From: Telopea speciosissima
Taxonomy: Eukaryota; Streptophyta; Magnoliopsida; Proteales; Proteaceae
NCBI RefSeq assembly: GCF_018873765.1
Contig: NC_057922.1
Coordinates: 17,993,563-18,057,562 of the forward strand
Length of the DNA stretch: 64,000 nucleotides
Direction of reading: 5' to 3'
The position numbers and the translations under genes were made by a program. Positions 1-64,000 of this stretch are shown piece by piece (within the stretch, counting starts at the first letter, position 1; every line of letters starts with the position of its first letter). Under the pieces are notes generated by a model that saw nothing but the letters and a program-made list of their open reading frames with translations, searched no databases and had not been told where the DNA came from.

Positions 1-136
1 AGGCCTCACCCTAACACCGCCTAACTCGGGGCGAGAAATTTCTGCCACGACCCGCCTCGAGGGCCAAATATCTCGGCCCAAACCCTATTCGGGCTCGGGG
101 CGGAGTTCGGCCAACAGGGCCAAACTTGCACCCCTA
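1..136. mobile_element. Terminal fragment of a hAT-like element (cut by window edge)
   Basis: This GC-rich stretch differs in composition from the AT-rich DNA after it. Read on the minus strand it begins TAGGGGTGCAAG and runs into GGCCCTGTTGGCC, which resembles the ends of plant hAT-type nonautonomous elements. The other end lies outside the window, so the expected 8-bp target duplication cannot be tested. It seems to sit inside the retrotransposon that follows. Confidence 0.4.
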
Positions 137-1085
137 ACTCGAGTTATTTCTGATGAGACATACAAATTCGTTAGAATCACAAAGTTTATTTCTCTAGTGA
201 GCTTGTGCCACTTAAAGAAGAGAAATTTTGGATTGATAAATGGATAATACAGAAGGAATCACTACGTGAGTATTATCTCATTGCCACACTACCATATTGC
301 ATCCATGTTAGTAGAGTTGAGGGCTCTCGTGACCATGGAAGGCTCTGTGTCGCTTGATCATAGATGCAGTTACCGTCATGATTCGGTGTCTAAAACTCTA
401 TGGGATAGGATTGACTTTCTAATATGACCTCTAGACTAATTTATTTTAAAAATTATGCACATAAAGTTTTCTTAAAGAGTTGTTAGCCTGTGATTTGTTT
501 TGATCAAAACTGTTTTTAAATCCTTTTAAAAATAAAGAATTTAATGTAAGTCCAAGTGGGAGAATGTTAGAATTTTAGTTATAATAAAATTCCATATGGA
601 TATAATTAAATCTCTAAACCAGGCTAATTAGGGTTTTGATCTAATAAAGTGGGGTCATTAAGTTATATTAGAAGTCTAATGTGGACTGGCTTAGTGTGGG
701 CCAGATAGATTCCTATTGGGACTGTGATGAGTCAGATCCTATAGGGATTACTATATAAGGAGAGCTAGGTCCCCCCTCTACCCATCACAACTTATTATTC
801 TCAATTGCTATTGAGAAGTGCATTCTTGAAAGAGAGGGAGATATTCAGTGTTCGTCGTCCCTGCGCATTCGGTATTCTCATCAAGCCAGTTATTTTAGGA
901 ATAGAAGGGAAGCACCTAAATCTTTGTTCTTTATTTTCCGCTGCAATCATCATCACTATGGATGCGAAACAAGGTCAGCGGTTCTATCCCTATTTTCTAT
1001 TATTTATTTGATTGTATTCTTGAACGTCCTATGGAGATCCTGGCTCATGAGATTTTGTCCCTATTCGGATCGATTTATTCTAACA
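137..1085 (+). mobile_element. 3' part of an LTR retrotransposon: noncoding internal end, polypurine tract, 3' LTR
   Basis: Positions 137-564 show no open frame and look like the untranslated 3' end of an LTR element. A purine tract (CCAAGTGGGAGAA, about 552-564) is followed directly by an LTR beginning TGTTAGAA, the usual order at the 3' end of plant Copia elements. The LTR ends TTCTAACA at 1085, the exact inverse of its start. No pol fragment is visible here, so the lineage is an inference from the tract and LTR style. The element continues left of the window. Confidence 0.6.
565..1085 (+). repeat. 3' LTR, 521 bp, with 8-bp terminal inverted repeats
   Basis: It starts TGTTAGAA and ends TTCTAACA, a perfect 8-bp inversion of TG...CA type. 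A TATA-like stretch (ACTATATAAGG near 749) lies inside, as expected for an LTR promoter. No second copy is in the window. Confidence 0.65.
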
Positions 1086-1369
1086 TTATCAACTTGTAAA
1101 AATGTGCTATTCATATATATATTGAATCGCGATTTCTTATGAAGAGTACTGTCTCTCAATTGGGATTTGGAAAAAAATAAAAAAAAAACACTGTAGGTAG
1201 AACATTTTACATGGAACAGGTAGAGAATCTTATGTAGTGCCAGTGAAATGTTCAAAGAGGTATTAATATATTCTGCTTTTTGGCAAATTCTCAAGTTGCA
1301 ATGCTATTATAATGCAACAGTAGATTAATTAGAACTTCTATTCGCTTTGGGACAGAGTACTATTGTATT

Positions 1370-1378
1370 GCATCTCAA
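1370..1378. repeat. Target site duplication of the Pack-MULE, left copy
   Basis: GCATCTCAA here is repeated exactly at 6928-6936, directly outside the other TIR. The 9-bp length fits Mutator-like transposases. Confidence 0.85.
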
Positions 1379-1980
1379 GGATCCACATCCTCTACTTCCT
1401 CAGCTCTACTTCCATCGTACTTTCGTGCATCCCTAGCATGCCATGTGTCCTAACAACCATCCAACGGTGATTAATTAAAAAAATTCAAATTTTTTTGAAA
1501 TTCAGATTACATCTATTTGAACCACTTTAAACCTCAAACCAACTCCATCTAATCGGTTCAAAACAAACCAAACCGAACTTATCTCACTCAAACTAAACAC
1601 ATTTTACTCATTTGCCTAGGGTTTCAAATCGAACGAAAATTCCCTGCAGAACCTCTCTTGGATCCCTCCCTCTCTCACTCATCCCTCTCACAACTCTTCA
1701 GTGGCGACGGCGATGACGACGATGACGACATTCTCTCTCTCTCTCACAACTCCAAGGACTCTGAAAATTTTTAGAGGTAGATAAGTTTCGTGTAATCTGA
1801 GTTCTGAACAGTAAAAATCTACAAAACACAAGAGCTATTTGGAAAGAAAACAGCGAAGGAAGGCCAAGTCGTGAGCAAATCTGGCTGCTACTGCGATGGC
1901 GACGGCGACATCCTCTCTCTCACACTGCTCCTGCTGCTTTCCGGTGTACTCGCCCTAACCTAACTCTCGATCTCCCCTGA
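1379..1980 (+). repeat. Left terminal inverted repeat of the Pack-MULE
   Basis: It runs from GGATCCACATCC to the CTCGATCTCCCCTG region and is matched by the right TIR in inverse orientation. It contains CT-rich runs and GATGGCGACGGCGAC-type triplet repeats also found in the partner. Confidence 0.85.
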
Positions 1981-2184
1981 AACCCCACCCCCAATGAACA
2001 ATAGTTCTGAGATTATGATTTGAATATTGTAAACACCGATCGGGGCAGAGAAACAAGAACTGGGTTTGAGAGTATAGAGTTTGAATAGGAGGAGATCGAC
2101 AGCAGATCAAGGAAGGCGATTCACGATTTCTCTGTATCTCTCTGTATGGTATGGGGATTTTTTTTTTTTTTTGGATGAATAAGT

Positions 2185-2644
2185 ATGGGGATTATTAAGA
2201 AAGATAAGAGGAGTGATTCTTCTTCTTCAACATCTCCCTGTGCTCATCTCAGAGCTGCATATCACCAATGCTTCAACAGGTCAAATCTCAATCTAAATCT
2301 CTCTCTCTCTCTCTGTTTGCAGTTCTTTGATGAATGTTTCTGATATGATAAAGCAGGTGGTACTCTGAGAAATTCTTGAAGGGTCAGTGGGACAAAGAGG
2401 AACTCGTATCCGAGTGGCAGAAATACAGAGCTTGCCTTTCTGTATGTGTTTTTTTTTTTTCAAGAAAAAAAATTATATTAGAATGTGTTTGTTCTTCGCT
2501 GTAATTGAGAATTGGAATTGTGATTTTTTGTTAATTATATCTCTTCTTATCTTTCGTTCGTTTCACAGCAACATTTTTTAGGATAAACATCTCAGTCGTT
2601 TCCTTGGAGCCGAAGCTAATGTCTATACTCCTGAATCCTCCTGA
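2185..2644 (+). pseudogene. Captured Mdm35/TRIAP1-like (At4g33100-type) gene copy, broken
   Basis: Three exons are recognisable: 2185-2279, 2357-2441 and 2569-2644, with GT-AG introns. Exon 1 encodes MGIIKKDKRSDSSSS and then a CX9C motif (C-AHLRAAYHQ-C). Exon 2 encodes WYSEKFLKGQWDKEE and the second helix. The family (yeast Mdm35, human TRIAP1, plant At4g33100) comprises small twin-CX9C proteins of the mitochondrial intermembrane space that escort Ups/PRELI lipid-transfer proteins. Here the first cysteine of the second CX9C motif is replaced by leucine (EEL-VSEWQKYRA-C). Exon 3 meets an in-frame TAA five codons in, and a one-base frame change is needed to reach the family-like C-terminus ending TPESS. 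The copy lies inside the Pack-MULE, so it is a captured, decayed gene. 3' UTR-like sequence follows to about 3120. Confidence 0.8.
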
Positions 2645-3654
2645 CTGACTGACCCTAGATGAGATGATTCTATTTCTACCTAGGCAGCACTGTTGATGAA
2701 TGATATGCCGCTTCTTCCCAGAAAATATCGCAGGCGTTCCTTCGATTTAATCTGTTTTGCCCTACTTCTTGTTCTTAACTTTTTAGTTTTTTTCTCGGAG
2801 TTTTCTTAGCTTTGGAGGAATCTTGGAGGAATCAAGGAAGGAGTAAAGAATCAGGAATGGAGTTCCTTTAATGCCCTTCCTGCCATTGTTAGTCCTGTTG
2901 AAACTGATCAAAGTGTATCGAATTAAGCTTGTGAAGCAGCATATTCTGATACTCCAACAAATGTTATTATATAAAAGGATAAATTGATACATGAAACTAG
3001 AGGAGGATTAGAAAAATTCTTGTGGAATTTCTTTTGTGGAACTGTAGAACAAAAGATTTAAATGTTATACTGTAATTCTCTTATCCTGTTCAACTATTGA
3101 AATGAAATATATCCCAATCTCACGCCACGGTTCAAAATATCAGAATTATATCATGTAACCCAAATCGACCTCAGGCGATCCCTATTCAGGCTGATCCAAT
3201 CCAGTGAGTTTAGGCCTTTTTCGCCAATTATTTCCAAGATTACTTATGATTTTTTGGCAGAATACGGCCATTTCTCCCCAATTCCGATGAATCGAAACAT
3301 GAGTCGCTGATGGCAGAATTGAATCTAATGAAATGAAAGAGAGCCATGGAAGGTGTCTGAATTTCCTTCCAGGGACATGAGATGAGTGTGTAAGCTAGGA
3401 TAAGAAATGGGACTTTCATTATTTCATTGTTTGAACCACCCAAGTAAAACAGAGATTTCACAATTTCATAATGGCAGTTACCAGGTATTCTGGTTATTCC
3501 TGCATCACAAATCACTCTGGGGTAGGTAGCATGAAATATCTTTTGACATGGTTTCAACAAAACAATGATTTTTTCAAAGCTGTGGTATTTTGTATCTCAG
3601 TCGCCCAACTAAAACAGAGATAGAAGAGGGCAGTGTGAGTGTATGAGACGCCCT

Positions 3655-3845
3655 TCATTTCTTCTTGAATAGGAAATGTGCAACCATCCATTCTTCTCCG
3701 TTGTTATAACCGAAAAGCTCTGCCACTGAGATGAAGAATGTCCGCCAGTATGCAGTCCACTTAACAGCTGAATCTTTGCCATAAGTTGACTCCATTATTG
3801 GACTGATAGAAGTCATGTTCTGGTCCATTCTCAAGCCACTCCTCA
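3655..3845 (-). pseudogene. Captured last exon of a coclaurine N-methyltransferase-like gene
   Basis: The minus strand encodes ESTYGKDSAVKWTAYW, RTFFISVAELFGYNNGEEW and MVAHFLFKKK, then a stop. This is the characteristic C-terminus of plant coclaurine N-methyltransferase-like enzymes, SAM-dependent N-methyltransferases of benzylisoquinoline alkaloid biosynthesis and relatives. A splice acceptor (TTGCAG) lies just upstream at about 3846-3851, followed by intron-like DNA. The first codons after the acceptor read EEWL in one frame while the rest continues in another, so there is a small frameshift. Upstream exons with the SAM-binding fold are absent. About 400 bp downstream (to about 3240) may be captured 3' UTR. 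The fragment is antisense to the Mdm35-like copy in the same Pack-MULE. The family assignment is firm; the substrate cannot be inferred. Confidence 0.8.
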
Positions 3846-4399
3846 CTGCAAGACATCATGGCATTAGCTATACTTTTAAAAAATTGGATAGCAACAATAT
3901 TTGAGAACCTGAATGGAGATTTCAACCTATTGCACTGTTAGATTGAATGGTCCAATTCAATCATTAATAAAAAATCTCTCTTCTGTTAAAAGGACTAATG
4001 CATAGGTTTTGTAGAGTTCATTGTCCTTGTAAAATTAAAAAAGTTGGATTAGATATCATACCAATGAATCACTTGACAGTTCAACTAGGACACCCAAAAA
4101 GTGCAGAACTGATAGCAAGTTGTGAGAATTCAAATAGGAAATCGATTAGGGATTTGAGTTGAACATTTAGCAGTAAAAGGGTATTCAAAACATCAAATGA
4201 AATAGATTTTGAAAGTTAAGTTAGAAGGTTGAGTTGAACTAGGAAAACCAGACCGTTTACTATAACTTGGAGTTCAGAACAGAAACTGAAACTAGAAAAC
4301 TAGAAAGGCAAATCGAAATCAGAATATTGCAGAATTTTAACCAATAATCAGACTTTAAGACATTAACCAATTATCAATTTGAAACAAGACAGAAGAATA

Positions 4400-6330
4400 A
4401 AACCACAAGAGAAGAAGTTGAGATATTATAAAAAGAGAGATGGGTTAAAGACAGAACAGCAAACTAGATTAGGAATCCAATCAATTTGTAGGCTTAGAAT
4501 CCACAAGTGTGGTCTGCAACCACAGAACCAGAACTAAATCCACAGTACTTGAAGAAAACTTCAATAATATTACTCATAAATTCATGTCTGAGGTCATAGG
4601 CCACTACATCTATATATATAGAATTCATAAACTGAATCTTTTAACAGTCCTAAACTTCAGTAATGTTACTCATCAATCCAAGTTGTTTTATTTGGACTGT
4701 TTTTTTTGCTAAACTTCGAAAATCATGTTCTCTTTTTTTTCTCATAAAATGGCTGAAATTTTCACTAGGAAGCCTTGAGACCATGAAATGTTAAGCCTTA
4801 AACCAAGAAATCTGAACTAAAACCATTAAACTGTTAATTGGATCACACACCAACCCCTTCAACCTTGATCAAACACAAGGCAATCTTCTAGTTGCAGAAG
4901 ACAAACAACAGCAGCAGCTTTAATTTTCAGAATCGTGAGGTAAGAAAGAGACCCCCATACATAGCTTTATTAAATAGGCCAATAGGCCAACAAATCAAAG
5001 TCTGATTAGAGGTACGAAACCCCCTAGCTGATTTCACTTACAAGACACAACCTCCTCACATGCATGTAAGAAGTGTAGACCCAAGCAACTAACTATTGCT
5101 AACTTAAAACTTAGAATTAGAATAATTGCCAACTTAAAACTTAGAATTAGACTAACTTAAATTGAACCTGGTTCAATTAAACTAAACCAAGACAAAAACA
5201 TAATAAATAAACCAAGTATGAAAGCACATTAGGCCATGGATTGGCCCCCTCTCTTGGACTTTTTCCTTCGTGAGTATGTCTTCAGATTCGCATCATCTTA
5301 CCATTGTGGCGAGATCCGCCCTCTAAGCATTTCAATTTGTAAATGGAGTATTTGAGAGGAGGATAACAGAATATTCAGAGAGATTAGATGCCGTCCAATA
5401 TTCAAATATTTGTAACACTATTGTCATGGTCACTTGCTGATCTTTTTTCCTGCAATTTTTTTAACAAAAAGGATAGCCCAACAACCAGGCAAGGCCTTCC
5501 TCTCTATTTACCACAACTATAACAAAGAAGAAATGATAATAATAATAAGAAGAAGGGGAAGGATTTTGTGTATGATTGCCCTTGGCAATCATGCGGTTCG
5601 TCCTATAGGAGGGATGAGTTTTGCTGGAAAGCCAGGTCCATTGATGACAAACATGCAGATGAGTCTCAGCCTATGGATCCTTCAGAGCACAGTAAGGAAA
5701 AGAGCATAACTGTACTTTATGAATTTCTATTCTAATATTGCTCTGAATGAGGAATTGAAGACCACCACTTTCAAAAATATTTTCATAGTTCAAAATCTTG
5801 TTTCGGTAGGCCATTTCAGTAAAGATAGAAATGAGCAAAATATCGAAATCTATCGAAACAATGTATATTTTCCATCAGTTTCACTTGGCCATTTTGGGGG
5901 GCAAACGATTGAAATGAGTGATATTCTCAATCGAAATGCCTTAATTTTAAAAATGATACAAAAAGGGGATTTCTTAAACCAAAATGAGCGAATTTCTGGC
6001 CAAAATGAGCAAAACGAGCAATTTTTTGGTGAAAACAAGAGTAACAGAGAAAAAACTCAAAATACCTCGTATCAACAGTTGGAGACCTGGACTTGCTCCT
6101 CCAACTGCTAGCCTCCACTGTTCCTCCTTCGAATCAGGTAAGCGTTAGCTCCCGGACTCTCTCTTTCTCCGTTGTGTTCGTCTACAAACCCTAGTACCGA
6201 AGCCAATAGTTCACCAAGATCAGAGGATTTAGAAGACGAATGCAGCAAAAAAAACTCAGAGCAATGCCTCACCAAAATCAGAAGTTAGCAGGTGTCCTCT
6301 TCTTGCTAAAGAGAGTAATGATGCGGCTCA
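4400..6330. other. Unassigned Pack-MULE interior
   Basis: This stretch between the CNMT-like fragment and the right TIR is AT-rich. Around 5540-5720 one plus-strand frame reads KKKKKGKDFVYDCPWQSCGS followed by charged residues, which could be a third captured exon, but I do not recognise it. The open frame 5719-6111 is rich in N, E and Q and has no known motif. No transposase domain was found. Confidence 0.35.
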
Positions 6331-6349
6331 AGCTCCGTCAAGGGTGAGT

Positions 6350-6927
6350 AAGAGAGGAGATCGAGATTTAGGGTAGGGCGAGTACATCGGAAAGCAGTAG
6401 GAGCAGCAGTAGCAGGGTGAGAGAGAGGATGTCGCCGTCGCCGTCGCAGTAGCAGCCAGATTTGCTCACGGCCTTCCTTCGCTGGTTTTCTGGATTTTTA
6501 ATGTTCAGAACTCAGATTACACGAAACTTATCTACCTCATCAAAGCTACAGAGTCCTTGGAGTTGTGAGAGAGAGAATGTCGCCGTCGTCGTCGTCGTCG
6601 CCACTGAGGAGTTGTGAGAGGGATGAGTGAGAGAGCTAGGGATTCAAGAGAGGGGATTCAAGAGAGGTTCTGGGAAATGTTCGTTCGATCTGAAACCCGA
6701 GTGAAATGTGTTTAGTTTGATGGGAGATAAGTTCGATTTGGTTTGTTTTGAGCCGGTCAGATGGGTTGGTTTGAGGTTTAAAGTGGTTCAAATAGATGTA
6801 CTCTGGATTTCAAAAAAAATTGAATTTTTAAATAATCATCGTTGGATGGTTGTTAGGACACGTGGCACGCTAGGAGCGCATGAAAGTAGGATGGAAGTAG
6901 AGCTGAGGAAGTAGAGGATGTGGATCC
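6350..6927 (-). repeat. Right terminal inverted repeat of the Pack-MULE
   Basis: Its reverse complement follows 1379-1980 almost base for base, apart from short indels such as a duplicated CTCTCTTGAATCC unit and a shortened stretch near the inner end. It ends with GGATGTGGATCC at 6927. Confidence 0.85.
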
Positions 6928-6936
6928 GCATCTCAA

Positions 6937-7829
6937 TGCTTTTAGGATTGTGGATTTTAAATGGTTGACTGATACATATCTGCAGGCATTGGCCATTGTT
7001 CATGTTTTTAATGATTATTCACCTCACTTATTTGTCTTTGCAAGTACATATAGAGATTCGATCCATCAAAATGGACAATATTAAGAGAAGAATTCTACAA
7101 TTTATTGTTCAATATGAAATTAAAGAGCTTGTAATTTTACAGTGCAATATTCGGCATGGGATCATAGAGCTTGTCATAGTAAACAAGCATTATTCAAAGT
7201 TTAGAGATGGATCTTGTTTCATTTTAGAAAACCTTGTACGAGGATGTTCTGGAAACATTTACAAGGATTATCATTTTTTGGAAATCGTAAACATTTAATT
7301 GTATTGTTTATTTTCGATTGAAATGAAAAAGCTCCTAGTATATGTTTAAAGTTTTATAAGTAAAATATATATAGTCTTACAAGGAACAGAGAAAAAGAAC
7401 AAAAAAATATGAGTAAAAAAAAAAACAATTCAATTGGGGATCTAAAGCACATAGGAAGGGGTGACTTCATCAATATTGAGGATTAGATTCCAATGATCTT
7501 ACGCACTATAGCGTAATGTAGCTAAATCGTAACTAATCTTTAACCAGATCGTGACCCTATGGAATGGGAGAAGGAGGGAGGGGGGAGGGAAGATTTGATT
7601 GCAATTGAACTGGTTATGATAATGAACTATAAGAAGACCTATTTATTCACACACCTACTCTTTTTTTGATCGTTAATTTAGAACTTATTTTTTCTTCTCA
7701 CATCATCTACCAACATCAGTATAAGAAGTAGCAATATACGATTCATTCCTTCCATCTGTGGCTAATACTCTTTCTTCTTCCTTGACCAACATTGGTACGA
7801 AGAAAATAGTATGCAATCGCTAGCTCTCG
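6937..7829. other. Intergenic, nothing recognised
   Basis: AT-rich sequence with short open frames only. The frame at 6996-7298 (100 aa) has no recognisable motif and no family resemblance. Confidence 0.4.
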
Positions 7830-7985
7830 GTTATCAACCACCTCTAAAAGATAAGAGAAAAGTTTTAGAGGCGGTTAAAACACCTCTCATATAAACGAGC
7901 AAAAGTATCAAAGGCGGTCGTAAATTGCCTCTAATATTAACGTAAACCACTTTTAAAAGAGTTTTTTGCTACTCAATGATAATTG
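7830..7985 (-). mobile_element. CACTA-like terminal region with subterminal repeats (degenerate)
   Basis: Several direct and inverted copies of a unit like AGAGGCGGT / ACCGCCTCT occur close together, ending in AAAAGAGTTTTTTGCTACTC. This organisation resembles the subterminal repeats and the CACTA-AAAAAC-type end of plant CACTA transposons. The terminal CACTA itself is mutated and no partner end was found. Confidence 0.3.
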
Positions 7986-8394
7986 CTTGTGCAACCCTAT
8001 ATATAGAATTTTATCATGAAGCAGCATTAAACAAATGATTGATAGTTTGAAGAATATAGTCGTGAAGACTCAAGTATCATTGATAATAGCCATGGCAATG
8101 AGGTAAATATAGAGGGTTGTGGCTAACCTTCTTTGTTACTCTGCAGCAACAATGTGCATGGGGACAAGTTAGACAAAATATTGCTAATGTGATGGAACAA
8201 GATTCAACGGGTTTATGGAGGCCCATATTTCTATGACTAGCAGTGTATTATATGTCCTTTTATGAATTTAAACATAAATTAATGTAGGCTAATTGCTAAG
8301 ATGGGAACCTATGTAATCATTGATATTATTGATATGTAATTACAATTTCTTTTAATGAGAAACATAATTATATTAACTAAATAGAAAGGACATC

Positions 8395-10170
8395 ACAAAC
8401 ATTGTCCTTAACACATAAACTAACCTTATCAATTCTAGCTCTAGCTGATAAGTTATGAGCTATTGAAATTCTATCCTGATTTTGTTTCGTATAATAGAAC
8501 TTGGAGATAAACTTGGTAAAATTCCTTATATGCCACAAAATAGTAAATATTTCCCATAATCATTCCTAATTTCCTTCCATCAACCAATCCACTAAGCTCT
8601 TACAATCTCAATCCAGACAATGATGACTAAGGCACCGAGCTCTTTAGCTCTTTGTAATCCATTGAAGATGGCTCTTGTCTTGGACTCTTGTGCCCTTTTT
8701 GCAAAACCAAAATCCATCGTTACAGTGATAATACAATTCTCACGAACACAAATGATTGCACATCCAACCTCATTAGATTATTTAAACAAAACTTCCATCA
8801 CCAATGATTGTAAACACATTAAGTTTAAATAGAGAAGAATAATAAGAAAGACTCGGACTATTGTTTGTCACTATTAGGAACCTTATTGCAACTATGGTTA
8901 AACTCCCATAATCAAAATCCTTTAGCCATCTCTCGTTATTTTTTAAAATTATTCCTGGATTGGGCTTAGAAGAAGAAATAATACATTGGTTCTTGGTAGT
9001 CCAAATAAAGTAGCACGTAATAGCAAAAATAGATAAGAGATTACATTTGGCTTTTTTACATCAATCTATAGATTTTTTTTAAAAATTTATCAAAAAGAGA
9101 TAATAAGGAGGGAGCTGTTGAAAACTCAGTTCTTAACCCCAATAGGTCTACAGCCCAAATTGACTTTGACAAAAAGGCAAGATATAAAAACATGCTAAAT
9201 GGATTCTCAATTTTCACTACACAAAACACAAGAGTTATCAATGGATAAAAAGCGATACAACTTATCCTTTGTTGATTAAATGCGAACATAAAGCCACCCA
9301 AGATTGATTAAGAGCTTTCATTGTGAATGGAATTCAATCTAAATCCCATACCTCAAAGATATTTGGGTTTGCAACAATCCTTCTAAGGAATTAAATTCAA
9401 TTTCTTCTTATTGTTACCTTCAACATGCCAAAATTTGGCATTAAGAGAATCTAATGTAAGACAAATATTCATTGGAAACAAAAAAACAAGACATTAAGTA
9501 CGTAGGTACAGACCTCAAAACAGGTTTAATGAGAGTTGAACGGCCAACTTGAGATAATAGAGGAATTCCCAATTAGCAAGGTTAGATTGGATCCTAATCA
9601 CAATAGAAGATAAAAGTCTACTCTTATTCCTATCTCCCAATAAAGGGAACCAAGGTAAAGGAAGGCAGAAGACATTTCTTTCATACAGAGCTGAGTGTTG
9701 ATCTATGTTTTGAGGCTGGTAGGGGTATTTTTGCTAAAGAAAAACATCACTTTTACTAGTATTGATTTGCTAGCCCGAGAAATCATAAAAAAAGGTTAAA
9801 ATGGCCTAGATGATGAGTACATCATCCCAATTAGCACGACAGAACACAAAAGTGTAATATGCAAAAAGTAAATTAGACACTTCGGGGACTGATCTAGCAA
9901 TCTTAATGCCTCTAAACATGTCCAACTCCCTGTAAACAAACATTAAATGCGAAAAACCCTCAATGACTAAAATAAATAAAAAAGAACTTAAGGGACACCC
10001 TTGACAAATACCCCTAAAAGGTTTAAAAAATTTTAAAGCAAAGCTTTTAATCTTGATAGAATAAGAGATAGAGAAAATTAGATAACTAATTAAATCACAC
10101 CAATGTTCACAAAAACCCAGGAGGCCCCGAACATAACCCCATTCAAGCTTGTCATAGGTTGAAGGAAATT
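8395..10170 (-). mobile_element. Degenerate L1-type LINE ORF2 (RT to RNase H), minus strand
   Basis: Translating the minus strand in shifting frames gives STYDKLEWGYVRGLLGFCEH (about 10160-10100), FRGICQGCPLSSFLFILVIE (about 10020-9960), NLLFAYYTFVFC (about 9870), zinc-finger-like remnants, and near 8450 TKQNQDRISIAHNLSARA. In order these match the reverse transcriptase palm, the RQGDPLS motif, the FADD catalytic motif and the RNase H tail of plant LINE ORF2. Stops and frameshifts are frequent, and the catalytic ADD is AYY. No clear poly(A) tail or target duplication was found. Confidence 0.7.
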
Positions 10171-10360
10171 AATTACATTTTTTTTACATGTCCATATAAC
10201 ATATATCCATAGAGTGAGTTTCAGTTCAAATGTGTTTTCCTACGTCATAAAATATAAAGTTCTTGAAAATTGGTGTTAGATCCGAAGGATTGAATCCCAC
10301 TTTCATCAAGTGGTTGAGTTGAGGAATTAAAGAGTGGAGAAGTTGTAAGTAGAAAGAATT

Positions 10361-10387
10361 GAAATAATAATAATAATAATAATAATA
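10361..10387. repeat. (AAT)n microsatellite
   Basis: About nine tandem AAT units occur in an otherwise AT-rich stretch. Confidence 0.7.
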
Positions 10388-10414
10388 GATTAAGAAATCT
10401 AACAAAGGAAATAT

Positions 10415-10680
10415 AAAAAATGCATAACAAACACAGCCTATCGTAAAACGTGGAATGGGTTAGATGGTACATGCCATAATGGACCGTGTTCTCTAGCACA
10501 ATCCAAGGCCCAATAACGAGAATGAATATCAAACTCTGTTCTTATCACATTAGAATGTCTTCTAGGCCTATAATGCATTCTGAGAATGCATACCAAACAC
10601 AGACTTAGACTTATGCATTGTTTGGTATGCATTATTGGAATGCATTCTAAGTCGATTATACATTCTCAGGCGATAAAAAC
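10415..10680. mobile_element. MITE-like inverted repeat cluster
   Basis: The unit AATGCATACCAAACA occurs at about 10588 and is inverted as TGTTTGGTATGCATT at about 10619; a variant, AATGCATAACAAACA, lies at about 10420. Such units are typical of the ends of small nonautonomous DNA transposons. Element borders and a target duplication could not be fixed; more than one element may overlap. Confidence 0.45.
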
Positions 10681-10990
10681 AGTTCTAATCTGGATTATCA
10701 ATCCATCTATTTTATCCAATCATGATACTTAAAAACCTTGTGATCAACCTATCAACATGCTCAGAACCAACCTATTACAATTATTATCCAAACATAATGG
10801 TGAATTTTGAAGGGATTTGATTCATTAGATTCGAGTCTGGATCAACTCAACTCCCTATGTGAGAAGATTTGACGTATGGTTTCGTGACGACATGTGTCCT
10901 TTTTTCCCCATCAGATCTGATCCCTTAGATTTTATTTAAGAGATAAATATGGGTTTCTTACATTAGGATCCACCAATTCCTCCCCCCTTT

Positions 10991-11133
10991 GCCCCCAAAG
11001 GACCCCAATCTAACCCTGTTCCTCCACAGCTTAAGTCCTGCACTCCTGCAACAACTTTAGGACCAATTCCTTCCTTGGCCCCAAAGGACCCCAATCTAAC
11101 CCTGTTCCTTCACAGCCCAAGTCCTGCACTCCT
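10991..11133 (+). repeat. Direct duplication of a ~55-bp unit
   Basis: The unit beginning CCCCAAAGGACCCCAATC and ending GTCCTGCACTCCT occurs at about 10991-11046 and again at about 11080-11133 with few differences. It lies just left of the hAT-like element. Confidence 0.7.
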
Positions 11134-11149
11134 TCTCAGTGGTACTAAT

Positions 11150-12286
11150 CTTAGTTAGTAAGTACGCGTATAATACGCGTATTATACGCGTACCCAAATT
11201 TTTGAACGCATAATACTCCCGTCCCCGCACTTTCCCGTATTTTTATAAAAAAACGCGTTTTTTAATCGATCGCGTATTATACTCGTATAATTCGGGTATT
11301 ATACGTTTTATACTTTTTAAATTTTACTCTAATGTTTTAAAAAAAAAAAAAAAAAAAAAAAACCCCCAAAGATTAGAATTTTTCACAATTTCACTTTCTC
11401 TTCTTTTGTGATTTGCGTTTTCACTCCAAAGTCCAACCTAGAAGGCAACAGCGGCGCAGCCCCTCCATCTCCGTTCAACACTGCTATCGTCAAAGCTTCA
11501 ACGGCAACAACATCGGCGGCAGCGTGGCGACGGCAAGCATGACGGCAGAAGGCGACAGCGTGGCGGCAGCAGGCGGCAGAGGCGATGGCGCAGCGGCGGC
11601 AGCGGCGGCGTTTCTCCTTGTTTATTTCTTCTTCCATTGTTGTTCTTCGGAAGAACTTCTTCCACTGTGGTTAGTATCCCTTTCTCTATTTCGTATTGTT
11701 TGCTAATCAAACGAAAAATCACAAGTTCCAACTGCATCTCCATGGAAAATAGAAACGGGAAACCTTTTTTATTTTCGTTTCTCACCCCAATCCACGTTCA
11801 CCTATCCTCTGTTTCACTCTTATCTACAAGGATTAATTAATTTGGTAAACAGCAAGTTTCCTATTTTTTCCCTATTCTCATTTGTAGTTAATCACATAAT
11901 TTTTCCTTTTTTTTTAGCTTCAGTTGTTGTGTTCTCGTTTTAAGATGCCTTGCAGGTCTCCTTATTTCTGTTTTATTCTTATTCTCATTGTCTGAAATTG
12001 GAATTTTGTGGAAATCTAACCTCAACTTCACTTTTGGTTGAAAATTCTCACATTTTCCACTATGGTTCAACCAAAAAAAAAAAAACCTTCTCCACTATGG
12101 GGTGTGGGTCTCTCTCGTTTAGAGATTACTTTATTGATATTTTGATATTTTAAGTGCTAATCTTAGAGATGTAATATAAGATATTATATTATTGTGTTTA
12201 TTTTAGTTTATAAAATCATGATATTATTTTGTTTATTAGGTGGTTCCGTTCCCGTTCAATTGCCGTTCCCGAACTTACTAACTAAG
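11150..12286. mobile_element. Nonautonomous hAT-like element, 1137 bp, with 8-bp TSD
   Basis: The ends are inverted copies CTTAGTTAGTAAGT (11150-11163 and, inverted, 12273-12286). They are flanked by a perfect 8-bp direct repeat GTACTAAT (11142-11149 and 12287-12294). Short TIRs with an 8-bp duplication point to a hAT-type transposase. The interior has a palindromic left subterminal region rich in CGCGTATTATACG motifs, a long A tract (about 11338-11362) and a GC-rich triplet-repeat section (about 11440-11620) that is open in several frames. No transposase is encoded. Confidence 0.78.
11162..11193. repeat. 32-bp perfect palindrome
   Basis: The stretch from GTACGCGTATAATACG to its exact inverse is self-complementary over all 32 bases. 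It lies 12 bp inside the left end of the hAT-like element. Related CGCGTATTATAC motifs recur to about 11310, as expected for subterminal transposase-binding repeats. Confidence 0.85.
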
Positions 12287-12294
12287 GTACTAAT

Positions 12295-13497
12295 GCTATA
12301 GCTATTTCCTCCACCATACATGACACACCTCTATATGCCCATATCCCAACCCAAGACCCAAATCCAAACCCGAGAGTTCCAAAAGCTTTTGACTTCTTAA
12401 GGAAGATAAGTATATATATATATAAGCCATACTTTATAGTTGTAATAATAGCAAATCTCTCATTAACCCAATCATCACACAAGAAAGACAACCGTTGCGC
12501 CCTACAACTAAAACATCTCTCCTCTAATTCAGACAAGGTCAAACCAAAACCTAAACCCAAGGCCCCCACCACCACCACTTCCACAGGCCCACCCTATACA
12601 AACAGAAGCAGCCGGCACGACCTACACCGTGCGACGCGGTTTACAGTTTATTAATAACCTTAAAACCTCCACAACACAAATTAAACAAAAAAATACCCAG
12701 AAAACCCACTTAGTGGTAGACTTGTTATTCCACTCAAAGTTCTTGAATGAATCTTAAATTCTGAATCTAATCCATTAATATCATTATCTATCTCTCTCCT
12801 CTGTTTTTTTTTTGATAAAGATCTCTCTCCTCTGTCTCTCATCTGTCTTTCACTTTCTAAACTCTTAAAATAGCAAACTCCATTAACGCCACCTTACCCG
12901 TTTTTTGATTATCCCTCCAAATGGTAGGGCTGACAGTAGTTGTAGGAGATGAACCCGGGACTTGACCGATGCGTTGAAGCCTTGAAATCTAAAAAAAAGA
13001 AAAAAAGAAAAAAGGAAAATTTAAAATTTATTAAAAAATAAAAAATTAAAGAAAAAATAACAGAAAAATCTGAGGGAAAAAATCATTCACAAACGTTTGT
13101 TTGTTCATTGGTTCGAAAAGAAAAAGCCACTTCTTGGTTCCATTGCACTTTTTGCTTTCCCGTTAATCAAAACAGCAAAATTTGTACGACCCAGAAAAAA
13201 ATAAACAAAACGCTTGAGTTGAGATACCCAGAGACCCAATTCGCAGAGCAAACGCAGAATGAAATACTGAAACAACATTCAATGCAAGCTGGAAAGAGAG
13301 AGAAGGAAGGGAGAGATTTACAGCAGAGTTTGATTCTTTCATGAACGTTGCATTGTTAGAATCTATCTCTGAATTGGGTTTCCTCCTCTGATGTCGTCCA
13401 CGGCTTTTCTGTGTTCTTCGATGTGGGTGATAGGAGAAGGGATTCTGTGAATGAAATGACGATGTGAGGAGAAGCAGCGAAGTGAGTATTTGTAAGA
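12295..13497 (+). promoter_or_regulatory. Upstream region and presumed 5' UTR of the PIP5K gene
   Basis: This AT-rich stretch ends at the PIP5K start codon. It contains a TATATATATATAAG run near 12412, CT-rich runs (about 12790-12850) of the kind often found in plant 5' leaders, and short upstream ATG frames (for example 13108-13344). The transcription start is not determined. Confidence 0.35.
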
Positions 13498-16400
13498 ATG
13501 AGCAAAGAAGGCGGTGGCGTGACGAAAGCCTGGGAAGCAACGGTTAGGAAGTCACAAGCGGCTGTGAGAAGGCGAGGGACGAGCTTTTTCACAGCAATGT
13601 CAGTAGCCCATGTCGACGACGACGACGGAGGTGATGGCGCCCCCGGCGAGGTCTACCACGCAGAGCGAGTCCTCTCCAATGGCGACTTCTACACAGGCCA
13701 GTGGTTAGAGAACGTCCCTCACGGCCATGGCAAATACTTATGGACCGATGGGTGCATGTACGTTGGCGAATGGTGCAGAGGCAAAACCATGGGCAAGGGC
13801 AAATTCAGTTGGCCTTCAGGGGCTACCTATGAAGGCGAATTCAAGGGCGGTTACATGGATGGTAAAGGCACCTACACGGGCTCAAGCGGTGACACCTATA
13901 GAGGTTCATGGGTCATGAACCTCAAGCATGGCCAAGGCACCAAGCATTACGCCAATGGCGATTACTATGATGGTGAGTGGCGCCGTGGCCAACAAGATGG
14001 GCATGGCAGGTATCAATGGAAGAATGGCAACCATTATATTGGACAGTGGAAGAATGGTGTGATTTATGGCAATGGAACTCTGATTTGGGCTAATGGGAAT
14101 CGATATGATGGGTTTTGGGAAGATAGCTTGCCTAAAGGGAATGGTACTTTTAGGTGGATCGATGGGAGCTTCTATGTGGGTACATGGAGTAAGGACCCGA
14201 AAGAACAGAACGGGACTTATTATCCTTCCGCAGCCTCACCGACCGGGAATTTCGATTGGGATCCTCAGAATGTGTTTTCTGTTGATTTGAGTGATTGTAA
14301 GATTTGTCCTGGTGAGAAGGTTTCGATTTTACCCTCCCAGAAGGTGCTGAATTGGGCTGGAATTGAGGCGGATCTCTTGCAGAAGCAGCCGACATGGAAG
14401 TTAAAAAATGTCGATGCCGGAGGAAAGCCAAGGAGGATGTCCGTCGATGGCAGGATCAATAATGTCGGCGGAGATAAGGGGTTTGATAGGTTCTGTATTT
14501 GGGAATCAGATGGGGACATTACTTGTGATATTATTGATGCAAATCAGATGGGAGGGAGAGAAGTGGAGGATGGGTTGGGGGCTCTCCAGCTTGAAGATAC
14601 AGAGACCTGGGGAACAAAGGTACAGACTCCGAGGTTGCTACCCAGGGAAATGAAGAAGCAGGGTCAGACAATTTCTAAGGGGCATAAGAATTATGAGCTC
14701 ATGCTCAATCTGCAGTTGGGGATCAGGTATTAACTGATCCAGTAACCCTTTTTTTTTCTGTCCTTTTCAGAGAAACCTCTGTTCCCTGTTCTGTTATTCT
14801 TCTTCTGTTTTTACTCACCCTTTTGTTTTAATTTTTATTTATTTTGTTATATTGTATGCTTTGATTTCTGTTGTCTTTCTGTTTTTCGTTTGTTTTAGGA
14901 CTGTTTTGGGCCTATAATATTTTTAAAGAGGATTTTTAGCGGAGGTTGATGGAATAGCTGAAACCCATCATCAATAAGATTTCCTTTCTTATATGCTGAC
15001 CAAATGGTTCAGTTTGTTTGCGGAATATAATCCTGTGGCCTGCGGGTTGTGGAAGACCTAGTGCGAACAGTAGAGGAAAGACTTGGAACTATTCAGTCAA
15101 TTCATTCCCCTGTTTCCAAACTCAATGATTGAATACATGCCATCAGTCTGATGTCCTTTTTCTTTTCTTTGAATCATGAAATCATCAATTACTGGATAAA
15201 ATTACATACTATGAATTTCTATTGTTCTCTTTTATTTTCCTTCCCCATGTTGTTTTCTTCCTTCATGTTGGCATTGGAAGTATTCGTTGCTCTTGTTCCC
15301 TTGTTCACATATATGAGACAAGTCATTGGAATGCCTTATCTGATCCTTCCGCCATTTCCCTTGTTTTCTCTCATTTGCTAATCAAAGGGAATAGTGCTTT
15401 CACTAGTAGAATGTTTTGGTTTTTTCACTTCATCGGCTTTTGGAAAAGATTGTAATCATTCTACTGTTAATGGAACAGTTTCTGTTTATATTCTTAGTCC
15501 TCCTTATTATGGATACAATATCACAAGAACTAACAAGGGTGGCTATAATTTCTTTAAGCTGCTAGTAATATGTTTAGATCAATACAGTCCAGAACTTTAT
15601 ATGACAGAAATTTTGGAGGTTTTCCTGCATCACCAGCCTCCCATCTATTAATTTGGTTTTAGTTCTGAGAAAATTTGATAATTTTCAGCATTTCTGCTCT
15701 TTGACATAATATCTTGAGATCAAAATTCTATCTCCTGATGCCAAGTTTTTAACCTGCTAATAGGTAAAAACAATTTTATTACTTATCACATCTCCACCAT
15801 TCAAGTGGTACTCCAGTTTTCAGGCTGTTCCAATCCCAAGTTCTTGCTAGGAGTTGGTTAAGTCGAGATTCTTCTGAGACGTCCTTCCTTGCGTTGTCAC
15901 TTTAGTAACCAGAGCTGCTTGTAGACTTTATGTAGAGCCCAGCCATACCACATAGCTTGACAGCAGATAAGGCAGATGGAAAGTCACTGGAGGACCAACC
16001 ACTTTAACAAGTTTGAAGGATTTACCATTTTCATTTTGAAGCTTTTTTTTTTTTGGGGGGGGGGGGGTGGAGAAATATACTTGAAGAGGAATTCAAAAAT
16101 TTTTCATTTTCGTTCTCAGATCCTCTAATGATCCTATTTGTTTATATCTGATGCCTCTGCTTGCTTTCTCATTTGATCACTCTCTGTATAACATGTAATG
16201 TGATTGAACAGGCATTCCGTGGGAAAACCTGCACCAGCTACATCCCTTGATCTGAAAGCTTCAGCATTTGACCCCAAGGAAAAAGTCTGGACAAAGTTCC
16301 CTACTGAGGGAAGCAAACAGACGCCGCCACACCAATCTTGTGAATTCAAATGGAAGGATTATTGTCCTTTGGTTTTCCGGTAGGCCCGGACATTTATATT

Positions 16401-18004
16401 TCTTGTTGGAACTACTTGATCATCATTTAAATGTGGAGACTTGAGGTTGATGTTCTTGCCATTAATTATTAAAGTATTTATAATAATTTGTGCTCAGGAC
16501 TCTGCGAAAGTTGTTTAAGGTGGATGCAGCTGATTATATGCTATCTATATGTGGAAATGATGCACTCCGGGAGCTTTCATCTCCTGGTAAAAGTGGAAGC
16601 TTCTTTTATTTGACCAATGATGACCGTTACATGATAAAGACAATGAAGAAGTCAGAAGTAAAGGTGTGCTCTCCATTTTGTGGCTTATTTCTTGCTTCAA
16701 ACCAAGAATGATAAGCACTGAACTGAGACTGCTGTTTCATTTACTGTTATGATACAGGTACTTCTAAGGATGCTTCCAGCCTACTATAATCATTTTCGGG
16801 CTTTTGAAAATACTTTAGTTACCAAATTTTTTGGTTTGCATTGTGTAAAATTAACTGGGGCTACTCAGAAGAAGGTAAGAACATGGATAAGAAATCCTGG
16901 CTTTGAGTCTAGTTCTTTTTCTGAGATTTGGAATTTCCTGCTGCTAACATCTTGTAAACATATAAATGGCTATTGAACCAGGTTCGCTTTGTTATAATGG
17001 GAAATCTTTTCTGTTCTGAGTACCCCATTCACAGGCGCTTTGACTTGAAAGGGTCGTCCCATGGCCGTATAACAGATAAACCTGAAGCAGAGATTGATGC
17101 AAATACAACTCTCAAGGACCTGGATCTTAACTTTATATTTCGACTGCAGAAAGCATGGTACCAAGAACTTCACAGGTGAATTCAGGATCACGTGACCTCT
17201 ACGATCCCTTAATATTTCGTGATTCAATGGTTATTTTTTTTTCCATATATTTTTTTCTTTTGCCTTAAAACTCTGCTCATTGCAGGCAAGTGGATCGGGA
17301 CTGTGAGTTTCTTGAACAGGAAAGGATTATGGATTACAGTCTCTTGGTGGGCCTTCACTTCAGAGATACAACATCATACACTAGGGACCAAGCAAATGAG
17401 GGTCGTCTCTCTGGAGTTCGAACCCCTACTGGTTATTTTCTATCCCATGCAATATCAGTGTCCTAAATCTCAGTTCAATCTTCTGCTCAACAGAGGATAA
17501 ACTTTTTAACCTTTTCTTACAGGTAATGGTGACACTGATGGTGAGTCTGCAGTTCCCCGTCTTTCGAGAGTAGACATGGATCAGCTTCTCCTTGATCCCA
17601 GCCGGTACAATTTATTTACATAGGACCTTTATTTAGTCCAAACCTTTTTTTCCTCTTCTTTGGGGTGTACTCGTTTTAATTTTCTCCTTACAAACACTAT
17701 GTTTATATTGAGTCCTGTCAGGTGGGCAACCATCAGATTGGGTTTGAACATGCCAGCAAGGGTTGAACAGACTAAAAGAAGTGATTTTGAAACTCTGGTT
17801 GGAGAGCCAACAGGAGAGTTCTATGATGTGATCTTGTACTTTGGTATCATCGACATACTACAAGACTATGATATCAGCAAGAAGCTTGAGCATGCATACA
17901 AATCCTTCCAGTATGATCCAACCTCAATATCAGCTGTTGATCCACGACTATATTCAAAACGCTTCCGTGATTTTATATTCAAAATATTCACAGAAGATAC
18001 TTGA
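13498..18004 (+). CDS. PIP5K9: Phosphatidylinositol-4-phosphate 5-kinase, PIP5K9-like (MORN + kinase)
   Basis: Eight exons join in frame: 13498-14726, 16212-16379, 16498-16663, 16758-16874, 16982-17175, 17286-17431, 17523-17604, 17722-18004. They total 2385 nt, or 794 aa, with GT-AG introns throughout. The enzyme phosphorylates PI4P to PI(4,5)P2, the membrane signal for trafficking, cytoskeleton and phospholipase C. Residues about 58-240 form a series of eight MORN repeats (pattern Y-G-W--G--G-G), typical of plant type B PIP5Ks. The kinase region carries [20 protein letters not shown] (ATP-binding lysine), [25 protein letters not shown] (catalytic aspartate), [11 protein letters not shown] and the activation-loop stretch [13 protein letters not shown]. 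All key motifs are present. The spacing and the extra N-terminal acidic segment (VDDDDGGDG) favour the PIP5K9 subgroup. The first ATG (13498) was chosen; the next in-frame ATG at 13597 is a possible alternative. I see no break. Confidence 0.95.
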
Positions 18005-18700
18005 AGAGTCGGCTTAAAGCAGCTTGCAAACTTTGCATATGTATTGATTCGGTGCCTCATTTTACCAGCCGGGGCATGCCAAGTGCTTGTGCTTGAGGGT
18101 CAATGTATAGTCAGTCTTATTGGCAATGCGCTCACCGCCCAAAAGGTTGCCATTGTGGCCATTGACATGGCCCTTGGAGGATCAGTTGTGGCTGCCAGAG
18201 TTGCATGCTGGATAATTTGTCATTGCTTCTGTCCATCACTCCCTCTATATTATTCTGGTATGTAGTATGTTTTGGTAAAGGTATAGACTAACTTCATAAC
18301 CTGGAAATGTGCAAGTCAATTCAAATTGTAAATGAATATCCCTGAGGGTAAACTTGTACCGGGAGGAATTCTTTTTGTACCAAATTTTTTGTTTTGGTCT
18401 CAGAAGATGTAGAGGAGTCTCTGGGATTTTGCACTCAATAAAAATGTACAGAGGAGAATTGGAATTGAACTCTTTCTTTTTGCCACTGCAACCATGTATT
18501 TCTCTTTGTTGAAGTGTTTTCTGGATCAAAATCAACCAGTAGTTGTTGACAAAATCAATTGGTGATGAATTGTATGGCTTCATGCCTGATAGTGGTGAAT
18601 TGATGAGGATAGAGGAAATTTGGTCATAGCTCATGTATGATTGTAAAATTACATCTGTAGACGATATCTATGGTATTATTCCACCCCTACGCAGTCTGAT
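18005..18700 (+). other. Presumed 3' UTR and 3' flank of PIP5K
   Basis: Non-repetitive sequence follows the stop codon. A polyadenylation-like CAATAAAAA lies near 18436. No coding potential was recognised. Confidence 0.45.
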
Positions 18701-18860
18701 GGCTGGGGAAATTTTCAAGGGTGAACATTCAAAATTTCAACTACTTCAAGAACACCCCCCTCCCCCCCTTTACCTGTGAATAAGTCTGAACTGCAAATTG
18801 GAAAATTAATGGTGTCAAGAATGGATTTGACATGGTTACATTTAGATGGGAATTCAACAA

Positions 18861-18905
18861 GGGGTGGGGTGGGGTGGGACGGGGTGGGACGGGGTGGGGT
18901 GAGGG
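18861..18905 (+). other. G-rich tract, potential G-quadruplex
   Basis: The plus strand has repeats of GGGGT and GGGAC with at least seven runs of three or four G separated by one or two bases. This satisfies the standard G3+ N1-7 quadruplex pattern many times over. It lies about 860 bp downstream of the PIP5K stop. Confidence 0.75.
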
Positions 18906-21900
18906 ATTTGAATGCTTGTGCAGGATGTAGAAAATCAATATTGAGCAGGTATTAAATTGCTTGATTCCATTCTCTGGGAAAGTGAATGACTTTCCTATCC
19001 ATGAAAGGTATATAGGCAGAAGGATGGAATTTGATTGCAGAGTTCATTGAAGGTCAACTCATGGAGAAAGTGAATGTTCATTGAATGTGGAGTGTGGACT
19101 GGAATTGACTGCAGTTGAAGAAGAAAAAGAGGCAATCAGAAGGACGGCTAAGCAGAAGACAGTAAGGTACCCAAAAGTGCTTTAGAAGTGAAACAATCAA
19201 TCAATGTGCATGAAAAAACAGACACACACACAGACAGAGAGAGTGTTCATTCATTAACTACATATTGCCCATAATTGTACTGAGAATCGTGGATGGAGAT
19301 TCGCAAGTTCGGTGTTCGTTCGAAAGAGGGACTGAATGAATGACACCATAACAAAAAATGGAAGGCAAGATGGGTCTCTACTTTTCTCCATCCATTTCTT
19401 TTATCTGCAAATCTCTGTAGTACCATGGAACCATTAATGCCAGGACCCCACACACACACATACCAACACAGAGAGAGAGATGGGCTATGAGCCTGAGGGG
19501 CTAATGGCCCTAATGGGTATATATCATTATTACATATAGAGAGGAAAGCACAATGGACTGGGGGGTAATCAATGAAAGAGAAACTAATGGCTGTAAGGGT
19601 AATGCTGTCTGCCCATACTGGTTTTTGAAAACTGAGTAGTAGGGTTCTCAGCTTTTGGTTGTGGGGCCTTGTGGCCATGGTTGATCATGGAGTTGACTAG
19701 ACATACCCAGAACAAACTGGCACCTAGCTCCACGTTAGGGGCCGTTGCTGCAACCTAGGGGTCTCAAAATATGGTCCGCATCGTTAGGCAGGACCTAGTT
19801 AGCAAAAGCGCATTTCAAAAGAGTTTTTTCTGTTTTAACTTTTAAATGTGTATCTGTTTTTTTTTTCTTCAATCTTAAACATCTTTTACATACGGGCAAA
19901 AAACGGCAAACGATACGCTTTAAACGCATTTAAAACAGGTTTCTGTGTTTTTTTAGACCTTAGATTTGTTGAACATTAGTTTACTTAATTGATCATATAT
20001 CTGTCTCCTGAATTTTGATCGATCTCGTTCATTCACCGGCATAAAGATGATTTGAAGGATTACATTTCTCATGATATCACCTTCAAATCAAGATCAATAT
20101 AATGATCTAGAAATTGAACTACAAACTAATGTATCTACTAAAAAAAGTTTCTAAAGTGATGGTTCTTATTTATCAAAAAAACAAAAAAAAAGTGATGGTT
20201 CCTAACTCCAATTAAACATGCATCAATTCATGATTATGTTGGGTGTATTGGCAACACCATAATCAAGCCACATTAACTTTGAACATTATGACATATGAAT
20301 TGAGAATTAATAATGGATGATATTAGATGACATAACTTACAATGAGTTGTGGAATATATATATATAGATAAATTTTGGATGTTATAGTTGTTTTGAGCAT
20401 TAGAAACATGTATTTCAAATAGAAATTCCTCGATTTATGTGAGAATAGACTGAATAGTGTCATTTTTTTGAAAGATAAATGTTTAAAACTCGTTTCATTC
20501 GTTTTTCGTTTTTTATCATCCTTTGTTTTCTTGACCATTTTATTTGACCATCTATCTGCAAATTTTTACAATTTAAAACATAGTACCACCGATTTCCAAT
20601 TTTTCTTTTTTATTCCCGTTTTTGCTAACTATGAACCGGATTGGCCTCTACCAAAACAGCATAGCCCGCTTAGCCTTAATATGAACTGAACCGATTACAC
20701 TAGATCCATGTATGACCTATGAGGGCTGATTAGTTAAACAGTGTTGTCATGGAATAGGCGTATAGAGTCTTAAAGTGGTGGGGACCAAAAAGACCCGATT
20801 AGGACCCACCAATTGACACCCTAGTGCAACTTCTCTCACTCTATAGTCTCTATACCGAGTAGAAGTGGAACCAAATACGTGATCGGCTTCAACCGAATCC
20901 GAATATGAATCCGAATCCAATCTAAAATGAATTGGAAATTGCAATTGACTAGACAGAGTCCTTGGTTATGGAATCGGGAAGAAAAAGGTAAATATTGTCA
21001 CATATTTTTTTATTTTTAATTTTTTTTAAAAAAATTCAAAAACCCTATAGATCTAGCTGCAAGAGGTGAGTAATTGATAAAATATTTTTTTACTAATTAA
21101 TAGAAAAGAAAAAATGAAAATAGAAAAAATAAAATAATAAAAACAAAAAGAATATTCATGGCTAATTCGAATTGGCCGATTCAATGACCTATCATGGTGT
21201 TCTAAGTTCTAACATTCGTGCAGATGATCCCATCTCTGGTTTAGATGATAATGGGAAACCACTACTCTGGAAATTTAAGTGATATGATCTTTGGATTACT
21301 ACTTTATTTTACACACATCTGCATAGCTTTTCTGATCCTTAAAATCTAAGTTAATATATCAACATCCATTAACAAAGATTTCAAAGAAGTGGATTTTTTA
21401 AATGAATTTATGAAATAAATAATAATAATAAATAGGGAGAGGGTTGAGACCATTTTTGGTTTCAAAGTGGAAAGGTTTTGGTAATCAAATTTTAATTATG
21501 GTCTACTTTAAACATTGGAATAAAGAGGTTTTTGAAAATTTATTTCATTTAAAAGATTCACTAGCTTTCTAAACAGTATTATGAATTTTTATTTTATTTT
21601 TTTGATGAAAGTGTAATCATACAAATCGCACACCAATCCCAAAAGGTTAACCGCCGAATTACAGTACCATGAATTGGAAGGGAAAGAACCTCTATCTCTG
21701 ATGATGCAGCTAAGCTATCTGAGATTTCCAATACCCTCCATTGGCTACTTGAGGCTGAAAAACTTTTTTTATTCTAGAAATCAATCAAGGCACCTCTATA
21801 TTGATGATGATGATGATGGGATTGTAACACTTAGTATTACCATACCATTTCTAAAATGAGACTAAGAAATAATTCAAGCAACTGTCTCAAAGATGAAACT

Positions 21901-21929
21901 GGTATATTGGTTTCGGATATACCATCCAT
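18906..21929. other. Intergenic, no gene recognised
   Basis: AT-rich DNA with short CA/GA microsatellites (about 19220-19240 and 19452-19480), a TATATATATATAG run near 20356 and a GATGATGATGATG run near 21803. The minus-strand frame 19247-19678 (143 aa) is open but has no family features and biased composition, so it is not called a gene. Confidence 0.4.
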
Positions 21930-24900
21930 GGTAAAAATCTTTGTAGATCATCTGCGAGACATTTTCACATTCTGATCATCTTGAATGGGGCTACCTTCAA
22001 GGCCTTTTTGAATTTTTAGGTTAATAACTTGTGATGTGATTTGATTGGCTGTCTGGTGTCTCTAATGTACCTAGCTTATTAAAGCTCAAGGGTAGTTCTT
22101 TTGATCCCTTTGACCCTCTAGAGGTGTTAGGCAAGGTTGCCGGCCGCTCAGTCCCTACTTGTTTATCATAGCAATGAAAACCCTTTTCAGATTATTGACA
22201 CCATGCCGCAAATATAATATTTTTTTAGGGATTAAGGTTGCTATAACTGTTATAGAAATATCCCCTTAAACTTTTTTGTAGATGATATTTTCATCTTTTA
22301 TAGAGTCTTTTCTGGATGATATCTCCACCATCCATGCATATATTCAAGTTTTTTCAAGATTTGATTAGCCAACAAGTTAATTTTAATAGGAGTTGAGTAA
22401 AAATACACCTCCGATTTTGAGAAGCCAAATATGTCGAGCTTTAGGAGTCATAGAAATTGATAGCCAAGCTCCATAAACACAGTTCTCAATCAGGAATCGA
22501 GCCAGCCCATCGGTCCGAGGCAGTGGATTCCTCCGCCAAATGGTCATTTTAAGCTCTACTGTGACGCAGCTTTGCCTAGAGATTGAATCCAAAGGTGGAA
22601 TTGGTTTCATTATAAGAGATGCTCAAGGTCATATCCTCCAAGCTGTATCGGATCCAGTAGCTATGAATGACATTCTTATGGGCGAATCCATGGCAGTTCG
22701 AGCAGGTCTTTTAGCAGTCGCAGAAGCTGGACTGAATCACATATTGGTGGAATCTGATTGCTCAGCCTTGATCTCTTATATCACTAATGCTCGTCCTTCT
22801 CCTGTCTCCATTGGAAGCTTCATTCATGACATCTGCTGTTTGGCTGATCAGTTTAATTTTATTTCTTTTCATCATGTTTCTAGGGATAGGAATCTTATTG
22901 CCGATTCCCTAGCTCGAAAGGCCTTATCCTCTGTAAATAGGATAAATTGGCTAATTTTCAATCCTTGGCTCTTGGATCTTTGTAACTAGGATGTCTCGAG
23001 TGTTACTTGCCTTACCTATCAATAAATTCTCTTTCAACCAAAAAAAAAAAGAAAGAAATTGATAGCAAATTTCTTCAGGAAGCTTTAAGCTCCACCTGCC
23101 TCTATTAAAAAAATTGATTGCAAATCTGTTTTTTCCCCCAAGCTAAGAGCCTAGCTTTGAATCACATTTTAATAGAGAGCAATCAATACTGATGAGTTGA
23201 AAAATTCCATTTCTTTCTCAAACTGGTGGATCAGTGCCTACTGCAATTTCTACCTGTATGATGTCTTGTTTTTTGTTTATTCTTAAAGTCTATTAATCTA
23301 TTATACATTAGAATCTATTAATGCCAGTTTATGGAGAGGAGATTTTCAAGAGAATTAAAGACTCTCGTTCCATCGATCCATACTTGTCAAACTAAGGCCA
23401 ATGGGGGTCTTGGTTTTCGGTTTAGCTTGGATCATAATAAAGCTGATAAGTGCGTGAATAATTTAAAAAAAAAAAAAAAATAATAGGGATGAGTTTGGCT
23501 TAATTAGGAGGAAGCCGATCCTCTTGACTTTATGGAAAAAGTCATGCCTCTTTCTCAATAGAAAACTTTTAGAGATTCAATTCAGATTCATTCACTTCAT
23601 ATGCACCAAGTAGTTATAAATCCTATGACTCCTCCACAAAACCATCCATATAAAACATAACCTCAATTATCTTTTAACTCCCTCCCATTAGTTATACATA
23701 AATAACTAATAATAACTAAAATCTTAATTATTAAAAATATCCTAATTACTAAAATAAAGACACGTAACATAAGCCTTGCTCATTCACCCAAAAAAAAATT
23801 AAACATAAGCCTTGCTCCTTAAGCTTAGCTAGAGGCTCTTAACCATTCCATCAGCCTTGTGGACCAAAATATTTTCTTCGTACCAATTTATTGGATGTAA
23901 AGCTGTCTATTAAGAATGGATCCTGGATAGGATATGGAACAATATCAAATAAACTCTATCTATCAATATTTGGAATGATTCTTGGATTTCTAGTTTATCA
24001 CATTTCCATATCCCATCGCCTGTTTACTCCCAATCTTGCCTTTTCCAAGGTTGATGAGCTTATATGTAATTGGGCCTGCAATTTTAATCTTATTTATTCA
24101 ATATTTCCCCACTTGATTGCTGAATCGATTTTGAAACGCCTCTTATTAACTCCTCATCAAGGCTTCTGGATTCGCTCTGATACTAAATCTGGTTTTCGGC
24201 CGATCAAAATAGAAATACGGGGCAATTTTATCTCTCAATCTTGCAACACTTGCAATGACATCAGTGCCAACAAAAAAATATGGAAATTTATCTGGAAATT
24301 ACAAATCCATCCAAAATTTCGGTTATTTTTATGGAGAGTTTTAGTTGGTGGGGTACACACCAGAGGTAAACTATCTTGGTTTATTATTAATATTATTTTT
24401 TTTTGGCGCGAATCTTGGTTTATTAATATGGACACTTTTTGTGTTTTTTGTTCATCTGGTAATGAAACTGACTAGAATTTGTTCCTCGCATGCCCCATCT
24501 CCAAAAGAATTTGAGCTGCAAGTCCTCTGGGGCTAAGAATTGAGTTCCTTCAAGCTCCTACAATCTTTGATATCTTTCCTTAATGAATCATCTTTCACTC
24601 GAAAAGATTAAAGATTAATGTTATCAGTAACATCCATTATTTTTATTTTATTTGGTCTGCTCGCAACTACTCTGTTTTAACCATGTACCTCCTAACCCTT
24701 TTATCATTATGTCTAAAATTATCAGATTGATACTAGTATGCGAATCTATAATTGTCTCCTCCCACCCCGTGGTAGCATCCACCTTACATTTCCAGTTTTT
24801 AATGAAGCTGTCCACTACTGATCTCTCATTCATCATCTGTGATGGGAGCTATGATCATAATACTTGAGAGGATGGTTGATCTTCTGTAATATTTTTTGAA
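21930..24900 (+). mobile_element. Degenerate L1-type LINE ORF2, plus strand, interrupted
   Basis: Plus-strand frames give DHLEWGYLQGLFEFLG (about 21980), SRGVRQG and LSPYLFIIAMKTL (about 22130-22190), then FFVDDIFIF (about 22270), the RT catalytic motif. After an inserted younger LINE (22465-23053) the ORF resumes. ANGGLGFRFSLDHNKA lies near 23400, is cut by about 370 bp of unrelated DNA, and resumes as KALLLKLS near 23810. SINIWNDSWISSL follows, then the zinc-knuckle region with KIWKFIWKLQIHPKFRLFLW (about 24265-24335). This is the normal order RT, connector, zf-RVT of plant LINEs. Many stops make it nonfunctional. Confidence 0.65.
22465..23053 (+). mobile_element. 5'-truncated LINE 3' end with RNase H domain, poly(A) and 13-bp TSD
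   Basis: The insertion is flanked by AGAAATTGATAGC at 22452-22464 and 23054-23066 and ends in a poly(A) tract (about 23039-23050), the hallmark of target-primed reverse transcription. It encodes WIPPPNGHFKLYCDAALPRD, then, after a frameshift, GGIGFIIRDAQGHIL, ILVESDCSALISYI and RDRNLIADSLARKAL. This is an RVT_3-type RNase H domain with the D-E-D-D pattern largely visible, ending at a stop at 22987-22989. The host DNA is the older LINE. Confidence 0.8.
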
Positions 24901-25690
24901 AAAAATTGTGTTGGAATTCATGGACTTTGGATTTGGAAGATATTCACAAGAAGCACAAGCAAAGGGATTTCAGCAAGGACTTCAAGATGCAAAGTCATTG
25001 GAATATGTAACCATTGATGTTTAGACTGACTATTATGAGTTAGTAAGCAGGTTTGAGAAGGGCAGAGTCTGTAAATGGCATTGGGAACTGTTTTCTTTGT
25101 GTTTGGATATTAATACCTTTTTGCTCAAGTGTTTTACCTTAGTTTCTGTGATTAAGCAGGTTAGATGGCTGATCAATTGCACACAGGCTGGCTAATAAAC
25201 CCAGGTCCGAAAAACATAGGGGAGTATGTTGGAGGATTTATACTCTGATCTTTTTTGCTTTTAGTTCTTTCTTTATATAATGTTCCTCAAGCGCCCAAAA
25301 AAAAATTCTCATTCTACTCCTTTTCTTGTTTGAATAGAAACTTTGCAAACAGAGTTGAACCATTAATCCATTTGTTTCAATGCAGCAAAGGGCATATTGA
25401 ACAGTTTGATGGTAGATTGGTAATTCTCATTCATGTTCTATACATTTCAACTGAATCAAGAAAGAGTACCGACCCCCAAAAAAAAAAAACACAAAAAGAA
25501 GAGAGAGCCAAATCATGGGCAAAACCCCATGCAGAAGCTAGATTCATTTGTTGCAACCCCAGGGACAAACAGAAATAATATAGCAGAACTCCATTAAAAG
25601 AAGTCACCCACATACCCAACCAGGAGAGGTCTAATATACATATAAAAATAACACACAATGAACAGCAACAATCTTTAGTAATATTCCCAG
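24901..25690. other. Intergenic, nothing recognised
   Basis: No conserved motif was found. The overlapping frames at 25255-25742 on both strands look fortuitous. Confidence 0.35.
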
Positions 25691-26223
25691 GTATCCACAC
25701 ATTTGGAAACTCTTTAATTCCGTTATGTTCATGGTGCACCACAATTGTACCGGTTGCATCAACAGCCTCCCTTTCCCATGGCTCATAGCTTGGTCAAACA
25801 GAGTCCTCTCCTAGCTAGGCTAATACCCAATCACAGGCATTTGGAGTAGAGCATAGTGGGTCTATATCTTTATCAGGATAATGATGCCAATGCAAACTCA
25901 AGGTGATGGAAACAGCAGACCTGTTTAGAGTAGCGACACTCCCTCATAGAATTGATTTTTAACCACCTGAAAAAGAAATAGTTGTTGATTAACTCTTAAG
26001 GTGAACCACATTGAGTACCAGAACTTTGGAAATAGTACCTCAGTATAACCGTTGAGGCGAGTGCAGTATACTGGTGCTTTTTTTATTTTCCTTCCAGGTC
26101 AGAAGCATCGATATCCTTCACCACAGAAAAGCTCCGAAACTTGGGAGGATTTACTAAAAGGATCTGAATGAGTGCAAGGTGAGAAAGCTCAGCATTTGTT
26201 TGACTGCATCACAAAGGGATCAC

Positions 26224-26366
26224 GGATCCGGCTGCTCTCCTACGACCTGCCCCACCTCCCTCCCTCCTACCAGACACAAACAGGGGTGGACTCCAGGGTG
26301 GTCCTTTTGTCCCTGTTTGTGTCTGGTAGGAGGGAGGGAGGTGGGGCAGGTCATAGGAGAGGATCC
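26224..26366. repeat. Near-perfect hairpin (foldback/MITE-like), ~50-bp stem
   Basis: 26224-26285 and 26311-26366 are inverted copies. The paired part from CTCTCCTACGACCTGCCC to CAGACACAAACAGGG has one mismatch, with a loop of about 25 nt. GGATCC stands at both outer ends. Direct GGGATCAC octamers at 26216-26223 and 26374-26381 may be an 8-bp target duplication, which would suggest a hAT-type MITE. A small-RNA precursor is an alternative. Confidence 0.75.
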
Positions 26367-27455
26367 GGACGCAGGGATCACCCCAAGATTTCAGCAACTC
26401 CATACAACGTTCTGATTAATTGAATCATGAACTGCGGTGTTGTGGTGTAATTGGATATCACGCAAGTCTAACACACTGAAGGTCTGTCCCTGAGTGCCCC
26501 AAAATACTCACCAAAAAAAATTGGAATCATGATGAAAAACAACAATAAAAAAAAACGAAACATCCAAAGAGGATACTAGAATGGCAGAATATGATTTGTT
26601 TAGCACCACAAGTTCAGATATTAGAGTGCAAGTGTGTGTGTCATTTAATCAATCATGGAAATGTATTCAGCTAGATGTGAAAAAAAAAAATTACATAGCA
26701 GATGCTTAATATGAACATCTTTTTTTTAATGGTCTTTAAGGTTAGACACAGATAACTAACCATAGATCCTTATGCTCTGAACTTGGTACACATGGGTAGT
26801 AGTTATTGGGACCCCAAGCCAGTGCAGGGCCAGTGCAGGGATCCTGCAACCTCTTATGTAAAATGCCCCTTGTATATGATATTTTCCTTCATAGAATTGC
26901 ATTGGATTTTTTTTTTTTTAGAGGGGGGGAGGGGGTAAGTCATCAAATGTAGGGTTGATGAATTGATTTTCCACAGGTTCCTTTGGTTCCCACAAGTTAC
27001 AGACATAGGATCATCCATAGGAGAATCATGAGCTTAGGGGAAAGCAGTAAGTCTAATGAATGACCTTAGAGTTAACTGAAAGTTGGTTGATGATCCAAGA
27101 CAAGCTGATGATCATATAGACCGCAATTGTGGAGCAGGCCTAGCATAGGGTATAAGGATAGTCATATGCTAGGCCTAGGCCCACCCAAAGTCAGGCCAGG
27201 CTTTCTTGAGCATTGAGTATTAGATAAGTTATACCACTCTTCTATTTCAAAGTTTATCTGGAGAGTATTTTCTTTCTAAGAGAATTGAGACATAATCGCA
27301 TATTCATGTGTCCATGAATTCATATTCATCATTGAACATTAGGCATACATACAAATATGGGTACAATTGAATACATATACTTCATATATAATATGGTAAA
27401 TAATATACTATGTATTTTATTGTTGGGCTGAACTTGGATGTCAAGCCAGGCCCAC

Positions 27456-27530
27456 TGATGCAGCCAATCAATGCTAATCCCAAATTAGGAACCAAGGATT
27501 TGATTGGCTGCATCAACTTGGTATCAGAGC
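27456..27530 (+). repeat. 16-bp inverted repeats followed by an initiator-tRNA primer binding site
   Basis: TGATGCAGCCAATCAA (27456-27471) is inverted exactly at 27500-27515 as TTGATTGGCTGCATCA. Three bases later lies TGGTATCAGAGC (27519-27530), which matches the primer binding site complementary to initiator Met-tRNA used by plant LTR elements. This looks like the end of an LTR, or a very short LTR, of an element whose other end I cannot find. Confidence 0.5.
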
Positions 27531-27549
27531 CTAATTTGGCCATGGATAC

Positions 27550-27851
27550 TGTTGGAACCGCTTCCTGGCCGACCTTGTAGGAAAGGGAAGAAACAATATG
27601 TATATCAAACAGGAACTCTAATACGGCGGACTATCCAAAGGGGGACAAGGGTGGATAAATAATTTCAACACCTGTCCCCTCCCAGGGGGACTCAATACCG
27701 TGACCCCTGCCTGCTCTGATAGCATGTTGGAACCACTTCCTCTAAAAGGCCGACCTTTTAGGAAAGGGAGGAAACAATATGTATATCAAACAGAAGCTCT
27801 AACACGATAGACTATCCAAAGGAGGACACGGGTGGATAAATAATTTCAACA
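27550..27851 (-). mobile_element. TRIM (terminal-repeat retrotransposon in miniature), 302 bp
   Basis: Two direct repeats, 27550-27670 (121 bp) and 27725-27851 (127 bp), both run TGTTGGAAC...TTTCAACA. They are separated by only 54 bp. Read on the minus strand, the sequence next to the upstream repeat is TGCTATCAGAGC (27724-27713), one mismatch from the standard plant Met-tRNA primer binding site. A purine tract GGGAGGGGACAGG directly precedes the other repeat. LTR, PBS, PPT, LTR with no coding capacity defines a TRIM. The flanks GATAC and ATAAC are not a clean 5-bp duplication. Confidence 0.8.
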
Positions 27852-28221
27852 ATAACTTAGGCAAGCTTACAAATAGAAGGTAGAAAATAGAAACTTCCTA
27901 AAACCAAAATAGAAGGTAGGAAAATAGCAACTAATGAAAATTAGAAACTAACTGAAAATAGAAACTATTAAGGCTTTATAGATCCAACCTTCTAAACAAG
28001 CAAGGAAACAAAAATAGAAACTAATAGATTTAGTAACTAGGTACTACTAAGAGAATAGTAACAAAATAAAATCAGATCTTCACACCAGCTGTCCATATCA
28101 GCCCCCAAATCACTGTTCACGTGAACAGTAACTCTTTTTTTTTTTTTGAAACTTCTGTCTGTCTTCTTCATGCTTCTCTCTGGGCTGGGTCTGCCTTAGG
28201 TGATGCTCCATCAAACCAACA

Positions 28222-28382
28222 AAAACTTGCCACGTCATCAGACCAGGCTGCTTCTCACAGCAATCGAACCATGAAAACCAGCAAGAGATCGATTGCAGCC
28301 AAGATCAACACAATAATGAAGAACAAATTAACTAACTTGTCACATCATCAGACCAGGCTGCTTCTCACAGCAGTCGAATCCA
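28222..28382 (+). repeat. Direct duplication of a ~45-bp unit
   Basis: CATCAGACCAGGCTGCTTCT and its surroundings occur at about 28222-28267 and about 28336-28382. The overlapping 105-aa frame (28121-28438) has no recognisable motif and is probably fortuitous. Confidence 0.65.
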
Positions 28383-28618
28383 CAACCTTGCTGGGCCGGT
28401 TTTGGGACTGGTTCCTGTGGGTACATATGGACTTGTGATCTACATCAGTTATCCAACGCTCACCTAATCCAATCAATCAGGTCAATTTTTGTACTTCATC
28501 CAGTTTTCAAGCTCTCCATACACTTCTCTTTGGAGGATAAGTTGACATATAATTGAATTAAAAGAAGATAGGCAACACACATAAACAATACAAGAATGTA
28601 CAGAGGAAATGGTAATCA

Positions 28619-28804
28619 TCTAATTAATATTATAGCCATGAGTTAGTACTATATCAGCCTCATCCGACTGTGGGATCTAATTAATATTATAGCCATGAGT
28701 TACAACAGATCCAACGCTTGGATCAATTTATTATTTGGAGGGTCTTATTGTCATATTGAGAGAGCTGTTCGATCCAAATATCAACCTCATCCGACTGTGG
28801 GATC
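28619..28804 (+). repeat. Short tandem duplications
   Basis: TAATATTATAGCCATGAGTT occurs at about 28624 and about 28682, and CCTCATCCGACTGTGGGATC at about 28657 and about 28784, indicating local duplication. Confidence 0.6.
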
Positions 28805-28919
28805 ATGTTTTACTTAACACTTTCTAATTCGGCCATATTGTGTACTGTTGGGATTGCTGTGTTTCTGTCCTGTGGACAATTGTGTTCTATTATTTTTAAC
28901 TTATCTAACCTAGAATGCA

Positions 28920-29665
28920 TCAATTTGACTCACGTTCACCCTAACTTGATTAAATTGGCAAAGAACAGTCCCAAATGTTGCTCTAAATGATAGTCTAGGC
29001 TGGAAAGAGTTCTTCATGTGGCCACTGCCAAGGACCATATATTAACTAGAATTCATCTAAAATCAAGGGCCTTTAGTCTCCTCAATGTATGCCTTTTCCA
29101 TCTGAAAGATGCTGAAACAGTTACAATATACTATACCTATGTATGGTTCCTACACTAGTTTAAAGGATAAAATTAAAATGCTCCAGCAGGGTCGTCTTCA
29201 TGCACTAAAAGATCCTAGAATTCCTTCCCTTTAGCCAACTCTCCACTACTGGACAGAGACATCCACAGCACTTGTCCTCTTGTACCAAGTCCAAAACTGT
29301 TACCAGGATAAAATTAAACCAGGAATTTGTCTCACGCTCACCCTAACTCGATTAAATTGGCAAAGAACAGTCCCAAATATTGCTCAAGTGATAGGCCAGG
29401 CTAAAAAGAGTTCTTCAAGTGGCCACTGACAGGGACCATATATTAACTAGAACTTATCCAAAATCAAGGGCCTTTAATCTCCTCAATGTATGCCTTTTCC
29501 ACCTAAAAAATGCTGAAACAGTTACAATATACTATACACTACCCATGCATGTTTCTAGTGCCAAGGACCATATACTAACTAGAAATCATCTAAAATCAAA
29601 GGGTCTTAGTCTCCTGAATGTATGTTTTTTCCACCTGAAAGATACTGAAACAGTAACAATATAAC
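28920..29665 (+). repeat. Tandem array of a ~220-bp unit, two and a half copies
   Basis: 28920-29138 and 29323-29540 are similar over their full length (shared blocks include TTGGCAAAGAACAGTCCCAA and CTCCTCAATGTATGCC). 29558-29665 repeats the second half. The copies have diverged and encode nothing recognisable. Confidence 0.75.
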
Positions 29666-30690
29666 TGAATGTACTGTCCATTCAATTTGATAATCGAACA
29701 GGGAATTTTGAGAAAGTTGTATTGAAACAATCAGTATTTTGGTAACTCCCTTAGACCATGTTGATTAAAAAGGGCCTTGTTCAGTTGTTCCTTCCCTCGG
29801 TAAATATACAGATAAAGAGGGGAAGTGAGAGAGAGAGGTTTACAAATACCAATTATTACAGGATAATAACCTTTCATAGTTTATTAAAAGTTTTATTTCT
29901 TAATTAGCTGAAAAGTTATGCTTTGCTAATCATTCCAACCCTATGACATCAGTAAAATTAAAGAATGCTTCAATATAAATTCTTTGAATAAAAAACCATT
30001 ATCACTGAACTTCACGATACTTACCTAATTACTTTCCACCATTCATCGTTAACAACATTTTTAGTAAAATTTTGAGTCACTATTTACAGTAAATGTTGAC
30101 GTACCCTGCAGAAAATCATGACATACTAGCTGCAATCGATTTAGAGGATCTAAATTTGTTCTACCTAACTATGTTTGGATTGAGGGAATTAAAGCTTCTG
30201 CCAGTTTAGGTGAGTTGTTAATAATTTAAACTATGCTTCGAGATGAAGCTTCAGATTGAATACCCATGGTAATAAATAATTTCCATATTTCAAGAGGATT
30301 TAATTCTGTGATTTTGGTGGTAGCTTGATTTCTTTAATCCTCGGGGTTTCACTGGGGAGATAACACAAGCTGTCATGTCACTTCCTCAATTTTGGGATTA
30401 GCTGCACCTGATAAAATTTAAATGATGATATTCTCAATTCCAGCAGGTTGGACTCTTGAAGATACAAATAGACGCTTACTCTAAGTCTAAGCCATTGTTC
30501 AGCACTTCCATCCTTTAAACCCTAATGCAACCTCACCTAATGGCTGCGGTGAAATATATATCCCTGTTTTAGAGTTGTTTGTAACTTAATGTCAAAATTA
30601 CCTCAATCCTCCCCCCTCCCCTTTTTTTTTGGTGATAGGAACAACATCTTAATCCTTCGTACTTACCTACAAAACTGTGCATAGTACCAC
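29666..30690. other. No gene recognised (intron of the ankyrin pseudogene)
   Basis: AT-rich sequence without conserved motifs. It lies between the tandem array and the block homologous to intron 2 of the intact ankyrin gene. Confidence 0.4.
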
Positions 30691-31234
30691 ATAAGAATGC
30701 TAAAAACCCAACGTTTTCTTTTATATGTTTTCGTAAAGACCCTACCTTAATCTTTCAATAGAAGCAGAAGCTTTATTCACCAATTCTACATCACCTATGG
30801 ACAATAATTTTCAATATACACTACTACCAGACAAACTAAGGAGCTTTTGATGAACAATAAATGATTTTAAAAAAAAAAAAGGAAAATTACTAAATTACAT
30901 TAGTATGAAAAAAAAAAAAAAAAAAAACATAAAAAAGCATGGCCAGCAATCAAATGAAACACCACAAAAAGAGATCACACCAGAGTTATGGTGACAAAGA
31001 TAGCAACCTGGTAATCCTTATGAACCATTAGAAAGAAGATAGATACCTCATACTTTTTTAGCTTTAACCTTATGAGTCATCAATATCATCACATCAAGCA
31101 ACCTGTAAACAAATATTCGAGTAAAACATAAGTAACCAAATAACTTTCAAACTATTAAAAGGAATACAGAGCATTGGACTATATGATAGCTATGGTAAAG
31201 TAAGCCTCTCAAGATAGATTGTGCTGTATGGTAC

Positions 31235-31310
31235 AGTGGTAAAAAAATAATAACAATAATGGCAATAATGGAGCAACCTTACCGTTGCCACTGAGGCCCG
31301 CCCCCAATAA
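31235..31310 (-). mobile_element. Au-type SINE 5' fragment
   Basis: On the minus strand GGGCGGGCCTCAGTGGCAAC and AAGGTTGCTCC resemble the start of the tRNA-derived Au SINE copy at 37981-38112. Only the head is present. Confidence 0.35.
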
Positions 31311-31708
31311 TGGCTATGAATATGATAGATAATTAGTATTGAGTGCCCCCCCCCCCCCAACAGCCCCTAAAAAAAAACAACAGCAGCAGTATAGTTAAGT
31401 AGAATCACTACTATACCACCTCCCATTGTATGTTTCTCTGACAATATGAAAAGGGCTTCCAAAAACCAACAGAAGGGCCTCTAGCAATGCTTCATCAAGA
31501 CATTTCTGATAAATAGAAAAGACAGTTCAACCAATAAAAGTCACACCTCATCTCAAGGAAGGTTCACATCCAACTCAGTGACTACACTTTATTCACCTCA
31601 TCTACATTACTCTAATAATCCTGTCTTTCACGAGAGGACCAAGCATATTGAAGTGGGTTATCACTTTGTTCAGAAATCAGTCTTGAAGAAGCTAACTGAG
31701 ACTCCTTG

Positions 31709-33090
31709 ATGCAGCTCCAAGTAGGAAGAAGAAGAAGAAGTCCTGAACTTAGGGCTTAAGTAGGGAGCCATAGGTTAGGTTTATTTGCTAGTATTCTCCA
31801 TACTTAGTTTAATTTTTCTGTTTTTAGATTGAACCGGTTTAGAATTGGTTGTATCCAATTGGTTCAAGTGGTCCAATTTAAGTTATTTAGCTAATTAGTT
31901 CTTAACTTAAGTTAGTAGGGCTATCTTACTCATTTTACTGTTTTAATTAGTTAAGTTAGATTTAAACCTCTCCCTTCCACGATTTTGTGAAGGAGAAGTC
32001 TTTAATTTGTATTAGGATTTGGCATTAGCCATATTATAAATAAGATAAATCGTGGAGGCTCCCCCACAATTGAAGATTTGAAAACAAAAAGACTGTTTGC
32101 TGGCTGCCGATTGCTGCTGCTGCTGCTCCTACTCCTTGGAGTGTTGCCTTGTGGATCTATCAAGGAAGAAAGACAGGTGGATCTCCTATGACTCCTTACG
32201 CCGTAACGGCTGGGAGGTTCTCTCTTTGAAGGTGGCTCTATCCTTCATCCCTTATTCAGACTTGCTGCTAGTGGAGTTCTGCTGTAAATTTGGATCTTAA
32301 TTTTTGTTTTCCATTCGTCCTCCCCCCCCCCCCAATCGATTCCCCCTTTATTTTTATTTGATTTTCCCCATAAACCCTAATCTGACATTGTCTCTGTGAG
32401 ACCCTAGAACCTGTCCAGCCTTCATCCTTCATCTGTTTTTCATAAAAATCAAACCACAGCCTCCTCATACCAACCCTTCCACTCAACCAGACCTGCAGCA
32501 CAATCTGATCAGTCAGAACCCTGGTTTCCCCTACCACCATTAAAATCCCAAAACCCTAAAATAGTCTAAAACCTGTACAGCCTATTCTAACCATCAGAAT
32601 TGGCCTAAACTTTGATCGAACCTTGTTCCCCTTGCCAGTAAAACTCGACCACAGTCCCAGCCCAAAAATCCCATCCTAAACCCTAGTTTTCAACTTAGAT
32701 CCTAAAACCTCAAACCTTAACCCTAACCCTAAAATTCTGAAATTTGAATTTTGAATCAAAGCTTATTAAAATCTGTTTTAATAGCTTCCCCTAAGCCTGC
32801 CTATTAAAATCAGATATACATTACCCCATTCCCCCATACCTAACCCTAGAATTTAACCTAAAAACCCTAATTCTGCCCAATCAAACCAGCAGCCCTTTTT
32901 AGATCCTATTGCTTGGCTCCTAGTAGGTTTCCTACCTATCTAGGACTACATTACTTCTGTTGTTCCTTCGTCAGAGCATCTTGCTGACGTGTTCACAAAG
33001 TCTTTGTTTGCTCCCAGTTTTCATTCTTGTTGTAGCATGTTGTGCATGGGTGATATATATGCTCTAGCTTGAGGTGGGTGTTAAGCAAGG
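31709..33090 (+). mobile_element. LTR-retrotransposon remnant with Copia RNase H tail
   Basis: At 32965-33075 one frame reads EHLADVFTKSLFAPSFHSCC and MCMGDIYALA-like residues before a stop. This is the C-terminus of Copia polyproteins (EQLADIFTKSL...GMGDIYAPA type), followed by a purine-rich GAGGTGGGTG tract. Upstream, 31709-32330 has LTR-like features (TATTATAAATAAG box, CT-rich leader), but no matching partner was found. The internal coding region is otherwise missing. Confidence 0.5.
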
Positions 33091-33990
33091 TTCTAAAACT
33101 CGGGTTTCGACCAGCCAGAAATCGACCGAAACCAGTGATTTTTTCCCAGCCAGCTCGAGTCGGTTTCAAGGCCTAGAAATGCTTTTTATTATCTGATTTG
33201 TTGTATACAGCCTATTTTTGACATTCAAAACACAATGCATGAAGTATTTTCACACAAAAAACACTCAAAATGGTACTTGTGGTTTTTTACCCAAGTTTAA
33301 TAGTGTATATTGTTCTTGGATATTGGCTGGAAACCAGGATAAACACTTATTTATGCCTAAGATCATTTAAGTAAATGGTTTCCACTTACTTAAGATATTA
33401 TTCATAAATAAGCAAATACCCCCCCTATTTGAATCCAATAAAAATAGTCAAAAAATAAAATTCCAAGAGGATAAGAAATCAACCCCCCCAATTCAAGAAT
33501 AAAAACTAGATTTTCTGCTGTAGGTGAAATTTTCAACTTTCTAATTCTGGGGTTTTTCTCAAATCTATAAATTCCATAAATCTTAATATGGTAAAACAAT
33601 CCTAAAAACCAAAAGTGCGATAAAATATTCATTTGTTTTTATTTCTAAAAAATTATTTTCATTCAGAGCCATTTTGGCAACATTTGCACACACCAAATTA
33701 ACTTTGACCGGAACATAACTCCTTCAATATAAATCAGATTTAAGCAATCTTGGATTTGTTAGTCTATTTCATTCTCTTAGGTTATTTTTGGTTCTATTAC
33801 TGGGTTTAGTATAGTGTTGTGGGTATAGGGGTATTGTTCTATTTGTATCCTATTTTATTCCAATGCTGAGATATTATAAATATAAGGGGAGAATCTGCAA
33901 CAAGTAATTCAACTCTCTTGCCGCAGGCTGTCACCCCCTCCTTGGATAGCTTGTATTCTCTCTTCTTTCTCCTTTCTCTCTGATCTAATT
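33091..33990. other. Intergenic, repeat-like, unassigned
   Basis: The start contains GGTTTCGACC/TCGACCGAAACC motifs of a kind also seen near 47780, suggesting an unclassified dispersed repeat. Nothing coding was recognised. Confidence 0.3.
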
Positions 33991-34144
33991 ACAAGGTCCT
34001 GGTATTGTAACAGCGACCAAGTGGTCACGGGTTCGAGTCAGGAAACAGTCTCTCCAAAAAGCGGGGGTTAGGCTGCGTACATTATGAACCTCCCAAGACC
34101 CCGCAGTGGCAGGAGCTTCGTGCACTGGGTACGGCCTCTTTATT
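33991..34144 (+). mobile_element. Au-type tRNA-derived SINE
   Basis: It contains the polymerase III B-box GGTTCGAGTC (34030-34039), GGAAACAGTCTCTCC, GGCTGCGTACATTATGA, CCCCGCAGTGGCAGGAGC and the 3' end TGCACTGGGTACGGCC. This is the recognisable body of the plant Au SINE family. The head (GGTCCTGG) is followed almost at once by the B-box region, so the A-box part seems deleted. Confidence 0.8.
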
Positions 34145-34992
34145 GGACATCCGGTTTGCAGCTTATTGATCATATTTTGCAATCAAATGCATGAATGAAG
34201 TAGTCAAACAATTGGAGACTACATTCTAAGTATCATAGTTAACCATTCTCCTATAATTTGTCGCAAGAGTTACCTTCTATATTCTTGCAAGAAGCATATT
34301 CCTGTGCCAATTATTTTCTTGTGCAACACAGCCAACACTATGTTCTCTCAAATCTACCGACTTCAAGCATAAGTTATACTTGAAGTTGTAACTGATATTA
34401 TGAGTAGGGAAAACAGTTGTCATTATTGCAATCCTAAGCTATCAAAGTATTGCATCTTTGTAGTTTCAATATCGAATTTCTGTTACTTCATAACGTCATA
34501 TCAAACTTTTTTTCTCCTAAAATTTAGGTCACATGCTCTGCAAAGTTTCTAGGTGATGAGGCCATGGCAACTTCATGAATAAAAAAGAGCAAAAACAAGA
34601 AGAAGATTAAGAACCTCAAGCATAAACTCCAACTAGATGAAAAAGTTTGTAATTTTTTTTTATAAAAAAAAGAAGTTAAGGTCTCTATGTGTGGTACCTC
34701 AAGCATAAACTCCAACTGTTCAGGTATGATCATCTACTCGCTGGTTGCTGCATCATCCAGCTCCATTGGTAGTCTATGAACATGGACCATTGGAGCTATT
34801 CCTTTCAAAGTGAATGTTTATTCCATACAAAGTAAATCCAGAAGGGAGAAATGCTAAAACAACGGTTCAGAAATGTACTCGACATTATCAGAGCATTTTG
34901 TCAATGAGACACGGGCAATCCTCTCAGCTGAAGCATATATCTCCCAAATATCTGAATGTGATCCCATAAAATATGCTATTTCATTAGACTTA
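34145..34992. other. 3' flank of the PPR gene
   Basis: No gene was recognised. CTCAAGCATAAACTCCAACT is present twice (about 34614 and about 34699). Confidence 0.4.
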
Positions 34993-37173
34993 TCAAATCA
35001 TTGTTTTGATTGATTCTTCACTGTCTATAATTATACTCTCGAGGCATCGCACTGCATGGGTTTTATAATCTTTGTTGAGCTGCTTTAGTAGTGCACTGTG
35101 CGTACATGAATCAGGCTCAATCCCTCTCTCCAGCATTTCACCATACAACCTCAAAGCTTCATACCACTTACCCAAATTGCAGTTCTCATTACTCAGTAAA
35201 GTGTAAGTATATTTATTGGGCGACAGCCCTTTCTCCTCTATCTCTATAAAAAACTTGTAAGCTTGATCCACTCTCCCCACTTTGCACAAACCATTTATCA
35301 GAGCATTATAGGTGATCACATTTGGCAATACACCCTTCTCTTGCATCTCTGAGAAGAACTTAAAGGCTAGTTCAAGATTCCCTTTACCAGCATGTGCATG
35401 AATCAACAGTGTATATGTCACAACTGTAGGAGACGAACCTCTACTTAGCATCTCATAAAAAACCTCCCTAGCTTCCCTGAGATGGCCACTCTCCAAACGA
35501 GCCTGAATAATACAAGTATATGTCACATGATCTGGAACTAGCCCATCTTCAACCACTCTTTGCAACAACCCATATGCTTCTTCCAAATTGCCCAATTTGC
35601 AGAGTCCATCAACCAAAACATTGTAAGTGATCATGTTAGGTGGGAAACCCTTCGCTAGCATTTCTTCTTGCAAACTAAATGCCTTATTTGAATCACCAAA
35701 CTTCAGCTCTCCAACTATTCGGGTTGTATAAGCAAAGCCATCTGGCTGCAATCCCACATGTAGCATTTCATCAAAGAGTTCCTTAGATATTGCTAAATTT
35801 CCCAGTTTCAAAGAGCCATTCACTAAAATAGTGTAAGTGAACACATCTGGGAGAACTCCCTTATTGATCATCTCTTCCTTGAGTTTTTGCGCACCTTCGA
35901 AGTCCCCCAATCTGCAAAGGCCATCTATAAGTGTATTATATGTAACTACAGTAGGAATGAGCCATCCATTTCTTAGTTCATCAAACAATAGAAAAGCTTC
36001 TCTTAAGTTTCCTACTCTACAATACCCATGAATTAGAGTGTTATACGACACTATATCGGGCTCCAAATTGTTCTTTAACATGTTGGAGAACCATTCCCTA
36101 GCCTTGACCATTCTTCCCCACTTGCAGAACCCATCAATAAATGTGTTACAAGTTTCAACTGTATGAGAGGCACCTCTCCGCACCATCTCACTCCCAATGG
36201 CTAAAGCCTCAACAATGTTGCCCTTCTTAAAGTACCCATGAATCAAAGGATTATACGTCAATGCTGAGACCTTCAACCCCAAGTTCAGCATTTCATTAAT
36301 CAAACCCTTGGCCTGGTCTACCTCTCCTTTTTTTGACAATCCATTGATCAAAACATTATAAGTTACATCATTGGGGGCACACCCTCTCTCTTGCATCTCC
36401 GACAGTAGGTCCAAAGCTTCTTGCAACTCACCTTCCTTGCAGAAAGAGTCTAGCAAGGTGTTGTAAGTAACAATTGTCGGCTGGATACCAAACTCGCCCA
36501 TTAGTTTGTAAATCTCTCTTGCTTTGCTCACAAGATTTTCATCTCGAAGAACCCGGAGGAGTCGGTTACAATTTTTCACATTTGGGCATATCCCATGTTG
36601 CACCATCTTATCAAAAGTTGATAAACACAGCTCAGTCAAGGATCCTTTGGTGTAAACCAACAATAAAACATCAAGGAGCTTAATCAAAGCCTCCGGACTC
36701 AAGTACCCATCAACCAAAGCATCCACAATTCCGTGCAAATTCACACTAATTACCCTCTGCATCACCCAGTAAGCAGATCGCATAAGATTGTTCTCAGCTA
36801 GAATCTCAAGAATGACACAGAAAGCAAATTCAGAGTGTTTGAATTCGGGTTGACTCTCTGCCCATTTAAAGAACCTCAACGCGATTCTAGGTCTCCGTCG
36901 GATCGATTTAAGGACGCGAACGAACAACTCCGGGTCAAGAATTACAGCACGGAATCGATCGGAGAGCCAGAAACCATGCATAAATGCGCATGGGTTGCGG
37001 TCGAGGGTCTCAGATACCAGGTTGTCGTAGTGGGTCTCTGAGAAAGCATTGTCTTTGGAGGTAGAGAAATGCAAAGAATAAGCGATGGGGAAGAAAAAAC
37101 GAACCTTAGGAAGGCTTGCGATTGTTACAGTGGCAAAGGTTCTCGAAGCTCTAAAACAGAGGGCCATTAGCAA
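34993..37173 (-). CDS. P-class pentatricopeptide repeat protein, mitochondrial, At1g22960-like
   Basis: A single uninterrupted 726-codon exon, as is usual for plant PPR genes. The N-terminus (MLMALCFRASRTFATVTIAS) is rich in R, S, A and T without acidic residues and looks like a mitochondrial presequence. From about residue 190 to the end, tandem 35-residue P-type PPR motifs follow one another (for example PTIVTYNTLLDSFCKEGELQ, PDVFTYTILVNGSLKLGNL, PNKYTYTLLSNENCNLGKWY), about 15 in all. No E, E+ or DYW domain is present, so a role in RNA stabilisation, splicing or translation is more likely than editing. The length and the C-terminal repeats resemble Arabidopsis At1g22960 (about 718 aa). The RNA target cannot be predicted by eye. 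I see no break. Confidence 0.93.
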   Translation of the reverse strand: MLMALCFRASRTFATVTIASLPKVRFFFPIAYSLHFSTSKDNAFSETHYDNLVSETLDRNPCAFMHGFWLSDRFRAVILDPELFVRVLKSIRRRPRIALRFFKWAESQPEFKHSEFAFCVILEILAENNLMRSAYWVMQRVISVNLHGIVDALVDGYLSPEALIKLLDVLLLVYTKGSLTELCLSTFDKMVQHGICPNVKNCNRLLRVLRDENLVSKAREIYKLMGEFGIQPTIVTYNTLLDSFCKEGELQEALDLLSEMQERGCAPNDVTYNVLINGLSKKGEVDQAKGLINEMLNLGLKVSALTYNPLIHGYFKKGNIVEALAIGSEMVRRGASHTVETCNTFIDGFCKWGRMVKAREWFSNMLKNNLEPDIVSYNTLIHGYCRVGNLREAFLLFDELRNGWLIPTVVTYNTLIDGLCRLGDFEGAQKLKEEMINKGVLPDVFTYTILVNGSLKLGNLAISKELFDEMLHVGLQPDGFAYTTRIVGELKFGDSNKAFSLQEEMLAKGFPPNMITYNVLVDGLCKLGNLEEAYGLLQRVVEDGLVPDHVTYTCIIQARLESGHLREAREVFYEMLSRGSSPTVVTYTLLIHAHAGKGNLELAFKFFSEMQEKGVLPNVITYNALINGLCKVGRVDQAYKFFIEIEEKGLSPNKYTYTLLSNENCNLGKWYEALRLYGEMLERGIEPDSCTHSALLKQLNKDYKTHAVRCLESIIIDSEESIKTMI

Positions 37174-37849
37174 AGGATCTCAGGAGAGCTTGGTCTCTTC
37201 TGTTTTCTCTTTATTCTATGTTTTTACGCCAAAAAATGGAACAAGAGAAACTCCCAACAGTTTCAGAATTCAGTACGGCTGTTGCAATACGGAATCCTCC
37301 ATTCAATCGTTCTACCGGTCTCAACCTCCCAACGTTTCGAAAATCTCTCTGTGTCTCTGATAGATTCCACCAAGCACTTGGCATCTACCAAAAGCTGCAG
37401 AAGAGCAGATACCCAAAATAGGGTTTCCGCTCGTTCTCGACTGGCCAAGACGGCTACGTTCATCCCCTCGGAGCCAGAAGTTACCTTATTCCTCTCCTCC
37501 GACCTCCGATGACTTGAGACCAAGAGTCCAAGACACCAAAGAGGATATCATTGGTCCGGACAATCGGGCCGACCCGGCACCATTTGTCCAGCTCCACAAT
37601 CAGGCTTACGTGGGTCAAGTTCGGGCCAAACCAAACAAATCTTCATGCTTGTGGATTGTGGTAGAGACCTAGTCCCACACACCCACCTGTTTTTACCATC
37701 TGGACAGCTGATGGGGCCATCTCTAACCATTGGATATAAAGGTCATTATCCGGATTAACCACATGTCAACTTTTAGAGATTCAAGGTCACACTTGATCCA
37801 AGACTTAAACGGTCATTCCTCATCATTTCTCCTAAGATCATTTTAGGTT
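37174..37849. other. Upstream flank of the PPR gene
   Basis: Presumed 5' leader and promoter of the minus-strand PPR gene, with CT-rich segments. The short open frames on both strands (37218-37523) have no recognisable motif. Confidence 0.35.
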
Positions 37850-37965
37850 TGCCTCTGGCAATTTTAGTTCTTTCAATCTATTAGGACATCCAAAAGTCTG
37901 CGTTGAACATACTCATGCCATCTCAAAACGACTTTCTCGTAGCTTATCATATATTAGAATTACTT
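37850..37965 (-). mobile_element. RTE-type LINE C-terminal fragment
   Basis: On the minus strand, YEKVVLRWHEYVQRRLLDVL resembles the conserved LRWFGHVQRRP stretch near the C-terminus of plant RTE-clade LINE ORFs. A neighbouring frame gives LRESRF just before it, so there is a frameshift. It is short and no borders were seen. Confidence 0.4.
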
Positions 37966-37980
37966 TGAAATCAGCTAGGC

Positions 37981-38112
37981 AAGGTCTGTGGAGGGTCAGA
38001 ATGTATGCAACCTTACCTTTGTTTTTTCAAAGAGACTGTTTTTAGACTCGAACCCGTGAACACTTGGTCACAATGGAGCAACCTTTACTATCGCACAAAG
38101 GCCCGCCGTCAT
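37981..38112 (-). mobile_element. Au-type SINE, minus strand, 3'-truncated
   Basis: The reverse complement has GGCGGGCCTTTGTGCGATAG, AAGGTTGCTCCATTGTGACC, the B-box GGTTCGAGTC, AAAACAGTCTCTTTG and GTAAGGTTGCATACATTCTG, in the order of the Au SINE body. The distal 3' CACTGGGTACG end is missing. Confidence 0.7.
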
Positions 38113-38429
38113 CATGATGTAATAATGTTTTTGTAAAAGATATATTTTGGTGGGGATTCAGCTTGTGACACATATTGACCAGAGATTCAATAATGTTGTT
38201 GCAGATCAAATTTGACCAAACTTTGGAAACCATTAAGGGTCTAACCAATGGCCAAATTTTTTCTGGTCAGAATGAGCAGAGAACACCCAAAATCCTAGGG
38301 AAAACAGTTGATTTTTCGTTATCAAACGCAACCTTCTTGTATATTGGGTCGGAAATGCTCATTCCAACAATATATAATTGGTTTGATAGGTAAATCAGGA
38401 ATTGTTTCCTATGCTTTGATCTCTTCTCT

Positions 38430-38690
38430 TTTTTTTTTTTGGTAGAAGAGTAAGCAATTGATTAACGGATTAAACTCGAGTCTTCTGTAACAGCATCTAT
38501 AGATAGACAAGGATCCGAATTGGGCCACACAGTCCTATCCGCAAGAGACTAGGCCCTCCTTGCCAGGAAATCTACTACAGCAATAGCATCCCTCAATGAG
38601 TTCACGGACACTTGGGTCCTTGAATCAGTCCAATCTACATATACATTAGAGAACCTTTGGGGTGGCATCCACGGATTACAACTAGTGAAG
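38430..38690 (-). mobile_element. 5'-truncated LINE 3' end, minus strand
   Basis: A poly(T) run on the plus strand (38430-38441) marks the poly(A) tail. On the minus strand NSLRDAIAVVDFLARRA followed by a stop, and FSNVYVDWTDSRTQ upstream, resemble the end of a LINE RNase H domain and tail. No target duplication was identified. Confidence 0.55.
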
Positions 38691-38730
38691 GGACCAATCA
38701 CAGGAATCAAGAAAAGAAAGAAATGTAACA

Positions 38731-38731
<1 letters not shown>

Positions 38732-38757
<26 letters not shown>
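38732..38757. repeat. (GA)n microsatellite
   Basis: About 13 tandem GA units lie just outside the LINE end and upstream of the last ankyrin exon. Confidence 0.85.
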
Positions 38758-38762
<5 letters not shown>

Positions 38763-38892
38763 AACAGGACTTCAATGGCAACAGTCACCCAGATACACTT
38801 TTTCCCAAATGATGGAGGTCTAATACGTAAGCTGAAAGATATACATGATAATCTGCTACATTCCTGTATTACTATTGCCAAAACGCCAACAT

Positions 38893-41800
38893 TTAGGAAA
38901 CTCTAACTTCATTAAGTTCAACTTGTGCAACAGCTGCATTGATTGCATCAATGACTTCCATCTTCCCCCTGCTTACTGCTTCATCCATTGGAGTCTTTTC
39001 ATAGCTAGCCATACACCCAAATGAAAAACATTAATGAAAAGGAGTATCTTACATCTAAATCTTTATCTGAAAAAATAATATTTCTAGTTGAAACTCTGGT
39101 TTCCAGGTTAGAAAAAACAGACCTGTTTAGCATTGTTACATTGGCTCCTGCTAGAATCAAATTCTTAACCACCTGGAAAACCCATTTGTTCAATAAACTT
39201 GTATGAAGAATCAAATTGACTGCCATAACCTGGATAACACCAATACCTCAATATGCCCGTTGAGGCAAGCCCAGTGAAGAGCTGTATTTTTCTCCACATT
39301 ACAAGCATTTAGATCCTGCATCATAGAAAAGCAACAAAATCCGGGTTCATTCATGAATTCTGTTTCAGATGTTTAGTTTATCAAGACACACCTTCCACAT
39401 CTTTCAAAAAAAGAGACATCTTCCATTATGGCACTTGGGACAAGGTACAGTTAGTGTTTCTTTGGGGTAATTTCTTCCATAAAAGAACAAGGCAACCAAT
39501 CCTCTCTATACAACCCACCTCTGTTTTAGCTTCCACATGCCCTGTCAGAACCTCCAACTAGAACCATATCAACCTGTTCTTAGTATGCCCATGGACCAGA
39601 AGCATGCACAGGTTGACAAGTTCACTTGCACGCCCACTACACTAGATCCATTTCGGTAGAGAGAACTAGTTGGCTATAGCTTACCAATATTAAAGGCACT
39701 GAAATGGTTATTTATAGAGTCTGTGGAGCATGACAATGGATCAACTCAACTCACACAAAATGTTTTCTGACAAAAACATCTTAGTGAAAAAGACAATTTT
39801 GGGCAATCAGGGCTTACCATCAAGTGTCCAGTGCAGCCTGCTCGCAATCTTACATTATATTCTTTTCCAGAAATTTAATTCCAAGAAATCCAAACTTGAC
39901 TTTAAGGGGTTAAGGTATGAGTATATAAATATCATTATCTGTTAGAAAGAAGACATGTCGCTGACCCCACTGAGTTGGGGCAAGGCTGAGTTGAGTTGAG
40001 TTGAAAAAAAAGACACCTAGATAACCTACCAAGAATATGGACTCCCAAGAACAGATATGACATAAGGTAAACAAAAGTGCCAATTGAAAGAAAATACAAG
40101 AAATCTTCACGAGAAGGCTTCCTCACCACTCCATTTTTTATAAGATACTCCACGATATCAATATGTCCATTAGCAGCTGCCATATGAAGTGCTGAAAGCA
40201 CAGATGATAACAACAAAATTAAACAAGGAACTAAATCATGAAATGTTAACCATTACATTACTGTTGTATAACTACAGGAGAAAAAAATCATATCTTCCCA
40301 AACATGCTTGCAATTGGTTTGGAGTTACAGGAGTAGAGACCAAGTGAGAGAGCAGCAGAAGCACAACAAAGTATTGAAAATCTTAGGTTCAGCGAGAGAT
40401 TTTTTTTAAAAAAAAAAGAAGCATTATTTCCATCATATCATAGCCCATGGTTATTTAAAACGAGAAAATTTCACCACTTGTATACCACTAAAGGATTAAT
40501 AGCAAATAAGATATGCATTAGGAAGAGATCAACCACAATCGGCAGCCAACCAAACAACTGGACTGAAGCCCCAAAAGCAATATTAAGAGAAAGGATAAGT
40601 ATCAGTACCAACAAACAGCTCGTACTGAGATTACAACCATTGACTAGCCCTAGTAACCATATCTGCACACCATTTTTTTTTTGGTAGAAATATCTGCACA
40701 CCGTGAATCCTATATCCATATCATAAGAATAGGATGTAGGATTGCAACAAGCAGTCAATGGTGGAAACCTGGAGTGGCCCTCGACCAGTTTTAGTGAATA
40801 CAAAGTGGCTCAGTTGGTCAACAAAACCATTAAACTCATTCGGGAACTGCTTTCATGAAGCAGGTCGACGAAACTTTCAGAAAATATAAGTGCCGAGGTT
40901 GGGATTTAATACAACATTTTGGTGTGTATTGAGTTGATTTGGTGAACCAGGCCAGATCTCACAACACTAACACACTGTTAGAAGTCATGTAATAGGGGTA
41001 GTTTAGGAACTAGTCTATAACTAGTTGCCTTATTATGTAATTCTTCTATTTCTTCTTTATTTCCCTTATACCTCCCTAGGGAGGTGGATGTAATTCCTAT
41101 TAGTGATGATTAAATGAATATATGGTGAATGGAGAAGTCTCTCCATGCACAATCGTTACAGCCCAATACACTCTTCTCTCTTGCCATCTTCTTCTTCCTC
41201 CAACCTCTTCCTTCTCTCTTCTTATTTCCTAAACCTATATTCTAACTTGGTATCAAAGCCCTAGGGTTTGAGAGTCGAATCCAGCTACCTGTTCTCATTT
41301 TTTGCTTCTCTTTGAAATCATTTATTTCAAAGAGAAGCCTCCTATGTAAACAAATCTGTGAGAAAACTATGAAATAGGGTTGGAATAACCTTTCTAGTGA
41401 TTCCTACTGCTATTCGAGCTTGGATGCAGCTCATTTGGTGATTTAAAGTTCAGATTGCTACTGTTTGGAGTAACCGCCAGCCCTCCACTGCAGTTCCTAT
41501 ATCTCCTTCGATTGGCCTGGTTTTGTGGATTGGAATGGGTCATTAGAATCGTGGAAGGATGGTGTTCAAGGGCCATGTACTGCTTCTTGCTGATTGAAGA
41601 CTACATCTGAGCACAACTCTTTTTCGTGGGAATCATTTTCTGCCCAGATTTCTGATGTTGCAGACTTCATTCCCTTATGTCTTTCTCATTTCGGCATGGA
41701 TTTGATGGTGGAGCAGCTTATTAGGATCGTAGAAGGATCCTTTTTCCTGTCTTTTGTGCTCCTTATGGCTGGATGAGTGCTTCTCTTTGATAAAACTCAA

Positions 41801-44800
41801 TCTCATGGTTCCTCTGTTCTGCCCAGGTAACACCGAGAGTAATTTTCTTCCTTTTTTTTCTTGCTTCGAGTTGAAGGTTGATGCTCTCTTAGTTGAGGAT
41901 TGGATATGCATAGACTTTGAGCAGTTTTATCACTTGTTTGAAGCTTTTATTACTACTTGCAAGCCTTTGTGAGGCCTTTTTAGGGACTGACCTACTGGGC
42001 TGCTATTATACTGCCCGTGAAGTGTTTGATTTAAGTCCTCTTAGACATTTGCTGCTAGGACTGCTTCGGCAGTGTGCTATCCTAGGCTGCTTATAGGACT
42101 TCTTGCTTGTTTGGGTTGAGTGTGTACTCCCCACTTGCCTTTGGTGATATTGTTTATTGTTGGTATCCATCATGGCTGGTTCGGATACATCTGTGCTTGG
42201 TACTGCTGATTCTCAGCCTCCCATTGTTGTCCCTCAGTTGGCTTATGAGAGTACTCATCAACAGATTTCTTTTGTGAAGCTTGATGGTACTAATTACCTG
42301 GATTGGTCACACTCTGTGAGACTTTCCCTCAGGAGTAAGGGAAAGCTTGGATATATAACAAGTGCTATCAAGGCCCCCACGGCTGGTTCACCGGCCTTTG
42401 ATAAATGGGAGACCGAAAATTCTACGGTTATAACTTGGTTGATCTTCTCCATGAAGCCCGAGATTGGGAGAAGATTTATAAGGAAGGAAACTGCCAAAGC
42501 TATTTGGGACAATGTCTCTGTGGCCTTTAACAGAGTAGGTGACACTGCCAAGGTCTATTAGCTCCATCAACGAATCCACTCATTGAAACAGGGTGACAAC
42601 ACTATTTCTGAGTACTACAGTGCGTTCCTTAGTCTTGTGGAAGAGTATGATCATTACAGAGACCTTCATTTGACCAACCCAGAGGATGAAGCCAAGGTGT
42701 ATCTGACTCTTGAAAAAGAGCGTGTCTTCTCTTTGCTTGGTGGTTTGAACTCTGACTATGAGCCAGTTAGACTCCAACTGTTGGGCCGGTCTCCCCTTCC
42801 CTCTCTTAGTGAAGTCTGTAGTTACTTACAGAGTGAAGAGACCAGGAGACTTACTATGGCACCACCACCAGCACCATCTGAGAGGTCAGCCCTCAATTCT
42901 AGTTCTGTTCCAGACACCCGTGGAGGTGGTAGAGGCCCAGGGCCTAACCGTGAGGAAGCTAGTATTGTGGCGACAGTTGGTGCCAGTAGAGTTAGGCGAG
43001 ACAAATTTAAATGTGATCATTGTGGTCGCATTGGACACACCAAGGATAGGTGTTGGTCTCTCCATGGTCGTCCTCCTGGTATGCGTGGTCGTGGTAGCTG
43101 TAGAGGGGGAGCTCGGGCTCATTCCGCAGCGGCGACTGATGCTGATGCCCCACAAGATGACTCGACCTTTATGGATGCAGTGGTTCGCAGGGTTGTATCA
43201 CAGTTGAGCACATCTAGTATGGCTGGATCCTCATCATCCTCAGCTTTGCAGGTCTCCACCTCAGCTTCCACTGCCGCCTAGTCTTGGGTCATTGACTCGG
43301 CTGCCACGGACCACATGACTGGTACGTCTCATTATTATGATTCCTATACCATTTGCTCTGGTAAGGACAAGGTTAGGGTAGCTGACGGCTCCCTTTCCTC
43401 CATATCTGATAAGGGTAATATCCCTATGACATCATCTATTTCACTTTCTTCTGTTCTTCATGTCCCTAACCTTACTCTGAATCTTCTATCTGTGAGTCAT
43501 CTGACTAAATCTCTCAACTGCTGTGTCACATTTTTTCCTTCTCATTGTCTTTTTCAGGATTTGGTGACGAAGAGGATTATTGGTAGTGGACGTGAGGAGA
43601 AAGGCCTCTACTTTTTTAATCCGTTTTTGCCCACAGTTCATTCCTATGTGTGTGGCCAAAACGATAGTAGTTCTGTGGATTCTGTTATGTTATGGCATCG
43701 CCGTCTTGGCCATCCATCTTTTGTTGTAATGAGGAAACAATTGCCTCACTTATTTTCATCTATTGCCTCTTCTCATGTTTTTCAATGTGAAACCTGTATG
43801 TTTGCCAAACATTATAGGTTGTCATATCCTTATCATGGTAATAGAACTGTTGCTCCTTTTCACATTGTGCATACTGATGTGTGGGGTCCTTCCCCTACTA
43901 CTTCTTTATTTAGCTATCGTTACTTTGTGTCATTTGTTGATGATTTTTCACGTGCCACATGGACTGTTCTTCTAAAGCATAAGAGTGATGTTTGTGATGC
44001 CTTTCAGAATTTTTACCAAATGATTCTTACCCAATTTGAGACCTGCATCAAAATTGTGCATTCTGATAAAGGGGGAGTGTATATGTTTGGTGGCCTTCAA
44101 GCCTTCTTTACTACTCATGGCATTATCCATCAGCTAGCGTGTGTTGACACGCCCCAACAAAATGGGGTTGCTGAGAGAAAAAATCGCCATCTCCTAGAGG
44201 TCACCCGTAGTCTCTTGCTTGGCATGCATGTCCCCCAGACCTTCTGGTCTGCGGCTCTTCTAACAGCCTCCTTTCTCATCAATCATATGCCTACCAAGCT
44301 TCTTAACTACAAATCTCCCTTGGGCATCTTATCTCCCAAGGCCTCTGTTTTTTCTCTTCCTCCTAGAGTCTTTGGTTGTGTTTGTTATGTGCATGTTAAC
44401 AAATCTGCTCGCACTAAACTTGATCCCAAAGCTCTTAAGTGTCTCTTTCTTGGGTACTCTTCTACTACCAAGGGGTACAGGTGTTATCATCCTTCTTCCC
44501 ACCGAAGTTTCATTTCCAAGGATGTTACCTTTCTTGAATCTGTCCCTTTCTTTGTTCTTTCTCAGCATCCTCTTCAGGGGGAGAATTATGGGAGTGAATA
44601 GGCTACTGATGATTTCTTCCTTTCTCCTATACCTACATCTCCTTTTCTGCTTGACATTGGAAAACACAGGACTGTAGATGTGGTTGAGATTAATGATCAA
44701 CTAGGGGGGAATATAGATTTGGTAGTTGAAAGTGGTTCTGGTAAGGAGAAGGATTACCACATTACATACCAAAAAGGTGAAAGCTTACATAATACAAGAA

Positions 44801-47800
44801 AGAAGACTTACCAAGAGTCCTCTTCAGATCTAGATCCACATCCTGAGATTCATCCTTCTCAATCAGGTGACATTCTTTCTCCTCCATCTGTTTTGGACCT
44901 TCCTATTGCTATTAGGAAAGGGAAAAGAACTTGTACCAATCATATATCCCAGTTTATTTCCTATGATGCAATTTCTCCTACAGGACTTGCCTTTATTTCT
45001 CGCTCTTTCTCTGCTTCCATTCCCAAGAATGTCATTGATGCTATATCGACCCAAAGGAGACAAGCCAGCCTTCGAGGAGATGATGGCACTTGAGAAGAAT
45101 GGTACTTGGCAACTTGTTGACCTTCCCAAGGGACGTGTCCCGATTGGATGCAGATGGGTCTACACAATCAAGTATAAATCTGATGGCAGTATTGAGAGAT
45201 ACAAAGCAAGGTTGGTGGCCAAGGGGTACAGTCAAGTCTATGGAATTGACTACCAGGAGACATTTGCCCCTGTGGCCAAGCATAATTCAATAAGAGTTCT
45301 TTTATCCTTAGCTGCCAACAAAGATTGGCCCTTATATCAGTTGGATGTGAAGAATGCCTTCCTTTATGGTGATTTGGAAGAGGAAGTGTACATGCAAACT
45401 CCATCAGGCTTCAAGATGCCCTCAGCTGAAGGGAAAGTGTATCTCCTTAAGAAGGCTCTATATGGTCTCAAACAGTCACCAAAGGCATGATTTGAGCGCT
45501 TCCGACAGGCCATTCTGAAGAATGGATATTCCCAAAGCCAAGCTGATCATACTCTCTTTACCAAGCGGAGTAATGGTACTATCACAGCTCTCATTGGCTA
45601 TGTTGATGATATCGTGGTCGCAGGAGATGATACAGGTGAGATAGGTAAATTGAAGAGCTACTGGCACAGCAATTTGAGATCAAAGATCCGGGTCCTGAAG
45701 TACTTCTTAGGAATAGAAGTATCAAGGACGAAAGGGATCAACATATGTCGAGGAGGTTTACTCTTGACATTGTTGACAAAGACAGGGATGTTAGGTGCAA
45801 ACCAGCCTAGCTCTCCTATTGAGCGAGAATCATAAACTAGGAGAGGATTGTGGTCCCTCTCTTGTTGATGCGGGGAAGTATCAAAGGCTAGTGGGGAAAC
45901 TTATCTATCTCTCTATGACTCGGCCAGATATCTCTTATGCAGTGGGAGTTGTCAGTCAATTCATGCATGCTCCCAAGAGTGGCCATTTGGATGCTGTGTA
46001 TCGCATTCTAAGGTATTTGAAGTCCTCTCCAGGGAAAGGATTGTTGTATGCAAGGCACAACCACTTGAGAGTGGAAGGCTTCACAGATGCCGATTGAGCT
46101 AGTTCCATTACAGACAGGAGATCTACCTCCGGCTATTGTACCTTTGTGGGAGGTAACTTAGTCACATGGAGGAGCAAGAAACAGCATGTTGTGGCCAGAT
46201 CTAGTGCAGAGGCAAAATTTAGAGCTATGGCACATGGAGTGTGTGAGCTCATCTGGCTGAAAAGACTTGTTCAAGAACTGGGATTTGACATTGAAGGGCC
46301 CATGAGACTGTACTGTGACAACAAGGCTGCCATCAGTATTGCCCACAATCCTGTGCAACATGACCGGACTAAGCACATTGAGGTTGATAGGCATTTCATC
46401 AAGGAGAAGATAGACTCTAGTTGTATTTGTACTCCTTTTGTGAGGACTGGGGATCAGTTGGCAGATATCTTCACCAAAGCTCTTGGCTCTCCTCAGTTTA
46501 GTTCCTTCCTAAGCAAGCTGGGAATGCATGATATATTTTCTCCAGCTAGAGGGGGAGTGTTAGAAGTCATGTAATAGGGGTAGTTTAGGAACTAGTCTAT
46601 CACTAGTTGCCTTATTATGTAATTCTTCTATTTCTTATTTATTTCCCTTATACCTCCCTAGGGAGGTGGATGTAATTCCTATTAGTGATGATTAAATGAA
46701 TATATGGTGAATGGAGAAGTCTCTCCATTCACAATCGTTGCAGCCCAATACACTCTTCTCTCTTCTCTCTTGCTATCTTCTTCTTCCTCCAACCTCTTCC
46801 TTCTCTCTTCTTATTTCCTAAACCTATATTCTAACTCACACACCCCCCCAAAAAAAAGTTTGACTCTGATTAGATCCTTAGCGCAAGCGCTAAGTAGCAA
46901 GCTACCTTATGTAATGTAAAAAAAAAAAAAAACGATGAGCATAGCCGTCAAGTAGATTCAGACAGAAAAGCTAACATAGATGTTATGGATCTAAATTTTT
47001 TGAATTACATTCATGACTTAGATCAGGGAGTCTATCCATCTTCCATAAAGGAGCCGAATGAAATCAAAGCTCCCCCCCCCCCCCAACAAAAAAAGTCCTT
47101 TAAGTGCTTTCTGAGGATAAAAGATGAAACTGGCTGGCCCAATTAAAGTCCAGATACTTAGAAACCATTACTTTCTTATTATTAGCACTCTATTCAAAGC
47201 GCCCCCACCCCCCAAAAAACAAAAAAAAAAAGTCCTTTAAGTGCTTTCTGAGGATAAGAGATGAAACTGGCTGGCCCAATTAAAGTCCAGATACTTAGAA
47301 ACCATTACTTTCTTATTATTAGTAGTCTATTGTAAATCTTCAAGATGGAGTTTAAGAGGATCCTCAAAACACCATGTCATCAGAAAAGTACGTTGTTTCT
47401 AAGGCCCATCTCAAAACCAACACTTCAAATGAATACCAATTATAAATCATGACTCCCTTCCAAAGACAAGTTCCATAACTAGTTTTAACCTTGTTCAGCC
47501 TTCCAAAATTAACCAATCCATTTTTTGTGCCACCACAGTCCTCCAATGACTCATATCATCATTCTTCACAGCCATTTGTACAGCAAAGTTTTTTCCCCTG
47601 AGGAATCCTTTGGTTTCCCAATCCTCCATGTGCTTTTTCTTGAAAGAAACCCCAATCTACTTAATCATATTTCTGGACTTGAAAACCAATCCCCAAAGAA
47701 AATCACACCTCTAACTCCGGTATCGTAAGAAGAGGAAGAGAGTACATTTGGTGACTAGGCACCTAGCCTATTTTGAGATTTTGATTTCGACTTGGGTTTC

Positions 47801-50443
47801 AAACTGGGTCGAAACCAAAATAATGAAAATATTTCACTGTACGCTATGTTTCAATATTCTCTCTTTTATAAAACCTATTCTACACATAATTTAGTACTAG
47901 AAAACACAACATTCAATAAAAGCAATTGAAAACATGTATTAAGAATGAAGAACGACCATTTAATAGGGATTGCTATTTAAGCATGTTTACATATGTTTAA
48001 AGTATCAAATTAAAATATAAAAAAAGCTGGGAGTTTGGATTTGGTGGTGGCCATATCATCTTCTGCTTGAAGAATATCTCAAAGTTCATCACAACAGACC
48101 TATAGGTGGAAATTTGGCCAAAAGATGCTTCAATACCTTATGGAGAGTACACCCCATTTGGTCTACTAGATAGTTCTTTGGGTTTTGTGGTTTTTTGAGT
48201 TCTGTTCTGTTTTGGGGCTGCCCTTGGGATAATTTGTTGGGTATAATTTCAAGTACTACTAATAGTAAATTTCAGCTTATTCTTTATATCAGGTTTTCAA
48301 GGTTCTAAATAAAATTCTTTTTATTTCAAAACTAGTGCTCAAACTAAAGTCCCAAACCCACATCCTCTGACTTAATATAACTTTGGTCATGCTCATTATG
48401 GAGAGACAATATCTCTATCTCAGTGTTTCTATCTTCAAATAATTTTCGAAAGAGCATAACCCTTCTTCCCAACAAAACCATGCGCATCATGGAATGGGAC
48501 CCCTAGATATCAAATATTGATCTTGAAAAGAAGCAGAAGCTTTATTAACCATAGTTTTTCACTTACACACATTTTACACCACTCCTCAACAAAGATATGG
48601 AGCTCTTTAGGGTATGAACATTCAGTGATAGAGAAAAAAATGCTAAGATACATTTTTCAATTAAATATTATGCGAGACAACCCATCATAATAAGCATGAT
48701 CACTAATCAACTAGATCAGTTGACAGTAGAGGTATCAGGTATGGCCAACATGATAACAACCTGTTCTTCCTTGAGAATCTTTAGAATCAAGAGAAACAAC
48801 TGTAGATGCTAAGCTTATGACATCATCAATATCATCATATCTAGCAGCCTGTTAAATTAAAAAAAAAATAAATCAATGAAGTAATTAAATAATTTGCAGA
48901 TCAGTAACTTTTATGAGAACATATATCTATTGTCAAAACCATGGTTAAATAATCTTTAGATAGAGATTAGATTGTACAGTACAATGAAAAATATAGAAAG
49001 GCACAATGACGATGAAAATAGCAGATAGGTAAAGAAGTTAGGGTTTCCTCCTACTAACAAGCAACAGCAGGATTTAGAAGAATTCCATTACACCATCGTT
49101 CTCTTGCAATACACCAAGGGATTTTCTAAAAAAAAATCTTAGATCTCACTATCAGGTTGTTCAAGATCCCCCTCCTATCCTCCCTCCCTGCTTTTTAAGT
49201 TCCCAACTGCTGAAGTTTGGGCCCAGTGTGCTCCCTCTCTAAAATATAGTTTTTACGTACTAACAACCACATGGGACAAAATCCTAATTGTTGAAGATCT
49301 GTTAACCGGATGGTTCTTATTGGATGACTCCCATATGCATAAGCATTGTAGATAACAACCCCCATCTTTTTACTCATGTGATATGCTACCAAAGTTTAGG
49401 AAGGGATCTTAACTACAAATGAAAATATGTGGGGACTTATCAAAAGAGTATATATGAAGAGTGACACCATCTGGAATTGGTAGACTTTTGAAGGAATTGC
49501 ATTCATGTGCTTTAAAGACTAGGCAAGCCAGATAGTGGAGGTTAGTTCAGCTACAGTATCATGGTCCCCCTAGAGGGAAGGAAAGCCGTGCACCTTTGAG
49601 GAAGCTGCTCAATAAGTTAAAGAAAATCAGTGTATATCTCATTATTGCTAGCAATTGTTGGTAAACCAAAAAGTTGAAGGTAATTTCTGTCTCTTTGAGA
49701 GATGGCCTTCAGCCATTCTGTGAGAGCTCCAGAGGCGATAAAATCATAATATTTTGAAGAATAAGAACCTTTAACAAATAATGTTGTTTCTGAATTAAAT
49801 GTCTCCACATTTACTTGGGTAACTATTTGATGCAACGGAGAATTTCACTGTATCATTAGATGATATACCAAACGACAAGATAACTAGCCAAAAAACCACC
49901 AAATGCAGGTTATTGGCACAACAAGAAGCAGCTGTTCATCAGTAAACAAGATCAACTAATAAGAATTCCAATATCCACACCAACTGTATGTAAATATTCC
50001 TCACAAGCAAAAACTCAAAGAAGGACGAAAACATAAGCCAAAACGAGCTTCAGTGCTTAACGATTTAGAAACTCAAGAATCTTGTTGCGCCATTTGAAAT
50101 CATGGCAGATTCAGGCAACTCCATTGCTCACTCTCAACCGAGATTTTAACGAAAAGTACACGCTATGGATAATCTCACAACAAATTGCCAGTGACCCATA
50201 ACATACAATTCAACATAATACCTCTTTGTACTTCTATATATCAAAATTGTCCAGCAATATATACTGTTTAGCTTGAACTCAAATATTCCGCTGACTAGGA
50301 AGAGCAACAAAGGCCACGTCAACTACAACACCTCAAAAACAAGTCTTTATGTGTAACTGTACCTCAAGCAATGCCTCCACGTTATCAGGCGTCGTCGCCT
50401 CGTGTTCTGGTTGATGGGCGGTGTTGGCTTCGTCCATTCCCAT
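38893..50443 (-). CDS. Small ankyrin-repeat protein, six exons, giant intron 2
   Basis: Exons on the minus strand: 50363-50443, 48761-48848, 40127-40191, 39247-39315, 39123-39172, 38893-39004. They join in phase with GT-AG borders to 465 nt, or 154 aa. The N-terminus (MGMDEANTAHQPEHEATTPD) is acidic. The body holds ankyrin repeats: GRTALHMAAANGHIDIVEYL, NTALHWACLNGHIEVVKNLI and a last repeat EKTPMDEAVSRGKMEVIDAI. The C-terminus is AAVAQVELNEVRVS. Ankyrin repeats bind proteins; no catalytic domain is present. Plants have short proteins of this type annotated as P16F5.05c/YAR1-like, but the role is unknown to me. An in-frame upstream ATG at 50521 would add 26 residues; the inner start resembles the expected N-terminus better. 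Intron 2 (40192-48760) is 8.57 kb long and holds a complete Copia element. A decayed duplicate lies at 25700-31110. Confidence 0.85.
39955..40005 (+). repeat. SINE/RTE-like tail: AAGGCTGAGTTGAGTTG
   Basis: CCCACTGAGTTGGGGCAAGG followed by GAGTTGAGTTGAGTTG resembles the simple-repeat 3' tail of small plant retroposons. Only the tail is present, in intron 3 of the ankyrin gene. Confidence 0.3.
40976..41247 (+). repeat. 5' LTR of the intronic Copia element
   Basis: It begins TGTTAGAAGTCATG and ends ATATTCTAACT, followed at once by the primer binding site. Confidence 0.9.
41248..41259 (+). other. Primer binding site, Met-tRNA type
   Basis: TGGTATCAAAGC has one mismatch to the usual plant TGGTATCAGAGC site and abuts the 5' LTR. 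Confidence 0.85.
42157..43281 (+). pseudogene. Copia gag with one internal stop
   Basis: The frame starts at 42172 or at the ATG at 42157. It contains the conserved LDGTNYLDWSHSVRLSLRSK segment, a TAG at about 42559 (after AKVY), then LHQRIHSLKQGDNTISEYYS in the same frame. The zinc knuckle CDHCGRIGHTKDRC (CX2CX4HX4C) lies at about 43012-43056. Another TAG at 43279 separates gag from protease. Function in this lineage: capsid protein and RNA packaging. Confidence 0.85.
43282..44601 (+). pseudogene. Copia protease and integrase
   Basis: The frame continues in phase after the TAG with SWVIDSAATDHMTG (protease, where DSG/DSGA is usual). The pre-integrase MLWHRRLGHPS and CETCMFAKH follow, then the integrase core: HTDVWGP (first D), IVHSDKGG (second D, usually SDNG) and QNGVAERKNRH (catalytic E). 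It ends at a TAG at about 44599 after GENYGSE, before the usual linker to RT. Confidence 0.88.
44680..46574 (+). pseudogene. Copia reverse transcriptase and RNase H, several breaks
   Basis: The linker frame (44680-45093) is out of phase with RT. RT begins about 45050 (EKNGTWQLVDLPKG, RYKARLVAKGYSQVYGIDY, QLDVKNAFLYGDLEEEVYMQ). The catalytic YVDDIVVAGDD is intact at about 45600. A TGA replaces a tryptophan codon at 45487 (SPKA-stop-FERF). Frameshifts occur near 45660-45830. RNase H follows (MTRPDISYAVGVVSQFMHAP, a TGA at about 46096 after FTDAD, then TSGYCTFVGGNLVTWRSKKQ and QLADIFTKALG). Confidence 0.88.
46558..46836 (+). repeat. 3' LTR of the intronic Copia element
   Basis: Nearly identical to the 5' LTR. 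It carries an extra TCTTCTC unit near 46760 and about five substitutions, indicating a relatively recent insertion. Confidence 0.9.
46842..48760. other. Remaining part of ankyrin intron 2
   Basis: It contains poly(A)/poly(C) runs, a tandem duplication (separate entry) and a stretch near 48500-48700 that is shared with the ankyrin pseudogene intron. No other gene was recognised; the short frames at 47364-47728 have no motifs. Confidence 0.5.
47080..47331 (+). repeat. Tandem duplication, ~140-bp period
   Basis: The unit from AAAAAGTCCTTTAAGTGC to ACTTTCTTATTATTAG occurs at 47090-47185 and 47230-47322 with almost no differences, so the duplication is recent. Each copy is preceded by a C-run and an A-run. 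Confidence 0.85.
48849..50362. other. Intron 1 of the ankyrin gene
   Basis: No repeats or genes were recognised. The short minus-strand frames at 49195-49392 and 49617-49835 have no motif. Confidence 0.5.
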
Positions 50444-50691
50444 AAGCTCTGATTTAAGCAAGGGGTGATCTCCTCGAGAGATGCTTTGGCCTAGCAGAGT
50501 TGAAACTTGAAAGCGGTGCACCTTGGGTCGGCTTAAATTGAAGTGTTCAAACTCAAACCGGAGGTCTGACCGTTTTGGCCTGATGAACGACCGGTTGATG
50601 GTCCGGCCGTTTTATCAGGAGAGAGCGAACAGATTCACGTTCACCCATTACAGAGGAAGTTAAAACGGTTGAGCAAGAACGAGCAGAAGCT
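50444..50691. promoter_or_regulatory. Shared 248-bp divergent promoter region (ankyrin gene / DYW-PPR gene)
   Basis: The ankyrin start codon (50443, minus) and the PPR start codon (50692, plus) are separated by only 248 bp. This stretch must hold both 5' leaders and core promoters, so it is likely bidirectional. No TATA box is obvious, which is common for plant housekeeping pairs. Regulation itself is an inference. Confidence 0.55.
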
Positions 50692-52598
50692 ATGAGCGAA
50701 CAGCTCTGTCTAGCCTTATTGAGAGATTGCAGAACCCTGAACGGCCTCAAGCAGATTCACGCCTTCGCTTTTAAAACTGGACTAGAAAGGGACCCTTTTA
50801 TTGCTGGGAAGTTTCTCCTCCTCTCTTCTGTCTCCATCTCCAATGCTCTCGATTACGCTCGCCGTCTCCTACTTCATATCCCTTCACCAGATGTTTTCAT
50901 GTACAACACCTTTATCAGAGGACTCTCTGAATCCGAGACCCCTCAGAGTTCCCTCCTTACATACATCAATATGTGTCGGAGAAGGACGACAACCCCTGAT
51001 AGCTTCACCTTCGCTTTCATTCTTAAAGCCACTGCGAATTACAAGTCCCTCACTGCCGGAGTTCAACTCCATTGTCAATCTTTAATCCATGGCCTCGATA
51101 CCCACCTCTTCGTTCGAACAACCCTCATCAGTATGTACGCAGAATGTGGATGCATTGTATCGATGAATTGCACCAACCAAATATTGTTGCTTGGAATGCA
51201 ATTGTTACTGCTTGTTTTAGGTGCTCAGACATAAAGGGTGCAGAGATTACCTTTAAGCAGATGCCGTTCCAGAATTTGACGTCATGGAATGTCATGCTTG
51301 CTGGGTACATGAAAGCGGGCGAGCTGGACCTTGCGAGAAGTACTTTTGCTGACATGCCTGTGAAAGATTCAGTCTCTTGGAGTACCATGATTATTGGGTT
51401 TGCTCATAATGGTTGTTTAGATGAGGCTTTTAGGTCTTTCAGAGAGCTGTGGCGATTGGGGATGAGGCCTAATGAGGTGAGCCTGACTGGGGTCCTCTCT
51501 GCATGTGCACAGGCAGGTGCTTTTGAGTTTGGGAAGATCTTGCATGGGTACATAGAGAAGGTAGGCTATAATTGGATTGTTTCAGTGAGTAATGCACTCT
51601 TAGATACATATGCGAAATGTGGGCATGTAAAAATGGCTCGTTTGTTATTTGATCGGATGATTGAAAAGAGTATTGTTTCGTGGACTTCAATGATGGCTGG
51701 GTTTGCAATGCATGGTTATGGTGAGGAAGCAATACAACTCTTTCACGAGATGGAGGAGTCTGGAATCAGGCCTGATGGAATTTCTTTCATTTCAATCTTG
51801 TATGCTTGTAGCCATGCTGGAATGATTGAACAAGGATGTAGGTATTTTAACAAAATGGAGGAGACATATGGGATAGAACCATCCATAGAACATTATGGAT
51901 GCATGGTCGACCTATATGGCCGGGCTGGTCTTCTTCATGAGGCTTACAAATTTATAAATGGAATGCCAATCGAAGCAACCGCAGTTATTTGGCGAACCCT
52001 TCTTGGGGCATGCAGTATCCATGGGAATGTCAGATTGGCTGAGAAAGTGAAGGAGAGACTTTTTGAACTTGAACCTGACAACTCTGGTGATCATGTTCTT
52101 TTGTCAAACATCTATGCTGTTGCAGGGAAATGGAAGGATGTCATCATGGTAAGAAGGTCAATGGCTGATCGTAATATTAAGAAGGCACCTGGTTGGAGCA
52201 TGATTGAGGTTGACAAGGTCATGTACAGTTTCATGGTGGGGGAAGGACTAAATGAGGTTACAAAGGAGGCTTATGAGAAGCTTGGGGAGATAATGCTGAG
52301 ACTCAAGGTTGAAGGAGGTTACATCCCGGAGGTTGGGAGTGTTTTGCATGATATAGAAGATGAAGAAAAAGAAGATGCAGTTTCTAGGCACAGTGAGAAA
52401 CTTGCAGTTGCTTTTGGGATTTCAAGACTCTGTCAGGAAAGCGTCATTAGAATCGTGAAGAATTTGAGGGTATGCAAGGACTGCCATATTGTGATGAAGC
52501 TGATATCAAAGGTGTACGGACGGGAAATTGTTGTGAGGGACCGAAGTCGGTTTCATTCTTTCAGAGATGGCTCCTGTTCATGCAGAGATTACTGGTGA
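50692..52598 (+). pseudogene. DYW-class PPR protein, At1g74630-like, broken by one frameshift
   Basis: The first frame (50692 to about 51155) encodes MSEQLCLALLRDCRTLNGLK, PLS-type PPR motifs and [10 protein letters not shown]. The second frame (from about 51155 to the stop at 52598) resumes at [19 protein letters not shown]. It continues through PPR motifs, the E domain and a complete DYW domain: [10 protein letters not shown] (HxE zinc site), [10 protein letters not shown] (CxxCH) and terminal [13 protein letters not shown] proteins carry out C-to-U RNA editing in organelles. The order of motifs resembles Arabidopsis At1g74630. At the junction about 16 nt expected between GC-IVS and DEL appear to be missing, which shifts the frame by one. 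No intron borders explain it. The rest is fully open, so the break is recent, or is a sequence error. Confidence 0.8.
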
Positions 52599-53554
52599 TG
52601 ACATTTTTTCTTCTTCTATTTTGCCTCTTTCTTTAAAGTGGCATTGGCTTCCGTAGGCTGAACAAATTTCAGATGTCAGCTCCTAAATCACAATGACAAG
52701 CAAGGATGAGGATGGATTAGACAGGAAATATAGATGTGGTGGTTTGGATGGCTACCATACTCTGATTTAGTTCACTGTTCTTTGGTTACTCACCAGACAA
52801 CAAAAAATTATCCAAGACTCAGTTTTCTCGTCTTCCAGAATTTTGCGACAGAGATGCTATTATAGAACTCTATACTGGGACAGGCTACCAACTTATATAT
52901 GTTTGGCTATGGCACTCGGTCGGTCTGATCATTGCATTGTTTGCTGCTGGTGCTTACTCAAGTTCATGGCTTGAGCTTGGATGGCAGTCCTAGGATTTTC
53001 ACATATTGATGACAAGAACCTGTCCTATTTGTTGCTTAATTAAAGGGATAAGAACATCTGTTTAACCCCCATAGTGGGCAGTTTACTTCTCAATATCTTG
53101 GATCTTATCAAACCCAAATACTTCCTAATGAATGAAAGAGGTGATCACATGAGAATGCAAGGTCTGTTTCATGAGTATACTGGCCAGAATGCTAACATGC
53201 TGTGAGTCGTATCAACAACTACATGTTTACAGTTCAGGCACCCTAATTAATCTTGGTGTGGTGGTATTAAATGGTCACAGAAACATTATCAACGCAGAGT
53301 ATTTCAGATACACAACACAGCTCCCATTGGTTGTTTACATCCTTGGTTTCTTTCCAAGCCTGGTGTTAACTAGCAGGTTCATATCAAGTGTTGCTGCAAC
53401 ATGGACATGCTGTACCCTTAATTTTTGTTATTTCCTGCAGAAGAAGTATGAGCTAAGTGAATAATAAGAATGAGAATTAAAGGATAATCACCCCATCTGT
53501 TCTCCAGTGGTTTAGCAAAGACCAAGTCATGTTATGAGGACTTGAGGCATATTT
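52599..53554. other. 3' flank of the DYW-PPR gene
   Basis: No gene was recognised. The frame 53171-53464 (97 aa) lacks family features. Confidence 0.4.
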
Positions 53555-53835
53555 GGCTAAGCTTATAATGTTTCAACTTATGGGCTTCCAGAAGCCAGCT
53601 TCTAAGATGCAAGAAAGTGGATCTGATTGGTGTGTCAGTTTGGATTCTTGTCCACCAAGAAGCTGTTGGGTGGGTGGGGGGCGGGGGGGAAGAGCTTTTG
53701 GGCCTCTCAAGCTGGAGGCTGTAAAGATTCTAAACTGATTCACCTGGTTGGATCCACCTCTTTGCCTCCTAGAAGCTAGCTTCCAAAAGCCCGTAAGCAG
53801 AAGCCTAATAAGGTCCTTCAAACAGGCACTCAGCA
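53555..53835. mobile_element. Foldback MITE-like element
   Basis: The left arm (GCTTATAATG... ATGGGCTTCCAGAAGCC ... AAAGTGGATC, about 53560-53650) pairs with the right arm (GGATCCACCTC ... GCTTCCAAAAGCCCGTAAGC, about 53735-53808). Similarity runs over about 75 bp with mismatches. A G-rich segment (53669-53691) lies in the loop. The borders CATATTTGGCTAAG and CCTTCAAACAGGC look like hAT-MITE ends, but no clean target duplication was seen. Confidence 0.6.
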
Positions 53836-54237
53836 TAAGTTAATCTAGAGAAGTGGGTAGACAACCAAAACATAGGCTTTGATTATTGGATAACTCGCTC
53901 CAAAATGAATGATGGAGATCCAATTTGGAGAATCTAATTTGCTTGCCGGCACTTAAATAGGACTCTTGATTTATCTCTCAAAATAAATTTTCACTAATAT
54001 CCATTTGTTGCAAAGGAAAAAATTTTGTAGAAATTTGCTTGAAGTGGTTTTATTTTGTTGTTGCCATTTGTCCTTTTATGAACTGACAAGAAATATAGGT
54101 AGGCATGGATGAATCAAGAAAGAACCAAACTATGTGATGGGGTTGATGTCCTCTATAGGTGCGAATTATGTCATGGATGAAAAAGGCACCATTGAAATCT
54201 GTACAATTTCCTTATGATGGGGTGGCATATTCTATGG
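53836..54237. other. Intergenic, nothing recognised
   Basis: Ordinary AT-rich sequence without repeats or open frames of note. Confidence 0.4.
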
Positions 54238-54251
54238 GGTTGAAATTGTAT

Positions 54252-54878
54252 TTTTTTTATTTTTTTTTAAACCCGAAAATTCTCTAAGACCCGGGCCGGC
54301 CCCTAGGATTTTATTAGAATAACCAAAACCAAACATTACACGGGGGGACATAGCCCACCTTACCCCAAACCCAAGATACATAACACATCACTCACTCGAC
54401 CGCTCCAGCAAAGAAAGAAACCCCACCCAAACAAACTACAAACGAAACACAGACAGCCCAGTCTTATCCTCTCTAACAGTACGAGAGAGGTTAGGTGGGA
54501 GTTCACCATGTGTCAGAAAAACACTATTTCCTTGAGTAACACAGGCCCAATTTGCTAAATAGTCTGACGCACGATTACTCTCTCTAAAAGAGAACGCCAC
54601 ATTGGCACCTAATGCCTCCACCAGCTGTATTACCTCTTCAAACCAGTACCAGCACTTCCACACCTCGCACCTCTTCGAACATATATACTGCACTATAGCC
54701 TTGGAGTCCGAGTTGACAAGGCAGCCCTGTAATCCCAACCTATCACATAGGCGCAACCCATCCAGCATCGCCCTCAATTCAGCTTCAGTATTAGAACAAT
54801 GGCCATAATAATTGAAAAAATGCCATGACCAGGTTACCCTCCTGATTGCGGATAATCCCACCCCCACCACTTAAGCCT
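54252..54878 (-). mobile_element. 5'-truncated LINE with RNase H and 14-bp TSD
   Basis: GGTTGAAATTGTAT occurs at 54238-54251 and again at 54879-54892, and a T-rich run (poly(A) of the minus strand) starts directly after the left copy. The minus-strand frame 54870-54436 reads YYGHCSNTEAELRAMLDGLR, CLVNSDSKAIVQYI and FSFRESNRASDYLANWA, an RVT_3 RNase H with the E and D metal-binding positions visible. Upstream GGGGIIRNQEGNLVMAFFQL belongs to the same domain in another frame. The insertion is 627 bp. Confidence 0.88.
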
Positions 54879-54892
54879 GGTTGAAATTGTAT

Positions 54893-55729
54893 CTTAGTCA
54901 AAGGTATTCCCACTTTTTTTTTTTGTTGAAAAGTAACATCCAAAAAATAAAATTTGAACTTATTTTCTGCATTTCCATAAAAGTTCCATAGCACTAAAAC
55001 ATGTACAATTTCCTTTTTGCCATCTGGATAATTCTTGTAATATATTTTCATTAAAACAAATAGAAAAAATTAAAAGTATTTGTTAGGCAGTAAGGCTCCA
55101 TTTGTTTCGATGAAAATTTTTACAAGATTTGTCTAAAAACCACGAAAGAATTATTGTGAATGTAAAGAATAACTCAAAATATTTACTGAAATATAAATTG
55201 GGCATTTCATTCACAAAAATATGTCTAACATAGTAGCATTGGGTGCATATATATATAATAAAATATTAGAATTTACATATTATGTATAGAAAAAGGGAAA
55301 AAAAAAACTTTATTCAAGAGCGTAGAGTCTGTTAGTGCCTCCCTATGTCTATCTCTCTCTTCTCCCATTATGAGATGACATATCTGTCCTTCTGTTGTGG
55401 GAGGAGAGAGATAACTCTGTGCTAGCATATGATACATAGAGAACTCAATCCCATTAAAAATAAAAAATAAAACATTCATATATTAAATCATTTTTTTTTT
55501 GTTGATGCATTACTTTACAATAGAGAGTGGTTGGAGTCGCCTTGTTTACAAATGTTATGCACAGCCCACATGGAATTTTGGGTTTTTTAGGCAAAATTTG
55601 CTGAAATGTCCAAACCCTGTTTTATTTCAAAATGATTTATATTATGAAATGCAAATCTTAAACCATCCAATTGGACTGACTTCTGATCCAATATTTTTTT
55701 AAGGAAAACAAAAACAAAATTTGGTCATG
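54893..55729. other. Intergenic, nothing recognised
   Basis: AT-rich DNA with homopolymer runs. No motif. Confidence 0.4.
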
Positions 55730-56155
55730 TTGCCCCTGTGCATTGACGCAGTAGCGGGTGAAATTACCATCCCACCCTCCATGAAATAAAAAATTCCACT
55801 CATGTTGATGTTGTTGCATGCGCTCTCATTGACCCTTGCACTGGTGCAAGGACTACACGACCGAACAACGATATCTTGCACATTTCTTTATGTCAATTCA
55901 TTGTTGAACTCCTTGAACTTTGAACTAGAAGGTAATATTGAAAAGAACCATGTTTGGTAAAACATTTTAAGGAGAAAAAGAACACGACGTGGTCCCATGG
56001 CTCCTGCGCCAACACATAGAAGTGCGTGAAAATATTGCCTTGTCCCCATGAAATAAAAAAAAATCGTATCTATGTTGATGCTCCTGAGTGCACTCTCATT
56101 GCCCACACTGGTACAAGCACTACACGACCAAATAACGATCTCTTGCCCAACTTTT
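55730..56155 (+). repeat. Diverged direct duplication, ~260-bp spacing
   Basis: 55780-55878 (CCATGAAATAAAAAATTCCA, ATGTTGATG, GCACTGGTGCAAGGACTACACGACC) recurs at about 56045-56150 in the same order with several changes. Confidence 0.6.
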
Positions 56156-56382
56156 AAAATGGATTTGAAAAAAGGGTGTGAGAGATTAAAAAATTAATTA
56201 AGTTTTAAATTTTTAATTCACAAGTTTGTGGATTTTTTTTCTTGTCAAATGGCAAACATTGGTGGATCCATTTGATAGGGTGGTATCCATCTTATTGTTT
56301 AAAAAATATCTTAGTGTTCAAGTTTCAGCCATCGGCAAATACATGAAGCGCCTAAAAAGGAAGTTAAAATGAATGTCAGAAT

Positions 56383-56600
56383 TGTTAGGGTTTAGGGTTT
56401 AAGCACAAGGTTGCTTAAAGCATTATACCTTGAGTATCTAGTTTGGAATACCCAGGTTGTTGCCTCCAGCTAGTATTTATAGGAAAACTAGGGTTTAGGT
56501 CAGATAGGCTAATTATTAGATTACCCCTCACAGCCTGAGTATTAATACAAGTAGGATTATATTAGAACATATGAAGGAATATTACATAAATACCCTTACA
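56383..56600 (-). repeat. 3' LTR (left) of the minus-strand Copia element
   Basis: It begins on the plus strand with two plant-telomere-like units (TTAGGGTTTAGGGTTTA) and ends ACCCTTACA. A purine tract (GGAGGAGAT on the minus strand) lies next to it at 56601-56609. Confidence 0.88.
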
Positions 56601-57464
56601 ATCTCCTCCTATGTTCTACATATATCCATCACACATGTATAGAAACCATTGTTCAATCAGTAATTGAATCAATATAAATTGAATAAGTTGAATGTCAATA
56701 ATCCAATAAATCAAATAAGTAAACTTTCAGAAATAAAACTAGGGTTTTAGATCAAAACTAAACCCAACAATAAATCCGAAGTTCCACATGCAAGTGGCTA
56801 AACCAAAAGAAATAATAAACAAGTAAAGTCTTTGTAATCCATGCGACTTTACTCATCAAGTAAGTCATCATCATCGAGATCCAGATTCAACCGTTCTCCT
56901 CCATCTTCGCCATTCTCTGTAATTTGTCAAATATAAATTTAATAAGATAATATGAATTCAATCATTTGTACAATAATATCTAGTTCAACAATAAGAACTT
57001 AGTATATTCCATATATGTCTGAAGGTTAATAAAAAACAATAAGCATCATCATCAAGTTTCTTTACAAGAACTCGATCCTATATAGTCTCTATCATAAGGA
57101 CCATACCATGTTTCCATTTGGAATACTCTGTTCGTTATATCAGTCATAGATTTATGTTGTATCATCAAATTTGGAATAGTACACCATACTATGAAAGACA
57201 TGCCATCAAATTTGGAATGACATAAAGACTAGCACAATATCATTGAAACATATTAGACATTTTTCATATTCCTTTGTGGAATAACAAAGTAAGGAAATTT
57301 TACATGAAAACTTGCTACACCATCAAGTTTGGAATGGTTTCACAAACCCCTATACTTAGTAACCTAACTAAGTTATCTGAAACATGTAAACTGTTCCGAA
57401 TGCTTTCTAAGGCTAGATGAGATTCGAATAATTCAAAATAATACTGGGTTAGGTTAAGACCTGA

Positions 57465-57988
57465 CTAAATGGTCTTTAACCCCATCTCCCCTGTAGTTTT
57501 GAATGTTCGATTTTTGTTCAATCCCTTTGTAAGGGCATCTGCCATATTATCCTTCGATCTCACATCAATTAAAGTGATAATTCTTTGTTCTGTTCGATAA
57601 TTCAGCATGACCTGTTTCAGCCTGATGTGCCTCCTCTTACCATTAAAGAATGAGTTATTCATTATCGCCTTTGTTGCTTGATTATCACAGAATATAGATA
57701 TAGAGTTTAACTTGAAACTCCTCAATAGAATATCCATGATCAGATCCTTTATCCACTCTGCTTCATCTCCTGCAGAAGCTAGACCATAAAGTTTCGATTC
57801 CATAGATGACAAAGCAATACCAGTCTGTCTCTTGGATTTCCATGCTACAGCTACTTCTCCTAGTGTAAATACATAATCACTGGTGGATCTGCTGTCCCCT
57901 AAATCTAAGCACCAAGGTGCATCAGAATATCTTTCTAAAGTTGGAGGATATCCAGTATAACATAGAGCATTACCAAGAGTACCCTTAA
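57465..57988 (-). pseudogene. Copia RNase H fragment (3' half of the split pol)
   Basis: The minus strand reads KGTLGNALCYTGYPPTLE from the insertion site. The tag SRSTSDYVFTLGEVAVAWKS, MSSMESKLYGLASAGDEAEW and IFCDNQATKAIMNNSFF follow, then RSKDNMADALTKGLN, which is the RNase H domain up to the C-terminus. A frame change occurs near 57900. Confidence 0.85.
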
Positions 57989-59369
57989 TGTCACGCCCCT
58001 ATTCCAGACAAGGAATATAATATCATATAAAGGGTGACTAGGACGACGCATGTCATCCTACTAAACCGCCCGGATCACGACACGGTGTCCCAGCGCCGAT
58101 CATAACCAATATTAACACAATATAATATTAGAATGCGAGAAAGAGGAATATTACATTCCAAGGATCGATGAGTATTGCGGAGCGTATAAATCGAATAGTT
58201 ACAAGATGTTCAAAACTAGATGATAAATACAGAATTAGTTACATTTCCAATGACCATCTAATAACTATCAAAAATGGTATTACGAGTAAGTATTTCACCA
58301 TAGGCCTTAGCCTCAAAAGTGATCAAAAAGGGATCGAGTCCCGAATATCCTCACGGCCCGTAGGCACAATCATCGCAAGGACACCCGTCGCCATGTTCCT
58401 CAAACACGGCCTCCGGTTCCTCCTCACCGATCTCATCGTATCCCGAGGGCTGAACTCCAAGTCCCGCGAGATATCCGTCACACGCACCATAATCTAAAAA
58501 GTGTGCACACGGGGGGTTAGCTCCACTGAGCTAGTGAGGGGATGGGAATGCACAAACACGCAATTCACATAGTCCAATGATGCATGCACATGTTAAGTCC
58601 ATTTTTCCATCTATCAAACAACTAAGTCAATGGCATATGCTCTCGTGACAACTCGGGAGACAACGTGGGTCACTTAACTTATCGCCACAATGAAACTTCA
58701 ATTGTCACGTGGGACCTACGCCGATCGAAGCCTCCAAGACCACTCGGTGGCGGACCCGATAACCAATACTACCATGGTGGCCTCTCCCACCTCCACGAAT
58801 CCGGTGTACTGATTACCCAACACCTAAACCCCTGTTGGTAAGGGTCGTAGCATAAGGGTGTGAAATCCTAGCCACAAATATACTACATGCAAGTCCTATC
58901 GTCCCGAGAGGTAATCCGGCGCATCAACTTTTCATCGGTTTAGTGCCCGGTTACCGGCACGGCGCATACGATTCAACATGACATTCAACAAAATTTCTTC
59001 ATAAATGTATATAGTGTTCGGGTTTAGCACCGGTACCCACCGCACCGAGACCCATTAAGGTACAACATTACCAATCAACATTATAACAAATGGATATAAA
59101 ATTATGCAATATGCGCAAACATGCTTATTAATTATAATGAGTACATAATATACGAGTGCAATAATAATAACAAGCCCAAACAACCAAACCCACTCACTAC
59201 GTATACGCCAAGCACCAAGATTATCAGTTGTCGCCTCGATCAAGCAAAAAGCCACAAAAGTGAATATTTTAACCTATACAAAGAGTGAAATAAGGTTAAA
59301 CGAGCGAAGGAACGGATCCCCAAAAGGGCTCCCATAAACACTTAAGTATAAGGTTTCGAGAAGCGAAGT

Positions 59370-59640
59370 GGTTGCGGGAGTGGTTTCATGCCAGTCGCAA
59401 CCACATGTAAATCCTAGGAAACCGGGGTTCGGGACGAGTTGTAGTCAAGGTCGGATGCTGGATGTGGTTTCGTAAAGCGAAACGAGTGTAAGTCCGACCT
59501 TCACGGGGACTCAGGACAATTTTGGTCAAGGTCGGATGCGAGATGTGGTTTGAAAGCGAAACCGAGTGTAAATCCGACCTTCCACAGAATCCTTCTCGGG
59601 AAGGTAATTTGGGTGGTTTCTTGCAGTGCGAACCCACATG
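59370..59640 (+). repeat. Minisatellite of ~75-80-bp dyad units inside the solo LTR
   Basis: GTCAAGGTCGGATGC...GATGTGGTTT...AAGCGAAAC...GTCCGACCTTC occurs at about 59444-59502 and about 59524-59583. Related GTGGTTTCATGCCAGTCGCA / GTGGTTTCTTGCAGTGCGAA units flank them. Each unit begins AAGGTCGGA and ends TCCGACCTT, so each can fold back on itself. Confidence 0.75.
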
Positions 59641-60468
59641 TAAACCCTCACACCTTCGGTCCAAAATCCGAAGGATTCCCTCCAAGGACCCCATTTCAAG
59701 TGATTTTAAAGTTCAAGGACTTCTAGGAAACTCCATCCTAAGCTCATTAGGGTCCAACCTTAAATCTCTCAAATGGCAATGAGAACCCTCACATTAGGGC
59801 TCATAATGGAGTGAAATAACTCCACCATAGCTTGGCTTTAAAGCTCCATCGACTCCCTAGGTTCCAAGAGAGATCTAGGTCAATCTCTCCCATTACCCAA
59901 CCCCTTTTAAAATCCAAAATAGAAGAAGGAAGAAGGTTCAATAGCTTACCTACCCCCAAGATGAGAGAGCTCCACGATTTATGGCCCAAGAGATGGGGTC
60001 TCCACCTTCCTCCAAGCCTCTCTCTCCTTCCTCTTTCTCTTTCTCTCCTCTTTCTCTCCTCTTTCTCTCCTCCACGATTTAGGGTAGAAGAGAATGATGA
60101 AGGAGAAGTAATGTTCTCTCTCTCCCTCTTGGACTCATTTATAATAAATGGGTATTTGGGGTACCTCTAGTCAAATGGGTCATGAGGCCTAATGGGTCAA
60201 CCCATTAGTCCTAGGTGGGTAAGTGGATGGAATAACCCATCATTGGGTCAATAGGTTAAATGGGCCTGCCCACAACCTCAATTAGGGAAAAGCCCATTCT
60301 TAGATGGGCTCAAATGAGATGGGTATAAGTCCCCAATGTACTCCCTAAAGGTACGTGGGACCCAAACTTAAATTATTCCCTTCTCTCATGAAATAGCTCG
60401 AGCGGTTCAAGCCCGGACCCGCACTAATAATTAATAAGTCTTGAGGCTAGAACTTACCTTTCCCCCTG

Positions 60469-60744
60469 TCATGGTTTATTACCCATGACCCCGAACAGCT
60501 TCGCCACGGCAATGCTAAGCTTATCACCGAACGAAATATCCAACTGAGGTGACGGTCCAGGATGCTCTCTCCTGAACTCCTCGCTTCCCGGGCTGGTACT
60601 TGGAGGGTAATCGACGAAGTCGCCGTCAACGAACTTTCCCCACTGGCGGTTGAGGAATCTTTCCTCCACAGGCAAACCCGTCTTGTGGTCAACGATTTTG
60701 TAGCTAGGTTTGACCATCATGGAGAACAGGTCACCAGCATACAT
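60469..60744 (-). other. Open frame of 91 codons inside the solo LTR, unknown
   Basis: The frame reads MYAGDLFSMMVKPSYKIVDH, GLPVEERFLNRQWGKFVDGD and ends KLFGVMGNKP before a stop. Its base composition is more GC-rich than the surroundings and it looks protein-like (charged and aromatic residues well mixed). I do not recognise a family. It could be a captured host exon or an LTR-encoded leader; a chance frame is possible. Confidence 0.35.
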
Positions 60745-60811
60745 GGCAGCGGTATCTACACGTCACGAGAAGAAATGATATTTAATTATATCCCGGGGTA
60801 CGGGTATAACA

Positions 60812-62210
60812 CTTAAGGTATCTCATCAGCCTCGTCAGGGCATCCCAATGCTCTTTTCCAGGATTACTGGTGAAACGACTCAGCATGCCTACCGTAAAGA
60901 CTATGTCTGGCCTAGTGCAACTCATTGCATATATGAGACTACCAACTAGTTTAGAATATTCTAACTGATTCACGGTGTCGCCTGTGTTAGGTTTCAATCG
61001 TTTGTTATAGTCATAGGGTAGCTCAATCGATTTACAATCACTGTATCCCCAACTAGAAAGTAGCTTCTCAATGTAATGAGACTGACTAAGGGTGATCCCT
61101 TGCTCATCGAAGCTTATTCTCATTCCAATAATGGTGTCTACCACACCAAGATCTTTCATGTCGAATTCTTTGAATAAGGTTTATTTAATGTCACTCACTA
61201 CGGAGATATCAGAACCTAGAATCAACATGTCGTCTACATACAAGCAAATAATCGCGACCTTGTTTGACTCAGACAAAAAATAAAGGCACTTATCTGAGTT
61301 GCTGGTTTGAAAACCAAGGCTCTTTACAGTCTTGTCAAACTTCTCATGCCACAATTTAGGTGCTTGTTTAAGACCATAGAGAGATTTGTTTAATTTACAA
61401 ACTCTTTTTTCAGAACCTTCCATGACAAACCCTTCAGGTTGGTTCATGTAGATTTATTCTGTTAGGTCTCCATTAAGGAAAGCCGCTTTTACATCCATTT
61501 GATGCACAACATAGTACTCAATAGATGCTATGGTAAGAAGAATCCTTATTGTTGCCAAATGCCAGACCGGGGAGTAGATGTCAAAATAATCTATCCCTCT
61601 TACCTGGGTATAGCCCTTAGTTACTAACCGTGCTTTATACCTGGCTATAGATCCATCTGGATTAAGTTTCTTCTTCAGTACCCACTTACATCCTATTGTC
61701 TTAGCCCCTCTAGGCAGTTCAACAAGGTGTCAGGTCTCATTTTGCATTAAAGAGCTCATTTCCTCATCAATGGCTTCTTTCCATAGCAGTGAGTCCCTAG
61801 ATCTCATCGCTTCGTTATAGATGGATGGATCGGCCTCTAGATGGTAGGTCACAAAATCCTCACCAAAATTCGTGGGTACTCTATCTCTAATAGATATTCT
61901 TCTAGGTTCTGATTTAGGGAGTATTGTGGGAGTAGTGTCAGAAACAATTGGTTCAGAATCCAAAGGTGATTTTGTAACCATTTCTGTCAGACTAGGCAAG
62001 GTCAGGCCATTATCTCTGAGGGTTTTATTTTCAAAGAATATAGCATCCCTAGATTCTATCATCACATTGGTTGATAGATCCAAAAATCGGTCTGCAGCAC
62101 TGTTTCTGCACAACCTAGATATACACAAGTGTTTGTTCTAGTTCCCACCTTAGGTCTCCTAGGATCTTATATCCTAACATAAGCTATACAGTCCCAAACC
62201 TTAAGAGTGT
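60812..62210 (-). pseudogene. Copia integrase end, RT and connection domain (5' half of the split pol)
   Basis: It reads in order through the linker (62128-61730), RT start (LVTKGYTQVRGIDY, MDVKAAFLNGDLTE then a stop), RT core (LYGLKQAPKLWHEKFD, ICLYVDDMLILGSD) and [15 protein letters not shown] to [19 protein letters not shown] and RLMRYLK. Here the solo LTR begins. Several stops and frameshifts are present. Confidence 0.85.
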
Positions 62211-62358
62211 CATATCTACAGGGATGGTTATGCAAAGCCGAATCAAGAATCGATCTTCCAACCGTATGCGATCTCCAAAACAGAATTATGAATCTAAAAA
62301 TAAAAAATCGATTGTACGAACGAAGAGAGAAAATTAAAAATCCTTAATGCTTTAAGAT

Positions 62359-62576
62359 TATTAGGGTTTAGGGTTTAAGCACAAGGTTGCTTAAAGCATT
62401 ACACCCTGAGTATCTAGTTTGGAATACCCAGGCTGCTACCTCCAGCTAGTATTTATAGGAAAACTAGGGTTTAGGTCAAATGGGCTAATTACTAGATTGC
62501 CCCTCACAGCCTGAGTATTAATACAAGTAGGATTATATTAGAACATATGAAGGGATATTACATAAATACCCTTACA
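62359..62576 (-). repeat. 5' LTR (right) of the minus-strand Copia element
   Basis: Same length and near-identical sequence to 56383-56600. The second base of the plus-strand start is A instead of G. No standard primer binding site follows on its inner side, suggesting deletion of the leader. Confidence 0.88.
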
Positions 62577-62960
62577 ATAATTACTCCTCCCTTAGGCCTT
62601 GGTACGACATCCGAAATGCCCCTATACTTACTTCTAGGAGTCTCATTCTACAATAATAAAAATAGTGAGTAAAGAGACTCTTGATTTACCTTGGATGAAG
62701 AAAGCTCGACCTTAATTAATTTATTTTTTCGTCCCAACAATCTTTGAGAAGGGCGCCATTAAAGGAATGCATGGATTGTTACTTCATTTCCTCATTCAAA
62801 ACCTTTCTTTAGTTATAAGAGAGTTTGTTATGATTAATTGGACAAGAATGCTTTTGGGAAGTGCTGCTAAACTAAATGTGAGGGAGGGAGACGAAGGGAG
62901 ATAGGGAGAGAGGTGTGAGATTTTGAATATTTCCTGAAAATAGGGAGGGAGTTGGTTTAA
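62577..62960. other. Short intergenic stretch
   Basis: Between the Copia LTR and the Clp fragment; the last part (62880-62960) is purine-rich. Nothing recognised. Confidence 0.4.
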
Positions 62961-62966
62961 GTTTGA

Positions 62967-63885
62967 GTTGGGAAGACAGCCATCGTTGAAGGGCTTGCTC
63001 AGCTTATTGTCAGTGGTGATGTCCCAGAACCATTAAAGGCGGAAGAAAGTAGAAAAAAATTCAAATTTAAGGATCACTACACTTTGCTGTATTGCTTTCT
63101 CTGCAAAATTGGTTTTAGAGGCATTGATTATAAAAATTTTAATGTGATTGATCAGGTGATTTCCCTGGATGTGGGACGGCTTGTGGCTGGTACAAAACAT
63201 CGTGGGATGTTTCAGGAAAAGGAAAAGTAATGGTGAGATACTACTCTTCATTGACGAGGTGCATATGTTAATGATAACAGGAGCTGCAAGCATCTTGAAA
63301 CCAGCCCTTGCTCGAGGAGAACTCCAGGTATTTAATTTGTCCTCTATCATTATTTTCTTAATTCTTGATTTATTAATCTTTATCCATCTAAGAATAACTT
63401 AAAACATTTGAGGCTTACATCTACTTTGCAAATCTTGTGTATTGGTGCTACAGCACAAGATGAATACAGGGAGTACATTCAGGAAGACCGAGCTCTAGAA
63501 AGGCGATTTCAACCAGTAAAGGCACATGAACCATCCATTAGTGAGGCAATACAGATTCTGAAACAGATTTCTCCACGTTATGAGATTTTTCATAAGCTCC
63601 ATTATACTAATGAAGCTCTAGTTGCCTCTGTAGAATTGTCAAAACAACTTATCAGGTTTGTTAAATTGAAAATGATCTCCCTGTTACCAAACAAATGCTT
63701 CTGTTATTTTTTTTTCTTCCAAACATCAGTCTTTGGTTTCATTGCTTAATATTTTTCTTATCGATTGTCTTGCTTCCATTTTTTACGACGCTGAGAGTTT
63801 ACACTTGATTAACTTTCTATAATGTGACAAAGCCATTGATTTGACAGATGAAGCTGGCGATTTTGTTCGAATTCATCAACCTCAG
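62967..63885 (+). pseudogene. ClpC-type Hsp100 AAA+ chaperone gene fragment, broken
   Basis: Blocks in gene order: [20 protein letters not shown] (62967-63037, P-loop end); [18 protein letters not shown] and [25 protein letters not shown] (63156-63327; Walker B and sensor region); CIGATAQDEYREYIQEDRAL, ERRFQPVKAHEPS (63438-63655); and DKAIDLTDEAGDF (63807-63885). These match the first ATPase domain of plastid ClpC proteins, which unfold substrates for the Clp protease. Breaks: the P-loop glycines are lost to indels and a TGA. A frameshift with deletion occurs after [11 protein letters not shown]. The AG acceptor before CIGAT is missing, and a TAA lies in the DRFLP-like stretch. Donor GT sites after GELQ, KQLI and HQPQ remain. 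Introns are kept, so this is a DNA-level copy. It may continue past the window. Confidence 0.75.
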
Positions 63886-64000
63886 GTAGGGTTCCCCAGT
63901 TCCCCACCCTCTCCAAATAAATAAATAATTCTTGCTGTCATCACTATTTCCATATTCACTAAACCTATAGAACTGAATGTGAAATGCTTTGCTTGTTTTA

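Follow-up and report, generated by a model that had tools for sequence, protein, structure and literature searches.

Pack-MULEs, the Mutator-like elements (MULEs) that carry host gene sequence, are the closest described systems to the element reported here. According to extracts of PMC3310237, MULEs have target site duplications (TSDs) of 9 to 11 bp and terminal inverted repeats (TIRs) that are typically 100 to 500 bp long, and promoters in the TIRs of Pack-MULEs express the internal regions. The two outer arms of such an element need not be equal, as six rows for tomato in the same extracts give arm identities of 87-95%. Proposed routes by which TIR elements take up host DNA include gap filling and fork switching (PMC8277862, in extract).

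The element described here lies in a 64-kb stretch of Telopea speciosissima DNA, the whole of which we call the window. An earlier reading made from the sequence alone had noted inverted termini of about 600 bp, the same sequence at both tips and a perfect 9-bp duplication, and all three hold up (Table 1). When the left arm is aligned with the inverted right arm, 511 of 551 aligned bases are identical (92.7%), and the 73 gap columns fall into 14 runs. This alignment has a local score of 773, whereas 200 shuffles never exceed 32 and 287 randomly chosen inverted pairs of the window never exceed 37, and BLASTN gives the arm pair an E value of about 1e-177. The 40 mismatches comprise 25 transitions and 15 transversions, for a K2P distance of 0.077 that we do not use as an age, since MULE arms may differ already at insertion. 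On both strands of the window, the 12-base tip GGATCCACATCC occurs only at the two element ends, and GCATCTCAA is present at two sites only, each abutting a tip. By our own arithmetic, which assumes equal bases, a perfect 9-bp direct repeat at a fixed pair of positions is expected by chance with a probability of about 4e-6. The inverted arms and the duplication are real and far beyond chance. BLASTN of the element within the 64-kb window reveals no second copy, the matches outside its own span being limited to at most 33 aligned bases with E values of at least 0.007. The terminal 21-mer has no match in viral_contigs or genome_contigs, neither of which is a plant collection, as would be expected for a plant element.

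Table 1. Features of the element and its flanking duplications (positions in the window).
Feature	Position	Strand	Basis or detail
Whole element	1379-6927		5,549 bp
Left 9-bp target site duplication GCATCTCAA	1370-1378	.	exact match to right copy
Left terminal inverted repeat, 600 bp	1379-1978	+	alignment to inverted right arm; blastn
Mdm35/TRIAP1-like exon 1, first CX9C motif	2185-2279	+	Pfam UPF0203, Mdm35 structures, GT donor
Mdm35/TRIAP1-like exon 2, Leu for Cys	2357-2441	+	alignment to chain 4ytw, splice sites
Probable Mdm35/TRIAP1-like exon 3	2569-2644	+	splice acceptor, translation; no database match covers exon
Coclaurine N-methyltransferase (CNMT)-like last exon with stop codon	3655-3845	-	phmmer to 6gkv, tblastn
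Splice acceptor AG of CNMT-like exon	3846-3847	-	
Element interior beyond CNMT-like exon	3846-6352	.	tblastn; Pfam on part of ORFs
Right terminal inverted repeat, 575 bp	6353-6927	-	alignment to left arm
Right 9-bp target site duplication GCATCTCAA	6928-6936	.	exact match to left copy

Between the arms, the plus strand carries the Mdm35/TRIAP1-like gene copy that had been recognised earlier. A hand-joined 80-aa peptide scores 67.2 bits against Pfam UPF0203 (cut-off 27), and the best solved relatives of the same query are Mdm35 chains (E = 2.3e-10). Both the Pfam and the structure matches stop at residue 61 or 62, so this support comes from exons 1 and 2, which encode 60 aa. Two introns, 77 and 127 bp long and both bordered by GT..AG, interrupt the copy, suggesting that it was captured as DNA. 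We assign a third exon from its splice acceptor and from its translation, which presumably resembles the corresponding part of plant Mdm35/TRIAP1 homologues; if this assignment is right, the copy extends over the whole coding region, start and stop codons included. Two features make it look broken. In the alignment to 4ytw, a Leu in exon 2 occupies the position of the first cysteine of Mdm35's second CX9C motif, so the twin CX9C cysteines of functional Mdm35/TRIAP1 are incomplete here, and in the probable third exon the spliced frame runs into a stop after QHFLG. The next frame reads DKHLSRFLGAEANVYTPESS and then a stop; the likely C-terminal sequence of the copy sits in another frame, and a frameshift in the third exon is probable.

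The minus strand holds the CNMT-like last exon that had also been claimed. The stretch found is 191 bases long and matches 6gkv in phmmer with an E value of 1.5e-14, while Pfam assigns no family to the 66-aa peptide. SEEWL and the RMDQNM that follows it lie in different frames, whereas 6gkv has an unbroken NEEWLKRLDAN at this place, so that the CNMT-like copy is probably broken as well. Of the earlier claim that both copies retain intron sequence, the part concerning the Mdm35-like gene stands, with its two GT..AG introns; for the CNMT-like gene, the splice acceptor alone is seen. No further CNMT exons were recognised in the element by tblastn with a full-length Acinetobacter plasmid homologue and the 6gkv chain.

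The 2.5 kb of interior beyond the CNMT-like exon could represent either the final CNMT intron or captured DNA of another kind. The element overlaps 73 ORFs that are 40 aa or longer, and 27 of these were taken into the Pfam scan. Among these 27, there is no transposase domain, and no match over a curated Pfam cut-off that would point to a third captured gene. Weak Pfam matches to C1q, S_100 and Adipogenin are under their cut-offs and were discarded as cargo, and a weak match to transcription factor IIIA (E = 0.04) in the plus-strand ORF at 5523-5735 was not accepted. Rfam gives no match in the window at gathering thresholds. Since Pfam and the PDB are poor for plant-specific fragments, further captured pieces in this part of the interior may have been missed.

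The stop codons of the two gene copies are 1,010 bp apart and the copies are arranged tail to tail, a layout that is explained more simply by one contiguous block than by two captures. The sequence-only reading took the two fragments to come from unrelated genes, which is probably wrong. In mango, LOC123200613 (XM_044615890.1, (S)-coclaurine N-methyltransferase-like) and LOC123200614 (XM_044615891.1, Uncharacterized protein At4g33100) are successive entries in the gene list of one locus, as given in an extract of PMC11814187. The Arabidopsis locus At4g33110 encodes LIME1/FUFM1, an S-adenosylmethionine-dependent methyltransferase, and At4g33120 encodes LIME2 (extracts of PMC10940516, PMC12712439, PMC12589721 and PMC8079945). 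The literature on At4g33110 calls its product a methyltransferase, and the word "coclaurine" is absent from the two papers checked for it; in the literature on the gene neighbourhood, both gene names were found together only in PMC11814187. Mango belongs to the Sapindales and Arabidopsis to the Brassicales, i.e., to different rosid orders. Arabidopsis genes with locus numbers ten apart are usually neighbours, and we take At4g33100 to be an Mdm35/TRIAP1-like protein, and LIME1 and LIME2 (At4g33110 and At4g33120) to be CNMT-like. Given that genes of these two types directly follow each other in mango and, by locus number and with identities that we have partly assumed, in Arabidopsis, a single capture of an adjacent gene pair is the most likely origin of the two copies. 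We infer from the same two species that the genes would be neighbours in T. speciosissima as well.

An alternative is that the element drew on unlinked genes in two captures, acquiring an Mdm35-like gene and, through a further event or a template switch, a CNMT-like 3' end. Pack-TYPE elements that combine DNA of several loci have been documented (PMC8903248, in extract), and the 2.5 kb beyond the CNMT-like exon contains no recognised CNMT exon. However, independent draws would seldom hit neighbours, which is what genes of these two types are in mango and, with the proviso about identities made above, in Arabidopsis; we therefore regard two captures of this kind as unlikely. A second, different capture inside 3846-6352 is possible, as only 191 bases of CNMT exon are present before the 2.5 kb upstream.

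Single capture itself allows a sub-model, macro-transposition, in which the gene pair, at its native locus, was flanked by two related MULEs whose outer ends then moved as a unit with the intervening DNA. The arms have 40 mismatches among 551 aligned bases and are further set apart by 14 gap runs, as would be the case for two different copies, and adjacent insertions are said to determine Pack-TYPE capture in the text excerpted from PMC8903248. On the other hand, unequal arms are also found in ordinary Pack-MULEs, as the tomato values show (87-95% in six rows of PMC3310237), and BLASTN detects no inner TIR remnant within the element. Moreover, the source copies of plant Pack-MULEs are stated to be unlinked to MULEs, which counts against the end-bypass model (PMC8277862, in extract). 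Macro-transposition is, in our estimate, as improbable as two captures from unlinked genes. We give marginally less credence to the proposal that the DNA between two neighbouring elements was mobilised and that a conserved adjacent gene pair was thereby moved in one piece of several kilobases, its native order and orientation retained, and not by patchwork filling. If true, the locus would be a readable case for separating capture models, and its two arm promoters would produce opposing transcripts across a gene and the one next to it.

The least probable explanation by far, that the arms are an unrelated inverted-repeat or foldback structure with a chance TSD, could draw on the lack of transposase in 27 of the 73 ORFs and of any autonomous relative seen, but would have to accommodate a perfect 9-bp direct repeat exactly at both tips (about 4e-6) and an arm score of 773 against at most 37 in the controls.

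By its anatomy, Pack-MULE (TIR type) appears to be the right class for the element, as had been proposed, with the assignment to MULEs resting on the TSD and the arm length. The 9-bp TSD lies within the 9-11 bp range of the class, the inverted repeats are long (600 and 575 bp), and there is host gene cargo, consisting of UPF0203/Mdm35 and the CNMT last exon. Our preferred reading, which we hold to be probable, is that a non-autonomous TIR Pack-MULE took up one contiguous block comprising the Mdm35-like gene and the CNMT-like 3' end, and that it was later inserted here and decayed. The starting point would be a non-autonomous Mutator-like element with long inverted repeats in a flowering-plant genome. 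Uptake would have occurred at the DNA level and from one contiguous host stretch, in which an Mdm35/TRIAP1-like gene lay tail to tail with a CNMT-like neighbour that was included only with its 3' end. Insertion at the present site would then have generated the 9-bp duplication, with transposase coming from elsewhere, presumably through trans-mobilisation by a MULE transposase. Both gene copies would have decayed afterwards and are probably pseudogenes.

If the arm promoters fire, a transcript that enters from the left arm is predicted to run through the Mdm35-like copy in sense and afterwards through the CNMT exon in antisense, and one that enters from the right arm to do the reverse, with the CNMT exon in sense and the Mdm35-like copy in antisense; both are predictions only. 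In principle, the source genes could also be subject to antisense or small-RNA effects of the kind reviewed in the extracted part of PMC8277862.

The element is otherwise ordinary, elements with sequence from several loci having already been described (PMC8903248, in extract), and the useful point is one of caution: adjacent genes that are captured together can look like several captures. Counts of "multi-gene" Pack-MULEs can come out too high when each member of a jointly captured block of neighbours is scored on its own. The element provides an example for checking against gene order and, once set against its genome, would give a clean test locus for capture models.

Compared with the Pack-MULEs of rice, tomato, maize and Arabidopsis, as far as the extracts of PMC3310237 and PMC8903248 describe them, the T. 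speciosissima element has in common the 9-bp TSD, the long inverted arms and the host gene sequence. Among the 27 of its 73 ORFs that were scanned, no transposase domain was found. Its arms, at 600 and 575 bp, are slightly longer than the 100-500 bp typical of MULE TIRs, and at 5.5 kb it is larger than the 1.0-1.2 kb at which tomato Pack-MULEs peak (both values from extracts of PMC3310237). The cargo differs from that of other Pack-MULEs in that it would comprise most or all of a small gene together with part of its probable neighbour. In addition, Pack-MULEs are reported to prefer GC-rich sequence (PMC8277862, in extract), whereas the interior here has a GC content of 36.9%, slightly below the 38.8% of the rest of the window (43.7% and 46.6% in the arms), so that the capture departs from this bias. 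The animal Pack-TIRs treated in the same extract likewise consist of a TIR element whose two ends enclose host DNA, but the TSD and arms found here are of the plant MULE type. Finally, the multi-locus Pack-TYPE elements in the excerpted text of PMC8903248 resemble this one in carrying sequence from two annotated genes within a single element; in contrast to those, the two genes captured here were probably adjacent, and one capture would have been enough.

Each arm of the putative Pack-MULE, that is, each of its terminal inverted repeats, carries a GAC-rich/CTCTCTC motif twice, giving a long terminal inverted repeat with an internal duplication of its own. Within the interior, one ORF encodes a C2H2-like stretch, YDCPWQSCGSSYRR. 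This ORF matches transcription factor IIIA weakly (E 0.04), and a Pfam search with it returned no family. It is a possible, as yet unproven, candidate for a third captured fragment, after the Mdm35/TRIAP1-like copy and the CNMT-like last exon. The element also contains a short tandem repeat.

Elsewhere in the window lies a retrotransposon of the Copia type, which encodes gag_pre-integrs and rve domains and is bounded by direct repeats. A second pair of direct repeats brackets a minus-strand ORF whose RVT_2 match is weak, below the RVT_2 cut-off, and this region is likely a decayed Copia element. Two RVT_3 (RNase H-like) ORFs are probably remnants of non-LTR retrotransposons.

The window has two PPR genes. 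In the second, E and DYW domains lie within the downstream ORF, and the coding sequence seems to shift into that frame from the upstream one. A further ORF, with six MORN repeats, is similar to the N-terminal portion of a PIP5K.

Coordinates of features (window positions)
Feature	Position	Strand	Detail
Motif copies, left arm	1715-1741, 1895-1921		81% alike
Motif copies, right arm	6417-6453, 6565-6601		86% alike
Tandem repeat	5095-5155		two 30-bp units, 93% alike
C2H2-like ORF	5523-5735	+	
RVT_3 ORF	22477-22989	+	
RVT_3 ORF	54436-54870	-	
Copia-type retrotransposon	40976-46836		repeats 40976-41247, 46558-46836; 95.7% alike
Likely decayed Copia element	56381-62578		repeats 56381-56602, 62357-62578; 95% alike
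First PPR gene	34993-37179	-	
Second PPR gene	50599-52598	+	ORFs 50599-51234, 51027-52598
MORN-repeat ORF	13486-14733	+
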